A DNA stretch of 64,000 nucleotides from Hydractinia symbiolongicarpus (Eukaryota; Cnidaria; Hydrozoa; Anthoathecata; Hydractiniidae). Location of the stretch: assembly GCF_029227915.1 (NCBI RefSeq), contig NC_079878.1, positions 21,601,501-21,665,500 on the forward strand, given 5' to 3'. Below are positions 1 through 64,000 of this stretch, in pieces (position 1 is the stretch's first letter; the number at the start of each line of letters is the position of its first letter). The translations under genes were made by a program, and so were the position numbers. The notes beneath the pieces are model-generated. The model was not told where the DNA came from, made no database searches, and worked only from the letters and a program-made list of their open reading frames with translations.

Positions 1-1695
1 GTGCTATTTGGAGTTAATTCTTATTGTTAATGACTCATTAGCGCCACCTGTTTTAATTCGGATTAGCAGGAAGACCAAATATCATATTTTCGGATGAGAT
101 AGTGCATGCACACTTCTGTATAAAATAATAGCATATTTTACTAACCATTTTTTAAAATGGCAGACAAAGAAAGTTTATCATTACAAGATTATAGATAAAT
201 TCTTTCAGAAGATGTTGATATTTTCTATATTACCCTTGCTTTAGAAAATCCTGGACACAAAATATAGGTCGTTTTCTTTTTCATTAGCCCATTGAAAATC
301 TATAACAAAATTTCCTCCTTTATGGTATTAGCCATATTTTATATTTCAACGTAAAGAATTAAATCAGTATTAATTTTATGATTTATAATTAACTCTGAGG
401 TCAGAAATTAGTATATATGAAAAATTTAATGCAATTTAGCGTCAGAAAAATATGCTTAGATGTTTTTAGGTAAAAGCTAATAGTTGAGTTGTCCGTTATA
501 CTAATATTTTATAGTCCGCTAATAACAGCCTACCCACCTATTTCTTGTTTGTATAAGACGTTTCGTCAAACAAACCATTTAGTATGTCTTCACCTAAGCT
601 TTGACTGTGTTGTTATGTGTTTTGGAATGCTTCAAATTTTGATAATATTTTTTTATAGATCCTCATGGGTGTGTTCTTTCGGATAGAGTCTGTGTCTTTA
701 CTAGAAGATGTTCCAAGTGGACCTAATGGATATAATGAAGCCTCAAAGTATGTTAATGTTTGCTTGTTTAATAACGTTCTAACTTTGATACAGAACAATT
801 TTCCCCTCTGTTTTATGAATATCTAAATACAACATATTCCCCAAAATACTGTTTCCTAATTTTGGTATAGGCTTCTTGGTATAGGCTTCCCTACTAAGTA
901 TTAAAAGTATTCGTTTTTTAAATTTTTTCTTGGAATTTATCCCAATTAACAGACACATTCCTGATAAAAACACCAGTAACGGTAGAATTGTAACAGGTTT
1001 TCTTCAGCTATGCCAAAGTCAGATCACGATTTGAATGTCTACTGTGAAAATTTAGTCCCTAATTCACTTATTAAATTTTTTTTCGCTGCTGCACAAATTT
1101 CAGGAACAATAAAAAAAGAAATGGCTACCATAAATGCTAGAGTACTTAGAAAAATAGCCTCAATTTCAAATAAGGTCTGTTATATAAGCTGTGCTGGCCG
1201 AACAAAAGTCAAAATTTCCATTGAGTTGAGACAGCTTGTGAAATCAGTGACAAACCGTGCTCAAGCTCGACTCAACTCATATGAAAAGTATGCCAAAATA
1301 GAACCATTTGAGGAGTGTTAAAAATTTTGAAAAGTTTGGCCTTGCATAGCACAGCTTATATAATTTGCCTAAGCCTATATGGGTGTTTACAATACCTTTA
1401 GCGCATATATTCTTTCAGAGGAAAAAGCACATTTTATAATAGCGCTCACATATTTTTGTATAAGTGACTACTAACTAATTATACGTTATATTAGTATATT
1501 TTATCGAATCTAATTTTGTTTCGAATTTTCCTTCCAATATACTTAAGAATTTTTGTGATATTTAAAATATATTTGAATAATAGTAACTTTGTCTTTTTTA
1601 GGAACTGTTTTATAGCAGCAGGATTATATGGTTTGGTCTTTTTATTCAGTGGGTATCAAAAAATTGCCATTAACCGAGGTTATTCACGATTGTGA
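1..1695 (+). CDS. RNASEK: RNase kappa homolog, 3' part (5' end outside window)
   Basis: RNase kappa is a small two-helix membrane protein, known as an endoribonuclease and as a V-ATPase-associated subunit. Two exons are clear: 659-747 and 1602-1695 (stop TGA 1693-1695), joined in phase 2. The first encodes MGVFFRIESVSLLEDVP, matching the family's LGIFFNVHSAVLIEDVP-type segment. The second encodes NCFIAAGLYGLVFLFSGYQ, matching the second membrane helix with its NCFIAAGLY signature, then a short basic tail ending GYSRL. The first 12 bases of the window (V-L-F-G, then a GTTAAT donor) may be the end of the preceding exon, which lies upstream; this is weak. The polar loop between the helices is shorter than in vertebrates as I recall it. 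The intron 748-1601 contains an unexplained 103-codon reading frame. Identification is by motif recall, not alignment. Confidence 0.75.
1010..1321 (+). CDS. Unrecognised 103-aa reading frame inside the RNase kappa intron
   Basis: The frame is open from ATG 1010 to TAA 1319-1321 and encodes a lysine-rich, probably helical protein. It starts MPKSDHDLNVYCENL and ends with an amphipathic stretch (VTNRAQARLNSYEKYAKIEPF). Composition is protein-like, less Phe/Ile/Asn-biased than chance frames in this AT-rich DNA. There is no signal peptide and no recognised motif. A splice acceptor (TCTTCAG) lies just before the ATG, so it could be an exon of a nested or alternative transcript, a small intronic gene, or a chance frame. 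I do not recognise the protein. Confidence 0.3.
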   Translation: MPKSDHDLNVYCENLVPNSLIKFFFAAAQISGTIKKEMATINARVLRKIASISNKVCYISCAGRTKVKISIELRQLVKSVTNRAQARLNSYEKYAKIEPFEEC

Positions 1696-2942
1696 GTTAT
1701 CCAAGGTAAGAAATTAAAGACGTCTTACTTTCCAAGGTCGAATGACACGTGTCCTTTTTTTAAGCAATAGGCAATGTCCGTTAAAATTCGAGAGTTCCTT
1801 CCATGTTAAAATATGCCAAAAGGGTTATTTGACTGAATAATGTTTTTGAACTCCGAAAATGTAAATTGAATTATTCAGAATCAAAACATTGTCTTGAAGT
1901 ATGTTCCCTATGATTTTTTTCTTCGGATAATTCTTGGGTGCCATTTCTTTTTGAATAAACACACTATAAAGTCTGCAAGTTAAAACACTCTCTTGTAGTT
2001 TCTGAGCTAACAACTTATTTTTTGAATATTTTATGAAGAAAACAAACAAAAGAAACCATTTGCATTCTGTATTTGCATGATTTTTGTTGATATTAAACTC
2101 TTTTTTCTTTCATTATTTTTTTACATATTCTGTTTACACTTTATGTGTAATTTGTGTAATGCCTCTTTATTTGTTGCTATACTGTGAGGAAAGAGAGTAT
2201 TTGGTGAAGAAACTTTTAAGGTTTCTGAAAATGAGAAATTACTTTTTGGTTTAGTTTTTATGAGTTTTTTCTTATCGCACTTTGAGGCCATTTCTAACTG
2301 GAACATTTCTCAGCAATAAATTTTTGCGGTTCATGAGCTCAAAAGTAAGGTTACTTTTTGCAGGAATAAATGTTTTTAAATTTTCAAAAACTGAAAAAGT
2401 TCTTCCAAGACACTTTTTCTGTTAAAGTATCAAAACACGTGACGAGCATTGTTTAGTCGGGGGGTCTCACTGCTGACATCAGCAATAAATCAAAGCTGTA
2501 ACATTCAACTCAATTTGTATTCATTACCCTGTAAACGTGAAAACGTCCTCGGAGTGTTTTAAAAGACCTACTAGCGAATTTACGTTAAATGTTAATGTCC
2601 TTTTTTTTAGATTTTTTTCACAAAGCATGATTTATCAATGGTCTTCGAAACAGCTGTCATATTTTGTTTTGGTCGAGCACGATGAAAATTACACATTTTT
2701 TTTTTTTTTTTTTTACAAAACTTGCAAGCATTGCGTTCTTTCCAATAATTATTTTTGCACTTAAATGTATTGTTGAATACCGAAAAAAATATTCACACGC
2801 ATTCTCTCCGTCTCAACTTACCAAGTCTTCTATCAACCAAAAGTATATATTTAGTTAAGTTATATGAATTAAAAAAATATAATTTTGTATAAATAATGTT
2901 AGAAATTATTGTTTTTTTATAAATACGCATTGTTATCTGTCT

Positions 2943-3180
2943 GTTGGCGCGTGGCCTTGTGGTTATGGAGTTGCTTCGTAATCACAAGGTCCGTTGTTCG
3001 GTCCACAGCGCGGGCATGTTTAGCAAGTGTCTTTACCACAGCTACGGGTCAACCCATGCCATGTGAGGGAAATTGGGTAGGTAATAGCGGTGTATACTTA
3101 ATGTATACATTCCGAACACAGGACCCACATTGATAAAAGTGTTTCCAACACTGAAGTAGCTATATCCTGTATAAATATTC
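2943..3180 (+). repeat. tRNA-derived SINE copy
   Basis: The head resembles a tRNA gene: an A-box-like TGGCCTTGTGGTTATGG near 2952 and a B-box-like GTTGTTCGGTCC near 2992. The body contains GCCATGTGAGGGAAATTGGG, also present in reversed orientation in the SINE at 27.37-27.58 kb as GCCATATGAGGCAAATTGGG. This shared core indicates one SINE superfamily. The 3' end, near TATCCTGTATAAAT, is not well defined. Confidence 0.6.
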
Positions 3181-4222
3181 GGAATAATAATAACTTCTTA
3201 CTTACAAACGTCGTCATGACGACAACGCTACAATTATGATCACGATGTAATTAACAAATTTCGTTCGTGTAAATCACGTTTGCGATACCTCTTGTTTCGG
3301 TTTTCTGATGCAAGTACGGACCAGCAAGTACGGGCCGTTTAAATATACCACGATATCATATTGCAACTTTTGTTTTCACTAAAAAGTATACAATATGCTA
3401 CATATCCACCTTGTGCGATTTTAAACGATGAAAGTCAAGTTTAACCTTGTCCCAGGTCTCTTCTACGCCTCTAATATTCTGCCCGGGGAGAAGCTTGAGT
3501 CAAATTAGCACATTCATTCCCACTGATTCTGCAGTTCACTACAAAAATATTGAGACGAACGTGCTGTTTGGATCATCTTACAAAATTGGCAATCATAAAC
3601 TCCACTGCAAGCTTTGTTCTAAACCATAGACCTGTTGTTTTAAAATTGAAACCCATTTTGAAGATTATTCTTATAAAACAAAAGGCGTGTAATTCTCCGC
3701 AAATAGGCTACAGAAGTGCTGCGCTTTGAACTTTTTGGTTTGTTTGCTCTCAAATCCTTAGACAATATTAACAATTAGTGACGCATGAACGGACATCGTG
3801 CCAAATGATCATTTATACGAATATTGCTAAATCTGCGAGTGGCATCCGTTTAGCAATTTTCCGAAATTGTCAAACATAAAGCAATTGACGAGTGCTCCAC
3901 AGTGGTAGGCTGTGAAAGCTTTGCTTTGACTACAGATGTATGTACCTGGATAACAAGGTTAAAAATGCGCTAGTCGCAGTGTTCGCGGGTTGTTATGATA
4001 ACATAATTGTCTCATTATAAAAAGGCCCGTACTTACATCAGAAAACCGAAACAATCCGGACCGTAAACTTTATTTATAACACAAACGGAATTTGTTGATT
4101 AAATTGTGGTAGCACTACAAAACCACTTTAATTAAAACTAAATTCGGTTTTAGTTTTATATTGTACTTAAAAGTTTTTCATGCAAAATCCTTACCGCCGC
4201 AACGACAAGTTTAAATTTACAT

Positions 4223-4276
4223 AACTTTTTCTGGAGTTTTGTTCCCAGTAACTTTTTCTGGAGTTTTGTTCCCAGT
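4223..4276. repeat. Perfect tandem duplication, 2 x 27 bp
   Basis: Two identical adjacent copies of a 27-bp unit beginning AACTTTTTCTGGAG and ending TTCCCAGT (4223-4249 and 4250-4276). It is intergenic with no visible function and looks recent because the copies do not differ. Confidence 0.9.
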
Positions 4277-5130
4277 ATATTTAAAAGAACTGGTGACAAG
4301 GATGTTATTTATTACATCAGGTTGTTATAACAATTATCTTCCATCTGTGCTTCAAAATATATTACCATTGCAATACGTTGGAGCTAAGTTTATACGTAGC
4401 GCATAGTTTTTATAAATTAGGCTCAGGGACAGGTTTTTAAATTTACCGTATTCGTATTGAGGGTGGAGAAAGGGGGGTTGGGAGGAGATAAAAAGAAGTA
4501 ACATTATTACAGGGTCGTTCACAAAGCTATCAACCACACAAATGTCCACTATAGATTAAAAATACTTTCATACCACGATCCAAAAAAATTTAGATTGCAT
4601 TACAGCCAGATTGGCGGAGGACTGAAACTTTGAAATAATACATGCTTAATAGCCTGAAACCAACGACAAAAAGTCCACCAATTTACTTTAACTAAAAATC
4701 TGGTGGATACCCCTCTGTCTTTCATATTAACCCTGATTGACATTCATTTATTTTTTGGACGAGAGGGGGGCGTGGCTTTTGAATTTACTGACAACAGCAA
4801 AAAAATTAAAAAAGAAGATAAAAATCCAATTTAACAATGGAAGTATAATATATTTACGATATACACGATAGTGTAACATCTTTTGTGCTAATTATAACAT
4901 GACCTCTAACGAGGAATTATAAAATGTTTGACCAAGTTAATCATTAAACCATAAAATAATATTAATTTGGACACAAAGCGAGAAAGGTAAAGAAAATACA
5001 AAAAACTGCAACACCTGTTCTTGACCCGACTGCCGCCTTCTGCGGCAACTCTTCACTTTATCTCGAATTTTTTTTAAAACTTTTCCCTAGCTGAAAGATT
5101 GCTATGCCACATTTCTCAGTAAAAACGACT

Positions 5131-5260
5131 TGTAGCCTTGTGGCAACCTCGATCCCAGAGTTTTTTCTTTTAAAAAAAACCCTGGGATCGAGGTTGGCCT
5201 TGTGGTAGAGCTTTTGCTTTCAGTAGGAATATTGTGAGTTCGTTCTCCAGCCAATCATAG
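5131..5260 (+). repeat. tRNA-like (SINE head) sequence interrupted by a MITE
   Basis: After removing the hairpin at 5144-5196 and one copy of its 9-bp duplication, the sequence reads as a tRNA-like head: GCCTTGTGGTAGAGC (A box) and GTGAGTTCGTTCTCC (B-box-like), similar to the SINE at 2943. It therefore looks like a degenerate Pol III-type SINE head that served as the MITE target. Confidence 0.5.
5144..5196. mobile_element. 53-bp hairpin MITE with 9-bp target duplication
   Basis: The element starts CAACCTCGATCCCAG and ends with its exact reverse complement (15-bp perfect terminal repeats). The inner arms are T-rich and A-rich, so almost the whole element can fold as a hairpin. It is flanked by direct repeats GCCTTGTGG at 5135-5143 and 5197-5205. 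Target duplications of 9 bp are typical of Mutator-like elements. Related copies lie at 20633-20780 and 45395-45506. Confidence 0.75.
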
Positions 5261-5628
5261 CATATATTGTAATAATGTGAAACGAAATTTTCTGCTTTTA
5301 GTACGAGAATAAAATTAATATTTTAAACAGTTGTCTATAGTTGATCTGCTGTTTTTACGTCAAATGGAATCCTTAAACGCACTAGGACCCCTTGAGAATC
5401 TCTACCCTGTGATAACAGTTTTAATATAGGTTCTGAAAGGCTATCCTGTGTAAACTTGGAGGGAAGAATACGTACAGGGTATTTCTGTATTTCTTCCTCC
5501 AAGGTGTAAATAATACGCACAAAAACATTTGAGCTGCTATTTAAAACCTTTGTTTAAGAGGGCGTTTTTTTAATATTTATTTATATATATTTTTAATTAT
5601 TAATAAAAAATAATTGAAATATGCGTAG

Positions 5629-5711
5629 ACTAGTTCCCACATCGTTCCCAAGGCCTTTTACCTTGTTGTCCGTAATAACGGCTCAGGGGCCACGAGACCC
5701 TGGAGAGGTTG
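5629..5711. repeat. Degenerate relative of the CAACCTCG-type MITE
   Basis: It shares the internal core GTAATAACGGCTCAGGGG and the following CACGAGACCCTGG with the element at 20633-20780 (GTAATAACAGCTCAGTGG, CACAAGACCCTTGG), and ends GAGAGGTTG. The left end is decayed and no target duplication was found. Confidence 0.5.
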
Positions 5712-6139
5712 GACTGGCAACGAGTATGAAAGCCACCAAAATACATGTGGCTATTATTTACAATTACAGGCATCTGAAAGACTGTTTTGTTGATTCTTTT
5801 GTCAAATATTCTTCTAATAATCAGTGACTTGGGAACTTTTCTTAAACAGAGACGTTCATTAAAACAGTTTATGATATAATCAAGTGACTTAGAGGTCAGC
5901 AAGTCTTCAGTTATAAGTTATATAAGGACTCCATAGCTTTGATGCTAACTGAAATCATATATAAATGCAATTCTTTGCAAAATATAAATTCAGCTGACAA
6001 ACCAAAACTCAATTTTATTTATTATTGCCCATATATGTAAAACGCGTTAAATTGCTGAGAAAGTCAAAAATAAATAAAAATTTTAGAATATAAGTTTCTC
6101 TTTACCAAAGTGATAATCATATATCTAGTAGCCAACACG

Positions 6140-6282
6140 ATGGTTACTCGCAAAGAACACGATGCAAAAAGTTCAAATATACACGAACCAAAGAACAAAG
6201 ACAAGGCAGAAACGTGGGACGAAAATGTAGATACCGCCAATGCACAAGTTGTTCCTGACGAATCTAAAGAGGGAAATAAGGG
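6140..6282 (+). CDS. ABCB alternative first coding exon 1a
   Basis: ATG 6140 opens a 47-codon hydrophilic N-terminus ending with a phase-2 donor (GG|GTAGGC). It contains [16 protein letters not shown], which parallels [16 protein letters not shown] in exon 1b, so the two exons look like duplicates. Splicing to 8652 keeps frame and gives a 1302-aa protein. The donor is less canonical than those of 1b and 1c. Confidence 0.6.
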
Positions 6283-9200
6283 GTAGGCAAATAAAGTTAA
6301 GTTTATATTGAGAATGGACTCATGTTATATCAAACTCGTACTCAGGGCTTCTTTTTTCTCTTCTTGACAATCTTGAACAGCAAGAAAAAAATTTTGTACA
6401 ACATTTGTTAAGTTGTAAAGATGTTATTAAAAGACGTCGAGAACGTAATATAGATTGATGAAACGTAGGAGGATATATGATATTCTTGAATTGTATTAAA
6501 AGAACGCTGGAATATATAGCTGTATAAGAACAAACCCGGGACAACTCCAAATATATTGTTTCTTATAAAATTCTGATTGCCTGAAGAGCAGAAGAAAAAA
6601 TTTAAGCTCCAACTTTATGAGGCGTTTACATCGCATTTTAAATAAAGGAAAAATCCTTTTTTTATGGAAAAACAAGCAAAAAAAACTCTTTCACGGAAAC
6701 AACACTCGATGATTATATGCATTCAACCACATATCCGGACTCTTAGTCCCGCGATATTTAAAAAATAGACAAAAAAATCTAGGAATGACGTTGATATTAA
6801 GCCCAAGTCAACAATACATATTTTAAATACAATCTCGTCCCGCCAATTTTCGTCTCCTTCTCCCTCTTAGATTATGTCCCTCGCCGCAATACGCAACCAT
6901 ATTTTATAAAAGAAACTTTCAATGTTTACTACCTGCGTTTTACTTCTTATTTGTGCGCATTTACCACTGAACATCAACACCGCGTGCTTGGTTTTGTTGT
7001 TCTTTTTTGGGAATGTAATTGCGGTTTAAGTGCTATTTTGGTATCAATTTTTTTTTGCTGTATTGGCACAAATAAAACAGCTGACACAGCACAATACCAA
7101 GAGTAATTATCAACGGCAATAATGATATTTTATGATTGCAACAGAGTTTCCAGACATTTTTATTTTCTGCACCAAGACATTCACTTTATAAAGTGATACT
7201 GCGTGCAGAGGCTTAATTAATCCCTAAGAATTCAAAAGTATGACTGTTGATTGCGAAACACGTGCAGAAAATTCTCCGACATCTGACGAGCAAGATGCTG
7301 AATACCTTCACCTCAGCGACAAGACACTTAATGAAAATGTAGATACAGTCCAAGTAGAGGTTGTACCTAACGGTTCCAGTCATGAGAAGCCTAAGGGGTA
7401 AGAGCACTAAGCTTTTTTTCTAAAACAATGTACGCCAAAAGAAAATATTGTCTTTATTTTCTAAAAACAAAAACAAAAAAACATGTGGTGGCAGTTGTGG
7501 TTTTTGACAAAAGCACAAGAACTTATTTTTGGTCATATTATTTTTTATGTACTTTGAATGGATTTATTAGACTTATTTATTCAAACATGCTTAGCTGGTT
7601 GTAACTATGTATATATAGAGTAAACAAAAAAAACAATACTATTGCTGAGCCAACATTTTAAATGTTTTTCTTTTCAAGTTTTTTGTACATATGTTGTAAT
7701 GTTTGTTGATATATAAATGGTGGTTATAGCTGTGGGAGCATAGGAAAGTCTAAAAGCTTTACATACAAGTAAAATAATAGGACACATATTTTAAAGCATT
7801 ATAAATGGGACCATATTTAAATGAAACAGAGAATGAGGAGAACCTTTATAAAAGACAATTGGACCAAGAAAAAAATGGGAACGTAGAAGTAAAAATAGTT
7901 ACTGAGGAGGGCGAAGTAACTGCTGTTGAGGAAGATTTTTTAATTAAAACAAATAAAACTATGTAAGACTACAATTGTATTTTTTAATTTCAGATCCATG
8001 TGAGGAAAAATTTCTAAACACAGGATCCCTGAATGTAGTACTGTATCTATCAAAGTGGTGGTGCCCTGTAACGGACCATAAAAACGAAATAGTTCAGGTT
8101 TAAACTTAAAGTATTTAAAAATTTTTGTTACTTTTTTATGGACCAAACCAAATCAAACTCATGGTCTAAAAACATAAAAGTGCCGACATGTAAGACCTTG
8201 TTTAATGATTTCTCAAGCCAATTGTATTTACCAAAATTACTGTATATAACTTTGTTTAGTGATTTTCTCTGACAGATCCATGCACCTCTAATAAAGTTCA
8301 TATTCAAGTTGTTTAATGCATGCTATTGCTAGCACATGCATTATGCACATGCAATAATTTTTAAAAAGTTAACCAATGAAGCGCGTGTAATTTTTGTTGC
8401 ACATGTGCTAAAATGTTCCTTAAAAACCCTTAGTTCTAAAAGCACAGTAATCGCCTTAAAATGAGAAAGCTGGCATCTGCTTTCTACTGGAAATAACTGA
8501 CACAAAAAAAGAATAATACTACAACTCCACTAATTCATAACAAAAGAGAATTGTGACAAAACAAGAATTATCCTGGTGTGCTCAAAATTGACCTTACTGT
8601 TATTGTAAATTTAAATTTGTATTTATGATGCTGTTTTTTTTTACTATTTAGAAAAGATGGTGACGAAAAAGAGAAGCCCAAGCCAGCAGAGACAGTTTCC
8701 ATTTGTTCTCTGGTAAGTGTCAATTTTGCTAGTGATTAGAAGAGATTATTTAAAAGAATCCACTCTGTTGAGTTATTGTTTAAATTAATTTTTAGGTGCT
8801 GGGTGTGCATTATAGATTATAGTACTTGTAATCCAAAAAGACGCAGTGCATGCTACACTTTATTTAACATTTTGTACATGCAGGCAGAACTCTCTTGCCA
8901 GAATGCCTGGTTAAAAAAAGTTTTCTTTCCATGCAACACTTTCACAAAAGTATCACATTTCAATACTTTGCATATAAAGTGTTGCAAGTAAATGAAAAAA
9001 TAAACTACTGGAATTAATATTCCTTTCGAATCACCTTAACATTCGGTTAAAAGTTGTATCAATTAAAACTAAAAATCACCCAATACTAGCCAAAACCACC
9101 CATAATCAACCAAAACCAGCAATACTCACCTTAAGAACATTAGAAACATGACATCACCTGCTAACTATTAGCGAATGGTATAATAAAGCCAAACTTGCAA

Positions 9201-12200
9201 CAATGATAATATTTTAAGAAATAATTACAGTCAAACCTGTCTATTACGACAAGTTTAAGGCAGGTGAACATTATAGACAAAACTTGTGTATAAAATATTG
9301 CCTACCGGACAAAACATGTAACTGCATGTGCGATCATGTATCATGTACACGTAACCTTACCTACAAGATTAAAATTTTTTACCTTAAAATCTATTTTTCA
9401 GTTCTTTTTCATATGGTTAAAATTACAATGCTCCTTGAACAATAACAATTTCCATGCTCTAACTGTAACACAATCCTGAAGAACATTTTTTTCTTTTGCC
9501 TTCAATATTATTCTAATCTAATATCTTTGTAATCACATTGAGCATATTATAATTACCTGCTTTTGGTAATAGAGAAGTATTGCAGGTAATTTATGTAGCA
9601 GCCAACATTGTGATTTGGGTTGTTCTGGCTTATTTTAGCTTGTTTTGACTGGTTTGTGGTTTTAGTAGTTATGCTTAAAAGTAAGAAGTAAAATAAGTTT
9701 CTGTTGTAACCTAAAATTCTCTGATGTAACTGAAGTTGTTCATGATACTGATGCATCACTCATAAATTATATTTAGTTTCGTTATGGTGACGTACTCGAT
9801 GCTCTGCTTATGTTTATTGCTCTGATTGCTTCCATGGGAAATGGTGTGGCTCAACCAGCATCTTTTGTAATTTTCGGAGAATTAATTGAAGAGTTTGTTG
9901 ATTTCGCTAAAGATATAAATGGAACCACCAGTATTGAGGACACAATGAAAGACTTTGCAGTATATTATGTCTACGTAGCTATAGGCATGTTTGTATGCTC
10001 CTTTTTGCAAGCAGCATTATGGTCCGTCTCTGCAGTCAGACAAATACACAGAATACGAATTCATTTTTTTCAATCCATTTTGAGGCAGGACATCGGATGG
10101 TTTGATGTCAATGAAGGAGGGGGTTTGACATCTCGACTGTCAGAGTAAGTTGATGTTATTTAAGAAATATAAAGTTTAAGTAATAATAATAATTAGTGAC
10201 ATCTTTTATAAAAAAACCATTTTTTCAGTGACCTTACAAAAATGCAATCTGGTATCGGCGATAAAGTTGGAATGACAGTACAAGCATTAACAATGTTTTT
10301 TGCTGGCTTTGGACTTGGGTTTTCTTACAGTTGGAAACTGACACTGATTATTTTGTCACTGACACCAGCTATTATTATTGGAGGTGGAATCACTGGCAAA
10401 GTTGTAGCAGCCTTTACTTCCCGTGAACAAACAGCATATGCTGAAGCAGGAGCTGTAGCAGAGGAGGTGATTAGTTCGATACGAACTGTTGTTGCTTTTG
10501 GGGGACAAGAAGATGAAATAAAAAGGTTAGACTACACGTAATGCTCCATAAGAAAATTTATTACCACCTTCACTTTCAAGTGTTACGTAACAATTGAATG
10601 TTTTCACAGAAAGCTAAAAGAGAAACAGTTTGTAATGAGGGTACCAAATACTACTTTCAAACTTGTCTTTGCTTATATGTTTTTACTTTATTTTTTAGAT
10701 ATGATCAAAAATTGATAGGAGCGGAAAAGGCTGGAATAAAGAAGGGTGCAACAATGGGCGGATCATTTGGATTTTTTCATATTGTTATTTTTTCATGTTA
10801 TGCTTTGTCATTTTGGTACGTGCTTTTCAAATTATTTTCTGCTTTTATGTAAATCAGTGTTGTAAAGTATAATAAAGCTTTAAATATCCATCTAGGTATG
10901 GATCAAGAATGGTTGCTGATGAGGAACTGACATCTGGCAAACTTATGCTTGTTTTCTTCTGTGTTATGATTGGTGCTGCACAATTGGGACAAGTGTCTCC
11001 AAATTTTGAAGCAGTTACAGCAGCTAGGGGCGCAGCATTTCAAGTTTTTAAAATATGTGAAAGAGTAAGTCTTGTTTAAAACTTTCTGATCCTTCTTCGT
11101 TGTAGTTTGTGAATGATATCCACATCCACCATGCTTGTCACACACAAAACTGGCTTATTATTACAAAAATGGAAAATAATCTCAGATTTTTTCTACATGA
11201 ACCAATAGCCAAATTAAATTAATTAGTAAATCTTAATTCTGTGTGACGATTACTGATTAATTCTACTATAAGTTGCATTAACTTCGTTTTTCTAGGTTCC
11301 TATAATAGATTCTTTAGCAGAAAATACAGGAAAGAAAGTTGGGGAAGTAGATGGTAACATTGAACTAAGTAATGTTCATTTCCGTTATCCATCTAGACCA
11401 GAAGTAAAGGTAATGGGTTTTGAATATCTTGTTAAAATGATCAAATCTCATTGTCGTAGCATAAACATAAGAAATATAAAATGTTGATATAATTGATATT
11501 TTAATATGTAATAACAAACCATGTATTTATGTTTGAATTTAGGTTCTGGATGGGTTCAATTTGCTTATTAAGAAAGGTTCAACTGTTGCGTTGGTTGGGG
11601 AATCTGGTTGCGGAAAGAGCACTATTGTTAAGCTTATTCAAAGATTTTATGACACAGAGGAGGGAAAGGTGGATATATATTTTCTGATGTGTAATCAACT
11701 GCTGATGTAGTTTGTGTGTATATGTTTAGTATTATAACATGTGCCTCTCAATATTTAGGTAACTCTAGATGGAGAAGATTTACGGGAGTTAAATTTAAAA
11801 GAGATGCGTTCAAATATTGGTGTTGTCAGTCAAGAACCTGTCTTGTTTGATATGACGATTGCCGAAAACATCAGGTTTGGTGCAAGATTTGGTGCCACTC
11901 AGCGTGAAGTGGAAGAGGCAGCTAAAAATGCTAATGCACATGATTTTATCATGACATTGCCTAAAGTAAGAATATTGCAAATATGTTTTAATTCATATTG
12001 CATAGGCTGGTGTAACTGCTTTTTACACAGTTGAACCAAGAACAGCTCAATTTTTAAATTTATTTTGCCTAAACATCTTTATTTACTAAAAAAGACTGAC
12101 AGTAAAATGTATGTTACCCCTTGATATAGGGTACTCAATAAAAATTAAACTTGCTTGTGCCATTTCTTGATAGAAAGTTGTCCTGAGCACTGGAAAGCCC

Positions 12201-15200
12201 CTATAAAGTTCCAAAGAAGTCATCTTAAATTAAATGCAGGATTCTATTCTGAGATTTAATTCTAAAACTTTAGCTGTTTGATGTTATTTAGGGTTACGAC
12301 ACAAATGTTGGTGAAGGAGGTGCTCAATTATCTGGTGGTCAGAAGCAAAGAATTGCAATAGCACGAGCGTTAATTCGTGATCCAAAGATATTGCTGTTTG
12401 ATGAAGCTACTTCAGCTCTTGACACTGAGAGTGAAGCTATTGTACAAGCAGCTATGGATAAGGTGTGTGTGTTTTCCTGTTTTTATCTATGGTTGCTGTC
12501 GAAAAATTTTGATTTTTTACGACTTTGGAGGAGGGTTTCGATTAGCAGAAAAAATATTATTGTGTTTGTTGATTTTTGAAGAACAATACAATTTTATATC
12601 ACATTCACATTCATTTTTGAAAATCTTGTTTTTTATGCTCAGAAATGTCATAACTACAAAACCGTGTTAAAAAGTAAAATGTTTCGCATTAGGCTAGCGA
12701 AGGACGCACAACTGTTATCATAGCACATAGATTATCTACTGTCCGAAATGCTAGCTCAATCGTGGCTGTAAAAGATGGAAAAGTAGCAGAGATTGGAACG
12801 CACAATGAATTAATGGAAAAACAAGGGGTATATTACCAGCTTGTTTTGCTACAAACAATGGCAGACGAATTGGAAGAGGAAGATTTAACCGAAACAGAGA
12901 AAGGTACTGTAATGCCTTCCAATCTTCAGGTAGAAGGAAAAAACACTCTTATACACGGTTGTTCCTGTTAGAACAGACTATATAAGAACATAAGGCTTCA
13001 ATGTTTTCGAACATTTAAGAACATTTAAGGCTATGCAATTCTAAGGAGTACTGAAAACCATCTTTAAAAATCCAAAAATGTCACTTTTTGAGATTTTACA
13101 CCAACGTGTATTATATTTATTATGTATTATATTACACTTCCTGAAAAAAAAATAATTTTGGAAATATATATTATGGCATAAATCGTCGCCTAGCATTGGA
13201 TCTTTTAACTTGCAATTTTTGTATATATTTAGATGAAATTCTTAAAGCTAAATTTATGCGCAGCATTTCTGCTATGTCTAGTGGAAGCGAAGAAGAACGA
13301 AATGTTTCCGTCAAACTTTCAAAGCAGTTATCTATAAGACATTCGATGAGAGCAAAATCAACAGTTGTATGTTTTTTTCTTTATTTAGTCTGGCTGAAAA
13401 GTTGTAATGAACATTTTATGCCACAAAGATTGTAAGAACTTTAATAAATGTGATAAAGTGAAAATTCTGTAAATAGTTTGTTTAATTTTTAAGTTTTTCA
13501 TCAAGGCAATTATATAAGGATTTATCCAAAAGAATGTTTATCCAAAATAATGGCAAAAGGAGGCATTTTTTGAATAGTGCTTATCCTGATGGACGGGTTC
13601 CTATAGAATTTTTAAGGACTGGGGAAGGACTAACGATATTACAAGAATGCAGGAAAGAATATTGTTAGCAAGAGAAATAAACTTCTTTTATCTTTAACAT
13701 TTTAGGATGTGAAGAAAGACTCGAAGAGTGAAAAGGAAGAGGACTATAAACCACCCCCTGCTGGTATAGGGAGAATTATGGCTTTAAATAAAACAGAATG
13801 GCCTTATTTAGTTGTGGGTGGCTTTTTCAGTGCTATTGTTGGTGCCTTTCCTGTAGCATTCGCCGTTATACTCAGCGAGCTTCTTGTAGTAAGTATGTTT
13901 TTTTTAAGAAATATTAGGTCAAACAGCAACAGTTTACAGCTTCCAACATTCTGTATCTTGTCGTTTTTTATTTGTTATTGTTTGGGACGTGTAGAGATAA
14001 GTTAACTTTAAAAGAGTTTGCAACGGATCTTCTCAACAACCAATAAAAATCACGAAAGGGTTGCCATCTTTTGTGTTATGCAGATTGAGCGTATATGCCG
14101 ATGCTGGGAAGGATTTGCACATAGCTTGTTTTTTACTTTTAGACTTTTACAAAACCACCTGAGCAAATGAAAGAGGAGTCACGGAAATGGGCGTTAGGGT
14201 TTTTAGCCCTGGGTGTTGTGGATTGCGTATCATTATTTTTCTCTGTAAGGAATACATTTTTTTACGAGCTATGTCTAATCACAGAAAATGAAATTTTAAA
14301 AGTGCTTCTTGTTTTTTAGGCTTACCTGTTTGGGATAGCAGGAGAAATTTTAACCCGTCGATTAAGGAGAATGACATTCACAGCGATACTGAAACAGGTA
14401 TTGCGAATTGTCGTAATGACGTTTTTTAAAAAATGTTTTTAGATATTTTTGGTTTAACATTTTGTGATTATTCTGAGTATAAACGCATTTTTTTAATAAG
14501 AATCGTATTTTTTTGTGTTGTTTCAAGAAAATCGACATTTTGATTTTTAAATAATTCTTAAAAGTGATTCTTAAATAATTGTTAAAGCGCTTGACCAAAG
14601 TTGAAACTGTTGGAGAATAAGATGACATTAAAACACGGTTGAACGAACAAGGAAAAGACTTACACTCTATAAAAACCAATGTTTAACACATTTTCAAAAT
14701 ATGCATGTTTGGTTATACACAGCTATATTATTCTATGTATTTAGTTACTTCTGGGAAAATATTTTCAAAATGAATAAGTTAAATTCTTCGAATTTTGCAC
14801 AGAAAAACAAAATGGTGTCCGATGATAGAGCCTAAAATTTTAGAAATCGAGCTTCAATCTTTTTTAATTTTTTTACATCTTTCTGCTTCATTTATTGTCT
14901 TGCTTCTGTTTTAACCTTTGTTGGATAATTTTTTTTGTAGGAAATTGCATTTTTTGACCATCCAGATAACAGTACCGGAAAATTGACAGCGAGACTTGCA
15001 ACTGATGCATCAAACGTGAATGGAGTAAGTTCGCCTCATAGCACTACACTCGTTGTTTTTCCCTAGTTAACCCCGGACATAATGCTTGTGAAAAAGGCAG
15101 TTTTTTAGTATTTCTTGAAATGGCCAAACAGCCTCACTTGGCCGGTACTCTGCAGCCAGTTAGCTGAAAACGTTTTACCTTGCTAGGGATGTAGCCCGGT

Positions 15201-18200
15201 TATCAACATGTCCGCATTATGAAACAATCCCCCCGAAAAGAATTAACAAAATCGAGGAATTGGGATGTGCGGACGTAGCAAAAATAATTAAAACCATCTA
15301 AGATTTTGGATCTAACCAAATAACCAAGTTCTAAGCCCACTGTAAACACCACAAGTAAACATGGATAAGTTCGAAATGCGTGTTACTTGTAAAGAAACGG
15401 CTTTTCTGATATTCACAAGTTGTAGTAATAATACCTATGTGTAGTCTTCAATGTTCTTTAGGCTACCAGCAGTCGTTTGAACACGATGATACAAGTTGTA
15501 TTCATGTTGTTGTTAGCTCTGGGCGTAGCATTCGGTTACAGTTGGAAACTCACCTTAGTGATTATCGCTTTTGCTCCGTTTTTACTGTTTGCTGGTGCAG
15601 CTCATACGAAAATTTTCACAAGCTTCGCTGCCGAAGAAGGTAAAAGGCTAATTCATGCGAGTGCTTTGGCTAATCAAGCTATTATGAACATAAGGACTGT
15701 CGCTACGATTGGAAGGGAGAGCTACTTTATTGAGAAATATACTGAACTCATTGAGCAACCGTACAGGTACCTTGTTTGAGCTTGTTTATTTTTATTAGTA
15801 TTTGCTTGCTTGTTTGTTTGTATGTTTGTTTATTTTATTTGCTTTTCCTTTTAATTGCTTTTGTTGTTATGCATATTTGCTTGTTTAGGCAATCTCTTCG
15901 AAAGTCTTTTGTTTTTGGCGTTACGTTTGGTTTATCGAGCTCACTTATGATGTTAGCGAATGCTGCTGCATTTTCTCTCGGTGGTAAACTAGTGCAAGAT
16001 GAAGAAATAACATTTGACGAAATGTTCAAGTACGATACGCGAATCTCTCGTTGTTATTATTATTATTATAATTGTTATTTTTATTGTTAATATTACAAGA
16101 TCGCGTCAAGGGCTATATGAACACGTAGTGAAGGCACGTTTGAACGAAACTGTTTTCAGAAGTGCGCCTTTCTAATATTTATCAAACAATATATGTCTTT
16201 GTTTATAGAGTTGTGTTAGCTGCAGTGTTCGGCGCGATGATTGCTGGTCAAATTGCTTCATTTGCTCCTGATTATGTTGCGGCTAAAGTGTCAGCTGCTC
16301 GTATCTTTAACCTGCTTGACCGTGTTCCTGCTATCAATGCTTTTAGTACAAGTGGATCTCGTCTAGTAAGAATAATTTGTTACCGTAACGTAAACGTATT
16401 GTAACGTTAACCTATACAGGCGTTACCAGAGCGTTACTGACAAAAACAGGGTTGGTAACTAAACAGGTTTTGAAAGAGGGTTGATAACCAGACATTTGAA
16501 AGTGGGTTGGTAATTGGACAGGTTATTAGAGAGGATTGGTAACCAGTACAGGCTTTAGGGAAAGTGTTGGTAACCAGTCGACTTTAAGTGACAGGATTTC
16601 AGAGAGAGAGTTAATAACTGGACAGGTTTTAAAAGAGGGTTGCTAACCAGACAGTTCAGAAAGGGCTGATAATTGGACAGAATATAAGAAAGGGTTAGCA
16701 ACTAGACAGACTCTAAGAAAAAGCTGATATTTAAACAGGCTTTGATTGAGGGCTGGTAACCACTACAAGTGGTTGGGAACTAAACGGGCTTTCAGAAAGA
16801 GAGAGAGAGAGAGCTAGTAATCCAGCAACCTTCGAATGGTAAGCAGTACAAGCTTTGAGAGAGCGTTGGTAATAGTACAGGCTTTAAGATAGAACGTTTC
16901 AGTGTTATTGCATTGCCGCTGAGGTCTTTTTTTAAAACTTTCATAAAAACTATTTTTAGGAGAAAGTTGATGGACACATCGACTTTGAAAGTGTGTCTTT
17001 CAACTATCCAACTAGGCCTGACGTCAACGTTCTGCAGCAGTTATCATTTGGAATAAAATCGGGTCAAAAAGTGGCGCTGGTTGGCGCGTCTGGGTGTGGC
17101 AAGAGCACCAGTGTTGGATTATTAGAAAGATTCTACGACCCCTTTGAAGGAACAGTTAAAATCGATAATCACGACATCAAAGATTTCAACGTCAAGTGGT
17201 TGCGTTCGCAGCTGGGTTTAGTGTCACAAGAACCAGTCTTATTTGCTCGCAGCATAAAAGATAATATTAAATATGGTCTGGACGAGGAGATCGCAGATGA
17301 GCTAGTCCAAGCTGCAGCTGAAAAAGCCAATATACACGGTTTTATTTCAAACTTACCAAAGGTTTGTGCAATCTCTATCTGTATTTTCCAAATACTTATT
17401 GTTATCATACGGTATGATAAACAAAGCAGCAACGCTTACAGTAACCAAACAATTTTAAGTTCCGATGTAAAGGTGGGTTTACAGTCTATTCGTCGTAGAC
17501 GTGCGAATAAGGGGAATACAAAATATCGTTGCAAATGAAAGAATGCAGTTCACACTAGCGCGAAAAATAAAACAACTGCACATACTGAATGAGTCAGTTA
17601 TTTTTTAGTTTGGTACCAGCAGTTTTACACTATTTCAGCACATTTCAGCACTTTTTTATTTATTGATATTGATACTCAATATTATACTTAACAATCAGAT
17701 ATTCAATATTGCACTCGTTTTCTATTTTGAAATCTGATTGGTTAATAAATTCCCATTCGCCGTGGTAGTTGAACTTATTGCAACTACTGCGACGAATGCT
17801 GGCGAATGAAAGAAAATAACGTTGTATGCTTAAAATAAGTATTGCGCATGTGCAGATTCATAAACGCTTATTCGTGCGACTACGGCGAATGAAGTGTAAA
17901 CCCCACTTTAATGTGTGACATTTCCAATATATCTTTTTTGAGCTACAAGGCGGAAAACTTTATCATATAAGGAATGATTTATTACTAATATTATTTCACT
18001 TTTTTTATTTAATATTTCTTTTTTATTTCAGGGTTACGATACAATGGTTGGAGAGAAGGGAACGTTGATTTCAGGCGGTCAGAAGCAACGAATTGCAATT
18101 GCCCGCGCGTTGATTAGAAATCCCAAAATAATGTTGCTTGATGAAGCTACTTCAGCCCTAGATTCAGAAAGTGAAAAGGTAAAACGCATGTTATTGCGTT

Positions 18201-19393
18201 GCAGCAAAGTCAATTGTTATTGTGGTGTAATTCACTTCCCCTGTAGCAGAAATATAGTGTTTTTTCTATTATTTTCAAATTGCTCTAAGTCTGCATATAC
18301 ATAGCTTTTTATAAGCAAATAACATTTAAAAACTTGACTTTTATACTTAAAATATTTTTACGAATAAGATTTTCTTTTTTGTTTTCTTTTGACTATCTAC
18401 GGCCAACGAATTGGTTTTGCAAGTGAAGGTTTTGGGGGGAGGAAATGGAGTGTGACAGTAAAAAAAAAATTTTGAATTTCTTCAGACTGAATAAAGAACT
18501 GTAGTTAGTGCATTCTCATATGACGCGTTTGGCCACCTTGAAAGGCAAAATTCTCTTATTGTTTGGGAAGTCTATACAACTTATGGTTTTGGGCCAACTA
18601 GGTGGTTATGTGGTATTTTGCAGACTGTATATGAAAAACAACTTCATGTACGGGAAGTGCAAATGAAATTTAAAAGTCACTTTTTTAAAAAAGTACTTGT
18701 ACCACTGGAAAGATCTTGAAGGAAGGATAAAAAATGGTACGTGTGAATCTTACTTGTTGTAAGAGGTATGGTCTACTAAATGCTTAAAAAACTGCCTTAA
18801 TATGACATAAATGCTGATGTCAGCATTTATAAGGTAGTCATTGGAGAGACGTTAACAATTTGTTTATAGACATAGTTTTACCTTTTTTTCGTTAAGGGGT
18901 CATTTCATGTTGAAAAATGATAAATTAAAATCTTGCAGGACATTTTGGGGGACGAGTACCCGTATTTGACTTTTCACCATATTTTGTCAAATTCAGGCAG
19001 ACTATAATTATGTGAATGTAAGACGTTCCATTTTTCATCCTTTTTTGCGAGATCTATCCTGTGTGGTATAGTTAGTTTCTAACTGCAGCGCTAACAAAAC
19101 TATTCTAGTTAAAGGTGGCATCTCGCTGCCTATTTGCTTGGACTATCCACTAGGTTCCAAAACCTTAGTTTATTACGCTATGATATTCTTTCTTTCCTTA
19201 GATTGTACAAGAAGCACTTGATGTAGCCATGGAAGGCCGTACATCCATCATTATAGCGCATCGTTTATCAACCGTGCAAAACTCTGATCTTATCGTTGTT
19301 GTTCAGCATGGAAAAATTGTTGAAATGGGAACACACCAAGAATTGATAGCTAACAAAGGACCATACTTCTTGCTGAATCAAGCACAGTTGTAA
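6140..19393 (+). CDS. ABCB1-like: ABCB full transporter (P-glycoprotein/MDR type)
   Basis: ATP-driven exporter of lipids or hydrophobic drugs, expected in the plasma membrane. Exons: a first exon (see the three alternatives), then 8652-8712, 9777-10144, 10229-10525, 10699-10815, 10896-11064, 11296-11409, 11543-11668, 11759-11965, 12292-12462, 12693-12903, 13233-13366, 13706-13888, 14143-14244, 14320-14397, 14941-15024, 15462-15766, 15889-16029, 16209-16365, 16960-17361, 18032-18178, 19202-19393 (TAA). With the 7240 start this gives 1307 aa, close to the usual 1280. Layout is TMD1-NBD1-linker-TMD2-NBD2. NBD1 has Walker [10 protein letters not shown] near residue 448, Q-loop SQEPVLF, signature LSGGQ near 552, Walker [13 protein letters not shown] and AHRLSTV. 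NBD2 has GASGCGKST near 1103, signature ISGGQ near 1208 (Leu replaced by Ile), [12 protein letters not shown] and AHRLSTV. Both catalytic sites look competent. Which ABCB1/4/5/11-like ortholog it is cannot be decided here. Confidence 0.95.
7240..7397 (+). CDS. ABCB alternative first coding exon 1b
   Basis: ATG 7240 opens 52 codons ([18 protein letters not shown] at the start) ending in a strong phase-2 donor (GG|GTAAGA). The acidic cytoplasmic N-terminus matches the low-complexity leader of P-glycoproteins. Its second half is homologous to exon 1a. It joins the exon at 8652 to give 1307 aa. Confidence 0.65.
7805..7962 (+). CDS. ABCB alternative first coding exon 1c
   Basis: ATG 7805 opens 52 codons of acidic sequence ([18 protein letters not shown] at the start) ending in a phase-2 donor (AT|GTAAGA). 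It has the same phase as exons 1a and 1b and also splices in frame to 8652. A short GNVEVKIV segment may be a diverged version of the ENVDT motif. It is the nearest first exon to the transporter body. Confidence 0.55.
16390..16895. repeat. Degenerate minisatellite in an ABCB intron
   Basis: The intron between 16365 and 16960 is filled with imperfect units of roughly 35-45 bp. Units carry variants of GGTTGGTAACCAG, then ACAGG, then TTTAAGAAAGAGG. Around a dozen diverged units can be traced. It explains the size of this intron and carries no coding sequence. Confidence 0.7.
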
Positions 19394-19968
19394 GATTTAT
19401 AAATCATACCGAAAACTGGGAGATATTTTTATTATCAATTTTTAACAGAAAACTGAAACTCCAAAAAAGTGGATCTGCTTCGCGACAGGTTTTATTATAT
19501 TTTAAGTTATAGACGCAATAATATTTTTGTTACTATTGGAATACGTTACTGGTATTTATGGTTTATTTATATATGGTAATCTTCATAGTTTCATTGTAAC
19601 GTTGTTGTTCCATTTGTTGCACATATTGTTGCAAATACTCTTTATGATGCAGCGTTTCGAAAAAAAGCGTTTTGATGTACAGAAAGGGCTCTAGATGCTT
19701 TTCCCCAAGCGAAATCTTATAAATCTATATAAATTTATATAAATTTTTCTTTAGTGTTTTTTCCACCGCCGTTTATAAGTATAGTAGTGATGCGGAAAAT
19801 TCCATCGGTCATTATATAACGAATCTTGTTTTTTCGCCTCCACTTCATATATAAGAGAGATAATACTGCATATGTATGTTAATTTTTTTACAACATATTT
19901 TTAGGTAACTATTTACTGATAACTATGTTATTTTTACTCTTCCTCGTTACCAGGGTTTGTTGCCTCAG

Positions 19969-20028
19969 GTCAAGCGCATACTTGACAGAGTTCCTGACCT
20001 CAAAAAGACAAGAACCTCTGGAAACGGG
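19969..20028 (+). pseudogene. Relic ABCB-type exon fragment
   Basis: After an acceptor-like TGCCTCAG the sequence reads VKRILDRVPDLKKTRTSGNG. This resembles the segment joining TMD to NBD in ABCB proteins; the intact copy in this gene reads [19 protein letters not shown] in exon 16209-16365. A donor-like GTTGAT follows. No neighbouring NBD exon is present, so it is probably a remnant of a lost tandem transporter copy or of a duplicated exon. Confidence 0.5.
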
Positions 20029-20632
20029 GTTGATTTTTATTTCAAGGGATTATATAAAGTTCAGTTAATTGTGTATCACTTATATAAAATATACTTCTCT
20101 TGTTATTACATATATTTATTTTAGCATCTTTAAAGATAAAACCCTGCTTTTTTGTAATCATAAATTTACAGGCATGGCTGAGGCTGAATTTTAAAACTTA
20201 AGCTAAAAACGGAACACATAAGAAATCACCAAACTCGTCTCCAGGGCATATTGTGTCTCAGGAACGAAGTTGGAATTACACAGTTTAAAGAAATGTGGCA
20301 GTGATCCCAAAATTATTTTTGTGTTCTTACTTGTTAGCTCTGATCAAGTTTTTATTTATACGAATAACTTTCATTGATCCCACCAAATTGTTGAACTGCA
20401 AAATTGCATTTTATTGTTCATGTGCAGACTGTCAGAGAGACTGAGGTGATGGTGAAGATGGACATTGCTCACTTCGCCTCAATTCTATGTGAAAAACTAA
20501 CAAGCTTAGTAGGACAGATTGGTCACAGACGATAATATTAATAAATCTACATAACTAATTCATATCTTTCATTGTGTTTTTGAGAAAGTTAAAAATCTTT
20601 AACTGCTGTCTCCAACAGAATAGATGATTCGT

Positions 20633-20780
20633 CAACCTCGGTCCCAGGGAATTTTGTCTTGTTGATGAAGTTTACAGTGGCCACTCCGTAATAACAGCTC
20701 AGTGGCCACAAGACCCTTGGGACGCGTTTGCCACATCGTAGCAACAACTTAGGGGTCACAAGACCCTGGAGATGAGGTCG
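20633..20780. mobile_element. 148-bp MITE with perfect 9-bp target duplication
   Basis: It begins CAACCTCGGTCCCAGGG and ends CCTGGAGATGAGGTCG, imperfect inverted ends of the same family as 5144-5196. The direct repeat ATGATTCGT flanks it at 20624-20632 and 20781-20789. The interior has two related segments ending in CACAAGACCCT. It is non-autonomous and codes for nothing. Confidence 0.75.
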
Positions 20781-21152
20781 ATGATTCGTCTCAAACTCGC
20801 TTTATAGCGCTAATTCAAATGAAGAATGTTGGTCATTGATTTTGCTTGTTAAGAAGTTTAAGGATTAGCTATAAGTTTTCATACAAGAAATTCTACTTTG
20901 GAGATGTGAAATATCGACTCGCGAAATTCAAGGTAACGTAAATGGCGAAATAACCGCCCAGCGGTTTTAAACTGAAACGCTTCTTAAATCGCTTCTTAAA
21001 AACGCTTTTAACGAAGAACTTAGTGTAGCTTAGCTTTATTTCGGCAGAATATTGAAAAATAAAAACAAAATAGAAAAATTTTTTTACACAACCTTCTCGA
21101 ATTAAATTTCATCGAATTGAAATTTGGGGCGTTTTTTTCAAAAGGCCTTCAT

Positions 21153-21199
21153 CACGGCTGTTTCAGCTAGCGAGATTTCGGAAACTCAGACTGCGCATG
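21153..21199 (+). repeat. Left terminal inverted repeat of the RAG1-like transposon
   Basis: Outer 14-bp block CACGGCTGTTTCAG (21153-21166), a 12-bp spacer (21167-21178) and an inner 21-bp block (21179-21199) beginning CGGAAACT and ending CTGCGCATG. The blocks match the right end with one mismatch in 35 positions; the spacer does not. Confidence 0.88.
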
Positions 21200-21632
21200 T
21201 CAAAAAAAAATTTAAAATAAGGACTGGGGCGAGTTGCGCTTAAAAGTAAACAAATTTTAGGGTAGCTAGCACCAGGTTTAATAGGCATTTTAATCACATA
21301 AACCAACTTAAGGACTGGAAACTAAGTGGTTTAAATAAAATATAGTCCTATACCAATAAGATTAATTCAAATACAAAGCTATTCGCTTGTTGCCTAGCTA
21401 AAACAAAACAAAAACTTTCAACCTCCATTTTGAAGACTGTGGACACCATGCCAACTTAAAGCAAAATATTTTCAGATACGAAGTTATCCCACAGATAATT
21501 TTTATAAAAATCATTCCAAGATAGTTACGAGATACGAATAAAAAAAGAACTGTAGGTGTATCAGTACATTACGAATTGATATTGTATCAAACATTAGGTA
21601 CTTTTTTTTCAAAATTTTTGTTAAAGTTCAAG

Positions 21633-24600
21633 ATGGCTACTGGGGATTTACACCTAGCTCGGTTGAACAAGCTGTGTCGAATATGTGGAAACACTCTGCC
21701 TGGACGATCACATATTGTCCAAGAGCACATAAAGAACTTGGACAGTATTTTCAGAGCTGATTTTTATTCTGATCGGGCAGGCATTCACCCAAAAAAATTC
21801 TGTCACTCGTGCTTTGCTACAATAAGTAATGTCCTAAAACGTGACTCAGCTACCGCTATTGTGCCTGTTAAATGGTATACACATAAAGACACCGAGTGCA
21901 AAACATGCATATTAAGTGCACAAAAAAAGAGAGGTGGCAAACCTATGAAAAGAAGGGGCGGTGGTAACCCAACACACAAAGCTGTGGATTCCGCAGAAAA
22001 AACTTGGACACCCCTAGAACTTAATAAAATTTACAGAAAAACCTCTGAACTTTTTGACTATAGTGGAAACGTTCTCTCAGACATAAATATCAGTGAAGGC
22101 AACTGGGAACATCTGATTTGTGCTTTGTGTAGCAATATTTTAAAAAGGCCATTAATGATAAACCAATGTAACCACGTGTTTTGTGCCTTGTGTTTAACAA
22201 ATTGGTTGGAAAATTCAAATAGATGTCCCACCTGCAGCATCCCAACAACACCCGGGGATGTCTCGCCTGGTTTGTGCATTTCCAGGATTTTAAACACACG
22301 AGTTGTCAAGGGAACATGTGGTTGTTCATTTAAACTGCTGTCTGCACAATCGCACACATGCTCTCCAGCATTGTCATTTACAACACTAGAGATGATGCAG
22401 TTGAGCCCTTCCAAGCCTGTACCGAAAAAGGTAGAAGAATGCATTGCTCATGTGGTTGGAATAAAAATGCAGCAGTCAAACTTGCCGAATAAAACTGTCC
22501 AATTGCCCAGTGGAAGTTCACAAGTAAGATTACTTATGTATGGAGTGGACTCAGTAAAAGTGATTTGACATTGACTTTTTTTAACAAGCAACTGATTTTC
22601 AAACGGCTGATAAAGCAAAAAATTTTGATCTTAGCAATTTTAAGGCTGAAATCAAAACTGAAAATAAGTTGCTTTTGTATATGTCTATATATGTGCATAC
22701 CTAGGTTATCATTTTTTTACAATTCCAGTGAAATGTTTCTTATACACATTTTTTATACAAAAAACAAGCCATAATAAGAACAAGACAAATTTTAAAATGT
22801 TCAGAGTAAATAATTAAAAATAATAATAAATATAAGTAAGTGGCTAGAGGGGTCACAGAATATAGGAAGTTTTGGGGGTCAATAAAAACCATTCTATATA
22901 TTAGGAGATTTACTAAAATTTTGATGTGCCCACCCTAAATGCTAAGGCGTCTACATCGTTAAGTGATCTTATATAAAAAATGTGTATAACTACTTTATAC
23001 AAAAATACAAAACTATGCTATGTTATATTAAAAATAATGTACACATAATTGTCTGTAACAATATGATAATTTTAATAGTAATATTACATTTTACATAAAA
23101 CAAATTAATAACATATGTTCCATATTTTAGCCATTGACAATAACACCCATTAGAATTCCTCGCAAGTCTTCTGATGAAACATGTGAAAGGAATGTGCGGA
23201 AAAGAGCAAATACAGCCAAGGAGTTAATCCATCTGATGTCTGGTGAAGAAACCCAATCTGTCACAAAACAGACCACAGCACTGCTAAAGTCTATGGAAGA
23301 AAGTGACAGAAATACTATCATTAAAAATTTGGGTACAGAAGTCATTATTCCAGCCAATCACATCACAGCAATGAAATCAAATTTAAACATGCCATGGAAT
23401 CAACTACGTGAAATATCACGTTGGTTGAAAACATTCAACATAAAAATTGAATCAGAAAAAAAAGCAAGAAGTGTCGCTGCTGAATGGGTAGGCCAAGGAC
23501 TGAGAGTTGAGCTGGCTCCTCTCACCAAATTATCAGTTGGAAACAGGGTATCCGTTATACCTAGGCCCTGGGGGTATCTGTATAATGTAGTTGGCCACAT
23601 TCTGTATCAACTCAAAAAGCTAGAATGTCACAATTTACTTGTAAAACATAGTTTCATTCCTGACAATGAGATCCATGTTAAAATTGGTGGAGACCATGGA
23701 GGAAATAGTTTTAAAATGGCATATCAAATAGGCAATGTTCTAAACCCAAACAAGAAGGAAAACACAATAATGTTTAGCATTTTTGAAGGTAACAAACATT
23801 AATGCAATATATTACAAATATGAAAAAAAAAAAATTAAAACTGGAATTTCCAAAATTCTATGCATGTGATGTCTAATTGTGATCTAAAGTAGAAATGATC
23901 TAAGTGATCTAAAGTAGAAATCAAAACATTTTTTATATTTTTTTTTTAAATTAGGGAAAGACACAAGAACAAACTTAAGAGTCTGCCTTGAACGGTTTCG
24001 ACCACAAATAAAAATGCTGCAACAAGTCAAATATAAAGAGTCGATATTCCGTGTATTTATGTATGGCGACTACGAATTTCTGTGTGCAATGTATGGTATA
24101 ACTGGTGCAAATGGTAAATATTAATTACTTAAGATCTGGGGCAAGTTGCTAGTTGATAATCAAAATTAATTAATTTTTGACCACAAATAAAAATGCTGCA
24201 ACAAGTCAAATATAAAGAGTCGATATTCCGTGTATTTATGTATGGCGACTACGAATTTCTGTGTGCAATGTATGGTATAACTGGTGCAAATGGTAAATAT
24301 TAATTACTTAAGATCTGGGGCAAGTTGCTAGTTGATAATCAAAATTAATTAATTTTTACAGAACTTTTTTTGCAACTTCATAAAGTTCCTGTAGTTTAAC
24401 AATGGGTTTTTACTACGCAGATATGGGAAATGCATAGTTAAAAATGGTTTATTTTTAAAAGTTTCTAATAAAATATGTATACTTTAACATTTGTGTTTAG
24501 GGCGTCACAGCTGTTTGTTTTGCAACATTACCTCAAAACTAATGAACATCCCAGTGTTTACTCGCAAGAAATTTAAGAAAAGGTCACTGGCGACACTTGA

Positions 24601-26277
24601 AGAAAATTTAGCAGATTTCCGTGAAAGTGGTGGGAGCCCTAAAAATGCGAAAGAATTTTATAATGTCATTGACAACATATTTTTTGACATACCTATTGAT
24701 CAAGTATACATCATATTTTTATGCTTTTCCACTGCAAGTTGATTTAATAATCCCAAAATAAAATCTATATAAACACCTAATTTTAGGTCTGTATTCCTGG
24801 TCTTCATATTTCCTTGGGTGTATATCAAAAGATGTTTAAAATGTTTGAGTCTTCTTGCCAAGACTATGATGTAAAAATAGCTCTGCTGTTGGCAACAGAA
24901 GACAATGAACTGGATTCAGATTATGGTGACTACATCGAAGTCCTTAAAGAAACAAATGACTTGCAGCAAAAGCTGGAAGATGAAAAAGCCAAATTAGCAA
25001 ACCAGCAAGATCAGTTAAACTGGCTTGTAATATCTGGTGGCTTACAACGAAATATACTGACGTACGAGAAAAGTATAATAAAAACTGAGAAGAAAATCAC
25101 AGAATTAGAATTAGAAATCTCAACCTTGGGAAACAACAAAAGAATTTTAGTGGGTATGATCATTTTTATTACCTAAGTAATTTTTTGTGATATTCGCAAA
25201 TGTTTTTTTGTCTGGAAATTCCAAGAAATTTAATTCCCGAAAAAAAACTTTCCAAAATTATAATTTTCATTCTGATCTTATGATGCAAGCCTTATATTCT
25301 CTCCAATCTAAAGCTATGTTTAATAGTTTGTTCATCTTATTTTAGGTGTTGGTCCTTGTGCTTCTTCAATAGATAAAACGCTGCAAAAAATGGGTGTTGA
25401 ACGTCAGGCCTACCATGGCCAAAGTTTTATCGGCAACCATGTACATAAATTGCTAAAGGTTTGTTAATACTAACAATAATGTAGCAATTTAAAAATAACA
25501 TATTTAAAGAAAATTAAAAAAACAATCTTGCTCTTATAGAAAGAAAACATCCAAAATTTAACATCCAGCATTAAAGAGATTGTTGCAGCACAAAAGCATG
25601 ATGACCAGCTTATTCACAGTGTGAATTTAGAAATGGATAAGTACGACATGTTATTTACTTACTTTGCAGAAGTTCATAACATTTACAATTCGGCAAAATA
25701 TCTGTCATGTGAGGAAATACTGGCTTTAGGTGAGAAACTTGTTCCTTTTTTTAATAATAAATAAGTTTTTTTTAAAATTTCATGTGCCAAAAACAAAACA
25801 AAAAGAAAGAATAATATACATATAGTACATAATTCTAGAAATTTCAATTAATAAATTCATGATGCATCTGCGAACTAACTGGCCAAAAGTTAATATTTCA
25901 CCAAAACTGCATATGCTTGAAGATCATGTCACTGAGTTCATAGCAAAATGGAATGTTGGATTTGGGTTTTATGGCGAACAAGGTAAACAGCCACTTAAAT
26001 TTGTAACCTGGTAACACCAAAATTTGTGTTTTTTACCAAAATGTGTTATTTTTCAGAAAATGTGTAGCTAGCTAGCTTAAATGTCAAATTATAACATTTT
26101 TAAGGTGGAGAAAGCTTGCATCATGAAATCAACAGGATGTCGAGCAGGTACAGCTGCATCAAAAACCCAGTCGAGCGGTTACGAAATACATTAAAGCAAC
26201 ATTTTGTTAATGTAAATCCTGAATCGAGCCAATTAAAACCAAAAATTAAAAAAAGAAAAATTGCACGTGAAGAATAA
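21633..26277 (+). CDS. RAG1-like transposase, 965 aa, 9 exons
   Basis: Probable DDE recombinase that cuts the element's CAC ends in the nucleus. Exons: 21633-22523, 23131-23788, 23955-24113, 24501-24703, 24787-25153, 25346-25458, 25540-25729, 25839-25982, 26105-26277; all GT-AG, in phase, no stop. The start ATG has good context (AAGATGG); an in-frame ATG at 21576 is less likely. The N-terminus has the RAG1 zinc pattern C15xxC18, IHP(51-53), FC57HxC60, W81, H84, C89xxC92. A RING follows: C163, C166, C179, H181, C184, C187, C198, C201. Core: D485 in GGDHGG (RAG1 D600), D555 in YGDYEFL (D708), zinc pair C574xxC577, GQSFIGNH near 785, zinc pair H885x4H890, E911 in GEQGGES (E962). A predicted coiled coil lies near 665-755. 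Length is close to RAG1 (about 1040). Residue equivalences are by eye from recalled RAG1. Confidence 0.88.
24000..24357. repeat. 179-bp tandem duplication covering part of transposase exon 3
   Basis: Copies 24000-24178 and 24179-24357 appear identical. Each holds the 3' part of exon 3 (encoding RPQIKMLQ through ITGAN, including catalytic D555), its donor site and some intron. The second copy lacks a splice acceptor, so splicing from the first donor (24114) to 24501 still yields the intact protein. It is either a very recent duplication or an assembly artefact. Confidence 0.85.
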
Positions 26278-26588
26278 CTTTTAGACTTACAGCTTAGATA
26301 GCTAGTTATATCTTTAACTGCATATTAGCATTACTTTGCAAGCTCCTTTAGTCTTTGCATTATTTCAAAGGTGGATCAGCTGGTCTAGAAAGAAAAAGAA
26401 TTGAACAGTTAATTAGCTTACTACATGCATAGTTCATTTTTATTTGACTTTTTGTCGAGCTTACGTTAGTAGTGTATGAGACGCAGAAACCTTATTTAGA
26501 GTTACAGAATTGTTTATATAGAATGTTGTTTAGTGTTGTTATTCTGTGAAATATTAGCTTAGTAAACTACAACAGTTTTAATGCCTAC

Positions 26589-26594
26589 AATAAA
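26589..26594 (+). terminator. Poly(A) signal AATAAA of the transposase gene
   Basis: A canonical AATAAA lies 312 bp after the transposase stop and inside the transposon, so the element can supply its own transcript end. Confidence 0.45.
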
Positions 26595-27068
26595 TCATAC
26601 AGTAGATTATGTCAAAGAGGGAGTTAAAATTTTCAGGTTTTACACTAACTTTTATTGCCAGAATTCAGCGCTCTAGCATTCTTTCAGAAGTACTGATACA
26701 GTTTTTTCGTTTTTCTTACCTTGTAGATGAGCCTTTCAGCTTTCCAAAAATATATAATACACCAGCCACATAACTTCGCAACGTCCACAAAACCAAAAAT
26801 TAGTTGGAACAAGTTGCCATGTTAATTTTAACAAAAAAAAGTATGCCTTCAAAACTGCCACAGTATTACTCCAACAGCATGCTTGTCGCAAAGGTAAAAG
26901 AAAGATTTAGCTTCCAGCGTGTTGAAATGCTTTAAAAAACTAAATTAAATCCACTGAAATAGATTCTATCATGCAAAAGCGATTTCAAAAAGTTAGTTAC
27001 TTATTTATCATGATTGTTTTTATTTGCGCCCGCCATCTTGCGCCTCAACGTGGCCGTAATTATTGACG

Positions 27069-27105
27069 CATGCGCAGTCTTAGTTTCCGCTCTGAAACAG
27101 CCGTG
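27069..27105 (-). repeat. Right terminal inverted repeat of the RAG1-like transposon
   Basis: Read inward from 27105 it repeats the 14-bp outer block exactly, then only a 2-bp spacer (27090-27091), then the 21-bp inner block (27069-27089) with one difference from the left end. The right end is thus 10 bp shorter between its two blocks. Confidence 0.88.
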
Positions 27106-27365
27106 TCATTAGAAATAATTTTTTAATCACTCCACAAGGGAAGGCGATTTTCCGAAAAATTCACTCCTGCCTTGCTACATTGAGGAACTCTTTATTTATC
27201 TTTCTTTAGCCTGATTAGCTAGTTTTAATTTTTTCAATAATAAGTGATAGTTAGATGTGCATATTTTACATGGCTAGCCTCACAAATATCGAGGGATATA
27301 CCCTGTCTAATTATTTCCATGACTTAGATAGAGAGTCCTAGAGTATTTAATACTCTTTTTGATTA

Positions 27366-27580
27366 AGGCCCGCGCTCTACTAGAAAACTCCCAGCAACAT
27401 CCAACGGCCCACACAATGTGCCATCTCCCCAATTTGCCTCATATGGCTTGAGTTAACCCGGGGCTATGGTGTAACATTCAGTCGCCCATGTTGAATCGCC
27501 GTCAGGAGGAATCGAACCCCGGTCTCCCGCACAGAGTACGAGAGCTATATAAACACTAATCTACGGCGCCACAATAGCCT
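27366..27580 (-). repeat. tRNA-derived SINE, reverse orientation
   Basis: Read on the minus strand, the head contains GGCGCCGTAGATTAGTG (A-box-like) and GGGGTTCGATTCCTCC (a very good B box). It is followed by a body with AAGCCATATGAGGCAAATTG, the same core as the SINE at 2943. The B box is the best-preserved Pol III signal in the window. Confidence 0.7.
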
Positions 27581-28578
27581 TATACCTGGGGCATGAGGGA
27601 TATTTTAACCAAAGTTAAAGTTTAAAGAAATAGGACACAACTTGGAGTCCCTAAATTAAAGTTTATTGGGAAGCGATTTTTTTTTCTTGTTTTACTTCAC
27701 CGCCCGTCTGGCGGTGATATTTTACGCGCATGCGCACGTATTTGCCAGCTCAAAAAGTCAGCAAAAATGGCCGATTCAACACGAACATTAGATCATCTAT
27801 GTTATGTTTGTTTACATTGAACAATTTATCTGTTGCACGCATAGGTTGAAGACTTGCGCCTTTAGCTAACTATTTATGTATATTTTATCGTGTTTGTAGT
27901 TTTCTTTTCCTTTCTTATCTTTTCATTATGCTCTAAAAGCTGGACAAGCCATCTGTAATTTATTTTTTTTGTTTTTTGTTTAGTATTTTAGTTCTCGCTG
28001 TTAAGTTATAAAACTTTAGCTGCAAATATAAGAATAACAATTGTGGTTGTTACAATCTAGCTAGCTATTTAATGAGAAAAATATATGAGGTTGATAACTA
28101 GCTATCATCCTTTACTCTCTAAAAAGTCAACCCACCAGCAGAATGATTCATTACCCCACATGTTTGTTTCACATTGTTACTATTAAATATGTATTCATAT
28201 GCTGTTATAATTGGATTTCTTTGTTTACAAAGCTCCTTTAGTTTCATCAAATAGTGTACGCTGTCTTTAATATGATATTTCTGGATGGGTAAACAAACAG
28301 GAACAAGTTCAGATTTGTTCCTATTCAAATATTCCAATTATATAATTTATTCAACATCTCAATGGCTTTGTGGCTTCATGAATTTGTAGCTTTGTGGCAT
28401 TTGTACAACAGCCTAAAGGATTTATTACCTGGCTTGTATACCACACAAAACCCTGTTTGGATGTTATTTTTAAAAATTCTGCCTCCTTACATAATATCTG
28501 CTGTGGTACGCAAGTCAAAGAATCTATTTACATAGATTTTTTATATATAACTATTTTAAAAACAATTGATTACTATAT

Positions 28579-28787
28579 ACTGTGTACACTCATATAATAA
28601 ACCCATGATATAATAACCATCTTGTTATAATAAACCAAAGTCCATTCCCCTTGGATTTATCTAAACCTTTCTATATACCGAACCCCATAAGTGAACTCTT
28701 GAATCCCCACCTTTGATACAACAAACTCTTGATATAATGAACTTTTCCTATTCCCCCTGGAGGTTTGTTATATTTAAAGTCCACTGT
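28579..28787. repeat. Possible pogo/Tigger-like non-autonomous element
   Basis: The segment has imperfect inverted ends (ACTGTGTACACTCATATAAT and, on the other strand, ACAGTGGACTTTAAATATAA). Between them are repeated phrases such as TTGATATAATGAAC and TTGTTATAATAAACC, typical of pogo-class MITEs as I recall them. A TA target duplication was not confirmed. Confidence 0.35.
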
Positions 28788-29258
28788 CATCACAACTTCC
28801 TCATCACATTTACCACAAATTCTTCAATTTCTCTGTTCACACTTTCTCCCTTGACTAAGTAAAGTACTGCCACAGGAGCAGGGTTGTAATTAGTCACTAT
28901 AGAGCAAAAAAGTGTAAAATGTTGATGCAATAATGTTCACAAATTCTTTTAAAAAGCTTTTTGAATATTCTTTGGGTAGTATTTTTGGACCAAGCTCTAG
29001 CTAGCATCTTTTTGCCTGTAATGCAGATGATGGAACAAAAAAAAGTGTTAAGTAAGCCTTTGTTTATTGTCAATGTCACCACTGCACAATTAGCATGTCC
29101 TTTTTCTTTTCAGTAAACAGAAACAAAAATCAAATAATCTGTAGAATTTCAAACCTATTGTTAATGTCAGTTTTTATTATGAGCATATGATTTTTTTTAG
29201 ATCATAGTATAAGCACTGACTATGCCAATTATAACAGAAAAATAGAGTGACAAAAATA

Positions 29259-29869
29259 ATGTACCAAGGAGGACAAGGGTAAGGATTCTTTCGTTATGTT
29301 AGTTATGTTAATGTCTACTATATACATTGGAAGAGTCGTGAAATTAGCTGTGAGTCAGGTTTAGCATGGTCAAGAATTCAATGGGTCAATATAAGCCTGT
29401 ATGACACATTGCAAAACTGGTAGCAATGTTTTTATTGTTTTATTCTAAGGCTTTGTATCCACCTGGAAAAATTTATATTTGTTAGAAATGCGTTAAGATA
29501 TATTGCAGTGTTCGACTTAATGGTCCATGAATCGCAATTTGCAAGTCTTTTTTTGCATATCAAGTTTAGCTGCTAAACTTAAAATTTACAGATCAAAACT
29601 TATTGTTTAAAAAAAATATCACATCACGCATCTACAAATAATAGTACATTAAAACGTTATCTTAAATAACACCATATTTTGTTGAGAACAAAACTATCAA
29701 CTATAGTGAAAAAGTTGACTATTTTGGGGTAACATTTGACCAAAAAATGTAATGGGAAGAGCACATTAATGACATAAATAGAAAAATACTGATTTCTCTT
29801 TTTTTTCAATTTTCACAGATTATAAATGTTACTATGTTTAATTGAACTGAGGCAGTCTAAGGTTTATCA

Positions 29870-29941
<72 letters not shown>

Positions 29942-32900
29942 TAAAATCATCAAAAGCCGATTGTATGGAGCTAAAACGATCTTGTATTTTTGCTCAATGT
30001 AAACATTTCGGGCAAAATTTTCGAAAATCAGTTTTAATATTTAATTTGAACCCTGTATTGGATACTACATTACACAGAATTATTGCTATGTTTACCTTAG
30101 CGTCATACAAATTGGGGGTCTGGTGCATATAGCTAAATAAACTGATTACCAGAAGTGGCTTGCGTAAGTTAATGTATGAAAGATTATCATAGGATGGCAA
30201 TTTCTTTTAGTGACAAAGTATTTCCCTGTAAAATTTTAACCAATTAGAATGCAAACTTCAGTGTTTATTCTTTGAAAAATTAATAACTGAAAATAATTCA
30301 AAATAACTGCCTTGTTTTTAATACCCAAAAGAGTGTTTACATTAGTATTTTAAATTTGCCACATGTTTTTGTGCCTTGTGTATCAAAACAATATTTTGCA
30401 GCTATTTTGCTACCAAATTCCCTATTCATAATTTGTTTTGTGAAAATCATGCTTTAGACATTATGGATTGATGTTGTAAAAACGTCTTAACAAAAAAAGA
30501 GTGACACTATTATGAGGAGTTTAAAATAACTGTTTGGTGATAGATCGTTCAAACCTCTTTTTATGTTAAACAATTTTTTTACACCTTTCAAAGGTGTGTC
30601 TTTGCAAGGCAGTTTAAATGTTTTACTTGATGTGTGGTGCATTTTTATACTCACTTATGTGGAATACAAGTTTTCAGTTAGTTAAAAAAAAAGAAAAGAT
30701 CAGCTGAAAGCAGTAAAGAAAAAACTAAAATTTTGTTGATTGATTTCAGGCACTACCCTGTCCAATCTTATCGCGATGATGATGGTGACTATGGAAATCA
30801 AAGCTATGGTTACAACTATCGAAACTATAGAATGCCAAATGAAACTGGCATTAAGGGAAAAATCGAACAAAAGTATTGGCGGTCGAAACAAAAGGTGATA
30901 GAAAAACTTGGCAAAGATCAGGATGAACATGTGATTGCAGGTGATGCAGAAGTTGATGCGAGATTAGAGGTACAGAGTTTGTCACAGATTCTTTTGTTGA
31001 AAGGTTTTGACTTTTATTTATTTATTTTTCCTGTTGATTGTGAACCTGTTGTTTTGTCATAGGCTTTTCGTCATATTAAAATGACTTGCATACAGTTGAT
31101 GGCAGCCATTGAGTTTTACCAGAATAAAATATTTGGTTAGTTAATTATCATAGCTGGTTAACATTCAAATTCATTTTGTTTTGTTTTTTATATCATCTTT
31201 ATTTGTTATGTTTGATCGTAGCTCTGTCACAAGATGAGAACGAGATGGGACGTTTTTTACGTGACCAAGGTACAACAGATAAAACAAAAGCTGGCAAAAT
31301 GATGATAGCTGTCGGTAAAGCACAAAGTTTTGCTGCTCAACAAAGGTATAACCATATTGTGTTTTGTTACGAAAAGTTTCAGTGGTGAATATCACGAACC
31401 TGCAAAAAATAGAAGTGTGACTGGGGGAAAACCAAGCAAATCTACAAGATCTTTTTAATATCCTCTTTTTAATATTATTATTATTATACAGAAAATCCTT
31501 TATTGAAAATTGAAATCTGCATTTGGTAGGTGTTTGGAACTTGGGGTCAGAAATTATTTTATTTTGCTCAATGTCAGTGATGAACCCAATGTGAGATGTT
31601 TAATATAGTAAACCTGTACTAGCTTTCCAAAAAGTTGAAAAAGATTATAGATTGAGTGGCAATTGACCCACCACCTCTCTTGCTTGCCCTTATGGTATGT
31701 CGCAAAGAGGATCCTTTGTTGTTTACAGCACTTGCTTGGGAAATGATTTAAGATGAAAGGCCCAGTCGGTAGAGTAATCACTTCGCAAGCGAGTGGGCGT
31801 GGATCCAAGTTTCAGTTGATCTACCTTATCTGTTTCAAAAGTAACCATATAAAGCTCATTTCTATAGATTGTGTCTGAGATCTTCGCTAGCTCGTTTACA
31901 TGCTGAAATGGAAACGTTTCGATTTCGGGCTATCCAAGACACGCAGTTGACAGTGGATAAGATGGAGCAAGCGCGTTCCGATTACAGAGCCCGACTGCTG
32001 TGGATGGCAGATGTATCGAAAGAACTAGACCCTGATCATTACAAACGACTCGATAAGTTTCGCGACGTAAGTGATGGTGTTGCTGATATGTTTTGACGGA
32101 AAGTGTGTTGTATGTGTATTTGAAACGCGTTATAATAACTAGAGGAAAACTCGGGGAAATTTTTGAGATGCTTTGGCGGGATATCAACAAAAATGAAAGG
32201 GGATATTTATATACTCGACTTGAGGGTATTTTCCTGGCATTTTATATTCTAAGCCTACCATTTACAGATGCTAGGTTCACATTTTGTAAGAAACAGTGTA
32301 AGTCTCTGAAATAGTCAAAAACTGCACAATGATGAATGTACTACGTCACTGTATCGCATTTGGATTTATTTTTTAGGTGCAATTTCAAGTAAAAGCAGCT
32401 AAAAAATTATTCGATAAATTAAAAGGAGATGTGATTCAAAAAATCGACCTGTTATCAGCGAGTAGATGCAACCTGCTCTCAGCCACTCTAGAACCCTATC
32501 AAGCTGCCATGGTGAAGTTTTTAAGGTCAACTGCGAAGAGCTACAACGAAGTCTATCAACAATATCAGGGCCATCCCTCCTATCAGTTCAACATACTAAA
32601 ACACATCATTCCAAACAACGGCATTGTTGACGACGACGATGAAGAAGTGGAAGAGAAACGTAGGGAGTCGAAAAGGCATAGGAATAAGAAAACGAAAGCA
32701 ATCGAGCCAGCGAAAGAAGTTACTGAACAAGCAACGGAGGAAGGTAATTCGAACGTAGCCGAAGATAAGTTAATATCGTTCGATTCGTCACCGAGTGAAG
32801 AGAACTCTGCTGCTCTTCAAAACGTTCAAAGCATAAATACTCCACAACAACCACAAGAAGACTTGCTGGGTGGGTTACACCAGTCTGAAGATATCAGCCC

Positions 32901-34055
32901 TGGATTTGGTGATTACGCATCAGATGAACGTACAAAGATCGGTGAAAGCGGTAATTATGCTTTGATATTGTGTTTCTTCTTTATTAGTATTTTTTTGTAT
33001 TTTATCACAGTAGGGAAAAAGTAAATATAAGTGAACCCAAAAACTGTCTAGGATGAACAAAAAATAGCCAAGCTCAAATTTTATTAAGTACGATTTTGTG
33101 TGGATTTTTTTTTAAACGCGTTTGGTTTGTCTATTGTTAAGTGAGTTTAGAGCATAGTTCTAACGAATACAAGATCACTGATAATATTTCCACAGTGGTA
33201 TAGCTGATTTACTAAGTTCTCTAAAGCGATTAAATTTACTGGTACACCGGAAATTACACCATTCCACGTAATTTCAATTTTTAGGGTTCGAGGATCTTCT
33301 TGGGAAATTTGAAGAAAACAACCTTTTAGCAGGTACTATCGGCGAATCAGCAGAAACTTCCTTGCTTGGTGATGTGAAAGATGGCGGATTTGCACAGCCA
33401 AAAGGTAAGTTGTTTTCTTGGCCTACGTCTAAGTCTTCGTAACCGCCCCTGTCCTCCAACCCCGCCCTGTAGTGTATTTCTCGCTTTTTAATTACTTGGC
33501 GTATATGGATATTTATGGATGCGTTTTTTCTTAGCTCCTGCTACCCTTGCGCCGTCCGTTGACGACTTGTTATTTGGTTCACCGTTACGTCAAATCGACG
33601 ACGCACAAAAGTCGGATCTCGATATTTTGTCTGACGTGCTTAACAACCAGTCGTTAGGAATAACAGAGACAGAACACAATGATTCGTTCTCTGGTCAGTG
33701 GCAATCGATGTTCGGCGCTCAAGATGTTCCAGATAACAAACCTACGGATGAAAGCGTTAACTCAGAAATAGACGTCGACACGAAAAGCGATCAGATGTTT
33801 ATGCCGTCATTTTTATTGGATCAAATGCGTAAAGCTGACCCTGTAGCTATGACGCAAGGCGCACCTAAGGGTTTCACATCTGTAAAGGACTCTGATAAAG
33901 TTAGTAAGACACCTCCGCAATCCCGTAAGAGTAAGAAAAAAGAAGGCAAAGATATGTCAGCTTGGTTCAATTTATTTGCTGATCTCGATCCTCTCGCTAA
34001 TCCAGATGAAGTTGGAGCTACAGCAGAAGCGAGTGACGGGAAACAAGCTTGTTAA
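29259..34055 (+). CDS. ICA1: Islet cell autoantigen 69 homolog (AH/BAR domain protein)
   Basis: ICA69 is a peripheral membrane protein that partners PICK1 and Rab2 in Golgi and dense-core-vesicle trafficking. Exons: 29259-29278, 30750-30969, 31063-31135, 31222-31345, 31868-32066, 32377-32950, 33285-33404, 33535-34055 (TAA). They join in phase to 616 aa; human ICA1 is about 480, the extra length being a longer low-complexity tail. The arfaptin-homology/BAR domain spans roughly residues 40-290, with EQKYWRSKQKVIEKLGKDQD, LSQDENEMGRFLRDQG, DKTKAGKMM, METFRFRAIQDTQLTV, KELDPDHYKRLDKFRD and LLSASRCNLLS. The acidic, Ser-rich ICAC tail carries DDLLFGSP, FMPSFLLDQM and the conserved terminal block MSAWFNLFADLDPLANPDEV. 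The 20-nt first coding exon (MYQGGQ) is the least certain part. The next gene, KIF26, is convergent. Confidence 0.92.
29871..29943. repeat. (TTA)n microsatellite in ICA1 intron 1
   Basis: An uninterrupted TTA/ATT trinucleotide array of more than 20 units lies in the first intron of ICA1. Such a run is expected to be polymorphic. Confidence 0.95.
31750..31815 (+). repeat. tRNA-like sequence in ICA1 intron 4
   Basis: GGCCCAGTCGGTAGAGTAAT resembles a tRNA D-arm and A box. TCGCAAGCGAGTGGGCGTGGATCCAAG recalls an anticodon arm and a decayed B box. It does not fold into a complete cloverleaf by eye and is best read as a SINE head fragment. Confidence 0.4.
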
Positions 34056-35081
34056 TCAAGACGAAAACGAATACATAGTAAGATGTTCCACACTTTGACC
34101 TACATTGAGTAGTGTAGATAGAGAATTGACAAAACTGTGTGTGTTTGTAGTTGTACAAAATTCTTTACATAATAAGGAGGATAGAATGTTTTTTTTTATT
34201 TTTACAACGTATTCTTTCAAGCAAGGTTTGTGTTCGGCATGTTTGACCCAAACACTCTTCATTTGCTTTTACAGATTGCGCATGTGCAGCTCATAACAAA
34301 CAATTTAACGTGTAAAATTTTCAAAACACGTTTCTTTATTCACATTCATCACAACACACAAGTATTTCTTTATATTTTTTTGCAATATATAATGGCAGTC
34401 GAAAGTCCTCAAAGTTGCTGGACTAAATTTTAAGATATTTATTTCTTTTTTTCCGGAAAGGGTGTTTTTGTATTTGCGCATGCGCTTACTTTATTTATTT
34501 TATGGTCATACCTTATGGTGATGATTCTATATTTTGGATGTATTTTATGAAAATAGAAATTATATGAATTGACTATAAGTATTTACAACTACGTTATTTG
34601 TTCTTGCCTTGCTTTTTGAAAAATGTTTTTTTTTTCAATTTTTTGTCAGGTTAACATGAAGCTGTTATTTAATTGATGCTGGCGCGGCGTGCTGATAAAG
34701 ACTGCTCTAAAGGTGCCGTTAACACCACAGGAAAAATAGCTGTTCTAAACGGGCAGAGCTTGCTGTTTAACGCCTGTATAGGTTTGAAAATAAACAAGAA
34801 GTTTTGCGTTAAATTTTTGATATTTTTTAAGAGACGATTTTTGTCATACCCGCCTAAATGCAAAAAAAACCAAAGGCGGTTTTTCTTTCGTGCAAGAGTG
34901 ACGATATATTCGATATTCTTTGTTGACGATTTTGATTTTTACCAGAAAAATTTTTGGGATTAGAAGCTCTCGTGAAGAAAGTACGGGACTAAAGTGTGCA
35001 ATTTAAATGCTTCTTTTTTATCAAATTTCTAAGTTATGTCAAAGGACAATAGAATCGAGTCCTTTTTTAAGGATGGATGGA

Positions 35082-35094
35082 AATAAAAAATAAA
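35082..35094 (+). terminator. Candidate ICA1 poly(A) signals
   Basis: Two canonical AATAAA hexamers (35082-35087 and 35089-35094) lie about 1 kb after the ICA1 stop. They are plausible but not the only A/T-rich candidates. Confidence 0.35.
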
Positions 35095-36468
35095 CGTTTT
35101 ATATTTGTTTAAACATATTTCTAAAAAATGAAACGTAATTTGTGCGTTCGTATATACAAACAAAACTAAAGCAAGGGAGGGGGCGGAGGGTAGGAAAGCG
35201 GGGGCAAACTTTTAAACAAAAACGTGCTGATGTGCGAAACTCTACCATGAACGAATATAATGAAAGACCTGAGCAAAGGGTTGCTTATGAAGAGACTTTA
35301 TTAGATTTAGGGTAAAGGGATTGTAGAGAAATTTATATTGACGTGGTTCAAAATCTAAACACTTTAATAAATAAATCAAAAAATCGAAAAAAACATTACG
35401 TCATGGAAAACATAAGATATTTATATGAGTTATATTGTCTGGGTGTTCATAAACTCTACTGTACATATATACTTTTCTTTTCACAATTGTATATTCACAC
35501 TAAATCTAGCCAGAGTAGAACAGGCTAATAAAACTGTTTTTTTATAAATAGAAAATACTTCATCTCATAATTCGAGTAAAAATATTTTTCCTCGAAATAT
35601 TCGAGTAATTTTTTTTATATTTGCGTAACTTTACGTGGTTGGTGGGCGTCGAAACACGTGACCACTTGTATGTGACTTTTTAAAACCTTTAATTTTTTAC
35701 CGATCATATTGTTTTCTTTCTCAAGTTCGCTGACCGATTTCGTTTGATTTCTGTTGGTGACGTCAGGCGCATCTAAAGAAAGAATACATAGATTACTAAA
35801 GATGGAACATTGTAAGAGAGTAAGGAGTGGTAGGAATTATGCGGACGTTATAAAGGAGTAAAGAGAAAGTAACCTTAAAGCTTCCTCCTGTGAGAAAACA
35901 AGTTGAGTTTTTATTAAATTAAGCTTGGCACGTTGTCTACGCATCTTATTATTTTTAAAAAAATCTTGGTTTTCGAGATATAGGTCTTGGAAGTTTACCT
36001 AATTATGCGGAATTGTGAGATCATAATGCTGAAAAGCTGGCATGATTGATAATCAGGATAACTAAGTATTAAAACTCATGCAAATATGTTCCAAATATCA
36101 AACTGAATGGGTAACAACTAAGTTAAATATTCCGGGAACTGATCAAGATTTTTTAACAATAAAAGATTCCCACATAACCTTTTAAACTTTCTCATATAAA
36201 ATCAACTTGTTTTTTTTTCGCGGGACGTAAACTTTGGAAAAAAGTAATAGTTTGCAAAGGAAATAAAGCGGAATTTTTCCTAACTACACCTTTTTTTATG
36301 CGAGAAAAAGATTTCTAGAAAAGTTGTCTCTCAAATTTGAAGAGAGACAGCCCAACGCCTATCTTTTTAACTTCGTTTTTTATCATATAGACTTTTTCTA
36401 CAATATTTTACCAAAGAAAGCTGTTATGAGTTTTGTCAAAATGAAATCAAAGCATGCAGTGCAGTAGA

Positions 36469-36474
36469 TTTATT
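36469..36474 (-). terminator. Candidate KIF26 poly(A) signal
   Basis: TTTATT on the + strand reads AATAAA on the minus strand, about 300 bp after the KIF26 stop codon. Confidence 0.4.
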
Positions 36475-36774
36475 CCTAAAGTTAAGTTATGCGTTAATTT
36501 CGTTCCCAGGACTTTATACGTTTTCTTATGTTAGGATGAATCCTGAACTGTCCCAAAATTAAGAAAGAACTGGAAACGAGATCGAATATATGTTAGTCTC
36601 AAGTGCAGTTGGTACTATAATAATGTGCTCATTGTGTCAGCAAATTCGTTTTAGAAAGCGTTGTGGTTCCCTGAGTAACGAAGAAGAATTAACTAAAAAC
36701 ACAGGTCGGAAGAAGCAAGTGTTTGGTGCAAAAGAGGTATGTTAACGAAGTTGCTGTCTCGTGTGCAAGTAAGA

Positions 36775-39700
36775 TTATATACCAGTTATATCGAGATTGA
36801 GTTTTGCAAGTTGTGCGTTATATTCTATGGATGGAAATTTATCCAAAGCCAAATGAAGCTCACTTTTCAAGTATTCTCGATGCTTTTTTAGTTCTTCAAT
36901 TCTTCTTGGCTGGATTCTGGAAGTCTAAAAAACAAAATATGTTGTTGTTAAACTATAAGGATCCATAAAGAACTTCTTTAAATAAAAAAATTAAGAAACA
37001 TTAATGCCCCCTACCATGGCATCCTCAGATTTGCAACGACGTCGATTCATCTGCGCAGGAGCGTCAATTTCATAAACTTTAATTTGCACTCCTTCGTCAT
37101 CAGACTGACATCTTCGACTGTCAAACCACATTGGTTTTTTAACTCGCCCTCGTGTTGAAGACAAATCGTTAGTCGATCTCCTACGTAGGCCTAAAAAGCG
37201 TCTCTTCTTCTTAGTGCTGGCGACAGATTCGTTATCGGTTAAATCTTCAGCACAACTCGTCATCCCACCGTCAGTTATTGACGTGTCGTATCCACTGCTA
37301 TGTCCGTCGGTGTACAATGACGATTCTAGATAAAGAAAGCAATTGGTTTATTTATTATATCCAAAGCATCATAACTTGTGTCGTTTCTTTTAAAGCCTAA
37401 TCCTAAGTTTACGGCGAACGACCAGCGTACATTAAGGATTTACCGATTCTTCACGAACATTAGTTCAATTCCGTACGTCAGTATATTTTCCGTCGTGTTT
37501 TAGGACGAATACTAAACTTACTCGAGCGCGAAAAGAATCTGTATCTTCTGCTTGAACGAGCGGATGAATCAGTAACGTGACCGTCACTCATGTACCCGGA
37601 GGAGGAGCGTCCTTTGCGGGACTTGTGACGCCTGGAAAGAAATACGTTTTTATTAATCCAAATACAAAGATCTATATGTTTTGCTCAAACCGAGTCAATA
37701 AAAAGGGTATTACTTACCCAAACAACCACAGCCTTGATCGACTGCTTGTATCTTTTTCTATAGTGGTGTCATCCATTTTAACCTCCTCTCCGCTGTGTAG
37801 GGAAGGTGTTTGACTTTGTGACGAGTTTGAACCAATACCACTGCTGGCATCGCTACAACCTGACATTCTTTTATCCGATGAATTTTTCTGTTTACGTTCC
37901 GATTTGGGAGACAACAGAGCAAATCTTTTACGGCTTTTCGGAGATAATAGCTCTTCTGAGTTCGCGAGTTTTTTATTCGTCTTGGGAGATAAAATCTTTT
38001 TTTCAGTTTTTGGTGATTTTATGGAAGACTTTTTCGGCGATGCAATTATTCTTGCAGGCTTCGCTTCGCTATCAAGGACTACAGCGTTTTCTTTCTTTTT
38101 GTTTTTAGAGTTTGTATTTTTGTCTGGTTTAATGTCTTTTTTGTTTTCGTCTTCTTCATAAACGGTCGACCAACGATAACGTAAACGTGCCGGACGTCCG
38201 GACTGTCGCCTAGTTACTGACGGACTGGCAGCATATGACGTCGTGTCGCTGTCATAGGCGTCACTCTCATTCGCCGACACAAGACTTATGGTGTCATCTT
38301 TTGAATACGATCTTTGCAGTTGTGGTGTCCGAAAACCTAGATTGTCTAAACTTGTCGAGCTTCCTTTATAAACTTTTGTGTTGGAAATATTTGCCGCTCG
38401 GGACGAATTTTGACGAATTTTTGGCGATGAAACGAAATCTCGAAGTGGTGGCTTCTTTGTAACCGAAAAATTAGGAACCGCTGAAACAGTTATAACGTGA
38501 TTCAGATCTTTAATTTTTGGCTCTTTCGTTTCGTTTTTCGTGCAGAAGTCATCGCCGTTTTCCTTTTCTCTCACAGCAGGACCGTCAACGGACGATTCTC
38601 GAATACAATCTGTAACTGTCGATGGCGGGCCGTCAACAGAAGATTCTCGCAATGAATTCGTATTTACATCAGAAGTAGCTTGAATGTTTTTGTTATATAG
38701 AACTGACGTAGAAATATGGTCAGTACTCGACTCATTATTTGTTTCGAAACTTGTATTTCCTTCTAGTTTTTCATTGAAATGTTCTTTCACAACTTCGTCG
38801 AATTTCTTATCCATTTCTTTTTGTCTGACAGTCCCACGAACAATTTGAACAGGCTTCCTATAATTATTTTCCGGCGCTGAAATATATCCGTCGTATTTAT
38901 TCGATTTATCGTACGTGTCGGTAATACTCTTACAAATGTCGGATGTATATCCGTCATTTGAAACTAGATTCCGTTTGTTTTTTATATTGACGGAAGTAAG
39001 ATCATCGTTACTTAAAGACTCTTTTAATAATTTCGCTATTCTTTTTTCTCTTTTCCTAAGTTCTTTTTCTGACGGTATTTTGTCGACGACATCATCAGTG
39101 ATATCATTATTTGGCATCAAAATAATATCGTCATTATTCCGACTTTCAATCAGTTGGTTTACAAGTGAAGTTTTAGTACTATCCGTTGACGGACTAATTG
39201 TACTCGCAGCCGTCGAATTTTCTTGCTTTATAACTAACGGCGCGACGACGTTGACTGCTTTCTCCACATTCGACGTTTCCATTATCTTCAAGGGGGGGAT
39301 TGCATCAATTACGTTCGTCAAAACTTCCAATTTATTTCTCTTTAAAGGAGTCTCCTCCGCAGACTCTGATGTCAGCTCTATTGGTTCATTAGTCTCATCT
39401 TCCGAACTGGATGCAAGTTTTAATCTCATCGCCCTAAAAGTGTCCGGTGAAGGAGGGCGTTCGTTGTCCGTTAAATCGCGATCACTCAGATGACCGTTCG
39501 AACCCATATATATAACCGTATCACAAGAATCTTCTCCAGCACTGGAAGTGTTATAATCAGAACTGAGGCCATTATCGTCGATACCGTAAGTTTGGACAAT
39601 GGCGGGATAAGGTCGCCTTCTCCGTCCTGTTTCATCACAGGAATTGTTATCTGATGAACTACTACAATGCTGTAATAAATAAAATGAAACAATGTCATTG

Positions 39701-42700
39701 TTTGAGATACCAAAACAATATTATTAAAAAACAATGCACGTAATTGTTAATATCTAACTACCTTATTTCTTTTTCTTCTCGATCTGTTGATTTTAGATGT
39801 TATCTGTAACGTGTTGTAGGTCTTTCCATAGTTCTTTTCATCTGCCGACACGTGAGTGATGAGTGTAGATCGGCACGTCAAATTTCCGATGGAATCCTTC
39901 AACAACCTCGTAATTTTACTATCCCTATACGGAACCTGTTTGAATCCGTTTAACATAGCTACAATGATTTGCCCCAATGCTGCATGACTCGGTGCTCCAC
40001 CGTGCTGTATGTTGCGGAAATTTGGATTAACGTGACTTAAATCTATTAAGTGTAAACGGGACCTTCCACCAGAGTAGGGTACAGCACCTAATGTAGAATA
40101 GGTTTTAGTTAGGTCAAGCTGTTGCAGAACAAAACTTATCGTGACAGAGCTGCGGAATTAAAGTTTTTGTTTTGAGAGTCGAAACCAAAGGAGATATGTT
40201 GTCATCAATTTCATTTATGGTTTAAAAACAGTATTAACGTCTTTACTACGTTTATAAATAAGGTTTTAAAAAAAGATCTTTACTCATGCTTCTGGAATTC
40301 GCAGTTATGAAGCAAAGGTGCTAAAAGTTACGACTTAATGAATCGTAAAGTAAACAAAACCACGAACACGCGAACTCACTCAAATAACTCAACAAACAAA
40401 TAACTTGTAAAAACACATTGAAAATGTGACCACGTAGTACGTTATTTAACCTACCGCCAGGACCGCGTCTGTGGTTTCTTTCTACTCTGTACTGGTAAAC
40501 ATGAACAGTAAATATCATGTGACTCGATTGCCTCTGTCCAGATTCATCAGTTTCTACAAACAATTTTGTCAACATACAAAAAACATTCCGTGCCTCTGTT
40601 ATTACACATATGGTTGCATAACAATTCACTAGAATCATTTCATTTACGTCAAGCTGCTGAATTTTTTCTTACATAATAGAAACCTTGAGTAAATTGACCT
40701 TGTTTCTGCACAGCATATACGGGAGAGTATCCATACCAACCGATTTGTGAGAACACAAAATGTAGGTTTGTGCTGCTAAAATATTTTTTTACCTGTAGTT
40801 CTAGCAGCCAATGCAGCGTCTAAATAAAAAGCAGCTTTCTCCGCAGAGACTGCTTGTGGCTCACTAACGTTACTCAGTTGCACGGTGCCACCTATCGGGT
40901 CTTCCCGCAGGTAGACACCTGGGGAGTCTCCCGTGCTGTCCATGCTGTCGGCACCTGTAAGAACCAAAGTTAAGGTTGTGTTAAAAATAGAAATAAATCG
41001 AGCGCCGTAACTTTAGCTATGCTTAACTCAAACTTTTATTATTTACCTGATGCTTGATCGGCTAATAAATCCTTCAAGTTCTCTGTTGATCCGACTACTT
41101 CAACCGCGGACACACGCACGGAAATTCTAGCGCCTGTTCTTTGCTTGCAATCTTCGAGAAGACTATACAACCAAGCAATTGCAGCTGGTAGGATACCAAG
41201 ATCTTTGTTTGAGTTGTCACTTCCTACCATCGTTGTGGTTTTCCCGGTCGCAGACGCTCCGTATGAAAGGAGACAGCCTTCTCCACCGTTGATGACGGCG
41301 TGAAGAACATCAAGCACGGAGGTGGATGAAACTCGAGTCTATAGAAGAAAATAAAAACGTAAGCCTACTTTAATTAATTTGTTATAATCAAAACCAAAAG
41401 GTTAAGTCACGTAACACTTACCTGAGAAAGATCAGGCTCAAAAATCCCATCAAAGGCGTATAATTTCGGTGCAGAGTTGAACGATTGAAATTTCGAAGGC
41501 ACATGCTCTAAGTTTTTCGGCTGTAGAACGGAGATCTGTTTGCGTCTCTGATCAACTTCAATAAACGAGTCTGTTTCTTCTAAATTCGTGTTTGGTGAGA
41601 TCCGTAGCATGACACTAACCTATAAGTTATGCAAACGAAAAATTAATCTAATAAATAATCACAGAATTTAACATGAAATAACTGAAAAAAGCATTGTGGG
41701 AGAGTGCACTTATATTTTATCGTTATTACAGGCAAATAAACAAATACAGTTAAATCCAAATCACTTACTTTGCCATCTACTCTCCTCCCCATGTACTTAA
41801 ATAAACCAGGCGGGTTGGGTGGAGGATCTGTTCGGAGAAGATAACTGAAATTTGTTGGAAATAAATCATCTTCGCGTCTGTGTCTCTTCTTCTTCTTTTT
41901 GCTTGGTATGTTGTACTTTTTAGCAGCTCTAAATTATTCGTATTTATCTTAAACACCGCACATTGTAAACTTGCTTCACTTAGACAATATCAAATTAAAG
42001 GTGAGCATTTTTACTACGAAATAAATCTTGCTTACTCAGCAAAAAATTGAGCAGCTGTCGGAGATGCCGTTGAACGAGCTGGAGGTTCATCTCTCCCTCC
42101 TCTGGTTTCTGACGACGAGGAGTGTTGTGTATTATTGAGTCCTATAAATCAACAAATAACAAATTAGAGGCTCTAAATATTTTGTTTATTTGATGAATTG
42201 ATATATATTTATATGGTTACGAACCTTGCACTCGTTTCCCGTTCACGCTGTCTGTCGTTTCCCCATAACTTGCAACAGGCCTCCCCATATTTGCAGGATT
42301 GTTATACGGTAGAAGATTGTGACTTTGTGGCATGTTTCTCGTCATAAACGTCGCTTGTATCACAGCATGCTCCTTGATCGATTCAATATGTGTTCCACAA
42401 TACGTGCAGACTCCGTTTACTGTGCCAATCAAGTGGTGTTCATTCAATTGCAAATTTTGGTAGACGAGAAGCGGTAGGCTATCAAGCTGTAATTACAACG
42501 AAAAGATCAAAACAAAAATAATATAAAATTTTGTTTGCATATCACTCTTCTGCAAAGCGAGACAAAAGAAAGTGACAATTGACACCTCTATTATTCAAAC
42601 ACTTGACTCTGTTGACAAAACTAGAGTAAGAAGCTTAAACTTTTAAAACATTAACGCATTCAATTTATAGTTCTATGTCAATAACTTCGTAGCTACCATA

Positions 42701-43707
42701 CAACATAACCACAAAAGGCAAACAGGACTACTGAATGTATTTCGTTGAACCAGATAAACCAAAGTTGACTTTAAAACGGTACAAGCAATCTAGGCCTTGT
42801 CATAATTTTATTTGACGAGTTTGAGAAAAATATTTCAATACAACAACTCCAAATAATGATATATTTCAAGAAATTGACACAATTAATCTTACAAAAACGA
42901 GGCAAAAACACCATATAAATTGAGAAACTTTGCTACTCGATATAAAATTTCCATTTTAATTCTTACCTTAAACCTCTTTCTATAAACAACTAAAATATGA
43001 TATCTCAGTAAAATTATTTTCGTCGGAATTTCCTCCACGCCATAAAGCTGATTTTAAATAAACTTTCTTAACTTTTTTGAATGTCATTCATCGTATGAAC
43101 ATCGATGGAGTTTAAACTTTTACAGTGTTAGCAAAAAAAAAAATGTAGCAAGTTTTGTTTACGTTTCTTTTTCAATAACAAACTAAGACCGTTACACGCG
43201 CTGAAAGCTATCAGTTCAAACCGCCCGCTGTTTCGATCCAAAATATTTATATGGCGCGCTTGTCTCTCGTTTTGTGTTTGTTATCTAAAATGTCAACACG
43301 ACAACTATGAATACTTCACATTTTTGCACTACATTTTAACTATCAATCATTATCGTCCGTTCTTCCACACGTCCCACATTAAATTTTTAAAAAACTGAGC
43401 CTTCCCGCGCAAAAATAATATTTTTTGCACTGCATGCGAATCCACTAGGTTCGGAAAGACAAGTTACGTTAAAGAAACAAACAGAGAAAAAATAACTTAC
43501 CGCGTGCGGACTAATTTTCAACATTCGATGATACTCAATCATCATAATTTTTATAGCTTGTCTTTTCAACTCAAACAATCTCGTATAGCAATTGTTACAC
43601 GTCGTTTGCGCCGCCATAAATTCATTTGCCGTCGTGGTTGCCATGGAATCCATGATCAGGCGGTTATTCGTCAACCTTTGGGTCGCAGAAGCAGTCGCTG
43701 TACTCAT
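36775..43707 (-). CDS. KIF26: KIF26-type kinesin-11 family protein
   Basis: KIF26/VAB-8 proteins bind microtubules with little or no ATPase and act in signalling and cell migration. Exons (minus): 43707-43501, 42486-42225, 42141-42036, 41928-41769, 41619-41422, 41338-41047, 40954-40793, 40553-40455, 40087-39762, 39669-37718, 37631-37522, 37325-37015, 36924-36775 (TAA). They sum in frame to 1444 aa. The N-terminus has the KIF26 cysteine pairs ([23 protein letters not shown]). The motor spans roughly 246-604: VMLRISP, P-loop GASATGKT at 338-345, [53 protein letters not shown], switch II region [10 protein letters not shown] near 507-515, [15 protein letters not shown]. The tail has [22 protein letters not shown] repeats, [10 protein letters not shown] and a short C-terminal coiled coil. 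Human KIF26s are about 1900-2100 aa. A small donor GTTCGT after exon 2 is non-consensus but keeps frame. Confidence 0.92.
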
Positions 43708-45394
43708 CTAAAGAGCCAATGTGAGTGGATTAGTACAAAGAAAGCCACACCATACATCCAAAGGGAAGAGAATGATCGGAAAAACTATTTTGTGATGTTT
43801 CCGTCAAAATATTTATAATTGAATATTAAGCCGACAAGAATAACAGAACTATCGTTAGATGGAAACCCATACGAAGAAACACACACACACTGATGTCCTG
43901 AACGACGCAGTGTTGGTTTGCAACAAAAAATATCGCTTTAATCACCAACACAAATATCACTCATTCATTTATTCAGTCGTGTAAACAAAACACTAAAGTT
44001 AGAATATTATTAAAAAGTTAGTTAAATAGATTAAAATAGTGTGTACAACTTTGTACCGAGATCTCGTTGAAGTCCTTTTCACACATTCGCTTTAGAACAA
44101 AAGCTTTAAGGACTGGGTCCGTAGAAGATGTCTACATGAAAGTTTATTGTAAGTAGAGTCCATTGATGAATGACCGGATTTTTATTTTTTTGTTGATCTT
44201 ACATACTTGTCATTTTGACTCGTCATGGCGGGGGGCATGACAAGATGATGCCGCCGATGTCAAGAGGCTTTACATAATACACGCAAACTCATGTCCACAT
44301 GCATTTTTAATTAGATATATTAAATGGTGCCAGTGGACAAGTTCGGTGCGTATGTGGTACAAATTTTATTTCGTGGATTGCTCATTCAATCTTTTTATTA
44401 CCCATGAAAGGACATTTTTTTCGCCAATGTTTACATTTCCAAGTCATCGATATTTACATGTTGACTTGCAACTGCTAATAAAACTTTGTTTATTCTCTAA
44501 CAGCATAAAAGAAATGCGCCTACACACGCCTGTATGTAACACAAAGTGAAATCATTTAGCGCGAAGATGACATTCCCACGAAAAGCTTGAGAAAATAAAA
44601 ATTAAGAAAAAACGGGAAGAGAAACACTAATGTAGTCGACCGGGTCAACGCGGGAGCTTGGACTTCTCTTGTGAACTATTTCTTTAGAAATGTACATGCT
44701 GTCGTGACGTAGCAACTATGACGTCATAACAATTATTTCAAAAACTTACAAAATCATAGTTTGAGGGTGGTTAAGTTGATTTATTTCATATTTATTTCAT
44801 TTGTTTATTTGTTTATGTATTTGTTTGTTTATTTGTTTATTTCATTAATCAAATAAATCAGCTGATATTAGATAAGTAGTTAAAAGTACTTAAGTTACAG
44901 TCCAACGTTTTTGTAACAGAATTCGTAACAAATACTAAAGCCTTCAAACCATACACACAATAGAAAGCCACAAAAATAACACACTAGGGATGTTGTACCG
45001 GTAATAAGGCTTTGTTAAAAATCAAGTTATTTTTATGATATTTCCTTCCCTTTGTGTGTTTTGTTTAATGGGAGTTCTTCCTAACGAATACAGACACATG
45101 CTGTTGCATTCCTAAAACGTATCAGTTATCAAAACAATTTTTTGTCGTGTATACAGACCTTAATAATAAGGCTCTTGCGCTACACTTAGTAATAAACTTG
45201 ATAAGTTAGTTTTGTAATCGATATGAAAATGATGTGTCTGGACTCTAATTTAAATATTATCTTTCAATTAAACATTATCAAGTAGTAATGGTGTGCGACA
45301 AACATCAAAAAACAAATACATAGAAGAAAGAAAAAAACACGAAGTAAAAAAGTGTAAAAAAATAAATAAATAAATAAAATATGATTTAAATAAG

Positions 45395-45506
45395 CAACCT
45401 CGTTTCCAACGCCTGTTGTCTCTTTTTTATATCATAACGGCTACACAATGTTGGTATCGCCATCATGATGTCAGAAAAGCTATAAGATGCCCTGGGGACG
45501 AGGTTG
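45395..45506. mobile_element. 112-bp MITE of the CAACCTCG family
   Basis: It starts CAACCTCGTTTCC and ends GGGGACGAGGTTG. TTAAATAAG (45386-45394) and TTAAATAAA (45507-45515) flank it, a 9-bp duplication with one mismatch. The ends and duplication size match the copies at 5144 and 20633. Confidence 0.65.
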
Positions 45507-48500
45507 TTAAATAAATACACGCTGAAGTGCATAATCGACGAGAATTTTTCCAAACTCATTGTTCTCTGAATATATTTCATGCGTACTTATCATGAAATCA
45601 GTTTGAACACTTATACTTTTGGAGTTTACTCTCCAGAGCACAAATAAAACGGGCAGAAGATATAAAAGAACATATAACAAACAAGTGCATCACCACATTT
45701 AAAAATGTTGTCCTGAACATCGAAATATAGCCTACCTTTAAATAAAAACAGTAGCCAGAAGTTTATTGATGATTTTAGAATCACAGACAGCTTCCACGTG
45801 CAATAATTTTCAAATCTTAAGCTAAATCTCATTTTGAGCTTTAACCACAAAATAAGCCAGCCCTTATTAGGAGAAATTAATTGAATTGGCAGGACAAACT
45901 TAATTAATGTTTTTGCTACTAAGGCACATAAATTTACCACATGAAAATAATACACGCTGTTTTTAAAAGAAACACCCTTCTTAACTTCACAACCTAGATG
46001 TCTCTTTATGAAGCATTATAGCATCACTGATTTTCAGCCACAAAACTAACAGAGGAGATGTAAAGAATGCTCACAATAAAACTTACGAATTGCGCTGTAT
46101 TTCCTAAAGTATTTTGTTACATGACATATATTTTCATAAGAAACCAAGCAACATCCTACTAGCCATAAATTCAGAGGCCGTTTGACTAGAATGAGTTACT
46201 TAACAAATTTCCTAATTTTGACGGGTTCTATAAAGGGATATTAAACATGATTTTGGCACAACACGACTTTTTATCAGACATATATACAAAAGAGGATAAT
46301 TTAATCATTATCTATAATGGTGTCTGTTTCATTAAAATCGTCTTCCGATTTTTCAGGATAGTCTACTTGATATTCGTCTAATAGGAGGCATGTGTGAAAA
46401 AAAGTTTCTTACTTAGAAATTTGACATTTACAGTATCTTACTGTTCGTGGAAGGTGACTCACTAGTCCGTTTCTTATAAAGTGGTTACCTTTTAAAAAAA
46501 TGTATATATATATATTTACAAAACAGGAAATTTGAACGAGCTGTTTTATATCATATAGATTTGATCGCTGATTATTTGTGGTTGAGAAAAGTAGGTGTTA
46601 ATGACATAGGAAACGACAGACCAGCAACACATGTCTACATTGAGATTGTAAACACAAAAATGGAAAGAACGTTAGCGATGTAACATTTACAAGAAATTCG
46701 AAAAAAATGTAATTTCAAATTCACGTATGTTGTGTTGAGTACATATTTAAGGCCAGAAAGTTTTTCAGATTGGCACTTTGGTTCGCGAAATCCTATGTAT
46801 GCGAAATTGATTCCGGTAAAAACAAATTTCATATTTGTACTTACAGTAATCTCCTCGTTTACAAATCATTTGATTATTACCAAACGTTAATCTAAGGTCG
46901 GGTTTCACCTTTCCATAATCGATTCGCAAAAATTAACCCTCGCTAAATCTATCAACGTATATCGTAAAGATTTCTGCGCGCGAAAATTTCTAACATTAAA
47001 AACAAATTCAAAACAAAACAAAAATGCATGGCATCACAGTTTTGCAAACATGAAATCATGTCTCGCCATTAAAATGTAAACAAAACACACATGCACAGAC
47101 TTCACTTTTGACGTCACCAAAATCTAGTATAACTCAACACAGAAATATGTCTTTGATGAAGAAGCGTATTGTGCTTTCAACTTACACATTAGCTGTTAAA
47201 CTTCTCGCCGGCTATCTTTGAGGCTGACAAAACTCACTGTTTCCAATTCTTTTTTTAAATTTCTCGTTGTCATATTTATAATGTTTTAAAAGTCAACAAA
47301 ACACACAGAAGAATGTCTGAGCGTCTCAATTAGCTGGCAGAGTTTTGTATCAATTTCCGACTATGAAATGTTATGCAAAAAAATGATAATTAGTAGATTG
47401 GTTAAGAATCGATTATCGAAGCACGTGAAGACGGCCGTTAATTATCAAGATCAATTTTATTTGGAGACATCATTTTAAACGCACATGACAAAAAATAACC
47501 CAATGTGCTCAAATTTGTTCGTTTTTGACTACAAACTTAGCGAAAAAAGATCTAGTTTTAAAAATACAACTTATTTCTAGCTAGACAAACTAATAGCTCT
47601 GAAAGTTCAGCATAAAAACAGTGTTATGAATCTTATCAAACAAAAAACAAAGAATAGGTGTATACCTTGAAAAGTTTAAGTTAAAAATCAACTTCTTTTC
47701 TCTGTTGTCATTACATTTTTTATTGTTAAAAATATATATTGATCTGACAGTTATATGTCGCGATTTGTCATTTTTTTGTGTGTCTTCTCATACGCCCCCC
47801 GCGAGGTGACCATTTTGATAAAAATCACAGTTAAAAACAAATTAGAAATCAAATCAAATATTAGAAAACAATAAAAACATTGTAATTATAATTAACTCGT
47901 CAAGTGGGAGGGTGAAATTATTAACGCCTCTATTTACAAACACACCATGAGCGACACGCGACAAAATGTAGGAGCGACTCTGCGTGACTGGGGTGAGTCA
48001 CAAAATAATGTTCATTCACGTCAAATTAAAATTGGATTCAACTTTAACCTTTTCTTAGGGCTTTTTTACGCCTATGATAAAGAGAACTTGGGACGAAGTT
48101 GGTTAAACCTAGTTCCTAATATTCTTGTCCTCGTCCTCCTGATGTCAAATAAAGTACAAAAACCCTGGGGACGAGTTTAGTTTAGATCTTACCACATCCT
48201 ATGCTCCCATTCCTACGCTAATCACAAAAAAATATTGGATGATGGAATTTTGTACCAAGGACGAATGTGTGTTTTCACCGTTGTCCAACAGGCAGGTCAA
48301 TATGAAACAAATATTCCCTGACATAAATAGATATCCACAGGAATTGGAATTGTAAATTTTCTGACAAACGGTCCTCCCTTCCACGTCAGTTTCACAATTC
48401 AATACACAAGTTTATCACCCTCCTCAGGGAGTAAACGATGGAAAAACATGAAAATCTTCTTTTGAGATAAAACATGAAGCCTACAACATTGAATTTCAGA

Positions 48501-49360
48501 ATCTTTAAATAAAATTTGTTTATTTTTAGGCGGTTGACTTCGCCATGCTTTACGCATTCTACAAACTCGTCCCTATGCCTTGTTAGGTTCTATATCAAAC
48601 AAAAATATCTGAAAAAACAAGCAAGCCTACAACATTGATTTTCAGAATCTTTAAATAATTGACTTCGCCATTATCTTAACGCGGGTAAAATTTGCCAAGC
48701 GTTTCAAAATATTTACGTAACCAGATGAAAAGGACTGATTTTTTATGTTTAAGACTTGCACACTAACGCAGGATACAACATGAGACACCCCATGCTGGTT
48801 ATGTTATGACAGCTAGGCTAAAAGAATCAAAATACGAGACAAAGCGGATAAAGAGAAAATCAAAAAATTATATCTATAAATAAAAAACAAAGATAGAATA
48901 AATAAAAATAATAAATAGTATAGAACAATTAAAGTAACTGTAAGCTTTATAAAAATTAAATAATAAGAATAAAAATAACAAACAAAAACAAACAAACAAA
49001 TAAAAAACCAAAAATGACTAACTAACTTTAACGAAATATCGATCTTTTTTCATCATTTTTTGTTTCTTCATCTCATTAGTTTTTTTTAAAGAAATGTTTT
49101 CAAAAAAACTTCTGTTGCTCCGCATATTAAATCTTAAATCATTATGTATATAAAATTTTTATTTTTTCACACATAAAATTCGAGAAACTCCAAAAATGTG
49201 GAATCCCTCAAACAAAACAATGTGTCCTAAAGGTGTTACGATATTTTCAAGTTAAAAAATTTAACAAGTTTTTTTGTTTTCACAATGTTTTTCTTTGAGA
49301 AGGTTCAAAAATAAAAATTTTCTGAAAACAATGTTCTTCAACTTGTTTTGGAAACTTTCA

Positions 49361-51215
49361 AAATTTCATCGACACTTTTTTTCATAAGCACCATGAAATT
49401 TGACTTTGATCTGAAGTGTTCTTAATTTTTACATGTTCAGCCTAAACGGTTCTTATATTTTGTTCTTATGTTTTGAGCAATTTTTAGAATATAGCAAATT
49501 ACAAATACACGCTGTCTTTTATAAGAATATACTTTATAAGAATATTCAAAATCTAAGTTTTGAAATTTTGCTTGCATCTTAAACCAAAAAAAATAAAAAT
49601 CTAATTGTCTCTGTGTTATCAACCTCGTCCATATGACTTGTTAGGCTTTTTATATTTGCACGGCCTGTAACAAGTCCTGGGACGAGGTTGGTCAGTGGTC
49701 ACCTAATGGTGATTTTTACACCAGTTAAAAATATGCAAAGAATATAACAAGATGATTAAGAATATTTAAGAATATTTATGTTGAAGCGAAAAAACGCTGT
49801 TCTCATAAAAATCGTGTATTTCACAGCCGTAAAAGCACTAGTTTCGCAGAATATTAACAAATGATTCTGCATAATTCTTTTCTGATGTATCTCCCGCCAT
49901 GTTTTTTGTGTTTTCGCCAGAAAAAAAATTAAAAGTCAGTAAAATTTCAGCCATTGTCCTCAATTTAAGCCATATTTAGCTTCATTTTTTTTATAATTTT
50001 TTTCAATAATAAAAAATGTACCTAAAGAAAACACGGCAAGAACAGTCTAGTTTTCAAAAGGCTCTATCTCCCCTTTTACTTAGCCTTCTCTATGACATTT
50101 TACAACAAAAAATCAAAACAAACGCGGAAATTAGAAGGTATGATAGATGATAGAGAGTGATTAGCTGATTGATATATTAAGAAATGACAATAGATTTGTT
50201 ACCATAGCAACACTGAACAATAAAAGCTGGCCAAAATTTTGGGGTTTAAAGTAATTTTTAAGCACGCGCTGTGGTTATTTGTGTTTTAAACAAGTTAATA
50301 ACTAGGATGTCTCGGTGTTTCGTTTCGGTTTTGCGTTGGAAGCCATTTTTGTGTTAAAAACAGATAAAACCCGAAAAAGATGTGCGGGTTTACTCGTCAA
50401 AAAAATAAGTTACTGAATGAGAGATCCGAAAAAAATCTGTGCGCAGCCATTATTAACGGAGATTCTCTTCATTATTCATTTTTATAATAAAAATTAGTTA
50501 TACAAAACACATCGCAAATAAAGCTATGAAATAAAAGTATTCTCAAATAAATATTTTAATCTTTGGAATGCTTCCAATAATAAAAAAATGAACTTTCAAT
50601 GGAGCACATAACATTGCGAAATTTTGTTTCAAACTCGCGCCAAAATCACATATAGTCTAGACGACAATTTCTGTTCACATGAACCTTATAAAAAAAAGCC
50701 AATCTTAGCGTCCCCCAATCAGTGAGCTCTGGGAACGAAAACGCGTAAAAAGTTTTTTAATAAGAAATCCCTCAAAGGCAGGCCATCCGAAATTTAAAAG
50801 GAAGATGAATATTATTAACAAAAACCATTCAGATCACAGTTAAGATTGAAAAATCTGACAATGCAAACTGGTGTAAAAATCACCCCAAAAGTGCTGTTGT
50901 TTTTAACGAGCTTAATTTAACTGACAGGCAGACGACTATATTTTTGAAAAAAAAACTTCAATTGAAACTTGTAGCTTATTATTAGGATATTCTAACTTTT
51001 TTCTAATTTCATCGAAAATATTCTTAAAGAGTATATTCTAATAAAGTATATTCTTATAAAAGACAGCGTGTATTTGTAATTTGCTGTATTCTAAAAAGTG
51101 CTAAAAACATAAGAACAAAATATAAGAACCGTTTAGGCTGAACATGTAAAAATTAAGAACACTCAGGGTGTTTATAAAAAAAAGTGTCGATAAAATTTTA
51201 AAAGCGTTTTAAATA
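49361..51215. mobile_element. Non-autonomous element with long inverted repeats
   Basis: About 120 bp at 49414-49535 are nearly identical to the reverse complement of 51045-51165. Shared phrases include TACATGTTCAGCCTAAACGG and AAATACACGCTGTCTTTTAT; I count only a handful of differences. A weaker match extends outward (ATCGACACTTTTTTT). A further 18-bp inner pair, GGTGATTTTTACACCAGT at 49708-49725, is inverted at 50867-50884. The interior codes for nothing. Exact ends and target duplication were not found, so the outer boundaries are approximate. The repeated phrase GTTCTTATAAA also occurs near 51.29 and 58.23 kb. Confidence 0.6.
49620..49690. mobile_element. 71-bp MITE of the CAACCTCG family nested in the inverted-repeat element
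   Basis: It starts CAACCTCGTCC and ends CCTGGGACGAGGTTG. Inside, GACTTGTTAGG and CTGTAACAAGTC form a secondary inverted pair. No clear target duplication remains. Its position inside the larger element indicates later insertion. Confidence 0.55.
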
Positions 51216-53837
51216 AAATTTTAAAAGTAGAGTTTTCACGAGGTTTCTTATAAAAAAAAAACGGGCTCAAATTTACGTAAAAATCAAGTTTTGGGTTCTT
51301 ATAAAAATCGTTCTTATAAAAAAAAATTCTATATCAGATTAATTATACACACCACAAATGATTTTTGAGTCTATGTAGTTTTTTGTAATATTTTTTCTTT
51401 GCCCTGGACTCTAAGTTCGTTTTTTTTTTATCAGGAAGAATTCAGATTTAAATTTACATGCAAAATGGATTAGTTAACCAAAAAACCCAAAAGTAAACAA
51501 AACAAAACAGAAACAAAAACACGTAGCTACCTGGATTTCATGACTCTGCCGTTGTTATAACAACACGGGACAACATTTTTTCGACGTCGTCTCGGTGAGA
51601 GAGAGAGGAGACATCATGTAAATACTCAGGAGATCACACAGAATACTTTTGTAAAATTATATAACAAAAAGAGAAAAAAAAGATTCAAAGAAATTATTTA
51701 AAATAAAATTATAAAGTGATTCCTTAAAAACACGTGTAATGTTATCAAATACATTATTTTAAAAACAATTTTTCTATTAACGTTTTTTGTTCAACGAAAA
51801 TTCCGGTTACTTTCGTCTGTGACGTCATATTGCGCCGAACGCATGTATTCGCTTAGATTGCGCTGCTCGTGCCGAAGATTGCGCAAGGCTGAAAACGCGG
51901 TGGAGAGAGAATGCCGAACATGTTGATGAATGTTTCCGAAGAAAAAACTTAAAGTTTTAAAAACGTTTAAAGTTAGATTTAGATTTCAAAACCAAATATA
52001 AAAGCGTGGGTAGCCATGAAAATAAAATTGAAAATAAAACAACAGGTCAAACAAACAAACAAAAACTAACAAACAGACAGACAGACAACAACAACAACAA
52101 CAACAAAAACAGCAGCAAAACACAACCTTTTTATCACATAAACGAAAGTTTTTTGTGACCCCAATACTAGAGTCTAATAATTAGCAGTCTTAAACGGGAA
52201 AGGGAGGAAGGGAAAAGGAAGAGCTGTAAAGCAAAACAAAATTAAGAACAAACAGCTAATAAGGATGTTGTAAAATGCCATAGAACGCATGCAAGCATTG
52301 TGCTACCATTTTGAATCTTTCTTTTGCAGCAAATAATGTTCAACAAACTTCCCCTTCCTTTTCTCACATAAGAACAGTCCATATATAGACATAAGACTTC
52401 CATTGGTTAAAATTTTATAGCGAGTTAACATTTAAAAGGGCGACCTATTTTTTTTAAAAAAAGAACCGGTTTATCGGTCAACAAATAATCAGGTTCGTGA
52501 AATTCGTGATGGCTGAACGCAAGATTAAGATCCGTATTTGTTACTGTTGGGTAGTCCAATTAATCCTCTGTCAAAACATAAGCACTTTTCATGACAACCT
52601 AGTTCCCAGGTACCAGGTTGTTTTCCCGCATATTTCAGTACCCGACCTTTAAGAGTTAAAACAGTTTTAAGCTTAGAAATAAAATAAAAATAAAAAATAA
52701 AAATAAAAATAGTTAATGTTCTTATGTAAAAAATTTTCCTTCAATAAAGAAGGGAACCAATCAATACCGTAAAGTTGGGTCAAAAAATTGATTTAATAAG
52801 AAAGTAATTGGTTAAAACAGGAAACTGTTATTCCAGCCTACCTACCATTTTAAACTGCAGGCCCATAGATGACACTAACCGTGATGTTCTCCCCATGAAC
52901 TTCTATGTGATAAACCTACTACTACCTTTAGCTATCTATATTCTAAAATGGTAGTAAAACAATGCGTCCCCGATTTATGTTTTTGTGAATTTCTTATTTA
53001 CTATGAATACTCTGTGGCTTCTGACTCGTTTCACATGATTCCGTTTCAAAACACTTCACAAAAATATAAATTCATTCAAATAATGTACTTAAACAAAACA
53101 AAATTAAAAATTGTTTTTCAAAGTCCTACACATTTTTTTTTTTGCTTGCTTTGTTCGTTTTCTTTCTTTGGTTTCGGCAAAACACAGAACAAACAATGCA
53201 ATAGATTCTTCCCTATGACTTTTCTAGTAGTTAACATTTCATTCCTTGTTCTCTGTTACAAATACTCTCTCTATATTACTTCGTTCAAAACAATAATAAT
53301 AATAATAATAAAAAAGAGAATTCCACTAAAAAATTCCATATTTGTTGGTTTCTAGTTTATGTGTGCAACTTGAGTTCCTCATCCAAAATACCTGCCAAAA
53401 GTTACGTGTTAATGCCAGTATACAAAAACTCAACTTCCTAAGATAGGCTTCTATTTGATTAGGACACCTGTAGAGAGAAGACTAAGGAGAGGTTGTGTTT
53501 AAAGGAGTTGTTTGCGAAACAATAATGGCGTCATAACGCATAATTATATGATCGATAATTATTTTAACATCAGCAGCAAAATAGACATTTGAAGCACCTG
53601 TTTGGAAACAATATCAACTTTGCTTCGTTTGGAAAATGTCGACTTTGAAAAATTACATATATCGTGACATCTAACGATAGAAGAATTAACTTTATAAAAA
53701 CTCATCATCATTATCTTTGAAGATATATAAGATTAAACTAAAAACCCAAAACCAAAACGACGTTTCCATGACAATAAAAAGTTCTAAAAATTACATTAGA
53801 TCTAGCACTCACAAAAATAACTTGGAAATTAGCGTCG

Positions 53838-53838
53838 A

Positions 53839-53870
<32 letters not shown>
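53838..53870. repeat. (ATT)n microsatellite
   Basis: A pure ATT array of about 11 units in non-coding DNA. Confidence 0.9.
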
Positions 53871-53871
<1 letters not shown>

Positions 53872-54054
53872 ACATATATTTGGCATCCATAATTTACAAA
53901 TGGTTCTTCTGCCTACAAAAAAATAAAAACTATAAAAAACTATAAAATCTATAAGATCAGTAAAAAAATATATTGAATCTAAGTGCATAATGAAATAAAT
54001 GGGCTCACAGAGTACGAAATGGTGCCGGTAGAGTAAGTAGACACATTGAACAAG

Positions 54055-54079
54055 AAAAAAAAAAAAAAAAAAAAAAAAA
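54055..54079. repeat. 25-base A homopolymer
   Basis: An uninterrupted run of 25 A residues. It could be the tail of a retroelement, but no recognisable body was identified upstream, so it is recorded only as a homopolymer. Confidence 0.9.
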
Positions 54080-55063
54080 GAAGAGACTAATTAAAAATAA
54101 ATAAATTGATGGCACCATGTAAGGACACACAAAAAAGGTAGAACTATAATGAAAAGATGGGGGGAAATAGGTAGCCTACATGCATAGAGTTATTCACATT
54201 ATTTGGATAAAAGTTTGCACAAAGCACTATCGTGTAAAAATAATTTGACTTTTTTGATAAATTCTTTATGGTTGACAATAAAATACAGACGATAAAAACA
54301 GTAAATTATTTTAACATTGGGCTCAGACCCTTATTTATAAAAAAAGACGTGTCTCTAACGTTTGTTACGTCTTTTAGCACATAAAATCAAACCATGTAGC
54401 TAGGACCATCCCCTTTTTTCTAAAAAAGTTAATGGATGGACATTTCGAGATAAGCCTTTATAGTTAATTTAAGTGACATATCCCTGCCATGCTAAATTAT
54501 TCTTGATTTTTTTTTCAGCCTACTTGCATTTTGATACGCTGATTATATTTAATTGCAGGCAAAAAAAAATATATCTGGTGATTGGGCCTTAGAATTATTC
54601 TTAAAACATTCTTAAAATTTCAGAAAACAGACCCTTGATGATTCTTTTATAAAAAAGGAATTTTTATTAAAAAAATGTGTACAGCTTTTTTGCAAACATC
54701 TCGCGATGTCGTGACAAAAAATACACAAAAGTTTTGCTATGTTGATGCGTTGATCCTCTCTTTTCTTAATATTTAACTTAAAGCTTTATTCCGTCTTAAA
54801 ATTTGACAAGTGAAATAAAAAGAATGGCATTAGAACATCCAAATAACATATAAATAGAATCGTGATACTTCACTGTCTTATGTGCAGCACAGTTGCTCGT
54901 GACAACAGAGAAATTCTGAAAGTCACACGAAAGTTGTAAAAACTAGATTGTTGTTGTTGTTATTGTTGTTGTTAAGTTTAGTTATCAAAAAATCATTTCT
55001 AATGCGGATACACGTTTTTTCTATTTTTAAAGCTCCAGGTTAAAAACATTTAAAAAAAGACAA

Positions 55064-55125
55064 CTTTGGCTCCGCTGGTAGGGCGCTCGCTTTGCGTGCA
55101 AAAGATCGCGAGTTCGAGTCCCATC
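55064..55125 (+). repeat. tRNA-like sequence (tRNA pseudogene or SINE head)
   Basis: TTGGCTCCGCTGGTAGGGCG fits a tRNA A box and D arm. GCGAGTTCGAGTCCC fits the B box. The middle (CTTTGCGTGCAAAAG) can form an anticodon-like stem-loop with TGC near its centre, suggesting alanine origin. The T stem and acceptor stem do not pair well, so it is unlikely to be a functional tRNA gene. Confidence 0.45.
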
Positions 55126-55737
55126 TAACGTCGTAGTCAGTTTGTCAAAAACGTCAGACATTTCTGTAACTCAAATGGAAGCTTTAAAACTTCTGGAACA
55201 CGCGTTTGTGGTCCCTCCCGTAACATTAGCAGGTTGTATCCTCGAAATTAGCTAACTACATAAAACAAAACCCACCTCTACCAGCCACTACTAGATAAGA
55301 AATATATCAGACAACAGGTAATCTTTGACTGCAGATTTAACAGAGTCGTCAATTTTGTTCATACATACGCTAGTCTAGATATTGGAGTCATGTTTGATGA
55401 GAAACTGTTAAGAATATCTGAGGTTAAAATGTAATAAAAAAACAAGGATACACAATCACATTAATAGTTTAACGTCCTTATTAAAAAACACGTGCAGTAA
55501 ACGAGTCATATTTTGTGTATTCATTGATCTATTTTTAACCAATGCTAAATTTCGACATCTTTGTAGAATTCTGAGTCACTTTGGACAGGTAATATACCGT
55601 CTCAAACATTGTATCGGACTTTAATATATAGTGTTCTATTTTAGACCATAGCAATATTAAAATAATAAAAAAAATTAAAACAAATTAGCTAATAACAATT
55701 TTATAAAGTTCATATGCTATATATTTAAAACCATTAC

Positions 55738-55827
55738 CTCTGTACTGTAAAGAAAATCACAAAACGCTTCAATATTTTCCAACGTTCTGTTATCAGAAAT
55801 ACCATTCACAAACGTTGAATTCGCCAT
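55738..55827 (-). CDS. Candidate first coding exon, possibly of KIF26
   Basis: On the minus strand, ATG at 55827 opens 30 codons (MANSTFVNGISDNRTLEN at the start, ending FLYSTE) with a consensus-like donor GAG|GTAATG at 55738. Composition is protein-like. The most 5' recognised KIF26 exon (43707-43501) begins directly after a good acceptor (GGCTCTTTAG) and is in phase 0, so the two would join in frame and give a 1474-aa protein. Linkage over a 12-kb intron is inference. The sequence itself does not resemble anything I know. Confidence 0.4.
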
Positions 55828-56707
55828 TATAATAATGCAACAATCTTGAAAGTTAACTCAGAAATGAAAAGCAAACCACATTAAAAAATCCTTGCTTAAA
55901 ATTTTTCCCATAATAACAAAAAAAATCCCTCAAAATGTTTGCTAATTTTAAATCAATGCTTCAAAATACTTCATTGCAATTTCTTTGTGTGTGTTTTATG
56001 TTTTTTAAAGTTTTGAAATTTATTCTCCTTTCTAATCCCAATAACAAAACATGAAGTTGGCAATGTCAATATTTTCGTGTAACAGCTCTTTCACGCCGTT
56101 GTCAGCTTTCTAAAACGTATCAATTTTCTTCTCAGAGGAGAGCTTCATTTCTTTCCACCGTACTCATATTAAAATGTCCATAAGGAAGGGATGGCATGTT
56201 AAATTAAGGCGTACGCCCAACTTTTTTTTGCACTATATGCGTTTGCGAGGGCGTAAGGCATGGCAAAAATGAGAGAATATTTGCAGCAAAATTCGCATCT
56301 TAAGAAAAATGCATGCGACTTTGTTTAATTGGCTAATTTTGTTTTATAAAAACAAAGTATCGCGTTCTTAACACGTTCTTTAAAATAACAAATTAAGCGG
56401 CCATGTGCATCTTCGAACATTTCACAACCCTAATTACTCTTTTGTAATCTCCCTTTTGTTGACGCAAATAAACAAGTTTTTGTTCTTAGAAATACACCCA
56501 TGTGAGGCTTGGCATGTTCATGACTTGTTTTACTTTTTTTTAACTTTCAAAATATTATATGTTCTTATATTACTGGCTATTAAGACAGCGCTAGTTTTGA
56601 TTCTAATAATATTTTTAAAATGATTATACATAACTTTACCACTCTGTAAGAAATCTACACAAAATAGAATACAATGAGCATCAGCTTAGCATAGTTTTGA
56701 GAGGCTA

Positions 56708-56790
56708 AAGGGAAATCGTTCATAGCTCAGGTGGTAGCATGGTCGTCCTGTAATTACAATGTTGGAGGTTAGGAACTCCCTTCTGGCGGC
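56708..56790 (+). repeat. tRNA-like SINE head
   Basis: CATAGCTCAGGTGGTAGCATGG is a good D-arm and A-box match. GTCCTGTAATTACAATG resembles an anticodon arm. GGAGGTTAGGAACTCC is a degraded B box with a symmetrical T stem. Downstream sequence to about 56.88 kb may be the SINE body. Confidence 0.45.
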
Positions 56791-57326
56791 GCACGTAAAC
56801 GCAATGTCGGTCATTTTAAAGCAACCGGTTGACCGCTTATCGACTTGAGTCATGGTTGATTGTTGGTTAAGCACCTGATACTTACTCTTATGGAAAGCAC
56901 ACTAGATGTTAGCTTGTGGAAATATCCGCGGGATGCCTGTTGTACATGTGCATCTCAATTTCAATTTTAGCACAAAACAGCCGTCCAGCAACTATTTTGA
57001 GCAAGCGAACGACGGCTATTGCACGCTTTTAAAGAGTATTTTAACCAGAGTGTTCATTGTTCTTATTTCTCTATTGTTCGAAACAATAGACCTCTTGTTG
57101 TAACTAACAACCCCAGGATGATATCCTCATACAGCATGTTTTTATAGTGACTACTTTAGGGGGAAAAAGTTTCAAGGGCAGAAGTATTCGCCTATTTGCG
57201 ACACAAACTTTTGCGAAATGCAATTTTCGGACAAAATCAAAAATTACTTCATTTGCAAGGTTCTTTCGTGAATGACAAAAATTCTCATTTTATTATTGAT
57301 ATTAGTAACCAAAGGTCTGCATCCAT

Positions 57327-57438
57327 TACTGTTTCAAGGAATCAGAAGTTATGATTAAAGAAGAAACTAACTGTGAGATTTCTACTGTTTCAAGGAATCA
57401 GAAGTTATGATTAAAGAAGAAACTAACTGTGAGATTTC
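57327..57438. repeat. Tandem duplication, 2 x 56 bp
   Basis: Two adjacent, apparently identical 56-bp units beginning TACTGTTTCAAGGAATC (57327-57382 and 57383-57438). Non-coding and recent by lack of divergence. Confidence 0.9.
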
Positions 57439-59615
57439 CCCGTTTTTTGATTTTCTTTTGTCATAAAAAAACCTTCGCGTTTTAAAAAAAATTCCATGAC
57501 TTTCGTATTTTGCTGGTTTATAGTTTCCAAAGGCACAAACTTTTGCAAAACTGACGAAAAAACCAACAACAACAAAAAAAAAACACACAAAAGGTTTTGC
57601 CCGCATAAGCTTCGGCCCTTAAGTGGTAGTTGTACACCAGAGTGGCAGGTCAAGGCCATGTCTATCGGGCCGTATTCATTTCGTGTGTTTTTAAGTCGAA
57701 GTGGTAAAAGCGGCCAACTTGCAGACAAAAAACGTAGGTACTTTGTTCATTAAGAAGAAATTTGTAGATGTTCTAAGCTTGCTCCTTTTAATATCGGAAC
57801 GTGTTTTTTTAGTTTAGTGAATTCTCTAAGCGCCAGTAGAAAGTGGAACCCATAGTAACTGAAAGTGGAACTCTGGGTGTAGGGTTTCTTTTACGAACTA
57901 TAAAAAACTGTGAAAACACATTGTAGTCTATTTAAAAACAGGGTGGAGTTTGGTGTGATCAAAGATGCGCTGTGGAATGTTACCATGGATAATACAATCT
58001 TTGTTTAATGGTGATTTATCAACTATTCTCTAAAAAATTGTAGAAAATGCGACTAACGCATTCCCAACGTTCTCAATCGTCCAACACATTTTTCTCAGCA
58101 AATTGACTGTGGAGCAATGTCAGGCGACGCTGTTATCATATCAAGAAATGCCCAAAAATACTGCTATTTTCCACAAATTATTACCAGTCTAGCCCTTATG
58201 TTCTTATTTTGTCCTCATTTTTTAAACGAGTCTGTTCTTATAAAGTTGTTCTTACGATCAAATAAATGTAGATACTCGAGATTCTAGCTATATAATATCA
58301 CTCTAAGTTCCATAAAAAAGTCACATTCTTGGTTTTTACACAAAGAACATGTTCAATTTTTACTTACATTAATCGCTTCGTCTTTCTGACTCAACAACAG
58401 CTTACAAATGATATCTCTTCATTCGTATTTACAACAAATAATAAAAACGCTTCCGTGTTCATCATATACTATTTACAGAAAATACTTTGTACATATGATT
58501 CACCGAAATTCTTCGTCGAACATCCACGTTTGTATGCGCTCGCTTTTTTTTTCACTCACACACGATAACTCGAACTGGCGACAAGATCACTTTAAACTTT
58601 GTACATAATAAAACAGCCGACATAAGACGTAAACAATGGGAACATTTTTTAAAAAAGAATAAATCATTTTATTATTTGAAATAAAGGTGTTAACAACGAA
58701 TCGATTAATCGAAGAGGCTTCAAATTTTTACACGTTATTCCGAAATACCACGAGTCGCACAATACGTAATACTTATAAACTTTCTCAGTATACATAGAAA
58801 ATTGCAATGCTGTTAAAATTATCGATAATAAAGTATTAACAGGCCTGGGAATACATAAATTATTGTATTGTTATCCATAGATCCTTAAATTATATTACAG
58901 TTTTGTTTTATAATGAGTGTGAAATGTTTTTGTTAAGCCAAATAAAGTCTGAAAAGAGCCAGTGAAGAACAGAAATATTTAGAAAAAACTTTGACAACAA
59001 TAACAATCTTCTTCTGTTCTGATATTTTATTCACATGGAAACACCCAGCTGAAATTCTTGTACAGCGCACGAAGCTGTATGCACCATGTTAGTCAACATT
59101 CACTTCTTGATATTTTTAAGTCGTTATGACATCGTCATTTGACGTACATCGCATCTTCTTGTTATATATACAATCATCTCCATAAACAACAGACATACAT
59201 CAAATAGCAAACCGTGGACTGTTTTACCGAAGTAAACATCAATACAATGTTACTGTGGTTTTAATAGTGTGCAAGTATATTAAAAAAAGCATTTTCAATA
59301 TTTTTCATAAATGTTTGCATAAAATGTCGCTATGCGGTGACGTCATAATTTATACTGTCGCCAGGCTGTCGAGAATAGTGTGCATTCGTGGAGACGAGGC
59401 TGGAGAGCTTCATTTCACACGGAATCACAATTAAGTGGGGGTTGGCGGAGTGGATGTTTCCAAATAAGAGCGAAAGGAATTTAAAAAGGCCAGTTAGATT
59501 TTAGCGACATTCATTAAATAAAAAAACTCACGAATTTAAATACGGAAAAAGAAATATTAGGACTCCATTGACATACTAGAAACGTAAACAATAATCATTA
59601 AAAGTATTTTATAGC

Positions 59616-59656
59616 TCACCCTCCTCCCCAGGCAAAAAACCCTGGGACGAGGGTGA
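59616..59656. mobile_element. 41-bp hairpin MITE
   Basis: TCACCCTCCTCCCCAGG and CCTGGGACGAGGGTGA form near-perfect inverted ends around a short A run. The CCTGGGACGAGG motif ties it to the CAACCTCG family. No target duplication was confirmed. Confidence 0.5.
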
Positions 59657-61117
59657 TTAATAGCCTATAAGAGTAGTTAAAACATAATAACACGATTTGG
59701 AGATCCTACGAGGCAGAGATCAAGGAGTCCAAATCAGCTCCGATATACTTTTTAGAATAATTTCATAAAACAACAAGACTGGGGATGGATACAAAAAAAT
59801 CAAAAATTAGAACTTAATAATACAATGACAAGACCGAAGTCTTACTATCCTATTAATCCTAGAAAAACGCAAAAAACATAAAAACACATTTTTCAAAAGG
59901 TAAAATTTTTCACAGCATCCTTAGAAATTCTACTGTAAAATAGAAATGCAACAATAGTCCCAGAACGTTTTGTGTCTTCTGACATCACGGTGGCGATACC
60001 ATGTTACACAATCCCTGGAGATTAGGCTGTAAAATTTCACAAATTAGGAAAAATATCAGGCTGAATATATGCAGAAACAAGGACACCACATGGACAAGTT
60101 AAATTTCTCGGCTCTTATTAAAAAGAATGTAGGATAGAAAGAAAATTAAAAAATTAAAAAATCCCAAACAATGAGATATTTGTGTTCAAAAATTAGACAG
60201 TGTCAATCTCTGTCCCAGGAAACGTATCGAAAACACTACATACTCTAGGAACGAGGTTGAGTTTCGCAATTCAATAATTTTAAATTGTATGACGGAACGA
60301 AAAAGCCTTCTTTAACAATTAAATGCGAGCAAATATCTCTATATGATTTGATAGATATGTAATGTTCATACCCTGTAATATATTTTGTCGCATCGTTAAT
60401 TATGTCAATTTACAATGACGTCATTTACCAACACATTGTTTTAAATATGGCGTGTAAAAAGAAGGTTTGTAATATTGTGTAATAAAAGAAAAGATTTCTA
60501 TCTTCCTAAGTCTACCTGACTTTAAAAAAAATTTAAAACCTGAGAATAGTATTAAAAACTAAACAAATAAGGATAGAATATTTCCCGAAATTATTAGCTA
60601 CTAGTCGTCAACCCACGGAAAAATCCACGGGGTTGTCCGTCCTTTATATATCGCATTTCGTGTTTTCGTAACAGACAGATAAACAGGCAGACGGGATACG
60701 GCTATTATAAAAGAGTAAAGATTGGTAATTTTTCTAAATTGTTCTAACATCACATGCCAATGTTGTCATATAAATGTTGGGATAAGAAAATAACACATTA
60801 AGAAAATTTAAGACTAGACTTCTCCCCAGGTTTCTTATGATAAAAGTGTGCAGCAACAAGAGTTGTTGATCAAAGAAGAATTTGTTTAAATAGTTATGGG
60901 ACAGAAAAATTTGTTGGAAACAACGAGAAAGTTGGGATGGCGAATCGGCCATATTTCGCACACGCTTTTGTTAGAAATCTGCGGTACTAATTCCTTTGAA
61001 ACTGAATAAATTATTAAAAACACAAAAATTCAAGCAAAACTTAGATGGAATGAAAACAAACAATTCACACACTTGAAAAAAAGGATTAAGCTCACAAATT
61101 TAAAGCAATTGACAAGA

Positions 61118-61153
61118 ATGGCGCCTCTCAATTTGCAAATTGAGAGGCGCCAT
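61118..61153. repeat. Perfect 36-bp palindrome
   Basis: ATGGCGCCTCTCAATTTG is followed immediately by its exact reverse complement, with no spacer. It is GC-rich at its outer ends within AT-rich DNA. It may be a complete miniature hairpin element or a dyad binding site; no flanking duplication is obvious. Confidence 0.9.
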
Positions 61154-62892
61154 CCATGACCCCTGACCCTACAGTTGCCCAATGCACCCTATGTTCATCA
61201 CTTACCAATTTAATTAGAATGAGTCTTTGTTGAGATGCACCTAAAACTGTCAACTTAGCCGAGACACAAACCCACTCGATGAGATAAAGTCGCGCTTGAA
61301 TCAACTGAGATTTTATTGACTTGAGCTGACTCGCTTTTATAATGGATAGATGTTTTGCATAGTGCGCATGTGTTAATGCATAAACGATTCAGATCACGTG
61401 ACATCAACAAGAAAAATAATATATGCATGTACTGCATGGTTTTTTTGTGCATAGGATAGGTTTACACAGGAATCCGATATGTGATACCTACCCCTTCTAT
61501 TGACAATAGCAATTAATGTTTTCTTTAGCTCAGTTGAGCATGATATTGTGCATTTATTTTTATTTCTATTTACCACCCGTTTCCGGGATTTTACTACCGG
61601 CTTGACGTGAAAAATATTGGAAGCCTTGGGGGTAGAGGATGCCTTTTAATTTGATAGCAGTTGGTGGGAAATCGCTTAAAACTAATTTTTTTATAGGTGA
61701 ATCAATTTTTATTGAATCTGTCAAAAAAATCTGTGAAAAAAACAACAAATTTTTACCCAATCTAGGAGGTTAAAATCTACACACCCTTACTTTTCCAAAA
61801 ACTTGTAGTCAGCTACTGGCCTAATCTTTTAATGCTCAAAGTAAAACTAAACATTTTATTTGATCTGGAATTAAGGAAGTGTAACGAAAAAAAAAAAACA
61901 ACTTGGTTTGATGAAACATTTCGCTGACTGTATTGCGGAATTTAAGAGAAATAACTGTTGATGCAATCAGGTATTTTTCCGCTTTTTTCCGTACGGATAT
62001 TTCTAAACTTTCTCATGTACCCACTCCTTATTTTTTCTGCATACATAATCCTTGTAAAAATTTCGTCCCTACCATTGCGACAGAACACAAAACGTATAAT
62101 TACATAGCTAACAAGATTACCTCTAGTTTTCACATACTTTTTTATTTCGTTTCATAACAGATGACGTCATCGTCATTGCGATGTACATCACGCACGAACG
62201 TTGGTTTACAAAAAAGCTAGTAAACATTTAGCCAACCTATCGATCATATTGTCATCGCTTCTGCTTTGATTTATCTGATTTGCTCAACGATCCATATTAA
62301 TGATAGCTTTTAGTTATAAAGTGAAAACACATTGGCACTACCCACCACTCCCCCCAGCCTCAGCCCCAATCCCCTAACTCTCTCTCCCCTCTTCCCCATT
62401 AACTCAAATCACTAAACAACGACATTTTTAGGTCATTCCACGAAGTCAGCAAATAGAAATAACTTGTCAACCTTTCTAATCATGCGTGGGTTAGCCAAGT
62501 AGTGTTTAAAATCCGCATTTTTAACATGCCGTTTTTACGGAATAATCCATGGCAGGGTACACGATGGAAAGGAAATGTTGCAGAAATGTCGTGCTGACGT
62601 CAGCGTGACATTGGCACATTTAAAAAAAATTACCAAATGACTTGAGATCCTACGTCCTGTTTCCACCGGCTTCGAAACTCGCTGCCTTGTGTCAATATAC
62701 TTAGTGAAGGAGTGTAGTTTTGTACAAGGGTCAAACAAAGTTTTTGCGTCTTGATAGATCCAACATTTTGGCTTGATGATCTTAAAGCCATTTTCAGTCA
62801 TAGCAACAAGAACGAATGTTAGACGTATAAATGTAGTCACAAGTGCGTGACATAAATATTGTTCAAAAATTATAAATGAAATCCAAACTTAC

Positions 62893-63016
62893 ATCTCTAT
62901 CAATTGGCAATAATTTCCAGAATTGGTTCTTATCCCAAAAGTCATTATGTTTCGCATTCAATATCCAATCATTATACCTTAAATTTCCTGACATCAGCAT
63001 GTTAATTGACGGTCGA
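62893..63016 (-). CDS. Candidate exon, unrecognised
   Basis: On the minus strand an acceptor (CAACATTTAG) is followed by an open segment with ATG at 63000 and a consensus donor GAT|GTAAGT. It encodes MLMSGNLRYNDWILNAKH and then a Trp- and Asp-rich end (DFWDKNQFWKLLPIDRD). The high Trp content and strong donor argue against chance, but no partner exon was found in the window and the protein is not recognised. Confidence 0.25.
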
Positions 63017-64000
63017 CTAAATGTTGAACAATTTTTCATCGCTTTCTTTATATACAAACGCGTTGCTACAACTGCGCCAGGAGAACACACTCAATTATAC
63101 GATTTCTTTCATAAGTTATATAAAAACCTTTTAAAACTGTGTTTTACTTTATACTTTCGCACACTAATCGTTTCATTATATGTTAGCCTCGTTTTCATTA
63201 CGTAATCTACCTCGCTCTTATTATAAAGAAAAATTTCAATTAAGTAGCCATTGTACGCTAATACAAACGTTAAGTAAAGACAGAAAAACAGAAATGGGCA
63301 CAAAAGAAAATTATATTAGAGCTTTTGATTTAGCTCTAGCGTTTCAGGAAGACATGCTTATCTATCGATTAGCGTGCAAGAGACCCCATCAGCTTAGCTA
63401 TTGTCCAAAACATAATCAACATATTTAACCTTGAATCGGAAACCGGTTAATTGATTACGTGTTTTCTTGCAATTTTTTTTATTATGTATACGAAAAAATT
63501 GGATTAAAAATCATACAGCCACACAGACTCAAATACAAAGCGATGGAGTCAAGCCTTAAGTAGGGGGAGTTATCTTCCTTTCCTCTTTTTGCATCAAACG
63601 GCATCCCGTTGGCATGGTTGCGAAAATTGATTAAAATACAAAATGGTGGGATTCAAAGTAAATTTATAAATATATACGTGAGTAAGAACTATTTTATTAT
63701 GACATCACATATAACATAAAAAAATTGACTTTCTGTTTTAGGTCCTACTGATATCAAACCTCATTCCTCGATCAATCCAAGTGTCAATCAATAATAATCA
63801 AACTTAAAAATAGAATTTTTTCAGTGATAGATTTATCACTATCATTTTCAACGCCTTCCTTAACATCCTACGCCCCACGCCCTCCATCCCTACCCATAAA
63901 AAACAGCGTATATATTCATATTAAAAAAAATTGAAAGTATGAAGCTCTTTTTTACAGTCATGTGAATCCATAAAGCAAAGAATGGGGAAAGCTTTTTTTT

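Follow-up and report, generated by a model that had tools for sequence, protein, structure and literature searches.

A probable autonomous Chapaev transposon joining a RAG1-type N-terminal zinc region, a RING and a DDE core in the hydrozoan Hydractinia symbiolongicarpus

The window, the whole 64-kb stretch of Hydractinia symbiolongicarpus DNA that was analysed, contains a transposon of 5,953 bp (21153–27105) that is most probably an autonomous Chapaev DNA transposon, whose enzyme is predicted to combine a Chapa domain, a RING and a DDE core. We put the probability of this reading, which was reached from the sequence and set against published descriptions of Chapaevs, at roughly 0.93. Chapaev transposons were reportedly described by Kapitonov and Jurka in 2007. 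The assignment is made because the element has a DUF1280 core, a 4-bp target duplication, CAC/GTG ends and a DDE enzyme with the C(2)C, LH and H(4)H motifs; the Chapa domain is followed by the RING. According to parts of PMC4079192, Chapaevs have 3–4-bp duplications, CAC/GTG ends and these three motifs, and move between species, so that kinship among transposons says little about the host; a passage of PMC3985635 equates DUF1280 with Chapaev transposases and places them in one clade with RAG1. Kapitonov and Koonin (2015), in sections of PMC4411706, describe Chapaevs as carrying the N-terminal part of RAG1, the Chapa domain, which owes its name to Chapaevs of lancelet and sea anemone (with Hydra present in the tree) and is followed by a RING in two Chapaev subgroups. 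The combination of Chapa domain, RING and core is thus already known in Chapaevs, and, compared by description, the window element shares with them its one-gene arrangement, ends, duplication and motifs, with nothing essential that differs; its own peculiarities are that it bears a RING within its clade of nine proteins and that its post-RING finger is shortened. In the Hydra viridissima genome paper (PMC7642931, table and legend), DUF1280 is entered with the values 13 and 31 in the first two columns, for H. viridissima and H. vulgaris by legend order.

The CAC-starting inverted ends and the TCAT duplication claimed in an earlier note on this DNA are both borne out (Table 1). The outer 14 bp, CACGGCTGTTTCAG, are identical at the two ends, forming a perfect CAC...GTG pair, and in the whole window, with up to two mismatches allowed, this sequence has two matches, both of them the element ends, against 0.23 expected. 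A search for perfect 14-bp inverted pairs starting with CAC, with arms 1–12 kb apart and flanked by a 4-bp repeat, gave one such arrangement in the real window and none in 60 Markov-simulated windows of the same composition. The inner box of each end comprises 21 bp and is 95% identical between ends. Between the two boxes lie 12 bp at the left end and 2 bp at the right end, a 10-bp difference that corresponds to about one helical turn. It recalls the 12/23 spacing of recombination signals; seen in a single copy, it could just as well stem from a chance insertion.

Table 1 Features of the transposon, its gene and its surroundings in the window
Feature	Positions	Strand	Details
ABC transporter gene	9777–18175		Two nucleotide-binding domains; ends after about 18175
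Left target duplication copy	21149–21152	.	TCAT
Left terminal inverted repeat	21153–21199	+	14-bp outer box, 12-bp spacer, inner box from CGGAAACT
Exon 1	21633–22523	+	297 aa; Chapa/RAG1 N-terminal zinc region, basic GGKP stretch, RING, post-RING cluster
Exon 2	23131–23788	+	Transposase core begins; DUF1280; catalytic D485
Exon 3	23955–24113	+	Catalytic D555
179-bp tandem duplication	23996–24353	+	Two copies (23996–24174 and 24175–24353), one mismatch; repeats exon 3 end and splice donor
Exon 4	24501–24703	+	C574 and C577, C(2)C
Exon 5	24787–25153	+	LH motif (L643 H644); long-helix insert predicted to begin here, from the P0001 model
Exon 6	25346–25458	+	Gene model
Exon 7	25540–25729	+	Gene model
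Exon 8	25839–25982	+	H885 and H890, H(4)H
Exon 9	26105–26277	+	Catalytic E911 (QGGE), stop codon
AATAAA	26589–26594	+	Possible polyadenylation signal
Right terminal inverted repeat	27069–27105	-	14-bp outer box, 2-bp spacer, inner box
Right target duplication copy	27106–27109	.	TCAT
ICA69/arfaptin gene	~30682–34055	+	Lies to the right of the transposon
Kinesin motor fragment beside 668-aa ORF	37714–40157	-	No Pfam match for the ORF at E ≤ 0.01

The gene has nine exons, all bordered by GT..AG introns, that add up to 965 codons and a stop. Homologous proteins align over the exon joins with no frame breaks, and the gene model proposed in the earlier note is therefore right. The residues to which that note had drawn attention are all in place: the DDE triad D485, D555 and E911 and the zinc ligands C574/C577 and H885/H890, with 19 residues from D555 to C574; to these is added the LH motif. 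Their counterparts in RAG1 are presumably D600, D708, E962, C727/C730 and H937/H942, with D708 and C727 likewise 19 residues apart. Among 14 aligned relatives D485 is kept in all 14, and among those reaching each further site D555 is kept in 13 of 13, C574/C577 in 11 of 12, L643 in 11 of 11, H644 in 10 of 11, and H885, H890 and E911 in 7 of 7. Pfam assigns residues 373–540 to DUF1280 (PF06918; E = 4.3e-15, 56.4 bits against a cut-off of 25), and in NCBIfam none of P0001, P0005, P0006 and P0010 reaches a family cut-off. The fold was predicted for one of these relatives, P0001, which is about 45% identical to the window protein, whose own core is known from sequence; the P0001 model contains the RAG1 core fold, and its residues 543–613 form a long helical insert that matches helical hairpins of unrelated proteins.

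The part of the protein encoded by exon 1 matches RAG1 in both of its domains. The Chapa/RAG1 N-terminal zinc region spans approximately residues 7–92 (21651–21908); Pfam places the RAG1 importin-binding family PF12560 at residues 38–103 (E = 7.2e-6, 26.2 bits against a cut-off of 23.3) and a RING of the C3HC4 type at residues 163–201 (E = 1.9e-11, 44 bits against a cut-off of 27), and the cluster of cysteines and histidines after the RING is shortened to C229, C231, H241 and C243. In the PDB comparison, RAG1 is matched over residues 38–229, with the N-terminal region and the RING in the same order (E = 4e-11); the top single match is a two-RING chimera, as any RING would give. When eight N-termini were combined into a profile, 21wb, the structure of the RAG1 N-terminal region, was matched at E = 1.9e-16. 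A homologue search with residues 1–240 alone returned no matches among 399 candidates, and the N-terminal relationship therefore rests on the profile, Pfam and PDB comparisons. The predicted model of exon 1 has a mean pLDDT of 54.5, with block means of 64–90 over the first 100 residues and low confidence for the RING and linker; Foldseek found nothing for it at E ≤ 0.001 and 345 matches at E ≤ 10, and 21wb is not among the best 50 of these 345, in a library that may not hold that structure. Directly after the Chapa domain lies a basic GGRP/GGKP-like stretch (residues 101–108; 21933–21956), which is reminiscent of AT-hook-like motifs and of GGRPR in RAG1. It is present in varied form in all seven relatives inspected (P0001–P0007), four of which have a second GRPK/GRPP.

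With its N-terminal zinc region, RING and RAG1-type DDE core in one cut-and-paste element without RAG2, the transposon has the composition that the earlier note had claimed, as the Pfam and PDB profile matches and the core fold of P0001 attest. From this composition the note had gone on to propose a stand-alone relative of the ancestor of the RAG recombinase; the element is placed instead among the Chapaevs, which form a group apart from the RAG-like and Transib elements. That it could be a RAG-like (RAGL/ProtoRAG) element minus RAG2, directly related to the RAG ancestor, is extremely unlikely, even though RAG1, RAGL and ProtoRAG share with it a homologous zinc region at the N-terminus and, in the same order, a RING, along with the DDE residues, the C2/H2 ligands and, in P0001, the core fold. 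Its target duplication is of 4 bp and not 5 bp; its core is of the DUF1280 type, with a long helical insert in the P0001 model, and of the Pfam families listed for the window protein at E up to 1, 17 in number, none is a RAG1 core family; and it is 28–49% identical to DUF1280 proteins over 46–99% of its own length, whereas the match to the RAG1 core by sequence is not significant. The comparison with RAG1 profiles is divided: the N-terminal region and RING match, but in the PDB profile comparison a profile of the whole protein and its family reaches the core of amphioxus RAG1L at E = 0.15 only. RAGL and ProtoRAG elements have a RAG2-like partner gene in convergent orientation; here no open reading frame of at least 70 aa overlaps 26278–27105 on either strand, and the longest minus-strand frame in the element, of 129 aa, is antisense to exon 1. 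The grounds for rejecting a close RAG-like element are a duplication of 4 bp, a core of the DUF1280 type and the lack of RAG2, and those for rejecting Transib are the 4-bp duplication and the presence of the RAG1 N-terminal region, given that Transib (HzTransib) is described in parts of PMC8355894 and PMC7204232 as having no such region and 5-bp duplications. A section of PMC12730594 gives CA..TG ends (mostly) and C2/H2 ligands as shared traits of the EnSpm–Mirage–Chapaev–Transib clade; the CAC ends and ligands of the window element therefore do not place it next to RAG1. The non-bilaterian setting, which the note took to bear on the origin of V(D)J recombination, is not new, as sea anemone Chapaevs and Hydra already figure in sections of PMC4411706; RAG1–RAG2-like pairs are also reported in cnidarians, according to portions of PMC7204232 and PMC9435367.

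Domestication of a Chapaev transposase as a host gene is very unlikely: the reading frame is indeed intact over 965 codons, but the copy has both of its ends and a perfect target duplication, as for a fairly young insertion, the insertion lies between the ABC transporter gene and the ICA69 gene, and a relative of exon 1 (P0015) points to further copies or alleles. P0015 covers exon 1 and the first codons of the intron, is 99% identical to the window sequence with three amino acid differences, and stands for four sequences, which suggests that raw data contain such additional copies or alleles. The state of this particular copy is a separate matter, compatible with its identity as a Chapaev. 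The claim that the gene has no disabling change stands for the exons, all of which are without stop or frameshift, and falls short at the 179-bp tandem duplication, which is recent and repeats the donor of exon 3. Use of the second, identical donor would cause a frameshift and a stop after 572 aa, with loss of the C2/H2 ligands and E911, and the duplication may lower correct splicing. The copy could thus be recently dead, complete in structure and faulty in expression through this duplication or other changes; we regard this as possible and on the unlikely side, since the first exon-3 donor is intact and ordinary splicing keeps the duplicate inside the intron.

Searches of a collection of 5.8 billion proteins yielded 15 homologues of the Chapaev transposase. 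P0011 comes from Hydractinia symbiolongicarpus itself, with 57% identity over 30% of the query, P0010 from Branchiostoma belcheri, and P0006 from what we take, by its identifiers, to be the sponge Sycon. The core tree comprises 15 rows, the window protein and P0001–P0014, with P0015 left out for having no core; in the clade of nine that includes the window protein, all four of the other members with an N-terminus (P0001–P0004) have no RING. With four truncated rows excluded, the three rows with a RING require two changes on the tree, and so do the eight without (among which P0009 and P0010 have no Chapa match in Pfam either); shuffled labels did equally well in 106 and 114 of 500 cases. Nothing firm on gain or loss of the RING follows from the tree, and a RING exon may have escaped the automatic gene models. 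In a scan of IMG/VR viral sequences with one pattern from the relatives' profile, none of four pattern matches was confirmed.

The Chapa region common to Chapaev transposases and RAG1 may be the same as the ZAD domain, a tentative proposal to which we give slightly less than even odds. Residues 9–73 have four cysteines, spaced CxxC...CxxC as in ZAD, and a predicted fold that may resemble that of ZAD, with all Pfam scores below the curated cut-off, and the N-termini of P0007 and P0014 resemble ZAD likewise below curated thresholds. Against PF07776 (cut-off 28 bits), the N-termini alone scored at best 21.6 bits (P0014), followed by P0007 (17.3) and the window protein (12.4). In favour of the proposal, the P0014 N-terminus matched zf-AD at E = 2.5e-4, and none of 1,000 cysteine-fixed shuffles reached the profile score (16.6 bits, best shuffle 13.5). 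Against it, alignment with a single ZAD sequence by hhalign gave 29% probability (E = 5.8e-4), five of the eight members of the N-terminal alignment, and likewise a ninth N-terminus, that of P0003, have no zf-AD match, and full-length Pfam scans found zf-AD neither in the window protein at E ≤ 1 nor in any of ten relatives at E ≤ 0.05, P0007, P0014 and P0015 included. Insect ZAD proteins are C2H2 transcription factors, whereas the window protein is a transposase. If the proposal is true, the N-terminal dimerising zinc module of RAG1 would belong to a single domain family with the head module of the ZAD transcription factors of insects, and transposons like this Chapaev may have carried that family into host genes. 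The resemblance looks new within the literature searched.

By analogy with the RAG1/Transib fold, two molecules of the transposase would form a dimer that engages the inner and outer boxes at each end, cleaves beside CAC with the D485–D555–E911 site and inserts the excised element into its target at a stagger of 4 bp. Dimerisation, which at the N-terminus would be zinc-dependent, is probably the role of the Chapa and RING parts, and the RING perhaps transfers ubiquitin, as in RAG1. The RAG1, Transib and Chapaev enzymes would descend from one transposase, with the window element a side branch and not the parent of RAG. The mollusc mobile element N-RAG-TP of Aplysia, reportedly described by Panchin and Moroz in 2008 and compared here by description, also has the RAG1 N-terminal region. 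It is composed entirely of N-terminal-like sequence, according to a passage of PMC8355894. The Hydractinia element offers a clean and complete example of a transposon group sharing all three building blocks of RAG1; it does not alter the account of where RAG arose, lends support to published work in which the N-terminal region, the RING and the core had come together before the RAG/Chapaev split, and is a candidate for biochemical comparison of hairpin formation, stagger and the role of the RING.

Over the whole window, Rfam scans at gathering thresholds and tRNA scans found nothing. The two halves of the ABC transporter contain 105-nt stretches that are 80% identical to one another. A 131-nt inverted repeat of 97% identity (49415–49545 and 51033–51163), with arms 1.49 kb apart and no long open reading frame between them, is probably another, non-autonomous element.
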